DNA from: Acholoe squamosa
Lineage: Eukaryota; Annelida; Polychaeta; Phyllodocida; Polynoidae
Direction: 5' to 3'
DNA: 64,000 nucleotides
NCBI GenBank assembly: GCA_949317995.1
Contig: OX439049.1
Coordinates: forward strand, 64,841,247-64,905,246
A program made the translations under genes and the position numbers. The notes under the pieces were generated by a model. The model worked only from the letters and a program-made list of their open reading frames with translations. It was not told the DNA's origin and ran no database searches. The first letter of the stretch is position 1. Every line of letters starts with the position of its first letter. Shown in pieces: positions 1 through 64,000 of the stretch.

Positions 1-1764
1 TCTCATTTGCAATTCTATCGCTATGGCACTGATCCCGACGCCAGAGGCACGTGATTTGTGTTCACAGGGCTGTTGAAACACAATCTCACATTTTCAAGCT
101 TCTTTTGAGAAAATCATACAATTTTCCTTTTAGAAATACCTAGTTGTGGAGATAATCCTCAGATGAAAAATAATCATCAGATAATCATCAAATAATCGTT
201 GTAAAAGAGAAAAAAATGTCCCTGACACTTTTTGAAATTCAATTAATCATTTCATGATTAATACCCGTATTCAAATGTTAATTTGTTTCAAAAATTTCTA
301 ATCTAAAGAATAAGTACCCTATGATCATTTGGTGTCCTTTTTCGAAAGATTCATTGTGTCTTAGAAAAATAAAATACCACTTACATATAGGTCTACACCA
401 AAAGGTAACCCCATCCATCAGCAAGACTGTATAGTCATCATAATAATCTTTAAATCTGGTCGTGGAACTATAACATTATCCTTACAACCACGATAGAAAT
501 GAAATGATCTCTAGCTTTTGAGACTCTTATATTGGTCCTTGAGACTCTCATCATAATTATTGTGACAATTATAAATGGTCCCCATTTTTACATGATTATC
601 GAAAATAGAAACACTTTTTCTCTACGACCATTTAAAGAATTATCTTTTGCAAAATTGAAAAAGGCCCCTGGACTGTCAGAGTCGTCATGGTTGGCTGAGT
701 TTATGGCTGATGGTGGTCCTCCCTGACCTCCCTGCTCTACCGTAGTTCCTATGAGGGGTTTGGGAACCCACTTAGGGATAGGATGTTTGCAGGTATTGCT
801 ATGATATGACGCCTGACATGAGTCACAAATGACTCTCATGATGGAAAAAACAAACTTGGCTGCTTGGCTGCTGCTTGTTGCTGAATGTGCTACAAACCCC
901 ACTGTGGGAAGAGAGTGTGAGAATCACTGGGTGAGCTGCCTGTTCTACACCAGATGGTGGTAGTAGTAGCGTCTGAGAGTCAATAGACAAATAGATCCCA
1001 TACCTGACATTTTCAACTTCCAAACGGACATGGGTCGGTATGATACACACTAGGGGGCAGTGAGTACCCAGTGACCCGCCGCTGAGGGACGGTCAACCAA
1101 TCATGGGGAATTACTGCCCCTACACATAGATGACAGGGGAAGACACTGACATGTTGTGCCTTATGCCACATGGGTTAGTATGTATAGCAATGTATTTAGT
1201 CAAAATATTGGCCAAATGCCAAGTTTCAAAGGGATTCTAGAAAAATATTGCGTGCCCAAATCAAAAACTACTGGCCATTGGACATCAGGTCAGTGTCTGT
1301 GTCAACCTCTGTATAATTAGGACAAAAAAAAGGTTTCCAGTCACCCAACTGACCTCAGCTAAAAGGTGCTGACCTTAGAATTTTTTTTTGATTTCTTTTA
1401 AAGATTTCTTTTCAACATTTTTCAGTTTTTATATCAACTTATCTATTTGAAATAAATACACACATTCTATCATCATTTTCCCTCTTTTCGTACAGGAAAC
1501 GATGCTTTCGAATGATAATCAGTGAAATCTAAGCAAAGTTTGTCCATATCCAACCTTCCAACCTCAAAAGTTTTGACTATGTTACTGGAAATCCAACTTT
1601 TTTTTGGCCTTACATCACCATACATTCATAACAACCCTAGGGAATGGAGTGTTCCCGATGGGTAGAAATTATAAGCAATATGTCTGTCGTCTCACTAACA
1701 CTGTATTATTACATCATAATGATGGAAGACTACGGACCTTAACACGTTGTGAGGCCTTTAAGTC
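1..1764. other. No recognised feature
   Basis: AT-rich DNA with short homopolymer runs. I see no exon with supporting splice sites, and no repeat structure. Confidence 0.4.
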
Positions 1765-1768
1765 TTAA

Positions 1769-1980
1769 CCCTTTAAGGGCCACTGATGCAATAATGTATC
1801 ATGGCCATTAGTTGTCAGGATGCACCAATGCATCATGCCGACCCTCCAGGACTCAATCTACCCCGTAGGGTCGGCATGATGCATGAATGTAGCCCTGGTA
1901 AGTTACTCATCACGGCTGCATTCATTCATCATGTCGACCAATGGGCTTGATGCATTAATGCATCAGCGGCCCTTAAAGAG
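1769..1980. mobile_element. Palindromic TTAA MITE, copy
   Basis: 212 bp with TTAA on both sides (1765-1768 and 1981-1984). The ends are CCCTTTAAGGGCCACTGA and the near-complement of the same. The interior has gcatgatgca-type repeats. Confidence 0.85.
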
Positions 1981-2259
1981 TTAATGTATAAAACCAGATG
2001 CAATGGAGAACTCGGCGCAAAATAATTGTTATTTGTATAGATCACACAAATTGTGTTTGGCGGCCTTTGTAGTGAGCACCATTGTGTGGAGGTAGTAGTC
2101 TTGTGAACACCAAGGAGTTATTAGGTACAGTTTATCACTCATGTATTAAGTATTATATGTAATATGTCTTACAGTACTTTAATGTCAATGGCTGTGTTAC
2201 ACTTAGATCAGACATCTACATTTCAATACACGTGCTAAACCAGGATAAGTGAGGATTTA

Positions 2260-2478
2260 CCATTTAAAGGCTGCTGATGCATTCATGCATCATACCCATT
2301 GGTCTTCATGATGCATGAATGCAGCTCTGGCAAGTAATCTGCCAGCTCTACATTCAAGCATCATGATGACCAAAGGGGTTGATACACAAACGGCTGAATG
2401 GTCGGCATGATGCACCAATGTAGTACTGGCAAGCACTCTCACCAGCACTTAATTGATGCATCAGCAGCTCTTAAATGG
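2260..2478. mobile_element. Palindromic TTAA MITE, diverged copy
   Basis: Ends CCATTTAAAGGCTGCTGATG and gcatcagcagctcttaaatgg. TTAA is present on the right (2479-2482) and TTTA on the left. Confidence 0.75.
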
Positions 2479-2482
2479 TTAA

Positions 2483-3210
2483 AGAAGTTTACACCAGCTA
2501 GGCCCCACCCAGCTGTGATCAATCCTAGAGAGACGATTGACATTTAGGGTTGGCCTGTAGGTGGGAATGGGGAAGGAGCTTATTCTGGTTGTGCGGTAAC
2601 AGGGGCGGATCCTGTATTTTGGAAACGGGGGGTTTAGCCCTGGGATCTATAACTGCATATACCAAGGGTTATCTGACCGTTACATGTACATGGTGCTGTA
2701 ATTTTTTTTAAGAATAATAAAAAAATGAAATGAAATATTTATATCATAATGTATAGTTTAAAGAATTTCATTATACCATTAGTAAATTCATGGTTATGTG
2801 AATGGGTAATGGGGACAGCCACTCATCTCTCCATAGAGAGTGAAAATGTAGCTCACATATAAGCAAAGGAGTTTCTGCTAAAACTTTTACTGCATTTGAT
2901 AGTTCAAAGTATGACGAATGGGGGTCACATCAAATCAGAGGTGAGCACATGGTGATGGGTTTGATATCAGTAACTTTGTATGTTACAGTTCACCAAGTTA
3001 CCAAAAGCCTGACTGAAATTGTGCACGCTCAAGCTCCAAGCAGTTCCTGTAATTGCATTGTTTTTGATAGGGGATAGGGCTGGTCCCTCAAGAAAGGTTT
3101 TGAAATATTGACGTCAAACTCCCTAGTTTAAGGGGTTTTGGGGCTTTTTGTGGCCTCAGGTGTAAATCTAGAATTTTTAGAAATGTTGTTTAAGGGGGTT
3201 TGGGATATAG
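2483..3210. other. No recognised feature
   Basis: Gene-free DNA between a MITE and the first 39-bp array; nothing I can support. Confidence 0.4.
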
Positions 3211-3678
3211 GGTTAACCATGCCCATTCTTACTGAGAGGAAAGATGAGGGGTTAACCATGCCCATTCTTACTGAGAGGAAAGATGAGGGGTTATCCATGC
3301 CCATTCTTACTGAGAGGAAAGATGAGGGGTTATCCATGCCCATTCTTACTGAGAGGAAAGATGAGGGGTTATCCATGCCCATTCTTACTGAGAGGAAAGA
3401 TGAGGGGTTATCCATGCCCATTCTTACTGAGAGGAAAGATGAGGGGTTAACCATGCCCATTCTTACTGAGAGGAAAGATGAGGGGTTATCCATGCCCATT
3501 CTTACTGAGAGGAAAGATGAGGGGTTATCCATGCCCATTCTTACTGAGAGGAAAGATGAGGGGTTATCCATGCCCATTCTTACTGAGAGGAAAGATGAGG
3601 GGTTATCCATGCCCATTCTTACTGAGAGGAAAGATGAGGGGTTATCCATGCCCATTCTTACTGAGAGGAAAGATAAAG
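3211..3678. repeat. 39-bp minisatellite, array A, 12 copies
   Basis: Twelve near-identical units with the core cccattcttactgagaggaa. Variation is almost only ttaacc against ttatcc. The unit is 13 codons long, so both strands are open, but there is no start context, signal or homology to suggest a protein. Confidence 0.97.
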
Positions 3679-3902
3679 TGTTAACTATATTTATTACACA
3701 AGTTCTGTGATTCTGAGTGCTTTTCCTGGATATTCCCATCCACATACCTGTCAATATTGCATGGCATGATGCATGCATCATGACCTTTGTAAGGTCTGCA
3801 GTTATCCGAGGATAACAGGCACCCAGTGCAGTTATCCATGGATAACATGCACACCTTACATGTCATATGTTACATGTTAAAATGTACAAAAATTATTATT
3901 GC

Positions 3903-3970
3903 CAGGGTAGGGGTCGAACCTGCAGTCTCCTGATCCGAAATCCCTATGCAGTGCGCCACAAGGACTGACG
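3903..3970 (-). repeat. tRNA-like SINE head (Arg-like)
   Basis: On the minus strand A-box-like TGGCGCACTGCATAGG and B-box GGTTCGACCCC are correctly spaced, with a tttcggat-type anticodon loop between. Downstream sequence is not tRNA-like, so a SINE head or tRNA fossil is likelier than a tRNA gene. Confidence 0.45.
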
Positions 3971-4505
3971 AGAATAGCTGAAGTAGAATTTGGTTAGGAG
4001 AACACTATAGCTAAGTCAGCAACATACCATATTTCCCCTTGTAAAAGCCTGGGTTTGTATTAGTACTACCTACTACCTACTAAGTGGCAAATTGACCAGG
4101 CCTTAACACGAGGATATATGGTACTGTTTGACTCGTTACTGACGAGAAACGGTGTGTGTTTGCCTGGTTAGAATGCTACACATAGGGAGGTTTAGCAGTC
4201 CCAAGCGTAGCACTGAGATGTAGAGGGGTAGAACGTACGTTCCTCACGTGAAAACCTCCTTTCCTGCATCCCAAATACGTAGGCCATTCAGACAGAAATT
4301 TCTTACATATCAGGATTGTAATTAAAGGTATATCTAACCACTTATCTTAGGCATGTAATGTATTGATTATGCATTGATACATTATTGATTTCCTATTCTA
4401 AATGTGATTTTTGTGAGGGTCATGTAAGGGTCATTAAATGGTGAGCTGGTAGGGCTTCATGCCTGACTGGGTTCTGCGCCACAGGGACTGACGAGAATAA
4501 CCAAC

Positions 4506-4553
4506 AATAACATGCCACTCCGGGGCTTCGCCCCCTTGTTGCATGTTATTGTT
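4506..4553. repeat. Nested perfect hairpin
   Basis: acaataacatgc and gcatgttattgt are perfect inverted arms; inside the loop ggggcttcgcccc forms a second hairpin. Possibly the tip of a foldback element. Confidence 0.7.
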
Positions 4554-4602
4554 AGATATCAGTCACGCGTCATGACATATCCATTAATTACTTGTTCCAT
4601 AT

Positions 4603-5009
4603 ATGCCCACTCTTACTGAGAGGAAAGATAAAGGGTTAAATATACCCATTCTTACTGAGAGGAAAGATAAAGTGTTAAATATACCCATTCTTACTGAGAG
4701 GAAAGATAAAGGGTTAAATATGCCCATTCTTACTGAGAGGAAAGATAAAGGGTTAAATATGCCCATTCTTACTGAGAGGAAAGATAAAGGGTTAAATATA
4801 CCCATTCTTACTGAGAGGAAAGATAAAGGGTTAAATATACTCATTCTTACTGAGAGGAAAGATAAAGGGTTAAATATACCCATTCTTACTGAGAGGAAAG
4901 ATAAAGGGTTAAATATGCCCATTCTTACTGAGAGGAAAGATAAAGGGTTAAATATACCCATTCTTACTGAGAGGAAAGATAAAGGGTTAAATATGCCCAT
5001 TCTTACTGG
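4603..5009. repeat. 39-bp minisatellite, array B, about 10.5 copies
   Basis: Same core as array A (cccattcttactgagaggaa) but with a different fixed linker (gataaagggttaaatata). The two arrays are sisters that homogenised separately. Confidence 0.97.
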
Positions 5010-5434
5010 TTTGTTTTACTGAAAATAAGCATGGTGTACAAGAAGAACATCAAGAATGGTTGTTACATGGCAACTGGGGATTTGTTACAAGTCAAATTTA
5101 GCTCCTAGCATTGCCTCAAGTTCATTTGGAATTTTTCTTTTTGCTTACTTAGGTATCTACACTGTCTAAGCCACCGTCAAATTAATGACAGAATCTTCGT
5201 CCCAAAGTTGCCAGAGATCCGGCCTTATTTTCACAAAGATGTCACTATTTTCACAGATATCCCTTGAATCACCCCACTGCCACCTGGGACTTCTTGTAAA
5301 ATCTACACTGGCTCCATACTATATATGATTATGGTGGTTGACTCTACAGTTTTACGAGGATCTCTGGTAGATTAAACAGTTATTTTTCACAGTGTAGCTA
5401 ACTATGAGAGCTTACAGCTTGACATTAAACCCAT
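5010..5434. other. Gene-free DNA with an interspersed-repeat fragment
   Basis: 5170-5260 matches 22400-22515. No gene seen. Confidence 0.4.
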
Positions 5435-5805
5435 GTCCTTTTGATGGTGGTCTGCCTCTTAGCGAGCGTTATTTCCATGTCCTTTTGGTGGCGGTTTGGC
5501 GAGTGTTATTTCCATGTACTGTTGGTGGCAGTTTTAGCCTGCATTATTTCCATGTCCTTTTGATGGCTCTTAGCGAGCGTTATTTCCATTTACTTTTGGT
5601 GAAGGTTTGCCTCTCGACAGGTGTCATTTCCATGTCCTTTTGATGACAATTTGTCTATTAGTGAGCATTATTTCCATGTCCTATTGGTGGTGTTTTGCCT
5701 CTTAGTGAGCATTATTTCCATGTAGAAATGATGGTTTGCCTTTTGGCAGGCATGCTTTCCATGTACTTTTGATGGTTTGCCTTTTAGCGAGCGTTATTTC
5801 CACAC
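5435..5805. repeat. Degenerate 38-46 bp tandem repeat covering the iGluR C-terminal codons and 3' UTR
   Basis: About nine imperfect copies of a unit with the core gcgttatttccatgt and cttttgatggtttgcc. The unit nearest M4 is coding (VEITLAKRQTIK). The next two supply the remaining tail and stop, and the rest lie 3' of the stop. Unit length is not a fixed multiple of three, so the reading frame shifts between copies. Confidence 0.75.
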
Positions 5806-5978
5806 ATAGAATAACGAGTGCCACCCCCAGACAGCCGATAATGATAGAGTAGAAGAGCTGCATGTGAGAGACAGTGATGATACCCGACTCATAGTTTATG
5901 TTCTGGTTACAGTGGGAGCGCAGGAAGTTCTTCTGTTTCCAGTATTTATACAGACCGTGCTGTGCCATGTACATCAAC
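5702..5978 (-). CDS. iGluR exon 13 (M4, C-terminal tail, stop)
   Basis: Acceptor ttttcaccttcag. Encodes from codon 561 to the stop at 5702-5704. LMYMAQHGLYKYWKQKNF is the helix before M4; M4 is QLFYSIIIGCLGVALVILCV (601-620). The last 30 or so residues come from the degenerate repeat at 5435-5805, and the stop falls inside a repeat unit. Confidence 0.9.
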
Positions 5979-8900
5979 CTGAAGGTGAAAATAAACTGTA
6001 AAGAATAACAGATCATTATCAACAGGAGTGAGGAAGTAACTGCATAGGCTGATGATTTGGGTGGAAAAGTAATTTCCCTCAAAAATCAATCAGGATTCTA
6101 GATGTACTCTCATCCCATAATCTAGCTTATATTTGAAGAAATCATATGCTTTTTGCTGCTTCAATTTGAAGTGCAAGCTATAATTCTACCAATAATTATA
6201 ATAGCCACTGTAAAAAACCTCCACCTGGGCATATTGCACACCCTTTCATGGATCCTCATCAAAAAGCATTTATAGTCTACTATCCCCTTAATATAATGTT
6301 TTCGCATTGTTTGAAACATAATTAAACCAAAGTTGAAATGTTAAGAAAACTGTATGATGTCACTTTAATGCATGATTCCACAGTAAGAATGATATACATA
6401 CTCCTTAGAGAATAATGGTTCATATGGAGAGCCTTTAGGTAGCGCTATGCCATAACCAGATGGTAAATACTCCTCTGGTACAATGCTCCAGTCACACCGT
6501 CCTAACTGGTACAACTGCTGCATGGCACCCGTCTTGTCACCTACAACACAAACATACAGTAACTGGTATACCTGCTGTATGGCACCCGTCTTGTCACCTA
6601 CAATACATACATACAGTAACTGGTACAACTGCTGCACGGCACCCGTCTTGTCACCTACAATACAAACATACAGTAACTGGTACAACTGCTGCACGGCACC
6701 CGTCTTGTCACCTACAACACAAACATACAGTAACTGGTACAACTGCTACACGGCACCCGTCTTGTCACCTACAATACATACATACAGTAACTGGTACAAC
6801 TGCTACATGGCACCCGTCTTGTCACCTACAACACAAACATACAGTAACTGGTACAACTGCTGCACGGCACCCGTCTTGTCACCTACAATACATACATACA
6901 GTAACTGGTACAACTGCTACATGGCACCCGTCTTGTCACCTACAATACAAACATACAGTAACTGGTACAACTGCTACACGGCACCCGTCTTGTCACCTAC
7001 AACACAAACATACAGTAACTGGTACAACTGCTGCACGGCACCCGTCTTGTCACCTACAATACAAACATACAGTAACTGGTACAACTGCTGCATGGCACCC
7101 GTCTTGTCACCTACAATACAAACATACAGTAACTGGTATACCTGCTACATGGCACCCGTCTTGTCACCTACAATACAAACATACAGTAACTGGTATACCT
7201 GCTACATGGCACCCGTCCTGTCACCTACAACACAAACATACAGTAACTGGTATACCTGCTGCATGGCACCCGTCTTGTCACCTACAATACATACATACAG
7301 TAACTGGTACAACTGCTACACAGCACCCGTCTTGTCACCTACAATACATACATACAGTAACTGGTACAACTGCTGCATGGCACCCGTCTTGTCACCTACA
7401 ATACAAACATACAGTAACTGGTACAACTGCTGCATGGCACCCGTCTTGTCACCTACAATACAAACATACAGTAACTGGTACAACTGCTGCACGGCACCCG
7501 TCTTGTCACCTACAATACAAACATACAGTGACTGGTACAACTGCTGCACGGCACCCGTCTTGTCACCTACAATACAAACATACAGTAACTGGTATACCTG
7601 CTGCATGGCACCCGTCTTGTCACCTACAATACATACATACAGTAACTGGTATACCTGCTACATGGCACCCGTCTTGTCACCTACAATACAAACATACAGT
7701 AACTGGTATACCTGCTACATGGCACCCGTCTTGTCACCTACAACACAAACATACAGTAACTGGTACAACTGCTACACGGCACCCGTCTTGTCACCTACAA
7801 TACAAACATACAGTAACTGGTATACCTGCTACATGGCACCCGTCCTGTCACCTACAACACAAACATACAGTAACTGGTACAACTGCTGCACGGCACCCGT
7901 CTTGTCACCTACAATACAAACATACAGTAACTGGTATACCTGCTACATGGCACCCGTCCTGTCACCTACAACACAAACATACAGTAACTGGTACAACTGC
8001 TGCACGGCACCCGTCTTGTCACCTACAATACAAACATACAGTAACTGGTATACCTGCTGCATGGCACCCGTCTTGTCACCTACAATACATACATACAGTA
8101 ACTGGTATACCTGCTACATGGCACCCGTCCTGTCACCTACAATACAAACATACAGTGACTGGTACAACTGCTGCACGGCACCCGTCTTGTCACCTACAAT
8201 ACAAACATACAGTACCTGTTATACCTGCTGCATGGCACCCGTCCTGTCACCTACAACACAAACATACAGTAACTGGTATACCTGCTGCATGGCACCCGTC
8301 TTGTCACCTACAATACATACATACAGTAACTGGTATACCTGCTACATGGCACCCGTCCTGTCACCTACAATACAAACATACAGTGACTGGTACAACTGCT
8401 GCACGGCACCCGTCTTGTCACCTACAATACAAACATACAGTAACTGGTACAACTGCTACATGGCACCCGTTTTGTCACCTACAATACAAACATACAGTAA
8501 CTGGTATACCTGCTGCACGGTACCCGTCTTGTCACCTACAATACAAACATACAGTAACTGGTACAACTGCTGCACGGCACCCGTCTTGTCACCTACAATA
8601 CAAACATACAGTAACTGGTACAACTGCTGCACAGCACCCGTCTTGTCACCTACAACACAAACATACAGTAACTGGTATACCTGCTGCACGGCACCCGTCT
8701 TGTCACCTACAACACAAACATACAGTAACTGGTATACCTGCTACATGGCACCCGTCTTGTCACCTACAATACAAACATACAGTAACTGGTACAACTGCTG
8801 CACGGCACCCGTCTTGTCACCTACATCACAAACATACAGTAACTGGTATACCTCCTACATGGCACCCGTCTTGTCACCTACAATACAAACATACAGTAAC

Positions 8901-11900
8901 TGGTATACCTGCTGCACAGCACCCGTCTTGTCACCTACAACACAAACATACAGTAACTGGTACAACTGCTGCACGGCACCCGTCTTGTCACCTACAATAC
9001 AAACATACAGTAACTGGTATACCTGCTAAATGGCACCCGTCTTGTCACCTACAATACAAACATACAGTAACTGGTACAACTGCTGCACGGCACCCGTCTT
9101 GTCACCTACAATACAAACATACAGTAACTGGTACAACTGCTGCACGGCACCCGTCTTGTCACCTACAATACAAACATACAGTAACTGGTATACCTGCTAC
9201 ACGGCACCCGTCTTGTCACCTACAATACAAACATACAGTAACTGGTACAACTGCTGCACAGCACCCGTCTTGTCACCTACAACACAAACATACAGTACCT
9301 GGTATACCTGCTGCACGGCACCCGTCTTGTCACCTACAATACATACATACAGTAACTGGTATACCTGCTGCATGGCACCCGTCTTGTCACCTACAACACA
9401 AACATACAGTAACTGGTACAACTGCTACACGGCACCCGTCCTGTCACCTACAATACAAACATACAGTAACTGGTACAACTGCTGCACGGCACCCGTCTTG
9501 TCACCTACAATACAAACATACAGTAACTGGTACAACTGCTGCACGGCACCCGTCTTGTCACCTACAACACAAACATACAGTAACTGGTACAACTGCTGCA
9601 CGGCACCCGTCTTGTCACCTACAATACAAACATACAGTACCTGGTATACCTGCTACATGGCACCCGTCTTGTCACCTACAATACAAACATACAGTAACTG
9701 GTACAACTGCTACACGGCACCCGTCTTGTCACCTACAATACAAACATACAGTAACTGGTACAACTGCTACACGGCACCCGTCTTGTCACCTACAATACAA
9801 ACATACAGTAACTGGTACAACTGCTGCACGGCACCCGTCTTGTCACCTACAACACAAACATACAGTACCTGGTATACCTGCTGCACGGCACCCGTCTTGT
9901 CACCTACAATACAAACATACAGTAACTGGTAAACCTGCTGCACGGCACCCGTCTTGTCACCTACATTACAAACATACAGTAACTGGTATACCTGCTACAT
10001 GGCACCCGTCTTGTCACCTACAATACAAACATACAGTAACTGGTAAACCTGCTGCACGGCACCCGTCTTGTCACCTACAATACAAACATAGAGTAACTGG
10101 TACAACTGCTGCACGGCACCCGTCTTGTCACCTACAATTCAAACATACAGTAACTGGTATACCTGCTACATGGCACCCGTCTTGTCACCTACATTACAAA
10201 CATACAGTAACTGGTACAACTGCTACATGGCACCCGTCTTGTCACCTACAATACATTCATACAGTAACTGGTACAACTGCTGCACGGCACCCGTCTTGTC
10301 ACCTACAATACAAACATACAGTAACTGGTACAACTGCTGCACGGCACCCGTTTTGTCACCTACAATACATACATACAGTAAATGGTACAACTGCTGCACG
10401 GCACCCGTCTTGTCACCTACAATACATACATACAGTAACTGGTACAACTGCTGCACAGCACCCGTCTTGTCACCTACAATACATACATACAGTATCTGGT
10501 ACAACTGCTACATGGCACCCGTCTTGTCACCTACAATACAAACATACAGTACCTGGTATACCTGCTGCATGGCACCCGTCTTGTCACCTACAATACATAC
10601 ATACAGTAACTGGTACAACTGCTCCACGGCACCCGTCTTGTCACCTACAATACAAACATACAGTAACTGGTACAACTGCTGCACGGCACCCGTCTTGTCA
10701 CCTACAATACATACATACAGTAACTGGTACAACTGCTGCACAGCACCCGTCTTGTCACCTACAATACAAACATACAGTAACTGGTACAACTGCTGCACGG
10801 CACCCGTCTTGTCACCTACAACACAAACATACAGTAACTGGTATACCTGCTACATGGCACCCGTCTTGTCACCTACAACACAAACATACAGTAACTGGTA
10901 TACCTGCTACATGGCACCCGTCTTGTCACCTACAACACAAACATACAGTAACTGGTATACCTGCTACATGGCACCCATCTTGTCACCTACAACACAAACA
11001 TACAGTAACTGGTACAACTGCTGCACAGCACCCGTCTTGTCACCTACAATACAAACATACAGTAACTGGTACAACTGCTGCACGGCACCCGTCTTGTCAC
11101 CTACAATACAAACATACAGTAACTGGTATACCTGCTGCATGGCACCCGTCTTGTCACCTACAATACATACATACAGTAACTGGTACAACTGCTGCACGGC
11201 ACCCGTCTTGTCACCTACAATGCAAACATACAGTAACTGGTATACCTGCTGCACGGCACCCGTCTTGTCACCTACAATACAAACATACAGTAACTGGTAC
11301 AACTGCTGCACGGCACCCGTCTTGTCACCTACAATACAAACATACAGTAACTGGTACAACTGCTGCACGGCACCCGTCTTGTCACCTACAATACATACAT
11401 ACAGTAACTGGTATACCTGCTACATGGCACCCGTCTTGTCACCTACAATACAAACATACAGTAACTGGTACAACTGCTGCACGGCACCCGTCTTGTCACC
11501 TACAATACAAACATACAGTAACTGGTACAACTGCTGCACGGCACCCGTCTTGTCACCTACAATACAAACATACAGTAACTGGTACAACTGCTGCACGGCA
11601 CCCGTCTTGTCACCTACAATACAAACATACAGTAACTGGTACAACTGCTGCACGGCACCCGTCTTGTCACCTACAATACAAACATACAGTAACTGGTACT
11701 TGTCTCCTGCTAATTTATTAATTTAGATTCCTTTGCCATTACTTAGAAATTGTGAAATTAAGCTCTTTTTCCTATTTTGGGGTTTCTTGTGCTTTTGCCA
11801 CCAGATAGTCTCAAAAATCCCAGCCTGTGATTGGATGAAACCAGTCAGCTGACCAGCCAGCCAGCAGCCAGCACAGCCCTGGGCTGTATATAAGCAGCAG

Positions 11901-14900
11901 ATGTGAGCTGCTCACACTGCAAGGACCTACCCTATCCAGGGACAACTATAGTCTATGCCTCCAGTCCTTCAAGATCTTCAACGCCACCAACAGGAACCTG
12001 CCCTTTCTAGGGACATCTTTAGTCCAGGTTCCTGTCTTCAAGTTCTACTCCTTCAATAGCAGGACTTGCCCTAACCAGGGGTCTAATCTTTAGTCCAGGT
12101 CCTGTTCCCTCATAGACCCTGGCCCTAATTTGGACTGGGGATCAACTTTAGTCCAGGATGTCTATGCCATTTATTTTCCAGGCCAGAAGACATTTTGAAG
12201 ACTCCATGGGCGTACCTTTAATAACCTAATTCAGTCATAGACACTTCATTCACTAATAGATACATTTTCTTGACTCATAGACATTTTATTTCTAATAGGT
12301 ATGCAGCTGTGAGCTGCTCACACTGCAAGGACCTACCCTATCCAGGGACAACTATAGTCTATGCCTTCAGTCCTTCAAGATCTTCAACGCCACCAACAGG
12401 AACCTGACTTCTAGGGACATCTTTAGTTCAGGTTCCTGTTCCTAAATTTCTACAAGTCCACCAACAGGAGCCTGCCCTTTCTAGGGACATCTTTAGTCCA
12501 GGTCCTGTCTTTAAGTTCTACATCTTTAATAACTCCAACAGGACCTGCCCTAACCAGGGGTCTCATCTTTAGTCCAGGTCCTGTTCCCTCATAGAACATG
12601 CCCCTAATTTGGACTGGGGATCAGCTTTAGTCCAGGTTGTCTATGCCATTTATGTCCCAGGCCAGAAGACAATTTGGGTGTACCTTTAATAACTTAATTT
12701 AGTCATAGACAATTTATTCACTAATAGATACATTTTATTCACTAAAAGACATTTTATTCTCTCATAGATATTTATTCCAAATTCTGATAGTCTACCCAAG
12801 CGGCTACCCCTTTATCAAGTGACATTTATTCTGAAACATAGCCTACCCAAGCGGCTATGCCTTTATTAAAGAATTCTCATAACTCTAAATTGGCGGCTGA
12901 CCCTTCATTATTTAGTCACTATTTAACTGTTAACTTTAAGCACTCAATCATTTATCCATTCACAACATCAATGCCATATCTATACATTTTCATCACACAA
13001 TTTATATAATAAAGAGTTGAACTTTATTTGAATTGTTGTCATCTGTTACTGCTAGTGTTAATACCATCCAGTGGTCCAAAACCTATAAGTTACGAGTCAC
13101 ATTTAGAAACCAACAAGAACACAACGAGAAGTTTTTTTTTTTTTTTGATTTTCTGAAAGGTTGTGAAAGTAGAATCAACTCATTATAGGTCCTAGTAATA
13201 AAAAAAATATGATGCCAACCTTTTACGGCAGAGCCAACACCCGAACCCCCAAAAATGGGCCTTTAGCTCCCTGGGTAACAGTGATAAACAGGACACGTCT
13301 GGCTGTGTAATGGTTTTAAGGTTGGTTGCTACTGGTTGAAAATGAGCCCACTGCGCAGGTCTCTGCGCATATAGATTATATTAGTTAGAATGGCACCATA
13401 TTTTGTAGGCACATACTTACATTAGTCATTAATACACACAAGAAATTGCAGGTAATTTTGATGAAGATTAGGCATTTTGTGATGCTTTGAAATTTGTGCA
13501 TATTTACATCTAGACTTAATTTAGATTTTTCTTACTTTCTTTTATGGCTTATATTTATAACCCTCAAATGTTCTAAACGAAATTATGGAAGTGATTATAA
13601 TGCTCAGAATATCCAAGGGTATAGCCTGAAACCCTTTAATATTATAAACGTTGCCATTTTACCCATAATACTTTCGATGACATTGACTATGCTTAGTTCA
13701 GTGTGTAATTTATGCGGTATGGGCTGTCAATGAGATTGACTATGCCTATTTTAGCCCGTAATACATGCGCTATAGGCTGGAATTGAGATTGACTGTGCCT
13801 ATGTTAGCCTGTACTATATGTGCTGTGGGCTGTAAATAAGATTGACTATGCCTACTGTAGTCACCTGTTTTAGCGACGGGTCTTTCAATGAACCCTCAAA
13901 TAAGCGCCAGGGGCACAGTGGGTTTAGAATTGGCACATTATCTATGTCTTGAATAAGCGCCAGTCTAGCACAAGCACCAAGGATGGAGTGGTAATGATCT
14001 AAGTCAACAGCAATTGAAATCTATAAGCCCCGGGCACTTAAGCAGGCCACTACAGTAGTTCAGCATGTAATAAACCTACCTGGTTGTGCTATAGGCTGAG
14101 GACTGTAGATAAGGTTCAGTGTGCCTACTTCACTATATAGTACACCTACCTGCGTGTGCTATAGACTGAGGACTGTAGATAAGGTTCAGTGTGCCTACTT
14201 CACTATATAGTACACCTACCTGCGTGTGCTATAGACTGAGGACTGTTGATAAGGTTCAGTATGCCTACTTCACTATGTAGTACACCTACCTGCGTGTGCT
14301 ATAGGCTGAGGACTGTAGATAAGGTTCAGTGTGCCTACTGCACTATGTAGTACACCTACCTGCGTGTGCTATAGGCTGAGGACTGTAGATAAGGTTCAGT
14401 GTGCCTACTTCACTATGTAGTACACCTACCTGCGTGTGCTATAGGCTGAGGACTGTAGATAAGGTTCAGTATGCCTACTTCACTATATAGTACACCTACC
14501 TGCGTGTGCTATAGGCTGAGGACTGTAGATAAGGTTCAGTGTGCCTACTTCACTATATAGTACACCTACCTATGTGTGCTATAGGCTGAGGACTGTAGAT
14601 AAGGTTCAGTGTGCCTACTTCACTATATAGTACACCTACCTATGTGTGCTATAGGCTGAGGACTGTAGATAAGGTTCAGTGTGCCTACTGCACTATGTAG
14701 TACACCTACCTGCGTGTGCTATAGGCTGAGGACTGTAGATAAGGTTCAGTGTGCCTACTTCACTATGTAGTACACCTACCTGCGTGTGCTATAGGCTGAG
14801 GACTGTAGATAAGGTTCAGTGTGCCTACTGCACTATGTAGTACACCTACCTGCGTGTGCTATAGGCTGAGGACTGTAGATAAGGTTCAGTGTGCCTACTG

Positions 14901-17900
14901 CACTATGTAGTACACCTACCTGCGTGTGCTATAGGCTGAGGACTGTAGATAAGGTTCAGTGTGCCTACTGCACTATGTAGTACACCTACCTGCGTGTGCT
15001 ATAGGCTGAGGACTGTAGATAAGGTTCAGTGTGCCTACTTCACTATGTAGTACACCTACCTGCGTGTGCTATAGGCTGAGGACTGTAGATAAGGTTCAGT
15101 GTGCCTACTTCACTATGTAGTACACCTACCTGCGTGTGCTATAGGCTGAGGACTGTAGATAAGGTTCAGTGTGCCTACTTCACTATGTAGTACACCTACC
15201 TGCGTGTGCTATAGGCTGAGGACTGTTGATAAGGTTCAGTATGCCTACTTCACTGTTCTTTACTGTAGAGTTCTGCGACAACACCTTCTCCCAGAGTCTG
15301 CTAAATACGCCAGTTTTTGCTTCCTGCAGAAGGCAAATAAAAAGAAACACTGACTTTGTATTATAAGACACTGTCAGCAAATTGTATAACATGGTCTCTT
15401 TGGAAGACAATGTTTCCTGAAGTTTGGGGGAGAACTGCAAAGAGTGATCCACATTGAGACCTTGCCCAAACTGGTTTTTGCTGCAAGTCTGCAAGGTACA
15501 CCATGCCTGGACTGGCCTATGTAAAAAGTTTAGAAGAGGGGTACCTTTTCTAGACTGGCCTGTATTTAGAGTTTGGAAGAGGGGTGCCTTTGCCAGAGTG
15601 GCCTGCATTTGGAGTTTGGAAGAACTAAATGAATCATATGTAATGACAAAGAAAGTACCTGTAAAAGTGTCATGTGCACGCTGCCCAATGGCACCTGTAA
15701 TGTGTATACCGTGTCCTCGGCCAGGTCCTGCAGTGTCCTGAATGGTAGTTTGATGTTTTTGGTGGATAGAGCAGCTACTAGGTTACCAGTGTATACGGTA
15801 ACTACAACAAGTGATATCAGCCATAGACTGGCCCACACTGAGCGCACTGCACGGCCTACAAGCACCGACTGCTCTCCTATAATCATTACAATCAAATCGT
15901 TATTGACAATGCTGTATCTATAAAGCTATCATGCAGAATTGCCTTATTTTCTAACAAGATGGTTGCTATGCAACCACTAGCTGCAGCAATTAGGGAATGG
16001 TACCAGTGGAATCCCTGAGATCAATTTAGTAGGGGAAGGCAAACCGAAATTACCACCCAAATAACTTTTGCTAAGCATTTTCAATGAAATCAGCTGGTTG
16101 CTATGCAACTACTATCCATAGATACTAGCCAATGATACCATTGAGATCCCTAGATCACTATTATTAATGGTAAATGAATCTTAAAATATTGTCTGAGAAC
16201 CCCTTTAATAAAATAAACTGGTTTCTATGTTAACACCACTAAAATCCCTGGTACCTGTTTATAGGGACTAAGTAAACATTGGTTCCCTTTTACCTGGAGT
16301 GAAACTATCTGTTGCTAAGTACTGCTGGTCAAAATTGGCTGGTTGCTAGGCAACCATTGATAATTGAAATAGCTCAAAGGTAGCAACACCCCATTCACAT
16401 GGAATTTCATTGTTTGATAGTATATGTGTTTGAGACAATCTAATGTTCAGATTTTCCGATAAAAATATTTGATGAAATGTTTAATATCATGAATCAGAAA
16501 CAAAACTCCAGTGGGTCTAAATAGAACAGAGTCAAAAGGAAAAACTGAATACCAAATCTATTCTTTTGAATCCTATTTGAAATAAAATAGCAAGCCCATA
16601 TCTTTTATCCCTCAAGTAGGGAAAATTCAGAACAATCATCAACGAAGGCAGACCTGGCAAGTCTAGTACTCATTCATTCAGTGCTAATGGGCTGCCACAC
16701 TAGGCATCCATTAGTACAGCCAGATAATAGAGGAACATGAATCTGGAAGCATCATGCACCTTAAAAGGTAAAAGGAAAACTTACCTTTAAGAAGTGTTGT
16801 TGAGAACATGGCTAACATGATCTCTATGAATGTATAGGACAAGGACAACCCTGGGGAGGCCGTGTGGAGCTTTGTAGACACTTTGTGAAAGAACCAGGTG
16901 AAAACTGTAGCCACAGCAAAACAGGCCAAAGTCACTAGCCATACCTGAATCAAATAGTACTGCCTTTGTAAGAAGTATGCAATAAATAATACTCTAAATG
17001 GATTTTATTGAGAAAAGTAATAATTTACTTACTATTGCAGCATGAAAAGTTGTAAAATTATAAGTAGTTTCAACATGCACACATATATCATCATAAATAA
17101 CTGCCCCACTGCTTATAGATTCTGAGGGGCCATTATATCAGCCCTCATACAAGACATGGTCTTTTTTAAGGTCTCCTGTTCAATGTTTAATATTGAGAAG
17201 CTTACATGTACATTAAATTTCATGTCAGCGTATCGTTACCTCGTTCTGAAATGACTTGTAGAAGTATGAATCCTTCCTGTCCCATGTCCTTATGATGATA
17301 GCCGAGGGCTCCTCCCAGAATGGGAAGGTGAAGTCAATGACCTCTGACCTCGCCTTACTGATGGTGAGCCCCGTCAGTACCAAGTCAGCCTGCTGTGCAT
17401 CAGAAAAACCTCTCTCATAAAAAAAGTCTCTCATATGTTGTAAAATTATTCTGTGGTATGTTAGAAAAACCTTACTTAACTTCTAAATCAGTGTCTTGTA
17501 TGTTTTGAAATTAGTCTGCAGTATGTCAGAAACTTTACTTAAGTTTTGAATCAGTGTCTTGTATGTTAAAGAATTAGCCTGCAGTATGTCAAAAAATTTA
17601 CTTCTGTTTTGAATCAGATTGCTGATGTCATGATCTTCTTAATCATCTTAATCCTTGATTAACTCCCAAATCAGCTTGCTGCATGTCATGAAAATCATTC
17701 CCCTTCTATTTATCCAAAGAAAACATGTATATTATATGAACATACCTTTCTAATGATCATTCCAACCAAGCCGTTCCACTTATGTGTTTTCTCATCCCGG
17801 GCACCCCATGCCCCGTCAATGGAGCCCACAATGGTATAACTAGGATATGAAAGTGAAAGTTGACTCAGATGATGAGAGTACACTGTTGTTCAAGGCATTT

Positions 17901-20900
17901 ACCATGAGGGGAACAGTCCACAATTTCTCCAATGTTGAGAAATTTGTATATATGTCCACCTTGCTAAATCACCTGCACTGAATTAGTGTATCATGATAAC
18001 CAAAAGGCATGCTTCACCAATGTATTAGGTTTAGCGGAAAGGACTAATACCTGGCAACTCACCAGTCGAGTCACCAGTTGACCCACCAGTCAAGTCAGCA
18101 TTGAACTCACCAGTTGACTCAACCTTTGAGGGATTAGCAGAACCTGACCTGCCATTCTGCCATTAAAAACATGTTCTTAACCATGTAAAGTTGGATAGGG
18201 GATTAGTGTATTATAAATAACATCGTTCGTCATGATACATGGATGCAACCCTGGCAGCTAACCTGCCAGGGCCGCATTTATGTCAACACGATGCAACAAT
18301 CACCAGCACTCCATTGGTGCATCATGTTGTTCATTGGTCAGCATGCTTTAAAGGGATAATAATATGTCTTCACCTAGTAGGGTAAATTCAGGTAAAGTTG
18401 GACACCAGGTAAAGTGGAACAACTAAGTTATGACTTTCCAAACCAAATTTTCTCTACTATGAGTAATGATTTTTCATTGTAAAGAAATATATGTTTTATC
18501 ACTCTGTTATGCCTGTTTCATCCTCAACCTGAAGAGTAATTATGCATCCAAAATGTTATTATCATCTTGCCATTAATGGCATTGACAGTGATGTGGTACC
18601 ATTGTAGACCTGTTCCTTGTAGGCTTAATTGACTTACTTGAAGTGGAAGATTTCCACCAGAGCGTGGAGGATGTCACCACAGTAACCCTTCATCTTCAAT
18701 GTGCCATTCACCATGTAGGGAATGACAAATGGGAAAGTCTGAAAGTACAATTATAGAGATAAAGGATTTGTATATTATGTCACTTTTATCTTGTAAACTT
18801 TCCTTCCTCAAATCAAAACATTACTCTTGGTTAAAAACAACAGTTTGATATTTACATAGATTATCTGAAGGTTCACAATTTATAAGGGGATGACATTAGG
18901 GTGGGCAACCTAAAGTGAAGCCTTATTTTGGGTCCTAATTGGTTGATATATTTTTCATAGGTTTGGAACAAAAGTTGTTTAGTGGCTATAACTAGGTGCA
19001 CACATATATATAAAGGTTGTACACAGGAGTTCTGCAGTTATTACAAGGTGCACCCCTTCTGATAGTCGGTTGTTACTGATTAAGTGTGTAAAAGTTATCC
19101 TTACCGGTTCAGCAGCTATAACTAGGTGCACCCCTTCTAGAGCCTGGTTGTCACTCAGTGTGTAGTTGTTTATAGCTCTGTATGTACATGATGTAGACAT
19201 GGTCCCCACGTGTATGGACGACATAATCCTGGGCAGGTAGATGGTCACAGTACTTGGAATGCAGCAACCTGCACACTGTAATAAAGGTATATTTTTCATG
19301 GAAAAAAGGGGGCACAATTCTATTTCAGAGTAAATCTTAGGGTCCAAAAAATGCAAATAACTGTTAAGTTCTGGCAAAAAGGATGGGGTGCCGGGCGCAC
19401 GCCCCCATTTAGATCGACAACTGGCGTCAGTTTCTAAGATGCAGTAGCGCAGCATGTGCATTGGTTAACATGACTCATCAATAAAGCGCTATCTAGGGGA
19501 TATATGACACCTATTGACGCACACATTGGGACTAACACCAACAAGTGTGTCAATGTGTTACTATGGGGGTGTGTGTACACATAGCACTATGATATACATA
19601 GTGTAGGGGCCAGCTCTGCCTTACAAAGCCAGCTGCCCCATTCCGGGTGTACCAGCCTAGCCACCTGGCACCTGGTGGTAGCTGCCCCTATGTGTGTGTC
19701 ATACTGATCCACGTGTAGGTGGAAGGTAGAGAATGTCAGACGGGGAAGTAGCTCAGTGGTAGCGCTTCCACCTGCAGGTTGGAGGGTCCCAGGTTCGACT
19801 CCCAGTTTCTCCAGGACATTTTCTGCTGACCTCTACAATTGTATAGCAATAGAAATATGTATAGAATTATCATGTATATAAAGATAAAAGATTTCCATAT
19901 ACAACAACTGATGATAATCAACACTGGTCTCCTCCTAAAAAAAAAGATAATTTGAGACATGTAAATATTATAATATCATCTTATTTAGTACACTCACCAT
20001 GTTTTTAATAGCAGCCATGGGTTTATAACTAATGGTGACATAGTGTTGAATAAGACTCGATGGTTTGAGTAGTTCAGCACTAACATGGATGGCAATATCC
20101 TGATACAAGATGATGTTAACCCGCGGTACTTCTAACTGTGATACGTTATGCTTTCTGTAGTTCAAAGAAGCCAGCATCTGCAATGTTAACATGTATTCAA
20201 TCTGAAACTGACTGTTGCAGTGACAAAGTATTAACAACTAATTAACAAGTCTTGAATAAAGAACAGCAAATTTAGACTGTTTTTGAATAAGCACCAACTT
20301 TGTGCTACAGTTTTATGCTATTTTTGAATATTCTTGCGTATTACTTACTACCTATGGCCTGAAGTTTGACAAGCCGATATTGATCATGTAGTTTCTGATA
20401 CAGTAGCCTACATGCGTAGATGAAGATGGCCAGAACTGAGGCATTAATGTACCATGGCAACCAATGGGTTTGATGCATTCGTGCATCAACAGACAGAAGT
20501 GTTCATGACTGTACTCACATTTAATGTTTGTCTGATATCACAGTCAATAGCTATGTTTCTGTATATTGTACTTGTACCCAGGAAGGCCTTCAGACTCTGT
20601 AGTGACGTCATCACAGGCATGGTGTCACAGTTATAGTGTACATGGGTCATGTGACCCCGGTTATGGAGGGGGACTTTAAGGTCTCCTATAATAAAATTAA
20701 TATAATAGTGAAGAGTAGCATAGCTTTATATTTCTAATGAGATGGGCAATTGTCATGTGATAATCCATAATAGTTGTCTTTCAATCAAATCATAATAAAC
20801 ATCCTCATGACATATGATACAACATTTGGAAATTGACAAACAAACAGACAAACCTCCTATAAAAGCTTATATTGGGAATATTAATTTATCACCAAATTCA

Positions 20901-22717
20901 ATATTTATGTGTTTACACAAAGCCCTGGGGAACAAACCCAGATGAGATATGGAAATAAAGCATGTATAGTCCATAATTTCTTCATCAATGACTATGGGCT
21001 ATAGACATTAAAGTGGCATAGTCTGATCATCATTGGTCATCGGATTTCAGAGAAATAATGATTGTTTTTTTATGATGGATTCCTGATATATTTCCCCACA
21101 ATGCCGGCAAAATTAATTCTTTTCCTTTGACTGGAAGTGGATGGAAATGCATGACAAAGATGACCAATTTGCTCCCAACTCAAAATCGGGGATAAGAATT
21201 TGGCTTTGGTGGAATCAACACTTGAGACTTACCAATAAGAAGGAGTTGGTCCAACTGTAGACTGATTGCTACATACTTCAGGGAAGTCAGTCTCTGCGGG
21301 AGGGTTGATGTCATAACTGGGTCTGAAATAAAACTCACAGTCGCTGTCAGTATGCTGATTATTATCTCAAGGCAAATATTGATGCTGCATAGTCCCCGCA
21401 GGCTGGCGTTCCTTCTGCAGCAACAGCAGACGACGAAAGCAGGGATGAGTTAAAAGAATTTGTCAACTCTGCAAAAAATTGCAATACAGTGAAGAAAACA
21501 GGGAAGGTAAGGTTGATTTGTTGTGATTATCAATGTCTTGAGGTGATGTTTTTTTTTCTACACTCGAGGGGAGGGGATGGCGGGTAAATTAGTTTTTAGT
21601 CCCAGATGTAGGGAGAATATGTAGGTTTGATCTAAAATATAGTTTTTCCACTAGAATTTTAAAATGGCAAATGAGCTTTACAATTTGTACCGGTACATAT
21701 TGATTAATAAATGTAAAAAATAATTTTTTTAAGGTCGTAAGAACATTCCAGAAGTGGCTGCATGAAAATTGCCAAGAAGACTGGGCCATAGAGGAAATAG
21801 AACCTACTGAATTGGATGGTTTTCTGTCAAAGTACCTTCTTAACAAGACAAAAGAAAATGGAGAAGCACACCATTATTGGGTCCCACAGATATCATTCTG
21901 TAGGCCCAGATTGATCCTGGTAGGACTAGACAACCGCAATATCATTATTATCATGAAAGAAACAAGAATTAATTAATTTATTTTAATCATTCAACTATCT
22001 AAATCTTATCAAACAGTAATGCCTTTTATTTCAGACCTTAAAATTTATCTGATTTGAAGCTGTAAGAACCAAAATGTAGCCCAAAGTCCCAAGATTACAG
22101 CAAGACATTCAATCCTGTAGTCTGGCAATTTGTGCGGGTCTGACAGCAATTTTGCTGGGTATACAGTGAAAGGTCAATAGTGCCTTTATGCACCATGCCC
22201 ATTAGTCATCATTAATACTATACCTAACAGTGTGATATTCTCCCAGAGGCTGAGAGGAATCACCGGCACTTAGCTGGTGCATTGTTATGGTTAATGACCA
22301 TCATTGATTTGCTTTCGGTCTTGCAAGGGTTAACCCTTGGGGGGGGGGGCTTAATAGCTTGTAAAAGTTGCTGTGATGCTTACACACTTGTTGTTCATAG
22401 TCACACTGTAAAAAAATTATCAGCGAAATAATGGAGGATTCCTTGTCTCGAAGTTGCCAAAGTTGTGTTGTTATTTTCACATAGGTGTCGTCATTTTCAC
22501 AGAGATGTGTTATGTCCATTTGTCACCATGATGTATAAATGCAGCCCCATTGAGTACCTCACCAGGGCTTCTACCCACTATGTTAATATGCCCGAACCCT
22601 CTAAGGGCTGCTAATGCAGGAGTGCAACAAGCCCATTGGTCATCATGATGCACCAGTGAACTGCTGGCGAGACTGATCGTCAGCACTTCATTAGAGCATC
22701 ATGCTGACCCTCTGGGA

Positions 22718-22781
<64 letters not shown>

Positions 22782-23777
22782 ACCCCATAGGGCTAACATG
22801 ATGCACCAATGAAGTACTGGTGATCAGATTCACCAGCAGTTCATTGCTGCATCATGATGACCAATGGGCATGATGCACTCCTGCATCAGCAGGCATCATT
22901 TATAATGTAATTCTGGGAGACAGACTTGCCTGCGCTGCATTGGTGCATCATATTTGCACATGACAGGAGATTACGGCATTAACATCTGATATGTACACCA
23001 AGTTTACTTAATGAATAAATCATACTATCACCATTGATGTCTCCCCAATGAATACCAAGTGTGCTAAATGCATTGATTGACAACACAATTTGTGGGATCT
23101 GTGGAATCTAACAGGAGCTGTGAAAACCAGAATTAATGTAGCAAACAAGGGTTATCAAATGTGTACTTGTAGCAGGGGCTGTACAAACTAGGGGCACCAT
23201 AGCATATACCAGAACACCTTGCATATAAGCCGCATCTGCATATAGGCTGCACCCTGACTTTGGGAGAATGCTATAAGCTGCATCTGAGGCCTGAAGACGT
23301 TCCACTTCCTTCCCATAGTCTAGATATAAAAAAACCCTTGGAAAAGCCTCACCCTGAGCTCAGGAACTAAACTAAGCCGTACTAAGGGGTCTGAAATAGT
23401 GTATACTGTGGCTTATATGCTTGGTTTTATGGTAGGATGAATTCAATCAGACAGGGGGGCCTAAACACTATAAATGATTACAAATTATTGTGCCCCCAGC
23501 AAGCTAGGGACTTAGTGAAACCTCTCTCTCTCATGCCATTCATAAAACTAAACCAAGTTTTTAGAAAATAACATTTGTTATCAATAACATTGTGTCTTTT
23601 TTATCAATGATAATAACAATGGAATTAAAAATTATATATCAGATACATATATCAAATGAAGTATGACTGAATAATCAGTAGTTGTATACCTGTGAGGTTT
23701 GTGTTTAGGTGATTTCTCCTCCATGCCACAGCCGTAGAGGTGAAGAGCAGTGGTAGAAGGATCCATATACACCTCAT
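5702..23777 (-). CDS. Ionotropic glutamate receptor / IR-like channel subunit, 13 exons, 652 residues
   Basis: The spliced coding sequence joins 13 exons (listed separately); all introns are GT-AG and the phases agree from ATG to TAA. Seen in the protein: signal peptide (1-19), N-terminal domain (about 20-220), S1 from about L221, KWNGLVG (286-292), the S1 motif LTISKARSEVIDF with the arginine (R311) that in the family binds the ligand alpha-carboxylate, M1 (348-367), pore loop (381-401), M3 (413-437) ending VYTGNLVAAL, S2 with GYGIALPKGSPYEPLF in exon 12, and M4 (601-622). Family knowledge: a ligand-gated cation channel subunit of the plasma membrane, built as a tetramer. The N-terminal domain is about half the usual iGluR size, nearer to IR-type receptors. 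The pore loop lacks the usual Gln/Asn at the Q/R/N site, and the SYTANLAAF gate motif is altered. D516 in GDKT aligns with the acidic residue that binds the ligand amine. Ligand unknown. High confidence in family, lower in IR subtype. Confidence 0.9.
6402..6540 (-). CDS. iGluR exon 12 (S2), 5' end amplified as minisatellite
   Basis: 139 nt starting at the last acceptor of the 57-bp array (tgtgttgtag|GTGACAAG) and ending at donor gtatgt. Encodes residues 515-560: GDKTGAMQQLYQLGRCDW, then EEYLPSGYGIALPKGSPYEP. The phase matches exon 11 exactly. The first 38 nt of the exon are part of the 57-bp repeat unit, including D516, which aligns with the ligand-amine-binding acidic residue. Confidence 0.92.
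6503..11695 (-). repeat. 57-bp minisatellite carrying a splice acceptor, 91 copies
   Basis: Acceptor-site copies fall every 57 bp from 6540 to 11670 with no net indel (5130 = 90 x 57). Each unit, read on the minus strand, is 19 nt of intron end (CTGTATGTTTGTRTTGTAG) followed by 38 nt of exon 12 start (GTGACAAGACGGGTGCC, then CAGCAG or TAGCAG). Copies vary at a few sites. The gctaca variants create TAG in the receptor frame; gctgca variants keep Gln. Both strands have long open frames because 57 is a multiple of three; the plus-strand frame is an artefact. Confidence 0.97.
6540..6711 (-). promoter_or_regulatory. Four in-frame alternative 3' splice sites (6540, 6597, 6654, 6711)
   Basis: The three array units next to exon 12 keep the receptor frame open: their variable codon is CAG, not TAG. 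The unit with its acceptor at 6768 has an in-frame TAG. Use of the acceptor at 6597, 6654 or 6711 would add 19, 38 or 57 residues of the form GDKTGAVQQLYQLLYVCIV. Acceptors further upstream would end translation unless the stop-bearing unit is skipped. Confidence 0.55.
11696..14049 (+). mobile_element. Middle of intron 11; LTR-like block (about 11750-13070)
   Basis: No receptor exon seen here. The plus strand shows a promoter-like block (gattgg, then ctgtatataagcagc near 11885), about 400 bp duplicated in tandem (11900 and 12305 onward share gagctgctcacactgcaagg) and a polyadenylation-type end (aataaagagttgaac near 13010). This order resembles a solo LTR, but I could not fix its ends or a target duplication. 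13080-13670 holds no recognised feature. Confidence 0.35.
13670..13865. repeat. Diverged ~53-bp tandem copies related to the donor array
   Basis: Three and a half units starting attgactatgcctatttt and containing gctataggctg. They share words with the 70-bp donor unit (tgcctac, gctataggctg). Probably an older edge of the same array. Confidence 0.5.
14050..15253 (-). repeat. 70-bp minisatellite carrying a splice donor, 17 copies
   Basis: Donor-containing units recur every 70 bp (the acctacc core from about 14075 to 15195). On the minus strand each unit is 54 nt of exon 11 end (through CCTATAGCACACGCAG) and 16 nt of intron start (gtaggtgtactacata). 70 is not a multiple of three, and read-through past the first donor meets TAG within the intron part. 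Older, diverged relatives of about 53 bp occupy 13670-13865. Confidence 0.95.
15200..15323 (-). CDS. iGluR exon 11 (S2), 3' end amplified as minisatellite
   Basis: 124 nt, acceptor tgccttctgcag and donor GCAG|gtaggt. Encodes residues 474-514 (EAKTGVFSRLWEKVL, then NSEVGILNLINSPQP) plus one base. The last 54 nt and the first 16 nt of the intron are the founder unit of the 70-bp array at 14050-15253. The exon's own copy differs from most array copies (TATCAACAG against TATCTACAG). Confidence 0.85.
15659..15876 (-). CDS. iGluR exon 10 (M3 and start of S2)
   Basis: 218 nt, acceptor gattatag and donor gtactt. Encodes residues 401-473: GRAVRSVW (408-415), M3 with VVVTVYTGNLVAAL ending at 437, then KNIKLPFRTLQDLAED, the normal link into S2. 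VYTGNLVAA replaces the classic SYTANLAAF gate motif. Confidence 0.93.
15877..16784. repeat. Intron 9 with ~120-135 bp degenerate repeats carrying RFX-like palindromes
   Basis: Four degenerate units begin at about 15955, 16090, 16213 and 16335. Three carry a near-perfect palindrome: GGTTGCTATGCAACC at 15961, GGTTGCTATGCAACT at 16096 and GGTTGCTAGGCAACC at 16341. The third unit is decayed (ggtttctatgttaac). The half-sites GTTGC/GCAAC are those of RFX X-box motifs; function is inference. Confidence 0.5.
16785..16944 (-). CDS. iGluR exon 9 (M1 and pore loop)
   Basis: 160 nt, acceptor tgattcag and donor gtaagt. M1 is VWLVTLACFAVATVFTWFFH (348-367). The re-entrant pore loop is SYTFIEIMLAMFSTTLLKG (to 401). 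The usual QQG or similar at the Q/R/N site is missing: the aligned residues are Thr/Leu, then KG. Confidence 0.9.
17240..17389 (-). CDS. iGluR exon 8 (S1, ligand-binding arginine)
   Basis: 150 nt, phase 0, donor gtaacg. Encodes residues 298-347: ADLVLTGLTISKARSEVIDF, then TFPFWEEPSAIII. R311 aligns with the ligand-carboxylate arginine of iGluRs. The acceptor is a tandem CAGCAG, so splicing at 17392 would add one Gln in frame. The acceptor also lies at the edge of a degenerate tandem repeat in intron 7. Confidence 0.93.
17390..17700. repeat. Degenerate ~60-95 bp repeats beside the exon 8 acceptor
   Basis: The exon 8 acceptor region (plus strand agcctgctgtgcatcagaaa) is echoed at about 17448 (ctgtggtatgttagaaa), 17512 (gtctgcagtatgtcagaaa), 17576 (gcctgcagtatgtcaaaaa) and 17672 (gcttgctgcatgtcatgaaa). 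The copies are well diverged. Exon 8 is thus another receptor exon with a repeated boundary. Confidence 0.5.
17746..17839 (-). CDS. iGluR exon 7 (S1)
   Basis: 94 nt, acceptor atatcctag and donor gtatgt. Completes codon 266 and runs to residue 297. It contains GSIDGAWGARDEKTHKWNG, the family's 'DGxYGxxDxxTxKWNGMVG' stretch. Confidence 0.88.
18638..18738 (-). CDS. iGluR exon 6 (S1)
   Basis: 101 nt, acceptor tactttcag and donor gtaagt. Encodes residues 233-265 and two bases of codon 266: TFPFVIPYMVNGTLK, then KGYCGDILHALVEIF. This matches the conserved S1 'P(F/Y)V ... GYCxDLL' stretch of iGluRs. Confidence 0.88.
19105..19275 (-). CDS. iGluR exon 5 (end of N-terminal domain, start of S1)
   Basis: 171 nt, phase 0, acceptor ttattacag and donor gtaagg. 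Encodes residues 176-232. It begins CAGCC and ends LEGVHLVIAAEP, the typical first beta strand of the S1 ligand-binding half. Confidence 0.85.
19276..19997. other. iGluR intron 4, gene-free apart from a tRNA-like element
   Basis: Contains the tRNA-like sequence at 19742-19812 and otherwise no coding segment I can support. Part of exon 5's ending (gcagctataactaggtgcac) is repeated at about 18980-19055 inside intron 5. Confidence 0.5.
19742..19812 (+). ncRNA. tRNA-like sequence (Cys GCA-like) or SINE head
   Basis: 71 nt with an A-box-like tagctcagtggtag and a B-box-like GGTTCGACTCC. A seven-pair acceptor stem is possible (ggggaag/tttctcc), and the anticodon loop CTGCAGG would read GCA. The T stem does not pair and the anticodon stem is imperfect, so this is more likely a tRNA pseudogene or the head of a tRNA-derived SINE than a working tRNA-Cys. 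Confidence 0.5.
19998..20177 (-). CDS. iGluR exon 4 (N-terminal domain)
   Basis: 180 nt, phase 0 at both ends, acceptor cattgcag and donor gtgagt. It encodes residues 116-175 (starts MLASLNYRKHNVSQLE). A long hydrophobic/beta-like stretch VNIILYQDIAIHVSAELL fits an N-terminal domain lobe. Confidence 0.8.
20519..20685 (-). CDS. iGluR exon 3 (N-terminal domain)
   Basis: 167 nt between acceptor tattatag and donor gtgagt. It encodes residues 60-115, including GDLKVPLHNRGHMTHVHYN, and ends in phase 0. A dispersed MITE fragment lies just beyond the donor in the intron. Confidence 0.8.
21233..21322 (-). CDS. iGluR exon 2 (N-terminal domain)
   Basis: The acceptor ttttatttcag and donor gtaagt flank 90 nt that continue the frame of exon 1 (residues 30-59, including PVMTSTLPQRLTSLKYV). 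Phase 1 on both sides. Confidence 0.78.
21402..21976 (+). pseudogene. Two-exon fragment like the N-terminal part of Crypton-derived/ZMYM-KIAA1958-type proteins
   Basis: Lies in iGluR intron 1 on the opposite strand. Segment a (21402-21506) follows acceptor ccccgcag, preserves 35 codons and ends at donor gtaagg. Segment b (21734-21976) follows ttttttaag and continues in phase to a TAA. The joined frame has DELKEFVNSAKN, then VVRTFQKWLHENC, then IEEIEPTELDGFLSKYLL. From memory this resembles the helical segment ('xxFxxWLxE...I..IPPxELDxxLxxFF') found before the recombinase-like domain in ZMYM, QRICH1 and KIAA1958 proteins. The recombinase part is not visible, so it is partial or broken. Confidence 0.5.
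22400..22515. repeat. Copy of an interspersed repeat also at 5170-5260
   Basis: Shares gttgcca(a/g)ag and attttcaca-type blocks with 5170-5260 (both have 'ttattttcaca ... gtc.(c/t)tattttcacagagat'). Function unknown. Confidence 0.45.
22595..22905. mobile_element. Palindromic MITE copy split by a (TA)n microsatellite
   Basis: Starts aaccctctaagggctgct and ends tgcatcagcagg, with the internal gcatgatgcaccaatg repeats typical of the TTAA-type MITE family in this window. A (TA)n run of about 62 bp (22718-22779) sits at its centre. Confidence 0.65.
22718..22779. repeat. (TA)n microsatellite
   Basis: About 31 uninterrupted TA dinucleotides in the loop region of a palindromic MITE. Confidence 0.95.
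23150..23455. repeat. Interspersed repeat, source family of the 44-bp array
   Basis: Contains gtgtacttgtagcaggggct, ctgcatataggctgcaccct and catagtctagat. Related copies lie at 56530-56815 and 35130-35230, where the 44-bp array starts; 27330-27560 looks like an inverted relative. Confidence 0.65.
23690..23777 (-). CDS. iGluR exon 1 (start codon, signal peptide)
   Basis: ATG at 23777 opens a hydrophobic leader (MRCIWILLPLLFTSTAVA, residues 1-18), then WRRNHLN. There is a G at -3. The exon ends with one nucleotide of codon 30 before a gtatac donor. A start here gives a classical signal peptide, as expected for the family. Confidence 0.8.
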
Positions 23778-24059
23778 ACCTCCAGTATGTACTGCACCAA
23801 TACTGACAATGTGTGTATGTCTGCTATGGTTTTCTAACTATGTATACCCACTTAGCGGGATTAATTATCAGCCAATGAAATAACCCCAACTATTCACTGC
23901 AGACCTCATGGTAGGCCGATAGTACCCATCTGATAGCTGTTATCAGTAGTAACTGCTGGTAACCAGCAATGGCCGCACCCATTAGATGATCTGCTACGTG
24001 GATATACTATCCATGCAACTTCTTATATTGTTGGTGATCCATGAAATGTGTTTCTGGTT

Positions 24060-24130
24060 TCTCCAGGGTTTGAACCCAGGACCTCTCACACCATGGGTAG
24101 GTACCTCAACCACTAGTCCACAGAACTGCC
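24060..24130 (-). repeat. tRNA-derived SINE-like head
   Basis: On the minus strand the A-box-like region tggactagtggttgagg is followed by the B-box GGTTCAAACCC. The same head is seen at 58415-58486 in the duplicate segment. Confidence 0.45.
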
Positions 24131-24262
24131 CTAGGTGGGGTCACTTCTCCTGTATACTGGTACGGTGTGTGAAGGGAAAGTGGAGATTGCTTCACAGCCC
24201 AACTCTATACAGGAGGCTGTTACAGAACATCTTAAGGTGGCTCACGACCCATACACTTTTAA

Positions 24263-24497
24263 CCCTTTTAAGGCTGCTGATGCAGGAGCACATCATGCCC
24301 ATTGGTCATTATGTTGCACCAATGAAGTGCACTTCAGTGGTGCATCATGCCGACCCTCCCGGGTTAATCCATATACTCCCAGATAGTCAGCATGATGCTC
24401 CAATGAAGTGCTGGCAAACAGTCTCTCCAGCACTTCATTGGTGCATCATGAGGACCAATGGGCATGATGCATTAATGCATCAGCAGCCCTTAAAAGG
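24263..24497. mobile_element. Palindromic MITE with TTAA target duplication (piggyBac-type)
   Basis: 235 bp bounded by TTAA at 24259-24262 and 24498-24501. The termini are inverted (CCCTTTTAAGGCTGCTGA at the left; the right end is its complement with one base difference). The paralogous segment at 58616-58619 holds a single TTAA with the same flanks (cactt, actcct) and no insert. This defines the element exactly. No coding capacity. Confidence 0.9.
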
Positions 24498-25847
24498 TTA
24501 AACTCCTCTCATAGCCATAGTCTCAGCATGAATCAAAAAAACTTGCTGTTTATGATTGGTCATCAATCATACGAGGTCTGATAACGCTGTCATAACTTTG
24601 ACAAGTCCTTTCATTCTGAAAGCTGTTTAAGAACACATTAAGGCGACTAACATCATATTCAATTCTAAACTCCACCTGTACTGCTATAGTCTCTACAAGA
24701 GGTTTTTTAGAGCTGTCATAGCCATGCAGGGGTAAGTAGCAACTAACAGGGGTATGTGATAGCATCATAAACAGAGACAAATTACAAAGCAGTCCCGCTA
24801 TCTAGAAAATGCACCCAGGTGCCATGCACTGACACGGCTATTATAGACTATTAGCAGTGGTTACAGATAGCCAAGGTGAGGTGTAACTTTAGTAACCAGC
24901 ACAGTGTCTTCACTCACACTCAATGTCACCATTGATTGCCCGGCCCCCTCATCTGCTACCATGTCATTCATGTCATGTATTATGTATGCCTAGGGTCTGC
25001 TGAACCTACCATATTCATCTGTATGCCACAACCTCAAAAAATCTTAACTTCACCTGTATGGTACCCTCTTTACAAAGAGATCCTCTATTATCTTAGATGT
25101 GTCTAGCCTTAATACAATGTATTCAATTGTTCTTGATTGATCGGTAATTCTCAGGTATAGCCTGTGGCTATTTTTCCACATTACTCATATTTAACATCAA
25201 GCACTTCTAAGTACAATTACAGAGACATTATTCTATTTTCATTCTTGATTTTATTAGGTACAGAGAGGCAGCTGAATACTGCATGATGTACGTTGTACTT
25301 CGCAGATGTGCACTCTCTCTCTGGAAATAGATACAGAATGAAAATTTAATCAATAAGGACAAGTTATGAACATTGACTAGCTAGCTACAGAAGTGTCCAT
25401 TTAGAAGACACTTTATGATACAAAGCTAATGTTACCAATAATCATATTCACAACTTTGATTTGTATCTCAATAAGGGAGCGTTCATTATTTATGGCAGGG
25501 GGGCCGAGCAAATGGGGGGGGGGTCAAAATCTTTAGAGGTATCTAGAGGGGGGAGGGTCATTTTTTTTCAACCTATTCCTGAGGGGCGGGGCAATTCCTT
25601 TTTTGGGGGTATTTGCGAACACAATGCAAAATTTCACAACACAATGCGATTTTTCTCGCGACACGTCACAAAGTTCACAATGCCCCACCATCTTATATGT
25701 GGGGTTAATGCAAATATCATTTGATACATAAAATGATATACCCTGAAAAACATGTAAATAGCCCCCCGACTCCATCAGACTTATGGGTAAAGCTAATAAA
25801 TGCTGTAAAGGTGTTCATGCGATATTGGCTCCCCTCGCACCCTACCA

Positions 25848-27210
25848 GTAGGGGAGACCAAGGCACAGTGGGACATGGGGCACAGGGGGACAGTGGTTCC
25901 TGTCTCTAGGAATAGAAAGGATATAAGTCTCCTTATCAAAGACAGTCACAGGGAGGCTCCCTTCTTTCTATACTAGACTATTGGTTACACTCTGGTTCAC
26001 TCTATCTGGCCGGCTATTTTGTCACTTTTGGGGGGGTCAAGGTGAGATTCTATCAATGAACTATCAGCATCCTCTTCTCTAAACTCTTAAAGATATGGAG
26101 TTCATTCATGTAATAACCACTAAAAATGTCAACTTTGGCATGAGTGTAGCAGCACCAAGTTATATGTGCCATAAACTACACCCTTAAATCTTAAGGAAAA
26201 TTGGCTGGGGCACAGTGGGACAGTCATTTTTGGGGCACAGTGGGACACATCCAATTATGTCCTGGCTGGCACTGTGTGCCCCAACAATCTTTTTCCTAAG
26301 GATTAAGCTAAAAATATAAGATTTATAGAGATTTTGAACAAGCTATATACAGAGATAAACATACTCCCTGTTTTGATTAAGTCACACAGGGGTGTCCGAT
26401 GGTGCCTTAGCATTTTCTACAAATTTATACTGATATTCACTAACATGTTCTCAATAACCAGTTTATATAAAAGTGTCAATACTGAGGATATCCACTGGAA
26501 AATAATTCATATCTGAATAAATCTGTAATGTAGGTGCTTGGAAAATGAGATTTGAATAATCGTGAACATGTATATCATTTCCTTGATCCAGCACTGTCAT
26601 GTTTGTCAGACCCTCTCCATTTTATCTTTCCATTGCAGAAGAGGGTTGGGGTTATCAGACTGGTGTAGGTAATTGAAAAGTAAGAAGTTTATAGAATAGT
26701 CAGTAAGGTGGAGCTGGGAAATAATGAAGCCAGATTCCTCATAATAATTTCCATTAGAGGCACTGCTGTACATTTCAAGTTTAATCATCATAGCAGTCCA
26801 TTTGCTGGGCAGTGAATGTTATATACTTTTGGGGAAAAAAACAGCAACTGACAGCAAATAGCACAGTTGTGAAATGATGATAATGGTGTAGAATAGTTTA
26901 ATGATGCTGAGAAAAATTACATTAAATTGATGGGAGGGATCATGGCAATTGAGGGAGCTGATGTCCTACTTTGCTCCATAGAGTGTCCCACTGTACCCCG
27001 ATATCGGGGCACAGTGGGACGTATTATTTTTTCCAAGAAAACTTCAATTCCATGAAATGTAAATTACTTAGAAGTTCATTATTATTCTACGATTGTAGCC
27101 AATATTCAAGGGTATTTTTTCAGAACAATAGTTGTTTGTTTCTCTGAAGAATCTTCACAAGAGAGCAAAACTGACCAAAAGTGTCCCAATGTGCCCTGGT
27201 CTCCCCTACT
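25848..27210. mobile_element. Nested 1.36-kb TIR element with ggggcacagtgggac motifs
   Basis: Ends AGTAGGGGAGACCAAGGC and the complement of AGTAGGGGAGACCAGGGC, about 30 bp each with three mismatches. The word ggggcacagtgggac recurs inside (26213, 26230, 27005). No target duplication found, no coding capacity. Confidence 0.6.
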
Positions 27211-27229
27211 CTATGGTGGCCATAGCTTT

Positions 27230-27325
27230 TCACACCTTCCCATGTGACACTCACACCATCCAATACCACCCTCACTCCATCCCATGCTGCCCTCACACCC
27301 TCCAATGTCGCAGTAACACCTTAGC
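27230..27325. repeat. Short ~21-bp imperfect repeats
   Basis: Four or five copies of a ctcacaccatcccatg-like unit. Low complexity, non-coding. Confidence 0.45.
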
Positions 27326-29534
27326 AAGCGTTCCCCACAACTTAGGCCTATTCAATGTACATGTAGGTTGGCTTTTACAAAAGTTGGGGAGGCTATGCCT
27401 TACAGCATATGTCAAAAGGTTTGGGTGCACCTTATACAAGGGTTTTTCAAAATATCAATCCAGATGCAGTAGGTGTGCCTTATATGCAAAACACACATCC
27501 CTGAGTTAGGGGTGCACCTTATATGTGAGCTGCACCTTATATACACAGGAGATTAAGGTAATTATGTAGCGTTATTTAGGGAAGATCTAAATTAGAAGTG
27601 AATCTCCTTTCCAAGGCATGACATATGATTGGGACTCACACTGTAATCACTATGGTTTTCAGCTGTCCTTGTAGGAAAACTCTTGAAAAAGACAAGCAGA
27701 TATAATTTTCAATAATTTTGGGGGCCAAAAGAGATCACAAAGCATTTTTTCCTGTAATTCCAATTACCATTTTCTTATTCTATGTACCGGGTTATTAGTT
27801 CAGGGTGTCAGGAGCAGTGAACCATTATCAAATCACCTTATCTTCTTATATCTGGCGCAAGGGTCTTCTGTCAAGAAAGAGAGAATGGTAAACATTTTCC
27901 AATCTGTTGTGGACCATCAGAATAGATGACAGCAGTGGCTTTCTAGAAGTATACATAGAAAAGGGGTTGGCATCGGTATGACACAAACAGGACTGATGCA
28001 TGTTCCTTGAGCTAAGAGGTGCCAGCTAAGTTTTCGGTGGTAAAAATGTCACCTACTATAATCACAGCAACTACTGATCAGAACCTCCCGTTTCTAACCC
28101 TTAGTTTCACTTTTGAAATCGATGCTGTTGTGATTAATATTCATCACACCTACTAAATTGATGTTAAAAATTGAGATCAGAATGAAATTGAAATACAAGA
28201 AAAATGTCAGAAATTTTTTCTTTGTATGTGCAAATTTTGAAAAAGATAGCTGCAAGTGCCTCAATCACTAGGAAGTCAGGAATAGGTCGCATGATATAGC
28301 TGGCTAAGGCATCCTGTATTTCCCTGTATATAAGCCTGTACGGGCTTGTAAACACACTAAATGGCAAATTTACCAGGGTTATAAATAGGACAGGCTTTAT
28401 AATATGCACAGGGCATGCTTATATTTCTCTACATGAATTAATGAGGGAATGACAAACAGTTTGCTCAAGACTTATCCATGCTTTGTACATCATTCTTTAG
28501 ACATTTTCTATAATCCCTTATCTTTATTTGCAACAAATATATGGGTTGATATAGCTGAAAAAAATATATAATTACCATATAAAAGTATAGTAATGGTCCA
28601 AAATGCTTTATCATTGAGCACAGAGGCCATACAACGGGAAATATTGTACCCACTTAAACAGCATCAGTAGTGGCCCATGCTTGCACCCCCTATGGAGAAG
28701 CCTTCAAAATAGGTACTATTACAGATGTCAATCAGTCAATGGCAGGGTATTCACACTCAATTTTTCAAAAGATTGGAACCATTTAGAAATAGGCTTTTCA
28801 TTTATGCGAAATGAAAGCTGGCCAACGGCTGATAGCTTTTACGACATTCTTCAACATCCACCCCATTTTTTACACATAATTGAAATGGTTTAAATTTAGG
28901 TAGAATACACTTTAGCTGGCACACAAATTCCCTCAAATTCTCCTAATATGACATGAATGAGGAGACCTGATGTACATAGACATTGTTAAACATGGTTAAA
29001 TCTATAAGGTAATGTGATGGGAATCATTTTCTTTCAATCAGTTCTAAGGGGGGGGGCATTTTTTTTCAACCCATTCCTAAGAGGGGGGTCACTTTTTATC
29101 AACCTATTCCCGAAGGGGGGTCATTTCTTTTTTTTCGTATTCGTTCTGCCGAATTGGCACACCCCCTGCCATAAATAATGAATGCTCCCTAATAAGTGTA
29201 AAAAACTAAGAATTCTCCTATTCAACATAATAGAAATGGCTGAAATATCATTGAACACAATGCTTTTATATCAGCATTTCTATAGAGATTGGCATTCAAT
29301 ATGAAAACCTGCAGAACACTTGATTTTGCCAGCAAAATCACCGCCGGACCCGCTGACATTGCTAGACTGCAGAATAGAATGTCTGGCTGTAATTTAAAGA
29401 TAAATGATCTTAGTCATAATCGGTCTTGACCTGGAGAATACTAAAATCTGCAGAACCGAATAGCTATATATGAAAGGAATAACTTTCTGGATTGTTTAAA
29501 CATAAACACATACTCTAGTACTGGACATTATCCA

Positions 29535-29762
29535 CTAATATCCACCATAGTATCCACTGTAGTATCTGCCATATCCACCATAGCCATATCCATGTCCATA
29601 CCAATGTCCATAGGAGTATCTGTCATGGCCGGTCACACCAAGAGGAGTGCCGGGGATGCCGTCCTTGCTGGCAGTTCCGGTTTGAGATCCTATGTGGTTG
29701 GCCACATTGTTGACATGAAGCTGACGATCGGCATTGTGCCTGTTGTCATGTGCCTCATAGCC
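29535..29762 (-). pseudogene. Truncated paralogue of the Gly/Tyr-rich secreted protein
   Basis: Reading on the minus strand from 29762 to the TAG at 29535-29537: GYEAHDNRHNADRQL, then KDGIPGTPLGVTGHDRY, then a GHGYGYGGYGRYY-type tail. It matches the gene at 33389-33703 across the middle (KDG-PGTP-GVTGHDRY) and in style at the tail. No signal peptide exon or acceptor lies directly upstream. An in-frame stop precedes it, and a MITE-family fragment begins close by. A missed distant 5' exon cannot be excluded. Confidence 0.75.
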
Positions 29763-29847
29763 AATGTAAGGGAATGCAGAATTCCATGTTTATTAGGTGT
29801 ACATGTCATTATGCACCACTACTCTGCTCTGCCAAAGATCATAGTGT

Positions 29848-30045
29848 ATTTATGATAATGCATCATGCTTATTGGTCATGATACATGGATGAAGCAAGTA
29901 CTTGATAGGGCTACATTCATGCATCATGCCAACCCTACAGGGTTGATACACTCCCTAAGGCTGCCATGATGCAATAATGGAGTGCAGATGAGCAAAACTA
30001 CCAGCACTTCATTGGTGCATCATACCGACTAGTAAGAGTAATATA
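29848..30045. mobile_element. MITE-family fragment beside the truncated Gly/Tyr-rich paralogue
   Basis: Has tgcatcatgcttattggtca, tcatgcatcatgccaaccc and cagcacttcattggtgcatc, typical of the same palindromic family. Clean TTAA ends are not visible. Confidence 0.55.
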
Positions 30046-30319
30046 TAGGTGCAAACTCAGCACATGTATAGGAACAGCTACTGAATTTGACCTACTTACG
30101 AACCAGAAGTGACCTAGTTTTGAAACAGGAAGTGACCATATATAGGCATGTGACCTAGTTTCTTGAGCTCTGATTGGTTGAAATATAATTTATGCAAATT
30201 GTATTGTTGGCATGACCACGTCCATCACCATATATGGGCATGTGACCTAGTTTTTCTCTTGAGCTTTGATTGGCTGTTGGTTGTTATGTAATCTATAAAC
30301 AAATGGTAGGGAGCGCTTA

Positions 30320-30550
30320 TTTTAACAATAGTGGGGTGGGTAGGTAGGTTGGTAGGGGTATGTAGGTAGGGGGTAGGTTTATAAAGGGTGAGGGTGTGCG
30401 TGTGTTATACACACGCGTGTGTGGGTATGTGGCCCCCCACAAAATACTTACCATAGCCTACCTACCTTACTGTAAACCTTACCCTACCCAACCCTACCTT
30501 ATTTTACCCTACCCTACCCTATTTTACCTACCTACCTACTTTAACCTAGC
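30320..30550. repeat. Facing GGTAGG-rich and CCTACC-rich tracts with a TG/CA palindrome
   Basis: ggtaggtaggttggtagggg (about 30340-30385) faces ctacctacctt and ccctaccctaccctatt tracts (30458-30545) across gtgtgttatacacacgcgtg. The two sides can pair as a long imperfect hairpin, and the G-rich strand could form quadruplexes. Confidence 0.6.
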
Positions 30551-30599
30551 TTACCTTTAAATCTTAGCTAGGTCCCAACTGCTGCAGCAGAAAATAAAC

Positions 30600-31310
30600 A
30601 GTGGTGTGCATCGCTAAGTCTGCTTGTTTATGGGTGTCGTGGATGTTTCCTAAATCAAAGGCGCGTGGTTACGTTATATGTTTTGAACCTACTTTTCTAC
30701 TATGTTTCTACTACATTGCTAAAATGATACTAACGTTGTCACAAAGTTGGTGCTTTGTTAAAAATACAAGCACACATGTGAAAAATAACTTGAAAGTTTT
30801 TTTGTTTTTACAAATTTACTCACAAAATTTCCATTTGTACAACATAGAATACATGTTAAAACACAGCTTTAACCTATGTATTTTTTTTCACAAAATGGAA
30901 AGATGTAACATTTACCAAAATGTTATAAAAGTTTTCACTGGCAATGCGGGTGCCAGGAATCAACATTCTTTTAGTGATTTTTTTTTATGTACAGGATTAC
31001 CTCATTTTCATGATATCAGGCTGTCCATGAAAAAAAAAAACAACATTTGCACAAGTTTCAAATTCAACACAAACAGAACAATATAGATTACTCATGTTTT
31101 GAAAATAGGGATCTAAGATACAACTCATAAGTCAAATACTTTTCTTTTTCAAAATTTATTGGCTTAGATGGCAAGAATTTTATTTGGCAAATTGGTCCTT
31201 GCTGCCAGCATTCATTATCACTCCATCCTTTCTGAAATGAGATAAAAAAGTAACCATAAGCAGATTGTTTTTTATTGGTAGACATGTTTATCTCTATGTC
31301 TTACTTCATT
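30600..31310. other. Interspersed repeat end shared with the window's right edge
   Basis: 30945-31040 matches 63905-64000 (gatatcaggctgtccatgaa, gcgggtgcc, tttttagtga). No gene is supported despite an open frame across it. Confidence 0.5.
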
Positions 31311-31314
31311 TTTT

Positions 31315-33270
31315 AACGGTCGCTAGCATGGGCATGCATCATGTCCATTGGTTGTCATGATGCACCAATTAAGTGCTGAGCAGCCTGCTCACAAGCACTC
31401 CGTTGGTGCATCCAGTTGAGTGCTTTAAGACCATAGGGTCAGCATGATGCATGAATGCATTCCGGGCTAGTTACTCTTCACAGCTGCTGCATTCAGGTGT
31501 CATGATAACTGTTGGATATAGTGCATGAAATGGTAAATTTGCTGTCACAATGGATGAATTCTATTCCAGGTGGAAGCACTGTTTGGTACTTTGCCTCATT
31601 CTTCGGGAGTGTATCACATGATGCAAGTATGCAGACCTGGCCAATAGACTGCTCCAGTGATGCGAAGGTTCAGCATGATGCAAGAATGCCCCCCTAGCCA
31701 ATAGGCTAACCAGTGCTGCATTCATGTCATAATTAGGGTCAGCATGATGCAAGAATGTAGCCCTGGCCAATAGGCTAACCAGTGCTGCATTCATGTCAAT
31801 ATTAGGGTCAGCATGATGCAAGAATGTAGCCCTGGCTAATAGGCTAACCAGTGCTGCATTCATGTCAATATTAGGGTCAGCATGATGCAAGAATGTAGCC
31901 CTGGCTAATAGGCTAACCAGTGCTGCATTCATGTCAATATTAGGGTCAGCATGATGCAAGAATGTAGCCCTGGCTAATAGGCTAACCAGTGCTGCATTCA
32001 TGTCAATATTAGGGTCAGCATGGTGCAAGAATGCAGCCCTGGCCAATAGGCTAACCAGTGCTGCATTCATGTCAATATTAGGGTCAGCATGATGCAAGAA
32101 TGTAGCCCTGGCTAATAGGCTAACCAGTGCTGCATTCATGTCAATATTAGGGTCAGCATGATGCAAGAATGTAGCCCTGGCCAATAGGCTAACCAGTGCT
32201 GCATTCATGTCAATATTAGGGTCAGCATGATGCAAGAATGTAGCCCTGGCTAATAGGCTAACCAGTGCTGCATTCATGTCATTATTAGGGTCAGCATGAT
32301 GCAAGAATGTAGCCCTGGCCAATAGGCTAACCAGTGCTGCATTCATGTCAATATTAGGGTCAGCATGATGCAAGAATGCAGCCCTGGCTAATAGGCTAAC
32401 CAGTGCTGCATTCATGTCATTATTAGGGTCAGCATGATGCAAGAATGCCGCCCTGGCCAATAGGCTAACCAGTGCTGCATTCATGTCAATATTAGGGTCA
32501 GCATGGTGCAAGAATGCAGCCCTGGCTAATAGGCTAACCAGTGCTGCATTCATGTCATTATTAGGGTCAGCATGGTGCAAGAATGCAGCCCTGGCTAATA
32601 GGCTAACCAGTGCTGCATTCATGTCATTATTAGGGTCAGCATGATGCAAGAATGTAGCCCTGGCTAATAGGCTAACCAGTGCTGCATTCATGTCATTATT
32701 AGGGTCAGCATGATGCAAGAATGCCACCCTGGCCAATAGGTTAACCAGTGCTGCATTCATGTCAATATTAGGGTCAGCATGGTGCAAGAATGCAGCCCTG
32801 GCTAATAGGCTAACCAGTGCTGCATTCATGTCATTATTAGGGTCAGCATGATGCAAGAATGCAGCCCTGGCTAATAGGCTAACCCGTGCTGCATTCATGT
32901 CATTATTAGGGTCAGCATGATGCAAGAATGCCCCCCTAGCCAATAGGCTAACCAGTGCTGCATTCATGTCAATATTAGGGTCAGCATGATGCAAGAATGC
33001 AGCCCTGGCTAATAGGCTAACCAGTGCTGCATTCATGTCATTATTAGGGTCAGCATGATGCAAGAATGCACCCCTGGCTAATAGGCTAACCCGTGCTGCA
33101 TTCATGTCATTATTAGGGTCAGCATGATGGAAGAATGCACCCCTGGCTAATAGGCTAACCCGTGCTGCATTCATGTTAATATTAGGGTCAGCATGATGCT
33201 AGAATGCAGCCCTGGCTAATAGACCAGTCAGTGGTGCATTCATGCAAACCAATGGATATAATTCACTATG
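31315..33270. mobile_element. MITE-derived sequence expanded into a 69-bp array
   Basis: Flanking parts (31330-31500 and 33190-33250) carry the MITE vocabulary (gcatgatgcatgaatgca, cattggttgtcatgatgcac), and the array unit itself is made of the same words. The likeliest reading is a TTAA-family MITE whose centre was amplified. Confidence 0.6.
31660..33230. repeat. 69-bp minisatellite, 22 copies
   Basis: gtgctgcattcatg recurs from 31713 to 33162 in exact 69-bp steps (21 intervals). Variation is at a few sites (atgatg/atggtg, aatatt/attatt, gtagcc/gcagcc). The minus strand is open for more than 500 codons only because 69 is a multiple of three; there is no independent sign of coding. Confidence 0.95.
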
Positions 33271-33388
33271 TGATAGATAGTATTACAAATTGTCCGATAA
33301 TTATTATGATAATTGGAGTAATAAAAGGCTGTCTTCCTTTCACGACTATGTAATTACACATGGATTAGATGGAGACTTACCTAAGTCT

Positions 33389-33703
33389 CTAATAGTATCC
33401 ACCATAGTTACCGCCATATCCGCCATAGCCGTGCCCATTGTAGTGGCCACCATAACCTCCGTATCCACCTCCGTATCCTCCATGTCCATATCCACCATAC
33501 CCACGTCCATGTCCATAGAAGTATCTGTCATGGCCGGTCACACCATAGGGAGTCCCAGGGACACCGTCCTTGTAGGCAGTGCCAGTTCCAGCTCCAATAC
33601 TATTGGCAATAGCGTTAACACGCTGCTGGCCATGGGCGTAACCATAGCCAGAGGCCTCGGTGAGGCAGAAGGCAACAGCGGCAAGAAGGATGATACGGAT
33701 CAT
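33389..33703 (-). CDS. Secreted Gly/Tyr-rich (shell-matrix- or structural-like) protein, 104 residues
   Basis: One uninterrupted frame from ATG to TAG. Signal peptide MIRIILLAAVAFCLTEASG (1-19). Middle segment QQRVNAIANSIGAGTGTAYK, then KDGVPGTPYGVTGHDRY. C-terminal half is GYGGYGG/GHGGY repeats ending GGYY. A TATA box at 33753-33759 stands about 50 bp upstream of the ATG, as in compact, highly expressed genes. A strong donor (TTAG|gtaagt at 33380) follows the stop by 8 nt, so a 3' UTR intron is possible. Family knowledge: short secreted proteins with Gly/Tyr repeats are common in invertebrate shell, byssus, cuticle or silk-like materials. I do not recognise a specific family. A diverged copy lies at 29535-29762. 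Confidence 0.85.
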   Translation of the reverse strand: MIRIILLAAVAFCLTEASGYGYAHGQQRVNAIANSIGAGTGTAYKDGVPGTPYGVTGHDRYFYGHGRGYGGYGHGGYGGGYGGYGGHYNGHGYGGYGGNYGGYY

Positions 33704-33752
33704 TTTGAGAGCTGTGTGAGAGAATGTGTGACATAGTGAGTGTTACACCGTC

Positions 33753-33759
33753 TTATATA
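33753..33759 (-). promoter_or_regulatory. TATA box of the Gly/Tyr-rich gene
   Basis: TATATAA within gagTATATAAGacgg on the minus strand. Start of transcription would fall near 33725, giving a leader of about 25 nt before ATG 33703. Confidence 0.65.
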
Positions 33760-33849
33760 CTCAATGTTACATGGATAAAAATACATTTAGCGAGTCAGGA
33801 TTTGATATTACTCAATGCATTATTCAATGCAGACATGTGTCCATCTTAA

Positions 33850-34039
33850 CCCTTAAAGGGCAACTGATACAGGAGTGCATCATGCCCATTGGTCGTCATG
33901 CCAACCTGACGGAAGTGTATCAATCCTGTTGGGTCAGCATGATGTTTGAATTCAGCCCTGGTGAGTTACTCACCAGGGCTGTATTCATAAATCATGATGA
34001 CCGTTGTGCATGATGAGTGCATAAGCGGCCTTTAAAGGG
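33850..34039. mobile_element. Palindromic TTAA MITE, copy upstream of the Gly/Tyr-rich gene
   Basis: 190 bp with TTAA at 33846-33849 and 34040-34043. Ends CCCTTAAAGGGCAACTGA and cggcctttaaaggg. About 90 bp upstream of the TATA box of the Gly/Tyr-rich gene. Confidence 0.82.
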
Positions 34040-34043
34040 TTAA

Positions 34044-35226
34044 TCTTTTGTTATATTCCCATTAATAACCAGATGTAATCCAGGCAACATGGGGTAAAAA
34101 AAGACATCAATGTCTACGGTCTAAGCCAAGATGACCCCTTGGTTCAATCCATCCCCCCACGTCTACCGAGATTAAAGGTCATGCATATTTGCATCAGTAA
34201 ATGTGCGTAAAGGCATATCTCAAATGCTGCTGCATCCATAAATATAATTTCTGGAGAAAGACTAGTGATGACGTGGACTTTGTCATATTACACAGAAATA
34301 ATTAAAGATTAACTATACCCTTTGTATATTCAATAAAATGAACCAGTGCTCAATTTTAGTGATATTTTGGTTTTTATGGATGTGTAACTTTTTCTCAGAT
34401 TCACAGAGGAAAAACTCACAAACGGTAAACCTTAGAAGGTCCTATATGCTTCATGAATCTTGCCAATAGGCTGTCATGATGCATAAATACAGTACTGGGT
34501 ATAGTTACTCAACAAATTTAATTGTATCCTACCAACCCTATTATGTATATTATATATATATATATATGTGGTTTCGACACACACCTGAAGGGTTAGCCGG
34601 GTACTGCAATATAAGTAGACTCAAGAACTGTGCTGGTGCATCATGACGACCAATGTTTCCTTTACAAGACAAACTGCCTGTAGAGGTTGATCAATACCGT
34701 CTATGCAGAAGGATAAGCACACATAGTTAATACTTTTTTAGTCACTTTATAACAGACAGGGGTCGAGGGGGTCATGGATTATAATCCGTCATATAGTCAT
34801 TCTACACATTCATAGAAGGCATTTAGTTATTTTTGTTTTTGCACCTAGTCCTTCTGTGTCTAACATCATCCAAGGCAAAGGCCCAATTGATTATTGTAAT
34901 GCTCCACATATATATGGTGCACCCTGCAGACACATATATGTCTAGACCTGGTACTGTTCTATAATATAACATCCTCACTTACAAGACTTCTATAGCGGCC
35001 TTTAGGGTTAGATCATGGGTGCAGACATAGCCCTACCCCCGAGGTTTCTTCAGCAATGAATCAGTTGGCTGCAGGTCAATTAGGAGAAGGAATGCTTCTC
35101 CGTGTTGCCTTTGGTACTTCCATAAAGTAAAACCATGTTTTTATGCTGCTCCTATGTATAAGTTGCACCCTGACTTTAGCAAAATTCTATAGGCCACACA
35201 TGAGGCCTGTAAATTTTGCCATTCCT
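34044..35226. other. Gene-free DNA with repeat fragments
   Basis: Includes a short TA run near 34548-34567, a MITE-family fragment at about 34440-34670, and from 35130 a piece of the interspersed repeat seen at 23150-23455 that leads into the 44-bp array. Confidence 0.45.
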
Positions 35227-38200
35227 TACTATAGTCTAGATAAATAAAGCCCCACATGTAAGGTGTCTAGTGAGGTACTATAGTCTAGATAAGCCCCACA
35301 TGTAAGGTGCCCAGTGAGGTACTATAGTCTAGATAAATAAAGCCCCACATGTGAGGTGCCTAGTGAGGTAATATAGTCTAGATAAGCCCCACATGTAAGG
35401 TGCCTAGTGAGGTACTATAGTCTAGATAAGCCCCACATGTAAGGTGCCCAGTGAGGTACTATAGTCTAGATAAATAAAGCCCCACATGTGAGGTGCCTAG
35501 TGAGGTAATATAGTCTAGATAAGCCCCACATGTAAGGTGCCTAGTGAGGTACTATAGTCTAGATAAGCCCCACATGTAAGGTGCCTAGTGAGGTACTATA
35601 GTCTAGATAAGCCCCACATGTAATGTGCCTAGTGATGTACTATAGTCTAGATAAGCCCCACATGTAATGTGCCTAGTGAGGTACTATAGTCTAGATAAGC
35701 CCCACATGTAATGTGCCTAGTGAGGTACTATAGTCTAGATAAGCCCCACATGTAAGGTGTCTAGTGAGGTAATATAGTCTAGATAAGCCCCACATGTAAG
35801 GTGCCTAGTGAGGTACTATAGTCTAGATAAATAAAGCCCCACATGTAAGGTGCCCAGTGAGGTACTATAGTCTAGATAAATAAAGCCCCACATGTAAGGT
35901 GCCTAGTGAGGTACTATAGTCTAGATAAGCCCCACATGTAAGGTGCCCAGTGAGGTACTATAGTCTAGATAAGCCCCACATGTAAGGTGCCCAGTGAGGT
36001 ACTATAGTCTAGATAAGCCCCACATGTAAGGTGCCCAGTGAGGTACTATAGTCTAGATAAATAAAGCCCCACATGTAAGGTGTCTAGTGAGGTACTATAG
36101 TCTAGATAAGCCCCACATGTAAGGTGCCTAGTGAGGTACTATAGTCTAGATAAGCCCCACATGTAAGGTGTCTAGTGAGGTACTATAGTCTAGATAAGTC
36201 CCACATGTAAGGTGCCTAGTGAGGTACTATAGTCTAGATAAGCCCCACATGTAAGGTGCCTAGTGAGGTACTATAGTCTAGATAAGCCCCACATGTAAGG
36301 TGCCTAGTGAGGTACTATAGTCTAGATAAGCCCCACATGTAAGGTGCCCAGTGAGGTACTATAGTCTAGATAAGCCCCACATGTAAGGTGTCTAGTGAGG
36401 TACTATAGTCTAGATAAATAAAGCCCCACATGTAAGGTGTCTAGTGAGGTACTATAGTCTAGATAAGCCCCACATGTAAGGTGCCCAGTGAGGTACTATA
36501 GTCTAGATAAGCCCCACATGTAAGGTGTCTAGTGAGGTACTATAGTCTAGATAAGCCCCACATGTAAGGTGCCCAGTGAGGTACTATAGTCTAGATAAAT
36601 AAAGCCCCACATGTGAGGTGCCTAGTGAGGTACTATAGTCTAGATAAATAAAGCCCCACATGTAAGGTGCCTAGTGAGGTACTATAGTCTAGATAAGCCC
36701 CACATGTAAGGTGCCTAGTGAGGTAATATAGTCTAGATAAGCCCCACATGTAAGGTGTCTAGTGAGGTACTATAGTCTAGATAAGCCCCACATGTAATGT
36801 GACTAGTGAGGTACTATAGTCTAGATAAGCCCCACATGTAAGGTGCCCAGTGAGGTACTATAGTCTAGATAAGCCCCACATGTAAGGTGCCTAGTGAGGT
36901 ACTATAGTCTAGATAAGCCCCACATGTAAGGTGCCTAGTGAGGTACTATAGTCTAGATAAGCCCCACATGTAAGGTGCCTAGTGAGGTACTATAGTCTAG
37001 ATAAGCCCCACATGTAAGGTGCCTAGTGAGGTACTATAGTCTAGATAAGCCCCACATGTAAGGTGCCCAGTGAGGTACTATAGTCTAGATAAGAAAGGCC
37101 ACACATGTAATTTGCCTAGTTAGGTACTATAGTCTAGATAAGCCCCACATGTAAGGTGCCTAGTGAGGTACTATAGTCTAGATAAATAAAGCCCCACATG
37201 TGAGGTGCCTAGTGAGGTACTATAGTCTAGATAAATAAAGCCCCACATGTAAGGTGCCTAGTGAGGTACTATAGTCTAGATAAGCCCCACATGTAAGGTG
37301 CCTAGTGAGGTACTATAGTCTAGATAAGAAAAGCCCCACATGTAAGGTGCCCAGTGAGGTACTATAGTCTAGATAAGCCCCACATGTAAGATGCCTAGTG
37401 AGGTACTATAGTCTAGATAAATAAAGCCCCACATGTAAGGTGCCTAGTGAGGTACTATAGTCTAGATAAGCCCCACATGTAAGGTGCCTAGTGAGGTACT
37501 ATAGTCTAGATAAGCCCCACATGTAAGATGCCTAGTGAGGTACTATAGTCTAGATAAATAAAGCCCCACATGTAAGGTGCCCAGTGAGGTACTATAGTCT
37601 AGATAAGCCCCACATGTAAGGTGCCCAGTGAGGTACTATAGTCTAGATAAGTCCCACATGTAAGGTGCCAAGTGAGTTAGTATAGTCTACATAAGCCCCA
37701 CATGTAAGGTGTCTAGTGAGGTACTATAGTCTAGATAAATAAAGCCCCACATGTAAGGTGCCTAGTGAGGTACTATAGTCTAGATAAGCCCCACATGTAA
37801 TGTGACTAGTGAGGTACTATAGTCTAGATAAGCCCCACATGTAAGGTGCCCAGTGAGGTACTATAGTCTAGATAAGCCCCACATGTAAGGTGCCCAGTGA
37901 GGTACTATAGTCTAGATAAGCCCCACATGTAATGTGACTAGTGAGGTACTATAGTCTAGATAAGCCCCACATGTAATGTGACTAGTGAGGTACTATAGTC
38001 TAGATAAGTCCCACATGTAAGGTGCCCAGTGAGGTACTATAGTCTAGATAAGCCCCACACATAATGTGACTAGTGAGGTACTATAGTCTAGATAAGCCCC
38101 ACATGTAAGGTGCCCAGTGAGGTACTATAGTCTAGATAAATAAAGCCCCACATGTGAGGTGCCTAGTTAGGTACTATAGTCTAGATAAATAAAGCCCCAC

Positions 38201-41200
38201 ATGTAAGGTGTCTAGTGAGGTACTATAGTCTAGATAAGTCCCACATGTAAGGTGCCTAGTGAGGTACTATAGTCTAGATAAGCCCCACATGTAAGGTGCC
38301 CAGTGAGGTACTATAGTCTAGATAAGCCCCACATGTAAGGTGCCCAGTGAGGTACTATAGTCTAGATAAGCCCCACATGTAAGGTGCCCAGTGAGGTACT
38401 ATAGTCTAGACAAGCCCCACATGTAAGGTGCCCAGTGAGGTACTATAGTCTAGATAAGCCCCACATGTAATGTGACTAGTGAGGTACTATAGTCTAGATA
38501 AGCCCCACATGTAAGGTGCCCAGTGAGGTACTATAGTCTAGATAAGTCCCACATGTAAGGTGCCTAGTGAGGTACTATAGTCTAGATAAGCCCCACATGT
38601 AAGGTGCCCAGTGAGGTACTATAGTCTAGATAAGCCCCACATGTAAGGTGCCCAGTGAGGTACTATAGTCTAGACAAGCCCCACATGTAAGGTGCCCAGT
38701 GAGGTACTATAGTCTAGATAAGCCCCACATGTAATGTGACTAGTGAGGTACTATAGTCTAGATAAGCCCCACATGTAAGGTGCCCAGTGAGGTACTATAG
38801 TCTAGATAAGCCCCACATGTAAGGTGCCCAGTGAGGTACTATAGTCTAGATAAATAAAGCCCCACATGTAAGGTGCCTAGTGAGGTACTATAGTCTAGAT
38901 AAGTCCCACATGTAATGTGACTAGTGAGGTACTATAGTCTAGATAAGCCCCACATGTAAGGTGCCCAGTGAGGTACTATAGTCTAGATAAGCCCCACATG
39001 TAAGGTGCCCAGTGAGGTACTATAGTCTAGATAAGCCCCACATGTAATGTGACTAGTGAGGTACTATAGTCTAGATAAGCCCCACATGTAAGGTGCCCAG
39101 TGAGGTACTATAGTCTAGATAAGCCCCACATGTAATGTGACTAGTGAGGTACTATAGTCTAGATAAGTCCCACATGTAAGGTGCCCAGTGAGGTACTATA
39201 GTCTAGATAAGCCCCACACGTAATGTGACTAGTGAGGTACTATAGTCTAGATAAGCCCCACATGTAAGGTGCCCAGTGAGGTACTATAGTCTAGATAAAT
39301 AAAGCCCCACATGTGAGGTGCCTAGTGAGGTACTATAGTCTAGATAAATAAAGCCCCACATGTAAGGTGTCTAGTGAGGTACTATAGTCTAGATAAGTCC
39401 CACATGTAAGGTGCCTAGTGAGGTACTATAGTCTAGATAAGCCCCACATGTAAGGTGCCCAGTGAGGTACTATAGTCTAGATAAGCCCCACATGTAAGGT
39501 GCCCAGTGAGGTACTATAGTCTAGACAAGCCCCACATGTAAGGTGCCCAGTGAGGTACTATAGTCTAGATAAGCCCCACATGTAATGTGACTAGTGAGGT
39601 ACTATAGTCTAGATAAGCCCCACATGTAAGGTGCCCAGTGAGGTACTATAGTCTAGATAAGTCCCACATGTAAGGTGCCTAGTGAGGTACTATAGTCTAG
39701 ATAAGTCCCACATGTAAGGTGCCTAGTGAGGTACTATAGTCTAGATAAGTCCCACATGTTAGGTGCCCAGTGAGGTACTATAGTCTAGATAAGCCCCACA
39801 TGTAAGATGCCTAGTGAGGTACTATAGTCTAGATAAGCCCCACATGTAAGGTGCCAAGTGAGTTAGTATAGTCTAGATAAGTCCCACATGTAAGGTGCCT
39901 AGTGAGGTACTATAGTCTAGATAAGTCCCACATGTAAGGTGCCTAGTGAGGTACTATAGTCTAGATAAATAAAGCCCCACATGAAAGGTGCCCAGTGAGG
40001 TACTATAGTCTAGATAAATAAAGCCCCACATGAAAGGTGCCCAGTGAGGTACTATAGTCTAGATAAGTCCCACATGTAAGGTGCCTAGTGAGGTACTATA
40101 GTCTAGATAAGCCCCACATGTAAGATGCCTAGTGAGGTACTATAGTCTAGATAAGCCCCACATGTAAGATGCCTAGTGAGGTACTATAGTCTAGATAAGC
40201 CCCACATGTAAGGTGCCTAGTGAGGTACTATAGTCTAGATAAGCCCCACATGTAAGGTGCCAAGTGAGTTAGTATAGTCTAGATAAGTCCCACATGTAAG
40301 GTGCCTAGTGAGGTACTATAGTCTAGATAAGCCCCACATGTAAGATGCCTAGTGAGGTACTATAGTCTAGATAAGCCCCACATGTAATGTGACTAGTGAG
40401 GTACTATAGTCTAGATAAGCCCCACATGTAAGGTGCCCAGTGAGGTACTATAGTCTAGATAAGCCCCACATGTAATGTGACTAGTGAGGTACTATAGTCT
40501 AGATAAGCCCCACATGTAAGGTGCCCAGTGAGGTACTATAGTCTAGATAAGCCCCACATGTAATGTGACTAGTGAGGTACTATAGTCTAGATAAGCCCCA
40601 CATGTAAGGTGTCTAGTGAGGTACTATAGTCTAGATAAGCCCCACATGTAAGGTGCCCAGTGAGGTACTATAGTTTAGATAAGAAAAGCCCCACATGTAA
40701 GGTGCCAAGTGAGGTACTATAGTCTAGATAAGCCCCACATGTAAGGTGCCTAGTGAGGTACTATAGTCTAGATAAGAAAAGCCCCACATGTAAGGTGTCT
40801 AGTGAGGTACTATAGTCTAGATAAATAAAGCCCCACATGTAAGGTGCCTAGTGAGGTACTATAGTCTAGATAAGCCCCACATGTAAGGTGCCTAGTGAGG
40901 TACTATAGTCTAGATAAGCCCCACATGTAATGTGCCTAGTGAGGTACTATAGTCTAGATAAGCCCAACATGTAAGGTGCCCAGTGAGGTACTATAGTCTA
41001 GATAAGCCCCACATGTAAGGTGTCTAGTGAGGTACTATAGTCTAGATAAGAAAAGCCCCACATGTAAGGTGCCAAGTGAGGTACTATAGTCTAGATAAGC
41101 CCCACATGTAATGTGACTAGTGAGGTACTATAGTCTAGATAAGCCCCACATGTAAGGTGCCTAGTGAGGTACTATAGTCTAGATAAGAAAAGCCCCACAT

Positions 41201-44200
41201 GTAAGGTGCCTAGTGAGGTACTATAGTCTAGATAAGCCCCACATGTAAGGTGCCTAGTGAGGTACTATAGTCTAGATAAGAAAAGCCCCACATGTAAGGT
41301 GCCCAGTGAGGTACTATAGTCTAGATAAATAAAGCCCCACATGTAAGGTGCCTAGTGAGGTACTATAGTCTAGATAAGCCCCACATGTAAGGTGCCTAGT
41401 GAGGTACTATAGTCTAGATAAATAAAGCCCCACATGTAAGGTGCCTAGTGAGGTACTATAGTCTAGATAAGCCCCACATGTAAGGTGCCTAGTGAGGTAC
41501 TATAGTCTAGATAAGCCCCACATGTAATGTGCCTAGTGAGGTACTATAGTCTAGATAAGCCCCACATGTAAGGTGCCCAGTGAGGTACTATAGTCTAGAT
41601 AAGCCCCACATGTAAGGTGTCTAGTGAGGTACTATAGTCTAGATAAGCCCCACATGTAAGATGCCTAGTGAGGTACTATAGTCTAGATAAGCCCCACATG
41701 TAAGGTGCCTAGTGAGGTACTATAGTCTAGATAAGCCCCACATGTAATGTGACTAGTGAGGTACTATAGTCTAGATAAGCCCCACATGTAAGGTGCCTAG
41801 TGAGGTACTATAGTCTAGATAAGCCCCACATGTAAGGTGCCCAGTGAGGTACTATAGTCTAGATAAGTCCCACATGTAAGGTGCCTAGTGAGGTACTATA
41901 GTCTAGATAAGTCCCACATGTAAGGTGCCTAGTGAGGTACTATAGTCTAGATAAGTCCCACATGTTAGGTGCCCAGTGAGGTACTATAGTCTAGATAAGC
42001 CCCACATGTAAGGTGCCCAGTGAGGTACTATAGTCTAGATAAGCCCCACATGTAATGTGACTAGTGAGGTACTATAGTCTAGATAAGCCCCACATGTAAG
42101 GTGCCCAGTGAGGTACTATAGTCTAGATAAGTCCCACATGTAAGGTGCCTAGTGAGGTACTATAGTCTAGATAAGCCTCACATGTAATGTGACTAGTGAG
42201 GTACTATAGTCTAGATAAGCCCCACATGTAAGGTGTCTAGTGAGGTACTATAGTCTAGATAAGAAAAGCCCCACATGTAAGGTGCCTAGTGAGGTACTAT
42301 AGTCTAGATAAGCCCCACATGTAAGGTGCCTAGTGAGGTACTATAGTCTAGATAAGCCCCACATGTAAGGTGCCCAGTGAGGTACTATAGTCTAGATAAG
42401 TCCCACATGTAAGGTGCCTAGTGAGGTACTATAGTCTAGATAAGCCTCACATGTAATGTGACTAGTGAGGTACTATAGTCTAGATAAGCCCCACATGTAA
42501 GGTGTCTAGTGAGGTACTATAGTCTAGATAAGAAAAGCCCCACATGTAAGGTGCCTAGTGAGGTACTATAGTATAGATAAGCCCCACATGTAATGTGACT
42601 AGTGAGGTACTATAGTCTAGATAAGCCCCACATGTAAGGTGCCCAGTGAGGTACTATAGTCTAGATAAATAAAGCCCCACATGTAAGGTGTCTAGTGAGG
42701 TAATATAGTCTAGATAAGCCCCACATGTAAGGTGCCTAGTGAGGTACTATAGTCTAGATAAGCCCCACATGTAAGGTGCCCAGTGAGGTACTATAGTCTA
42801 GATAAGCCCCACATGTAAGGTGCCCAGTGAGGTACTATAGTCTAGATAAGCCCCACATGTAAGGTGTCTAGTGAGGTACTATAGTCTAGATAAATAAAGC
42901 CCCACATGTAATGTGACTAGTGAGGTACTATAGTCTAGATAAGCCCCACATGTAAGGTGTCTAGTGAGGTAGTATAGTCTAGATAAGCCCCACATGTAAG
43001 ATGCCTAGTGAGGTACTATAGTCTAGATAAATAAAGCCCCACATGTAATGTGACTAGTGAGGTACTATAGTCTAGATAAGCCCCACATGTAAGGTGTCTA
43101 GTGAGGTACTATAATCTAGATAAGCCCCACATGTAAGGTGCCTAGTGAGGTACTATAGTCTAGATAAGCCCCACATGTAAGGTGCCCAGTGAGGTACTAT
43201 AGTCTAGATAAGCCCCACATGTAAGATGCCTAGTGAGGTACTATAGTCTAGATAAATAAAGCCCCACATGTAAGGTGCCCAGTGAGGTACTATAGTCTAG
43301 ATAAATAAAGCCCCACATGTGAGGTGCCTAGTGAGGTACTATAGTCTAGATAAGCCCCACATGTAATGTGACTAGTGAGGTACTATAGTCTAGATAAATA
43401 AAGCCCCACATGTAAGGTGCCTAGTGAGGTACTATAGTCTAGATAAGCCCCACATGTAAGGTGCCTAGTGAGGTAATATAGTCTAGATAAGCCCCACATG
43501 TAAGGTGTCTAGTGAGGTACTATAGTCTAGATAAGCCCCACATGTAAGGTGCCTAGTGAGGTACTATAGTCTAGATAAGCCCCACATGTAAGGTGCCTAG
43601 TGAGGTACTATAGTCTAGATAAGCCCCACATGTAAGGTGCCAAGTGAGTTAGTATAGTCTAGATAAGTCCCACATGTAAGGTGCCTAGTGAGGTACTATA
43701 GTCTAGATAAATAAAGCCCCACATGTAAGGTGCCTAGTGAGGTACTATAGTCTAGATAAGCCCCACATGTAAGGTGTCTAGTGAGGTACTATAGTCTAGA
43801 TAAGCCCCACATGTAAGATGCCTAGTGAGGTACTATAGTCTAGATAAGTCCCACATGTTAGGTGCCCAGTGAGGTACTATAGTCTAGATAAGCCCCACAT
43901 GTAAGGTGCCCAGTGAGGTACTATAGTCTAGATAAGCCCCACACGTAATGTGACTAGTGAGGTACTATAGTCTAGATAAGCCCCACATGTAAGGTGTCTA
44001 GTGAGGTACTATAGTCTAGATAAGAAAAGCCCCACATGTAAGGTGCCTAGTGAGGTACTATAGTCTAGATAAGCCCCACATGTAATGTGACTAGTGATGT
44101 TCTATAGTCTAGATAAGCCCCACATGTAAGGTGTCTAGTGAGGTACTATAGTCTAGATAAGAAAAGCCCCACATGTAAGGTGCCTATTGAGGTACTATAG

Positions 44201-45430
44201 TCTAGATAAGCCCCACATGTAAGGTGCCCAGTGAGGTACTATAGTCTAGATAAGCCCCACATGTAAGATGCCTAGTGAGGTACTATAGTCTAGATAAGCC
44301 CCACATGTAAGGTGTCTAGTGAGGTACTATAGTCTAGATAAGCCCCACATGTAAGATGCCTAGTGAGGTACTATAGTCTAGATAAGCCCCACATGTAAGG
44401 TGCCTAGTGAGGTACTATAGTCTAGATAAGCCCCACATGTAATGTGACTAGTGAGGTACTATAGTCTAGATAAGCCCCACATGTAAGGTGCCTAGTGAGG
44501 TACTATAGTCTAGATAAGCCCCACATGTAATGTGCCCAGTGAGGTACTATAGTCTAGATAAGCCCCACATGTAAGGTGCCCAGTGAGATAGTATAGTCTA
44601 GATAAGCCCCACATGTAAGGTGCCCAGTGAGGTAGTATAGTCTAGATAAGCCCCACATGAAAGGTGCCCAGTGAGGTACTATAGTCTAGATAAGCCCCAC
44701 ATGTAAGGTGCCCAGTGAGGTACTATAGTCTAGATAAGCCCCACATGTAAGGTGCCCAGTGAGGTACTATAGTCTAGATAAGCCCCACATGTAAGGTGCC
44801 TAGTGAGGTACTATAGTCTAGATAAGCCCCACATGTAATGTGACTAGTGAGGTACTATAGTCTAGATAAGCCCCACATGTAAGGTGTCTAGTGAGGTACT
44901 ATAGTCTAGATAAGAAAAGCCCCACATGTAAGGTGCCTAGTGAGGTACTATAGTCTAGATAAGCCCCACATGTAATGTGACTAGTGAGGTACTATAGTCT
45001 AGATAAGCCCCACATGTAAGGTGCCTAGTGAGGTACTATAGTCTAGATAAGCCCCACATGTAAGATGCCTAGTGAGGTACTATAGTCTAGATAAGCCCCA
45101 CATGTAAGGTGCCCAGTGAGGTACTATAGTCTAGATAAGCCCCACATGTAAGGTGCCAAGTGAGTTAGTATAGTCTAGATAAGTCCCACATGTAAGATGC
45201 CTAGTGAGGTACTATAGTCTAGATAAGCCCCACATGTAAGGTGCCCAGTGAGGTACTATAGTCTAGATAAGCCCCACATGTAAGGTGCCAAGTGAGGTAC
45301 TATAGTCTAGATAAGCCCCACATGTAAGGTGCCCAGTGAGGTACTATAGTCTAGATAAGCCCCACATGTAATGTGACTAGTGAGGTACTATAGTCTAGAT
45401 AAGCCCCACATGTAAGGTGCCCAGTGAGGT
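35227..45430. repeat. 10.2-kb minisatellite of a 44/49-bp unit, roughly 225 copies
   Basis: Unit cccacatgtaaggtgcctag + tgaggtactatagtctagat + aag. The basic period is 44 bp; two 5-bp-longer forms exist (ataaataaag and ataagaaaag junctions). Recurrent variants (tgcccag, tgtctag, tgactag, aagtccc, gttagtatag) are arranged in blocks, some copied as higher-order units. The founder lies in the interspersed repeat at its left edge (ttactatagtctagataaat near 35220). Non-coding; stops in all frames. Confidence 0.97.
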
Positions 45431-46140
45431 ATGGGACATGAACAGTTAGTGTCTGATCCATGACATCACAGGCACCTGAATCAAGGCTAAACTCCCAACT
45501 ATGAGAGCGCTAGGATCGACGGCAACCCTCTCTATAAGGCTCAGTGTGGGATCATCCCTACATATAACCTGTGCCTTACACTCTGTTACCCTACATTGAG
45601 TCCCATGTTCCTTAAATCTATTGCTGATGTGAAAGGAGTTTTAATAGGTTGATTTTATTATGTGCCTGGTAAGCCTGTGCCAAAAGCTCTGCAGCTTAAA
45701 CCTTTAAAGGTCTCTGATACATTAATGCATCCTTGGTCACTGGGTCCTTTGGAATTTCTTTTCTGCAGCCCCAGACAGAGTCTTGCAAAAACAAAAATAC
45801 CCAAGAATAATTTTATTCAGATAATGAAAAAAGAAAGTTTCATGACGAAATGAGTGCTTCATAGTGTAAGAAATGAGGGCTGGTTGATGCATAAAATGTT
45901 GATTGATTGATTGATTTGTGTTTTACAGCACTTTAGCGGCACTAAGTGGCTATCCCGTGCTTCACAGGTTGATAATTTAACAGAGGAATGTGTCAGTGCC
46001 CGCGCATATGTGCACCACACACATCCTGAGGGGATAGGAAAGAGGAGATATAGACCCTTTTAAGTGGGCTAGGGAAGCCCGTGCATAAAATGTGTGCTTC
46101 ATGCTACACATAATGAGTTTTCAGATGTACGAAATAATTG
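45431..46140. repeat. Gene-free DNA with a SINE-like interspersed repeat (45895-46085)
   Basis: The part from gattgattgattgatttgtg through gtgttttacagc to ctagggaagcccg looks like a dispersed repeat. A TGATT-rich head followed by 'tgtgttttac' is a pattern I associate with repeats of marine invertebrates; this is inference. A MITE-like scrap is near 45700. Confidence 0.4.
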
Positions 46141-46154
46141 CTTCATGACTCAAG

Positions 46155-46395
46155 AAACCAGTGCTTCATGATACACAAAACGAGTGCTTCATGATGCACA
46201 AAACGAGTGCCTCATGATACACAAAACGAGTGTTTCATGATGCACAAAACGAGTGCTTCATGATGCACAAAATGTGTGCTTCATGATGCACAAAATGTGT
46301 GCTTCATGATGCACAAAATGAGTGCTGCATGATGCACAAAATGAGTGCTGCATGATGCACAAAATGTGTGCTTCATGATACACAAAATGAGTGCT
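46155..46395. repeat. 23-bp tandem repeat, about 10 copies
   Basis: Unit gagtgcttcatgatgcacaa + aac or aat. Degenerate at both edges. Confidence 0.9.
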
Positions 46396-46639
46396 TTATT
46401 ATTTATGAAAGAAATGTTGGTTGATGCAGTAAGGTGTTCGTCATGTACACTATGTATACTGCATGAGTCAGGCTACTCTTGTCAGATCGTGTCAAACACT
46501 CATGCACTGTACACACTTTATATAGAGGACATGTCCCGGGGCAGTGACTTAAATAGTAGTATTAGGTTACCGGGGAGCACTAACGACACACGTCACACCG
46601 CTTTGTATGCTCTAATGATAGTCTTATTCATGGATGATT

Positions 46640-46760
46640 TAATAAGTCAGTCACCTCACATAATGTTACATCAGGAACTAATGCATTACTACAATATGAT
46701 ATCATCACATACTGTTTGAACTAATGCATTACTACAATATAATATCATTATATAATGTGA
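46640..46760. repeat. Short direct repeats at the 5' flank of the LINE complex
   Basis: actaatgcattactacaata occurs at 46677 and 46720. A further copy (gcagtactacaatatgatat) follows the outer poly(A) tail at about 54355, joined to the same ttatgttacatcaggaac seen at 46660. The LINE landed in, or duplicated, this block. Confidence 0.7.
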
Positions 46761-46902
46761 GAACTAAATGTGAGAACTATATTTCTGTGTTTCCTGGTTA
46801 ACCTACTGCCCAAATCTGCCAATCAATGGTCGAACACTGCTTACCAGGCCACAAGAGCCGTATGGTAAACTATAGGGGGGTTTCATTTTTTGTTTTATAT
46901 TT

Positions 46903-48400
46903 TTGTCTGAATTATATGAGTGTTTACGAAAAAAATCGTTGTGGTTCTGCACTAAAGCTAATGGGACGTATAGAGATAAATGTCACTACGTATTTGGCGT
47001 GAATAAGAAATTGTTCAAAAAGGGCTTTACTACTGTTCATTTAAATGCCAGGAGTGTACGAAATAAGTTTACCAGTTTAACTGAAGAATTAAGTGGTAAT
47101 GATATTGATATCATTCTTTTTTTCAGAAACATGGTTAAATGACACAGATAATAGTAATTTGTACTCATTCCCCAGATATACTTTATTTAGACAAGATCGT
47201 GTATCAATCTTTAGAGGGGGTGGTTTATGCGCTCATGTGGATGAACAGGTGTCTTGTTCCACTGATGTATTTAAGTACCTAAACAGGTGTACTGATGATA
47301 TTGAGATACAATGGCTTATTTCAATTAAAGGTCATGCTAAAAAAACTATTATTTGTAACGTCTACAGACCTCCAAGTGGGTCTTTACAAGAGTTTTGTAA
47401 CATATTTAAGGCTCTACTTTTACAAATTAATAACATTGATTTATACGATTTGTTTCTAATTGGAGACTTTAATGTAAATGTATTAGTGAATTCCCCGGAA
47501 AAGAGAATTCTGTATGAGACCATGGATCAATTTCATTTAACCCAACTCGTAAATAATGTGACTACCACATCTGGCTCAAATACCTGTATAGATTTGATTT
47601 TTACAAATTGTGACAATGTGATTGCATCTGGACCGGTCGATATACACTTGAGTGACCACCTTCCTATACATTTTACCAAGCGTCGTGTTCATGTTAAAAA
47701 TAAATACAGGTCCTTCTTGGGTAGGTCTTATAAAAATTTTGATAAGAAAAAATACTTGCAGGACCTTGATAATGTAGACTGGACTTATTTTGATAATTGT
47801 CAAGATTCTACAGAATGCTGGAATACCTTGGAGAATATTCTTAAACGTCTTTTAGATGTTCAATGTCCTGTACAGCAATTTAAGGTTTTAGACAAACCCA
47901 AACCCTGGATAACTAATTATCTTATTGAGAGAATAAATGATAAAAACTCATTGTTATGGGAAGCTAGGACAGGTAACAGTATTATTACATGGCATAGAGC
48001 TAGGGCTTTAAGGAATATTGTTAATATGGAAATAGAAAATGCTCGTAATGATTATTATTGCAATCTAACTGATTTACATATTGGAGACTCAAAACGGTTC
48101 TGGTCTTCAATTAAAGAGGTAGTACCGGGTAGTAAGAATTCAACCAAGACAATCAACTTGGTGGACTCAGATGGTAATTCAATTACAATGGATAGTACAG
48201 CAGAGTATGTTAATAATTTTTTTGCACAAATTGGTCCTAAATTAGCAGAAGCTCATACGAGAGACTTTGTTTTTGCAGGTAAGAGCTGCACTATTGATAT
48301 GCCTCAGCTTGACTTTACAGATGATGATATAATTGCATGTATTAAGGACATAGACACATCTAAATCATCCGCCATTGAATACTTACCTACACATATTTTT
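46903..48400 (+). pseudogene. LINE A ORF2, endonuclease region (frameshifted)
   Basis: APE-type motifs in order: HLNARSVRNK, SETWL, YRPPSG, GDFNVNV, IDLIFTN and SDHLPIHF. A frameshift in the T-run near 47118 (attctttttttcag) separates the first 75 codons from the rest. Family role: nicks target DNA for reverse transcription. The frame then runs into the 208-bp insertion and stops. Confidence 0.9.
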
Positions 48401-48608
48401 TAGTGCCTCCCACGCCGCGTAGCGGCGGTACCGCGAAGCGGTACGGGAGTGCGCTATGATGATTGCATTTGCCCCATGTGATGAGATCTCACAATACAAA
48501 ATTACTGAATAGAGAAATTGATAATTTTGAAACCTTCTTTATGTCTGCTTTTATGAGACATGTCATCAAACACTGGTATACCGACATTAACAGCGGGAGG
48601 CGTTTTTT
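48401..48608. mobile_element. 208-bp insertion with GC-rich double hairpin inside LINE A
   Basis: Removing exactly this stretch restores the LINE frame (HIF|YVVTTAFLVKSAML). Near its left end are gcctccc and two hairpins (cgccgcgtagcggcg, taccgcgaagcggta). Near its right end gggaggc is the inverted match. T-run flanks (tttttta, ttttttta) may be a target duplication. A small foldback DNA element is likely. Confidence 0.65.
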
Positions 48609-48789
48609 TACGTGGTCACAACCGCATTTCTTGTTAAATCAGCCATGCTCCACAAGCCTGATAAATTTATTAAGATCATAAATCTGTGTACCACAACTTG
48701 TATTATACCTGATTGCTGGGAGATAGCCACAGTAACTCCCCTACCTAAGGGGGGGGTTCCATCTAATGTATCGAATTATCGCCCCATTA
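48609..48789 (+). pseudogene. LINE A ORF2, N-terminal RT segment
   Basis: Encodes CIIPDCWEIATVTPLPKGG, then SNYRPI, the typical start of LINE RT, cut at 'YRPI' by the TA-flanked element. Confidence 0.85.
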
Positions 48790-50413
48790 CCCAGCAAATT
48801 GTCGTGACTCCTCGTCAACCTGTGTGAAGTGGCTCACACATGTCGCTAGATGGAACACGACGTCGCTATAGCACAAGATCACCAGGAATAGCAATGGTGG
48901 TGATCACATGGCCTCACCTCAGATGGCGAGGATGGTGATCACTCATCCTCACCAGGGATGGCGACATGAGTGATCACTCACTTCGCTAGATGAGACGCAC
49001 ACCACGTCATAATGCACATTCACCATGGTTGGCAAGGATTGTGATCAGTCACCTCGCTAGATGAAACACGTACCTCGTGATAGCACAGGTTCACCACAGA
49101 TGGTGAGGATCTTGATCAGCCACACTCACCAGGGATGGCGACACAAGTGATCACTCACCTGGCTAGATGAAACGTGCACCATGCCATAGCGCATGTTTAC
49201 CACGGTTGGCGAGGATCATGATGACTCACACTCACCAGGGATGGCAAGGCGGTTGATCACTCACCTCGCTAGATGAAATGCGCACCACGTCATAGCGCAG
49301 GTTCACCATGGATGGCGAGAGTGGTGATCACTCAGACTCACCAGTGATGGCGACGCTGGTGATTACTCACCTTGTTAAATGAAAAGCTCATGATCATCGA
49401 CATTGGTAATCATGCAGCCTCACATCTGCCAGATCAAAGTATGTTTTGCCAGAGAAGATATTGCCATATGTATCTTCCCTCTAACCACAGACAAGGTGTT
49501 GATATTTCCCTATGTATTTTTCCTTATAACCAGAGAAAAGGTGTTTATGGATAGTTGCTTTCATTTTAGAGATACCTCTATCTAAAATCAATTGATATTC
49601 TCTCTATATAATCTTGTTTGATTCAACTCTGAAGTATTACATGGAAATCAGTGTGAAACAAAGCACATTTGATACATATGGGACTTATACTTCATGCCCA
49701 CACTTCCTAGATAGGCTACATGTTGAACAGTGGTGCTGTCTCAACAACTTTGGCAATGGTGGTGAGAAGTTGCCACTGTGAGTGAGAGTGAGTGACAGAT
49801 GATGCAATCCTCAGAGAGCATTGACTTGGAGTGACACAAATTCACGTATTGAGTGAGACCAATGTTGGCAATGGTGGTGATAAGTCGCCATTTTGAGAGA
49901 AGATTAACTAGGAGTGATACAAACTCACGCAGTGAGTGAGAGCCATGTGGCAATGCAGGTGAAAAGTTGCCATTCTGAATAAGAGTTGACAAACAGTGGC
50001 ACATATTGACGGAGTGAGTGAGATCCATGTTGGCGATGGTGGTGATAAGCTGCCATTCTGAGTGAGAGTTGACTGGGAGTGGCACATAATCACACAATGA
50101 GTCAGATCCATGTTGGCGATGGTTGGGATAAGCCGCCATTCTGACTGAGAGTTGACAGGCAGTGACACATACTCATGCAGTGAGTTAGATCCTGTTGGCG
50201 ACTGTTGTGATAAATCTCCATGCTTTGTGAGGGATGACAAGGGGTGGCACATACTCACGCAGTGAGTGAGATCATGTTGGCAACTGTTGTGATAAATCAC
50301 CATGCCATGTGAGACTGACACACAGTGGCGAAAGATGACGCAGTGAGTTATCACTCAGAAAGGAGTCACCATTGATGAGCAATCATGGCGACAGATAACA
50401 ACAATTTGCTGGG
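48790..50413. mobile_element. 1.62-kb non-autonomous DNA transposon with TA target duplication
   Basis: TIR CCCAGCAAATTGT at 48790 and its exact complement ending at 50413. TA flanks on both sides (48788-48789, 50414-50415). Removing the element and one TA restores the RT frame as YRPI-S-VLPVPGK. The left half has ~80-bp repeats (gatcactcacctcgctagat), the right half ~85-bp repeats (tgttggcgatggtggtgata). No transposase. The TA duplication suggests Tc1/mariner-type mobilisation, which is inference. Confidence 0.88.
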
Positions 50414-51695
50414 TAGTGTGTTACCTGTACCTGGCAAGATCTTGGAAAGATTGATCCATACAGCAATATCGAGACACATTGAAAATTATGATTTATTGGC
50501 AAAAAATCAAGGAGGATATCAAAAAAATAAATCGACCCTAGACACTATCTCTAAATTTGTAAACCATGTGTTAAGCAATAGAAATTCTTGCAACATTACT
50601 TTGGCAGCTTTTATTGATATAAAGAAGGCATTTGATTCCGTTAACTACATAATATTACTTAATAAATTAGAAAATTATGGTATTCGTAATAGAAATCTCA
50701 CATTAATAGAAAATTACCTTTCAAGACGCCAACAATGTTCAATTGCCAACCATTGTAGATCTACTAAGGCAGGTTTATCATGTGGGGTCCCACAAGGCTC
50801 AATTTTGGGCCCTTTATTTTTTCTTTTATATATAAATGACTGTATTAGTTCTACTGATGTACATGAAACTCTGTTATTTGCTGACGATTCAGTACTGTTT
50901 GTATCTGGCAAATCACTTGATGTTCTATCTGCTCAGTTAACCACAGCGTTGGACAAGTTTTATAAATGGTCATCGTCAAACAAATTAACCATGAATGAGT
51001 CCAAGACCAAAATTATGTTATTTGCCTCCGCCATTAAACTAAAAAAGCTGCAAAAGCCAAGAATTAAATTGAATGGTAAGGAATTAATGTCAGTTATATC
51101 TTACAAGTATCTAGGGGTCACTTTAGACCAGCAGTTGAATTTTAATAAGCATGTGTCAAATCTCATAAATAGCTTACGGTATAAGTCTCTATTAATGCAC
51201 AAAACTAGAAAGCACATGACCCTGACAGCCAGGCTAAAAATGTATAAAGCACATATACTTCCTGTGATAGATTATTGTGACATTTTATATGTAGGTGCAA
51301 AAGGCACTCTCTTAGAAGAGCTCCAACGTATGCAAAACAAGTGTCTTAAAACCTGTTTTAATTTTCATATCTTAACGGCAACAAATTTGGTACATGCGAG
51401 AGCTGAATTTCCTATGTTTGAACATAGAAGAACTTTTCATATTAAATGTCATGCATTCAAAAGATCATTACATAATGATTACCTCTCTGATAAGCAAAGG
51501 GTAACGAGGTTCTCATCAGCTCCCATCCTGAAGTATCAGAAAATAAATTGTAAAGCATATGAGATGAGTCCTGAAGTACGGTGTGGACAGTTGTGGAATG
51601 CCCTATCACCTGACGTGAGAAACATTGTTGAATATGATGTCTTTAAAGACAAAATGAAGCAAAAAATGCTCGATACTATTGAAAATCTTGACTGA
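50414..51695 (+). pseudogene. LINE A ORF2, reverse transcriptase and C-terminal region
   Basis: RT motifs: AFIDIKKAFDSVNY, GVPQGSILGPLFFLLYINDC, LLFADDSVLF and YKYLGVTLDQQLNFNKH, followed by a C-terminal region with CHAFKRS and MSPEVRCGQLWNALS. The catalytic F-A-D-D is intact. Broken upstream by the DNA element. Confidence 0.93.
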
Positions 51696-51828
51696 ACCAC
51701 ACGACATTACTGATATTGTAAAGGAGTAGACTGTGGGTTTAATATTTATAGGGTTTTTAAGTATTATTTTTGTTAAGAGGGTACTGGGTATATGGATGGC
51801 TTAAATGTTCATGATATGGATGGCTTAA

Positions 51829-52476
51829 ATGTTCATGGTCAATGAGAGAAGGAAAATTGTAATTATTCAAGGACTGTCATACAGCGCTGATGAGCATTTA
51901 TTGGAAAAGGTTGGTAAATTGTTCCGAGATATTCGCGCAGAATGGGACATCTCTTGCGTAGAAAGTGTCATGCACGATGATACCCCGATCCAAGATGGCG
52001 GCGCCCAGGCGAAAACAAATATACCTGTCCGGCTAGTGTTTAAAAGACCTGATATTAAAGCGAAAATGATGAAAAAACTGAAAAATCTCAAGGGCAAGCA
52101 GGAATACATGAAAGTATCGATCGGTGACGAATTAAACGACAAGGAATTCAAGAGCTTTAATGACCTAAGATGTATGTACTTTCACGCAAAGGCGAGTGGG
52201 TATCGAGTTCAACTTAGACAACGTTCTATAATCCTTGAAGGTAAATCCTATGGACATCACTTGTTAAATGCCCTGCCATACGACGACTTAAACATGGAAA
52301 AGGCCACAACAGCCAGTACACCTGATGGGGTAATGTATAGGTCTCCATATAATAGACTGTCAAACCTCTATATGTCACCCTTCAAAATGGAGGGAGTGGA
52401 CTATTGTTGTGCTGAGCAGGCCTTTCAGGCCCAAAAAGCAGTCTACTGTAAAGACCCACCTGGGCATTTAATATAG
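51829..52476 (+). CDS. LINE ORF1-like protein fused to a truncated NADAR domain
   Basis: 215 codons. The N-terminal half (RKIVIIQGLSYS, VRLVFKRPDIKAKMMKKLK, KVSIGDELNDKEF, QRSIILEGKSY) follows the RRM plus C-terminal domain pattern of L1-type ORF1 proteins. The C-terminal 45 residues (YNRLSNLYMSPFKMEGV, then CAEQAFQAQKA) match the start of the NADAR fold (YbiA-like, NAD/ADP-ribose-linked N-glycosidase superfamily). The frame ends at the first deletion point, so the NADAR domain is cut. The ATG at 51829 may belong to LINE A 3' UTR; 51838 is an alternative start. Confidence 0.75.
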   Translation: MFMVNERRKIVIIQGLSYSADEHLLEKVGKLFRDIRAEWDISCVESVMHDDTPIQDGGAQAKTNIPVRLVFKRPDIKAKMMKKLKNLKGKQEYMKVSIGDELNDKEFKSFNDLRCMYFHAKASGYRVQLRQRSIILEGKSYGHHLLNALPYDDLNMEKATTASTPDGVMYRSPYNRLSNLYMSPFKMEGVDYCCAEQAFQAQKAVYCKDPPGHLI

Positions 52477-52483
52477 TAAACGT

Positions 52484-52969
52484 CTACTGTATGAAACCAT
52501 GGATCAATTTAATCTGGTTCAACTTGTAAACAAGGTTACTACTACATCTGGTTCAAATACCTGTATTGATTTAATTTTTACTAATTCAAATACTGTTATT
52601 TCCTCGGGCCCAGTGAATATACATCTCAGTGATCATCTACCGGTTCATTTTACAAAAAGACATGTCCACGTAAAAAACTCATATCGTACCTTCATGGGAA
52701 GATCTTATAAAAATTTAGATATGGCAAAATACCTAAGGGACCTTGATGAAATTGATTGGGACTATTTTGATCAATGTCAAGATCCGACTGAATGTTGGAT
52801 TACTTTGGAAAACATTTTAAAAAGAGTTTTAGATACTCAATGCCCTGTTAAACAGTTTAAAGTATTGGACAAGCCTAAACCATGGATGACAAATTATTTA
52901 ATTGAAAGAATTAATGATAAAAATGCAGCTCTGGCAGAAGCCAGGAAAGCAAATAGTATCATTATATAA
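52484..52969 (+). pseudogene. LINE B endonuclease C-terminal fragment
   Basis: Closely matches LINE A 47506-47980: ETMDQFNLVQLVNKVTTTSG, IDLIFTNS, SDHLPVHF and DKPKPWMTNYLIERINDKN. It lacks the N-terminal endonuclease motifs. Confidence 0.88.
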
Positions 52970-53601
52970 AACCTAAGATTGAATTAAATGGTAAGGAACT
53001 TATGTCTGTTATTTCTTATAAATACCTTGGTGTATTATTAGACCAACAACTAAATTTTAATATGTATGTATCTCAAATTATCAAGAGTATTAGATATAAA
53101 TCATTATTATTGTATAAGACAAGAAAGTGCATGTCTCAATCAGCTAGACTTAAAATGTACAAATCACACATTCTCCCAGTCATAGATTATTGTGATATCC
53201 TGTATATTGGCTCCAAAGGAACTTTGTTAGATGAGCTTCAACGGATGCAGAACAAATGTTTGAAGACATGTTTTGATCTACACATACTGGCTAATACAAA
53301 TACGGTGCATGTAAAAGCTGACGTGCCTAAACTTAAATATAGGAGAGAATATCATGTTAAGTGTCATGCTTTTAAGAAGGCCCAAAATCCTATTAATTTA
53401 ACTGACAAAGTCAGAACTACACGATTTTCCCTAGCGCCAGTATTAAAATACTCAAGAATTAATTGTTCATCATATGAAATGTCTCCAGAAGTTTTGTGTG
53501 GACAATCTTGGAATGCCCTTCCATCAAGTGTACGTAATATTGAAGATTATGATACTTTCAAAGACAAAATGAAAAAGGAAATGCAAGACACCATTATGTA
53601 A
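52970..53601 (+). pseudogene. LINE B RT C-terminal fragment
   Basis: Begins at KPKIELNGKELM (LINE A has KPRIKLNGKELM) and continues through YKYLGVLLDQQLNFNMY to the stop. The palm domain with FADD is deleted; the frame differs from the preceding fragment. Confidence 0.88.
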
Positions 53602-54409
53602 TACCCCGTTGTAGAACTATCACTGCTGCTAATATGAGTGTGTATATTTTGGGGTTTTATCTTGTAGGGTTCATTTAACAATTTCTTTTTTTAAAGGGGA
53701 TACAGGGGTATGAAAGGCTTAAAGTGTATGAAGGTTGACTCCATTTTCCAGTATATGCTAGGTCACTAGGAAAGACAATTCATGTCGGACCCTTTATCTT
53801 TATATGGTTGGACCATAACAACAGTTTACTGATGGTCCCTCCATGAACTTCTTAGCCAAATGTGATGTATTGTACTTATGATACACTTTGTTACTTCATG
53901 TGTGGATTAAAAAATTTCTTATCTATTGTATACTTTTATATGATAGTTTACCAGGATGTACCACAAACTGATCTTCTATTGTTGAGCTTACAGTGTATTG
54001 ATGAACTTGTATATGAATGTATGACACGTTTAGGCTAATAAAGTTTAAATCTTTTAAAAAAAAAATGATTGTACTGACTCCTTCTTTCTATAATGTACTT
54101 GTCAAAAGGATGGAATTCTCATGACGAACACTTATCTTTATATGGGGGGGGCCATAACATCAGTTCACTGATGGTCCCTCCATGAACTAGTTAGCCAATG
54201 TTATGAAGTTTATATAATAGTTGCATACTGATTTTGTTTATGTTTAAAATAATATATTGAGATTTGACAACACAGTATGTACCGATAAGACCAGACTTAT
54301 GATTGTATAGTTTTGTGGCTAATAAAGTTTAAATGTTTCAAAAAAAAAAAAAAATGCAGTACTACAATATGATATCATCACATTATGTTACATCAGGAAC
54401 ACAAACATT

Positions 54410-56520
54410 AAGGTCATGGGTAGGGAGGTACTGAGTGACTCACACAGTGGTGGGATGTGTAGATATACATTTAGGTGGTGGGTATGGAGGTACTGAGTGA
54501 CTCATATAGTTGTGGGATGTGTAGATATACATTCAGGTGGTGGGTAGGGAGGTACTGTGTGACTCATATAGTTGTGGGATGTGTAGATATACATTCAGGT
54601 GGTGGGTAGGGAGGTACTGAGTGACTCACACAGTGGTGGGATGTGTAGATATACATTTAGGTGGTGGGTATGGAGGTACTGAGTGACTCACACAGTGGTG
54701 GGATGTGTAGATATACATTCAGGTGGTGGGTAGGGAGGTACTGTGTGACTCATATAGTTGTGGGATGTGTAGATATACATTCAGGTGGTGGGTAGGGAGG
54801 TACTGAGTGACTCACACAGTGGTGGGATGTGTAGATATACATTTAGGTGGTGGGTATGGAGGTACTGAGTGACTCATATAGTTGTGAGATGTAAAGATAT
54901 ACATTCCGGTGGTGGGTAGGGAGGTACTGAGTGACTCATATAGTTGTGGGATGTAAAGATATACATTCAGGTGGTGGGTAGGGAGGTACTGAGTGACTCA
55001 CACAGTGGTGGGATGTGTAGATATACATTTAGGTGGTGGGTAGGGAGGTACTGAGTGACTCACACAGTGGTGGGATGTGTAGATATACATTCAGGTGGTG
55101 GGTAGGGAGGTACTGTGTGACTCATATAGTTGTGGGATGTGTAGATATACATTCAGGTGGTGGGTAGGGAGGTACTGAGTGACTCACACAGTGGTGGGAT
55201 GTGTAGATATACATTTAGGTGGTGGGTATGGAGGTACTGAGTGACTCACACAGTGGTGGGATGTGTAGATATACATTCAGGTGGTGGGTAGGGAGGTACT
55301 GTGTGACTCATATAGTTGTGGGATGTGTAGATATACATTCAGGTGGTGGGTAGGGAGGTACTGAGTGACTCACACAGTGGTGGGATGTGTAGATATACAT
55401 TTAGGTGGTGGGTATGGAGGTACTGAGTGACTCATATAGTTGTGAGATGTAAAGATATACATTCCGGTGGTGGGTAGGGAGGTACTGAGTGACTCATATA
55501 GTTGTGGGATGTGTAGATATACATTTAGGTGGTGGGTAGGGAGGTACTGAGTGACTCACACAGTGGTGGGATGTGTAGATATACATTTAGGTGGTGGGTA
55601 GGGAGGTACTGTGTGACTCATATAGTTGTGGGATGTGTAGATATACATTTAGGTGGTGGGTAGGGAGGTACTGAGTGACTCACACAGTGGTGGGATGTGT
55701 AGATATACATTCAGGTGGTGGGTATGGAGGTACTGAGTGACTCACACAGTGGTGGGATGTGTAGATATACATTTAGGTGGTGGGTAGGGAGGTACTGAGT
55801 GACTCACACAGTGGTGGGATGTGTAGATATACATTTAGGTGGTGGGTATGGAGGTACTGAGTGACTCACACAGTGGTGGGATGTGTAGATATACATTTAG
55901 GTGGTGGGTAGGGAGGTACTGAGTGACTCACACAGTGGTGGGATGTGTAGATATATATTTAGGTGGTGGGTATGGAGGTACTGAATGACTCATATAGTTG
56001 TGGGATGTGTAGATATACATTCCGGTGGTGGGTAGGGAGGTACTGAGTGACTCATATAGTTGTGGGATGTGTAGATATACATTCAGGTGGTGGGTAGGGA
56101 GGTACTGTGTGACTCATATAGTTGTGGGATGTGTAGATATACATTCAGGTGGTGGGTAGGGAGGTACTGAGTGACTCACAGAGTGGTGGGATGTGTAGAT
56201 ATACATTCAGGTGGTGGGTAGGGAGGTACTGAGTGACTCACACAGTGGTGGGATGTGTAGATATACATTTAGGTGGTGGGTAGGGAGGTACTGTGTGACT
56301 CATATAGTTGTGGGATGTGTAGATATACATTCAGGTGGTGGGTAGGGAGGTACTGAGTGACTCATATAGTTGTGGGATGTAAAGATATACATTCCGGTGG
56401 TGGGTAGGGAGGTAAGGTGTTACTCACAAAGTGGTGGGATGTGTAGATATACATTTAGATAGTTGGTAAGGAGGTACCTAGTGACTCACAGAGTGTTGGG
56501 ATGTGTATATGTACATTTAG
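54410..56520. repeat. 62-bp minisatellite, about 34 copies
   Basis: Unit gtgactcacacagtggtggg + atgtgtagatatacatttag + gtggtgggtagggaggtactga. Two main types (acacagtggtggg and atatagttgtggg) are interspersed. Each unit has TGACTCA, the AP-1 consensus. The right edge decays at 56400-56520 and runs into the interspersed repeat at 56530. Confidence 0.96.
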
Positions 56521-56529
56521 TTGGTAATC

Positions 56530-56815
56530 AAATGTGTACTTCTAACAGGGGCTGTACAAACTAGAGGTAACATAGCAAATACCAGAAAAACTGCATATAA
56601 GGCGCATCCACATATAAGCCACATCCTGGCTTTAGGACAATGTCAGAAGCCACATGTGAGGTCTGAAGAGGTTCCCATTCCTTTCTATAGTCTATGTACA
56701 CAAAATCCCTCTTATAAGGCGCACCCTGAGTTCAGAAACATCCTATAAGCAGCAATCAGGGTCTGAAATGGTCTATAAGCTGCGGCGTATATGCTGGGTT
56801 TTATCATAGGATGAA
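56530..56815. repeat. Interspersed repeat, copy related to 23150-23455
   Basis: gtgtacttctaacaggggct, ctgcatataaggcgcatcca and ggatgaataccg correspond to the same blocks in order at 23160-23440. Confidence 0.75.
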
Positions 56816-56989
56816 TACCGTAGGTACGTGGGTATACAATCCATGAACTGGTGTGCTATTCCCCATTCACATGGCTAGTAGACAGTGGTAGAAAGGGCCA
56901 CCATTGTTTGATCTGGTACTGTAAGGATAGGCACTGATGACATCTTTCATCAGGTTGGGGACGGGAATATCATGTTGGGACACACCACA

Positions 56990-57240
56990 CTGAAAAAAGT
57001 CTTTCTGACAAAATGACATGTATATCCATGTCAACTTGATTTGACACATAGAGCACATGTCATTGGGACATGGCACATATGTCACCATGACAACTGTCTT
57101 CATTACGCATGTCAAGTGGAGTTGACGAACCAGATGTGAGAGTGTCAACCTCATTCAACTTGGCTTTCACGCATGTCATGTGGGAGACAATCATGACCTG
57201 AGCAGTAAGTGTCAAAGCGATCAGTCTTCTTTTCTCTGTG
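56990..57240. repeat. gtcatgt-rich interspersed repeat (also 61230-61460, 62010-62170)
   Basis: Shares atgtcaccatgacaactgt with 61290 and gcatgtcaagtggagt/catgtcatgtgggagacaa with 62035-62120. The order suggests one family with differing fragments. Confidence 0.7.
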
Positions 57241-57346
57241 CAGGATCATAGTACAACAGTCTGATTTTAGTCTGTACTAAGATTCTGATACCACGCACAG
57301 TCTTAGGATGTACTGGGATCTTAGTACCCTTGTGTGTGCACTGGAC

Positions 57347-57775
57347 TGTCAACGAACCGTTACAAGTCAATGTTGTGATGAACACTGAATCCAGAGAGGT
57401 TCTTTGATCCTTGTTTATTGCATGATGACAGAGTGTACATATAGGCTGATGCGCCATCATACCCGGTAATGATTCTATTTATATGTGGACCAATCAGGGT
57501 GAAGGGAGATTGTGGAATTTCCCTGCATCCTAGAAACGTGTGCACAGGTATGTCGGTATGTTGTGATACTCCCAGTGAGTTAGTGCCCAGAAATGGAATG
57601 GGTCCGGCTCTCATAACATCCTGGTATGGATGATGTAAGAGTAGCTCACTGTACACACTGGGGGGGGGTGAGCTGTAACCTTGCGAGCAGGGCCTGAGCG
57701 TGTGTGGCGAAGAACTTAATAAATGTGTAAAATAATGAATAATACCCAGAATGGTCCATTGACAGGACCATGACA
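57347..57775 (-). mobile_element. Candidate solo LTR
   Basis: On the minus strand it begins TGTCATGGTCCTGTCAATGG, has gattggtccacatataaata (CAAT- and TATA-like) and aataaacaagg about 70 bp later, and ends GTTCGTTGACA. Length 429 bp, with short inverted ends TGTCA/TTGACA. The flanking bases do not form a clear target duplication, so the ends may be slightly off. Confidence 0.4.
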
Positions 57776-58349
57776 CTCACCTCTACGGGTGTATGGGCCA
57801 ATAAAAGCCCTGGTCAGTGGACCATGTCACCTACTTGTGCATACATTATTGGGGTCAAAGGTGGGAAGGTGAAACCACTCCATCATTTGGTACTTATATT
57901 TACATTAAATGATACATTTACTCCCTTATTAAACATGACTTAGCCAAAATGAAAACATCATTTTTTAGGCATTTATCTATTCTTTAATCTCGTGGGTTCA
58001 TATTTATTAGCAAATTTAACAAAAAAAATTAGCGAATGGATTTAAGTATACCAAGACTGGGGGAAAATCATACATAGCCATTCCTCAGAGAATATTCAGA
58101 TTTTAGTGAAAAAAAAGGCATTTATGAAATATAGACCCCTTTTAGTTATGGTGGTTTCAGCATTATGTATTTTGATGCAGAAGTAAGAGAAATTTGATGA
58201 TAAACAAGTGTACTAAGTTCTTAGTAAAACCCCATGATCCAGGGACTATCATTCAATCTCAGGGCATACTAAGAAACAGGTTAGTCCTGAACCTGTTCAT
58301 GCTGGGTACCAGTTTGAGAAAGGAATTCCATAGTCAGTGGAGGGAACTC

Positions 58350-59140
58350 ATTGGTTAAAAACGTATCCTCCTTGCTTCCTATATTTTTGGTGATCCATGA
58401 AATGTGTTTCTGGTTTTACAAGGGTTTGAACCCAGCACCTCTCACTCAATGGGTAGGTGCCTTAATGACTAGTCCACAGAACTGCCATAAATGCTCTCAC
58501 TCCTCCTTCTTACCTTTATGGAGCCCAAAGGGAAAGTAGAGACTGCCTTCACAGCCCAACTCTATACAGGAGGCTGTTACGGAACTTGTTAAGGTGGCTC
58601 ATGACCCGTACACTTTTAAACTCCTCATATAGCAATAGTCTCAGCATGACTCAAAAAACTTGCTGATCAATCATATGATCTAGAGCTGTCATACCTTTGA
58701 TGAGTCCTTTCATTCTGAAAGCTGTTTCAGAACATGTTAAGGTGGCTAACATCGCATACAATTCTAAACTCCACCTGTATTGTCTCTAAATGGCCTAAGA
58801 TTTCTGTTTATGATTGGTCATCAATCAGATGAGGTTTGTTAGAGCTGCAGTAGCAGTGGAAGGGTTAGTATAGCCACCAACATAATATAATAATATCATA
58901 CTCAGAGGTCACATTACCAAGGCTTGATATAGCACCCAGGTTCCTCCCATAGCAGCCTATAGGAACCATGCACTGATATCGGTATGGATCATTAGCAGTG
59001 GTTACAGCCACCTAAGGTAACGTGTAACTTAAGCACCAGGCACAGTGTCTTCACTCACACTCAATGTCACCATTGATTGCCCGGCCGGCCCCCTTAGTGC
59101 AAGGCTAGGTCTGTTAAACCTATACTATATTCACTCGGAT
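58350..59140. repeat. Duplicated segment (partner 23990-25020), empty-site copy
   Basis: Same blocks as 23990-25020 without the MITE: the single TTAA at 58616-58619 marks the empty site. Includes a SINE-like head at 58415-58486. Confidence 0.85.
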
Positions 59141-60830
59141 TAGTCCCATGATTTATGAGTGATTCTTTTGAAACCTCCCACCTCTGGGGGTCAGGGGGTC
59201 AAGAAGACAAACTCAGCATTACATTTTAAGACTTTGTTTTATTGATAGCCATATTTCTTGGCTTTATAAAAAGGTCCATTCAAGTCATTAACTCCCAGTG
59301 GGTCAGTTTTTATTGCAGTAGCCATAAAATCACATAATTGGTTCATCACGTGCCTTACACATAATTTGTGGAACACACTACACCTTTAAAATTCGTCCTA
59401 TCATTACCAAATTACATGTCAAAACTAGTACAATACCCTAGTATGTGTATCTAAAAAATAAAACGGTGGCTTGAAAACTTCCAAAATTTTCCAATATCTT
59501 ATATAGCAGAGATTGAGATTTTTCTAAACTTATGCACGCAATATTAACTTTGGTCTCAAAGACTCAAAACCTGTAGGATAAGCATAAAGATCAATTTATT
59601 ACATCTTTAACATGTACACTTCTTGTAACGATCATCATTTACCACTTATTTAGTACTTGCTCTGTATGGTTCATTCTCAAAATGACCCTCCTTACTCTGT
59701 CAGGTGCGTGATGAATCATCTACACATTTTAATATAATGGCCACGGTGCCAATATAACAAAACCCAACCCAACAGTGATCTAACTCACTACAACAATGAG
59801 AAACACATAGAGGATGTATTGTAACCAAAGAAAAAAATTTAAATAGTGAATAATTGGCCTAAATTTGATTGCAAAAGGCAAAAGGCTGCTGAAAAGAGTG
59901 CTTAGCAGAGGCTGGGTAGTAGCAGAATGGCTGGGGGTGCCCAATAAATGCTTAAAATCAAAGCCAGGGCCTTATTCTATCATATAAACCACAGATGTGC
60001 ATGTATTTGGGTGTGGCAGAAAAAGTATGGGACCACAAATCATTTCATCATGCGCCTTACACGATTCATCACGCACCTTACATCGGGCAAGCAACTCTGG
60101 TTTTGGGCAACCAAGGCATGTAGAGACTGATTTCTTATTTTTAAATGGCACCTCATCAATAGATATATGCCATATGTGATGCACCCTAACCAAATCAGGC
60201 CCATCTCAGCCCTTATAGACCAGAGATAATAAGGTCAAAAGGTGAAAAATGCTGATCTAAGTGATTTTGTCTTTTCTGGATGTTTGCTTTCATTAATATC
60301 ATCCCTGTTATTTGGTGAAATTATAAATGCAAAAGATTAGTAGAAATGATGAAAATTGGCCGTAATCCTGAAATACATTTTCCTGACATGTGCCTGATTA
60401 GGTAAGGATGCATCACAAATGATGGGTTAGATAAGCCAGAGATGATCAATGTAGGCTGTACATACACAAGTGCTGTTTAAGGGGGGTTGGGATTGACTTG
60501 AAAAATACTTGAATGTGTATGTCAAGCAAAGGTTGTGTGGTACGCAACAAATCTTTTCACCAAAAACTCCCCTATACACACCCCCTTGATGGTGATAAAC
60601 AGAAAGTCTGAGGATAAAATATTGATAACTGATCTAATGCCATAAATGATTCATCACGTGCCTTACATCACTATTTCCAAGTTAGAAGAATGGCTAGGGT
60701 AAAAGTAAATTGAGACATATCACCTTCAAACCCCATGGAAATGTTTGATACGACCCCCCCACTAAGGAATAAATAAAATTATGGTGCCCCTGTAGGAGTA
60801 GCAAAGTGGTTTGGTCGCCACTAGCGCCAT
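59141..60830. other. Gene-free DNA with a recurring phrase ttcatcacgtgccttaca
   Basis: The phrase or a close variant occurs near 59342, 60044 (tcatcatgcgccttacac), 60063 (ttcatcacgcaccttaca) and 60650, and inverted at about 59702. No exon is supported. Confidence 0.45.
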
Positions 60831-60844
60831 CTACCTGCTGTGCC

Positions 60845-61015
60845 AAAGCTGATGAAAATCTTGATGTTTTATTGGATGATGTTTACTGGATGATGATTGT
60901 GCAGGATGATTTTTTATCAGATGATTTTTTTGCTGGATGACATTTTTGCTGGATGATGATTTTATCGGATGATGTTTTACTGGATAATGTTATCAGGCTG
61001 TTTGAATATGCCAGT
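60845..61015. repeat. Short imperfect repeats of ggatgatgattttt type
   Basis: Eight or so units of 17-25 bp (ctggatgatgattttatcgg, tgctggatgacatttttgct). Non-coding. Confidence 0.7.
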
Positions 61016-61229
61016 GAAAGATTTTGTATGCCGAGAATTGGTGTTCTAACAGTTCTGTGAATTCTGTAGGCGACACATCAATGCTTGAAGAAAGCACATC
61101 AGCCAAAATTTAAAGGTCCCGTGCAGGACTTGAAAGAAGAAATACTCTCAACAGTGACATCTAAATTCGAAATATTTGGTAGATTCAACTCTTGTTTGAC
61201 CTGAGCTATGGGGTTATGTGATGCATATA

Positions 61230-61460
61230 TCACTGAAAAAAAATCTTCCTGACAAAGTGACATGTATACACGTTATTGGGACATGTGCACATATGTCACC
61301 ATGACAACTGTAGCACAGAGTTATCGTCATATGATTTGACATGCCTTAAATTGCCGAGTCATCTGGGAGTTGACTAGGGTCACGGCCATGTCGAAGGCAT
61401 TTGACATGTGATGGTTTGACATACATAATTGTTCTAGGATATTCCGCTAGATGGGGCAAA
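61230..61460. repeat. gtcatgt-rich interspersed repeat fragment
   Basis: Starts tcactgaaaaaaaatcttcc, like 56990 (cactgaaaaaagtctttc), and shares atatgtcaccatgacaactg. It lacks the right part of the family, which reappears at 62010-62170. Confidence 0.65.
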
Positions 61461-62009
61461 CAACCATTTTGGTACTAGGATTAATCACTACCAAGAGGTA
61501 CTACCAACACTTGAGACATTTCATGTATCTGTGTCATTCTGTTTTCATGAAGAATAGATCACCAAGGTCTGTAAATACTATCAACTAATGGTAGTGAATT
61601 CTATTTCATTGGTAAATTTGCATTTGTTATTGAATATCAAAACAGACACCCACAATGCTGAATTCTTCAACTGGAGATGTTAGACACCTTGTGTGTGGGT
61701 CAGTGAAAATACCAAAAGATTGTATGCTAACCAATAGTCTATAATCTCGGTAGCTTCATTACATGGAGACAGATGACATTGCCATGCACCTCCATGCCCT
61801 TGTCTTATGGACTGCATAAAGGTCCTCAGTCAAGTAGAAGTTCTGTAAATAGGAAAAAGTGCCTTAGTGTTCCAGGCCTGTGGGACTATGATATCCCCTG
61901 CCTTCTATTATAGGCCTGCCTTGATTGAACCATTGGTTCATAGTTATTAACTGCTCTTGACCCTTACATAATTGACTCACAGTATTACCTAGCACTCAGG
62001 TGAATGGAT

Positions 62010-62170
62010 CAGAAATATGTGACGTGTCTTCATTATGCATGTCAAGTGGAGTATACGAACCAAATATGAGAGCTTCAACCTCATTCGACATGCCTTCATA
62101 CATGTCATGTGGGAGACAAATTGGGACCTGTGCAGTATGCATCAAAGTGATCGGTGTTCTTCTCTCTCTA
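62010..62170. repeat. gtcatgt-rich interspersed repeat fragment
   Basis: tcttcattatgcatgtcaag to gtgttcttctctctctata matches the right part of 57095-57240. Confidence 0.65.
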
Positions 62171-63900
62171 TAGAGAATTAATTTTGCAATTGCAGTGTTT
62201 CTCAGCCGATATTGCTTCTAAAGCTTCTTTCAGTGGTTCACTTTATCTGCGGGTTGTTGCAAAAAGATATGGAATTGGGTTCTCACTGTAGCTAACTCAC
62301 CTTCCAGTTCCCTGCGATTGTCCATCCTGAGAAGCAATGCCCCGCCTTATACTGTAATGGAATTGACTTCCCCTAAATCACACTGTGTTGAGAAAAGTTG
62401 GGGGAACTGGTTCCATGGACGCTTCCACCTGAATGCTTCCCATAGTAGGTAGGCCAGGGAATCAGAGGAAGGAACTAGCTATAAATTGGTTCTTACTTGG
62501 AAGTATATCAACCTTTAGTAAACTATAAATAACAGTATTACACTACTGAAAAATCGAGCCCAAGATGTATGTTATAGCCTTCTACCGGGTTATGTGTTGT
62601 GCGAAAGTCAGTTCCCATCTGGTGGATTAATGTCTGTGTACAGACAGACTCCAGATTCCTTGCTGAATCAGGAGATGACTGATTCCCAACCTTACCATGT
62701 GCATGCTGACATCAGCGACTCCTGGCATGTCATGTTACTTGTAAGTCTGGTACCAACATAATCTCACGAACAAATCCGAGATCAGAACCATCATGGCCGC
62801 ACACAGAAACCTTGATATAGTTACTCAGTGTGCGCCTTATACACGTGTTATTATAGTTTAAGTGATAGCGATACATTTTGAGTCACTGATATAGGGAGGG
62901 TTGCCGTTGTTGAGTTTATCACTAGATGGAGCTGTGCTCAGAGTTTTGGTCTCATTTTAGCTGGATGATATCACATGGCAGCATACAATTCACTGGATTC
63001 ATTGATACTAGTGCTGTTTTTACCCACTAGATGTCCTCATAATCGGGGGTTTGGGTATATATGTCTGCACCTATGATCTAACCCCAAGTGTCGCTATAGT
63101 TTCAAGTCATTTTACATGATCTAACATAGGTGGCCATTTTGGTCATCATGATGCACCAATGAAGGTGCTACTGAGGAGCACCTTCATTGGTGTATCATGC
63201 TGACACTTCTTGTCTCAGTGCAACAAGGTTGTAACTGCATTTTTCAAAATTTGCAGGAGGGGCAAAAGTGTTCCAATTAATATAGCACGAAGTTGATACA
63301 ACAATATTGCGCCAGGACCTGTAGTCACACATATAATAAACAGTGCTTCAATACAAGTCAAAAGATTCTAAAACAGAAGAAAATATGATTTGTCCAAAAT
63401 GTCAGTTACAACCTTATTGCAATGAGGGGACAAACTGTGAGCCTTTAAGACTTGTCAACTTATTAAGTACTGACAGGTTGACAGGTAAGATGTCAAAATA
63501 TTTTATGTTAATTTTGACCCAAAGTCAAGTGACATTTCCATTTCTCCTGTTTAATATACTGCAAGCTTAGTTAATTATCATACAATGTTTTTGACCTATG
63601 ACATGCAGAAGTCCCAATGACTGTAGCCTGTCAGGGGAAAACGAGTGAGTAATAGTTTCATTGCATGAAAATTACACATTTGATAATACATGAATATGAT
63701 GCTGTATCCGTGCATACATGTCCTGAAGGGGTCGTACAATGTTCATAAATTCCCTAAATTCAGCATGGTAACTCTGTAAAATTTTACAGTGATTCACTCT
63801 AATTTAAAAGAATGTTGATTTCCCCTTTGATAACAGTGTTTCACCCTAGAGTCACTGTACGGGGATTCTCCACATTTTTTTAATGGAAATTCACTGTATT
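62171..63900. other. No supported gene
   Basis: Apart from the MITE-family hairpin at 63135-63205 I see no repeat or gene. A short open frame at 63343-63570 has a Cys-rich stretch (CPKCQLQPYCNEGTNCEP) followed by a possible donor (ACAG|gtaaga at 63484), but nothing upstream supports an exon. Confidence 0.4.
63135..63205. mobile_element. MITE-family hairpin fragment
   Basis: gatgcaccaatgaaggtgct and its complement agcaccttcattggtgtatc are separated by 7 bp, forming a near-perfect hairpin like the arms of the TTAA MITEs. Confidence 0.6.
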
Positions 63901-63904
63901 TTGA

Positions 63905-64000
63905 TGATGATGCGGGTGCCCGTGAATAACCATTTTTTTAGTGAATTTCTTTTAACTGTGCAGGATTAAATCTTTTTCATGATATCAGGCTGTCCATGAA
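63905..64000. repeat. Interspersed repeat end, same as 30945-31040
   Basis: Ends ctttttcatgatatcaggct + gtccatgaa, matching 31000-31030; the window stops inside it. Confidence 0.65.

Follow-up and report, generated by a model that had tools for sequence, protein, structure and literature searches.

The closest described systems are the 'mirages' of amphioxus, minisatellite-like duplications of intron/exon boundaries found at 5′ and at 3′ boundaries, according to the available excerpts of PMC3087553 and PMC3902484. The genes concerned in these excerpts are Adh3, troponin C, the globins BflGb6 and BflGb9, and PGBD5, with troponin C named and PGBD5 added in PMC3902484. The sizes quoted are 3 and 6 units of 150–160 bp for BflGb6, 2–7 copies at two different exons for PGBD5, and a unit of 10–72 bp for Adh3. 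In amphioxus VCBP3, introns contain splice sites together with extensive identity to the adjacent coding exons; these copies are described in the excerpt of PMC2632668 as complete or partial exons and are not termed tandem arrays there.

The window analysed here is a stretch of 64,000 nt from the polychaete Acholoe squamosa (GC 41.1 %, no N), the minus strand of which carries coding sequence for the ligand-binding region and the channel of an ionotropic glutamate receptor (iGluR). The intron between exons 11 and 12 of this gene, approximately 8.7 kb in length, has one array of repeated splice sites at its 5′ end and another at its 3′ end. As in the amphioxus mirages, the tandem unit spans the boundary and AG/GT (the slash marking the junction) is carried by many copies; unlike the mirages in the excerpts, both ends of one intron are amplified, in 17 and 91 copies. 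Regular mRNA has been reported for the amphioxus genes, and the mirages named in the excerpts are all in cephalochordates. Extensive identity between splice-site-bearing intron and adjacent coding exon is shared with VCBP3; the tandem arrangement sets the present arrays apart from the copies described in that gene. Among the titles and abstract openings listed in the literature searches, to which most subscription papers did not belong, and in the excerpts available, there was no description of an intron with both ends amplified or of such copy numbers. The arrays look like an extreme case of the known mirage type, in which the copy number and the involvement of both ends of one intron are new relative to the cases in the excerpts. 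The phenomenon already has its name in print, and this name was absent from the first-pass annotation of this DNA. It is very probable that these are two mirage-type minisatellites, tolerated passively as additional intron.

The receptor gene

Eight exons were placed, the seven intervening introns are all GT-AG, and the joined exons are open in one frame (Table 1). Three upstream ORFs were compared with Pfam, and two of them matched Lig_chan-Glu_bd, one of the two below the gathering score; the last four exons, when joined, encode a product that matched Lig_chan (E 5.7e-9). At E ≤ 0.001 this 230-residue product matched 143 distinct sequences in the PDB, the best match being GluA1 (E 2.9e-16, residues 8–225); the 60 of the 143 matches that were listed are AMPA- and kainate-type receptors. 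The GluA1 alignment crosses the exon 11/12 junction, with a one-residue gap nearby and nothing larger. Because the alignment is continuous through the junction, no array unit is present in the conserved protein.

The first-pass annotation had taken the outermost copy on each side as the true exon edge, with phases that fit exactly. Both points are backed, by homology, by the frame of the eight joined exons and by the GluA1 alignment through the exon 11/12 junction. Judged by homology and frame, the exons are bounded by the outermost copies, so that at each end of the intron the authentic edge is the end copy of the array and the protein is preserved.

Table 1. Exons and repeat arrays of the iGluR gene (positions in the window).
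Feature	Position	Strand	Basis
iGluR ligand-binding S1 start exon	18638–18738	−	Frame and splice phase fit
iGluR ligand-binding S1 exon	17746–17839	−	Pfam PF10613 on containing ORF, below gathering score
iGluR ligand-binding S1 exon	17240–17392	−	Pfam PF10613 on containing ORF
iGluR exon, M1 and pore region	16785–16944	−	By position and eye; containing ORF without Pfam match alone
Exon 10, M3 helix	15659–15876	−	Pfam Lig_chan on joined exon 10–13 product
Exon 11, 124 nt; last 54 nt are exonic part of donor copy 1	15200–15323	−	Joined protein aligns with GluA1
Donor array, 17 × 70 nt (54 nt from end of exon 11, 16 nt from start of intron)	14064–15253	−	
Older degenerate array, ~53-nt unit, from exon 11 end	13677–13854	−	TRF; aligns to donor unit
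Mid-intron, locally duplicated stretch between arrays, transposon-like by eye	11905–12777	.	Self-similarity scores
Acceptor array, 91 × 57 nt (19 nt from end of intron, 38 nt from start of exon 12) and 10-nt partial copy	6503–11699	−	
Exon 12, 139 nt; first 38 nt are exonic part of acceptor copy 91	6402–6540	−	
Exon 13, with M4, the final transmembrane helix (from alignment and by eye)	5705–5978	−	Frame open to ~5705, inside 44-nt array
Diverged 41–44-nt array, starts in coding end of exon 13	5431–5802	−	TRF; score 66, 0/1000 shuffles

The two splice-site arrays

The donor array (15253 to 14064, minus strand) comprises 17 copies, all exactly 70 nt long, each unit spanning the 5′ splice site with 54 nt of exon and 16 nt of intron. 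The acceptor array (11689 to 6503, minus strand; zero indels; TRF copy count 91.2) comprises 91 full copies, each of exactly 57 nt and spanning the 3′ splice site with 19 nt of intron and 38 nt of exon. Both tandem units (54 + 16 and 19 + 38) thus straddle an exon-intron boundary, and copy length does not vary in either array. An intron with 17 tandem donors and 91 tandem acceptors, as first annotated, is borne out by these exact copies; the span given for it ended at 15260, and the high end of the donor array is 15253. A 10-nt sequence, GTACCAGTTA, stands as a partial copy at the intron side of the acceptor array and is present at both array ends; it is either a partial copy or a short direct repeat where the first duplication arose.

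The splice signals are repeated throughout. AGGT had been noted across the junctions of both units, and AG/GT is indeed intact in 108 of 108 copies (91/91 acceptors and 17/17 donors). The acceptor junctions are TAG/GT in all 91 copies; the 17 donor junctions are CAG/GT in 15 and TAG/GT in 2. In recursive splice sites, an acceptor is directly followed by a donor. Each acceptor copy resembles these in being TAG/GT, mostly TAG/GTGACA, but differs in that the would-be donor fits the consensus, MAG/GURAGU, at only 6 of 9 positions.

Human introns are said, by Zhuo et al. in 2007, to have come from tandem arrays of minisatellite units that carry splice sites, with both sites in one array. Units bearing splice sites are shared with the present intron, the two arrays of which are, however, unrelated in sequence. 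A route of intron gain through tandem duplication of AGGT is attributed to Rogers and to Gao and Lynch, as cited in the excerpt of PMC3087553. If the intron had been born in this way (Rogers/Zhuo type), from tandem duplication of AGGT-containing exon sequence, the arrays would be the remains of the event, and AGGT across both junctions in every copy is what the two cases have in common. However, that route makes both splice sites from one segment, and here neither the 5′ nor the 3′ unit is a copy of the other: the similarity between them (score 15) is no better than that of shuffles, 817 of 1,000 of which reach it. A common origin of the donor and acceptor arrays is therefore rejected, the link to intron gain that had been suggested for them is not supported, and such a birth of the intron is scarcely credible.

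Variation within the arrays

The mean pairwise difference is 3.43 in 57 nt among the acceptor copies, with 48 distinct variants in 91, and 2.65 in 70 nt among the donor copies, with 10 distinct variants in 17. Neighbouring donor copies are closer than average (lag-1 difference 1.81 versus 2.65). Neighbouring acceptor copies are no closer (lag-1 difference 3.44, against an overall mean of 3.43), therefore turnover in this array is not simple local slippage. The copy at the intron-side end is the most diverged of the donor array, with 5 differences from the consensus; at the intron-side end of the acceptor array it is identical to the consensus.

Assembly artefacts, in the arrays themselves or in their copy numbers, have precedents among mirages: in the excerpts, the copies in amphioxus PGBD5 differ by assembly version (2 versus 7 and 3 versus 6; PMC3902484), and BflGb6 appears to be mis-assembled (PMC3087553). 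Here, however, the 48 variants in 91 acceptors stand in mosaic order with few repeated blocks, unlike a looped or stuttered assembly, which makes an artefact very improbable. There is little reason to doubt that the arrays exist, although their exact copy number may be uncertain.

No variation occurs in the 10 columns around the acceptor; of the 57 ten-column windows, only 2 are free of variation, this one included. This is at most a mild sign that the inner acceptors are maintained. For the donor columns there is no signal of maintenance, 48 of 70 ten-column windows being as low or lower in variability. Neither RNA pairing between the donor and acceptor units nor strong folding of the single units stood out from shuffled sequence, the observed stability being equalled or exceeded in 58 of 200 shuffles for the pairing and in 65 of 100 and 54 of 100 for the folding.

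The degenerate 53-nt array aligns to the donor unit with a score of 50, which was reached by 0 of 1000 shuffles. By this alignment, the donor boundary of exon 11 has been amplified at least twice, in the older 53-nt array and in the 70-nt array. The 41–44-nt array of exon 13 is at most a candidate for a further boundary array. A 63-nt array (17434–17617) beside another acceptor had looked promising by eye; its duplicate link failed against shuffles (7/100 and 134/1000). No exon is tied to the big 44-nt, 62-nt, and 69-nt arrays. In collections of prokaryote and viral contigs, which have little to tell about an animal sequence, nothing related came up: a LINE protein gave 43 pattern matches in genome_contigs and 8 in viral_contigs, of which tblastn confirmed none, a repeat-family DNA pattern gave 0 in either collection, and the acceptor junction pattern gave 0 in viral_contigs.

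Splice pairings and reading frames

All donor/acceptor pairs (17 × 91 = 1,547) were translated, and the frame is open in four of them. These four combine donor 1 with the outermost acceptor or with one of the next three copies inwards, giving the native product and products longer by 19, 38, and 57 aa. With every inner donor an identical stop is met, made at the boundary of copy 1 and copy 2, five codons on; for inner donors 2–5, translation stops after IAHAGRCTT in each. The other 87 of the 91 acceptors, those at least four copies in, hit a stop inside the array within 7–140 residues. In the exon frame, 33 of the 91 acceptor copies carry a stop (31 TAG, one TGA, and one TAA), therefore the acceptor array is not kept as coding sequence, and this candidate role is ruled out. 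An antisense frame across the acceptor array, open for 1,731 of 1,732 codons, was set aside, since the unit is a multiple of 3 and one stop-free unit tends to keep such a frame open.

Use of the acceptor array is a separate proposal, according to which the acceptors one to three copies in are spliced at a real rate and give receptor variants of +19, +38, and +57 residues in the ligand-binding lobe. The 57-nt unit is a multiple of 3 and in phase, the three nearest inner acceptors keep the frame open, TAG/GT is found in every copy, and the ten columns around the acceptor do not vary. On the other hand, an insert would sit in S2 of the ligand-binding domain, near which GluA1 aligns with a gap of a single residue, and beyond the third inner copy all acceptors meet stops, a third or so of the copies (33/91) carrying them. 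Such use of the array is improbable.

Probable tolerance of the arrays

Passive tolerance, the explanation preferred here, would begin with a short tandem duplication that chanced to span the junction at each end of the intron, followed by expansion through slippage or unequal exchange. Such duplications could be tolerated because the outermost donor and the outermost acceptor would still yield the original mRNA, the additional copies being simply more intron. No function of their own is proposed for the arrays. The earlier suggestion that multiple splice sites may be tolerated agrees with the native frame given by the outermost pair, and with the published mirages, which are reported not to disturb splicing in the excerpts of PMC3087553 and PMC3902484.

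Which splice sites are used is predicted here from exon definition, under which the sites nearest to each other across the exon, the outermost copies, would be preferred. At 124 and 139 nt, exons 11 and 12 are short, and the introns around them are ~335, ~8,660, and ~423 nt, all more than 300 nt, so the outermost copies should be favoured. According to the excerpt of PMC9225289, competition between sites in long introns favours the site with the shortest distance across the exon, and this held for minigenes in which the 5′ sites were identical. The preference described there is partial: the upstream 5′ site is favoured in 60 % of strength-matched events overall, and 3′ site events taken together favour the upstream site. 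The upstream 3′ site corresponds to the inner copy here, and some use of inner copies is therefore plausible, given 91 near-identical acceptors, as far as this excerpt goes. Since the inner donors and the acceptors at least four copies in meet stops, errors of this kind should pass to nonsense-mediated decay; the stop frames were computed, and decay of the mis-spliced transcripts would be expected.

Chance and a possible junction bias

Arrays detected by TRF cover 38 % of the window. In a chance test, which was post hoc, the 10 TRF arrays in 5431–18760 (overlapping rows merged; a 24-nt array at 18056–18114 among them) were each cut to one seed unit and the seeds were placed at random outside pure exon, with the end of exon 13 set arbitrarily at 5760. 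Random placement gives 0.47–0.83 expected junction-straddling seeds, and the probability of at least two is 0.07–0.20; that of at least three is 0.008–0.041 if the array in the exon 13 coding end is counted. Two random junctions of 14 belong to one intron with a probability of 1/13, and the post hoc probability that both arrays fall on one intron is 0.006–0.015. Where tandem repeats make up 38 % of the DNA, single mirages are thus close to expectation, two junction arrays are mildly unexpected, and their pairing on one intron is unusual.

Two independent arrays on one intron had been called hard to explain by chance in the first-pass annotation. This stands for the pairing; the overall result is less extreme than was implied, because the DNA is rich in minisatellites. 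The accompanying idea, that the junctions may be prone to amplification, is favoured by the donor boundary having given both a 70-nt and a 53-nt array, but a significant duplicate within 600 nt was found at 2 of the 15 junctions tested in the gene. The pairing probability hints at a junction bias, which the passive model does not explain.

A further proposal combines splice-site competition with such a bias: the outermost of the 91 acceptors would be mostly used, with spill to the next three, and the junctions of some introns would be hot spots of minisatellite birth, the donor having been amplified at least twice. This combination is unlikely. If it were true, the length and order of the array in each allele would tune the +19, +38, and +57 forms and the amount of decayed transcript.

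Significance

Among mirages with published numbers compared here, as given in the excerpts, these arrays have by far the most copies. The intron is a natural test of choice among near-identical splice sites, in which a length or a stop can be predicted for each wrong choice, and it is relevant to the question of an unusual tendency of exon-intron junctions to duplicate in tandem.

Additional tandem arrays and other sequence features

Two arrays of a common 39-nt unit type, separated by approximately 0.9 kb, are located downstream of the last placed exon of the ionotropic glutamate receptor (iGluR) gene. On the minus strand this unit is TTTCCTCTCAGTAAGA, in which acceptor-like and donor-like signals overlap. 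The similarity between the 63-nt array and the acceptor of the receptor exon that it adjoins is below significance.

AGGT, the junction-type motif of the iGluR arrays, is also abundant on the plus strand of two further arrays, occurring 1.7 times per unit in the 44-nt array, for which no link to any exon was established, and 1.9 times per unit in the 62-nt array. By eye, the 69-nt array is similar to a dispersed TGCATCATGC-type repeat, which is also present at other places in the window.

Tandem arrays and other features of the window. Unit lengths and copy numbers of arrays are from TRF.
Feature	Position	Details
39-nt unit type, two distinct arrays	3210-3674; 4601-5008	
63-nt unit array	17434-17617	Directly upstream of another receptor exon
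tRNA-Cys-like sequence	19742-19813	
Gly/Tyr-rich ORFs, mutually related	33392-33742; 29538-29789	Minus strand
69-nt unit array	31666-33244	
44-nt unit array	35247-45431	~227 copies, 10 kb
LINE-type retrotransposon ORFs	47093-51692; 52472-53598	Pfam Exo_endo_phos_2 and RVT_1
ORF, 215 aa	51829-52473	Between LINE pieces
62-nt unit array	54405-56525	~34 copies

A Pfam search assigned neither of the Gly/Tyr-rich ORFs to a family; one has a start that, by eye, resembles a signal peptide. The tRNA-Cys-like sequence may represent a functional tRNA gene, a pseudogene or part of a SINE-type element. The 215-aa ORF has a weak Pfam match to NADAR, under the gathering score. Minisatellites sit between the LINE-type ORFs, and inspection by eye suggests a second, related fragment.
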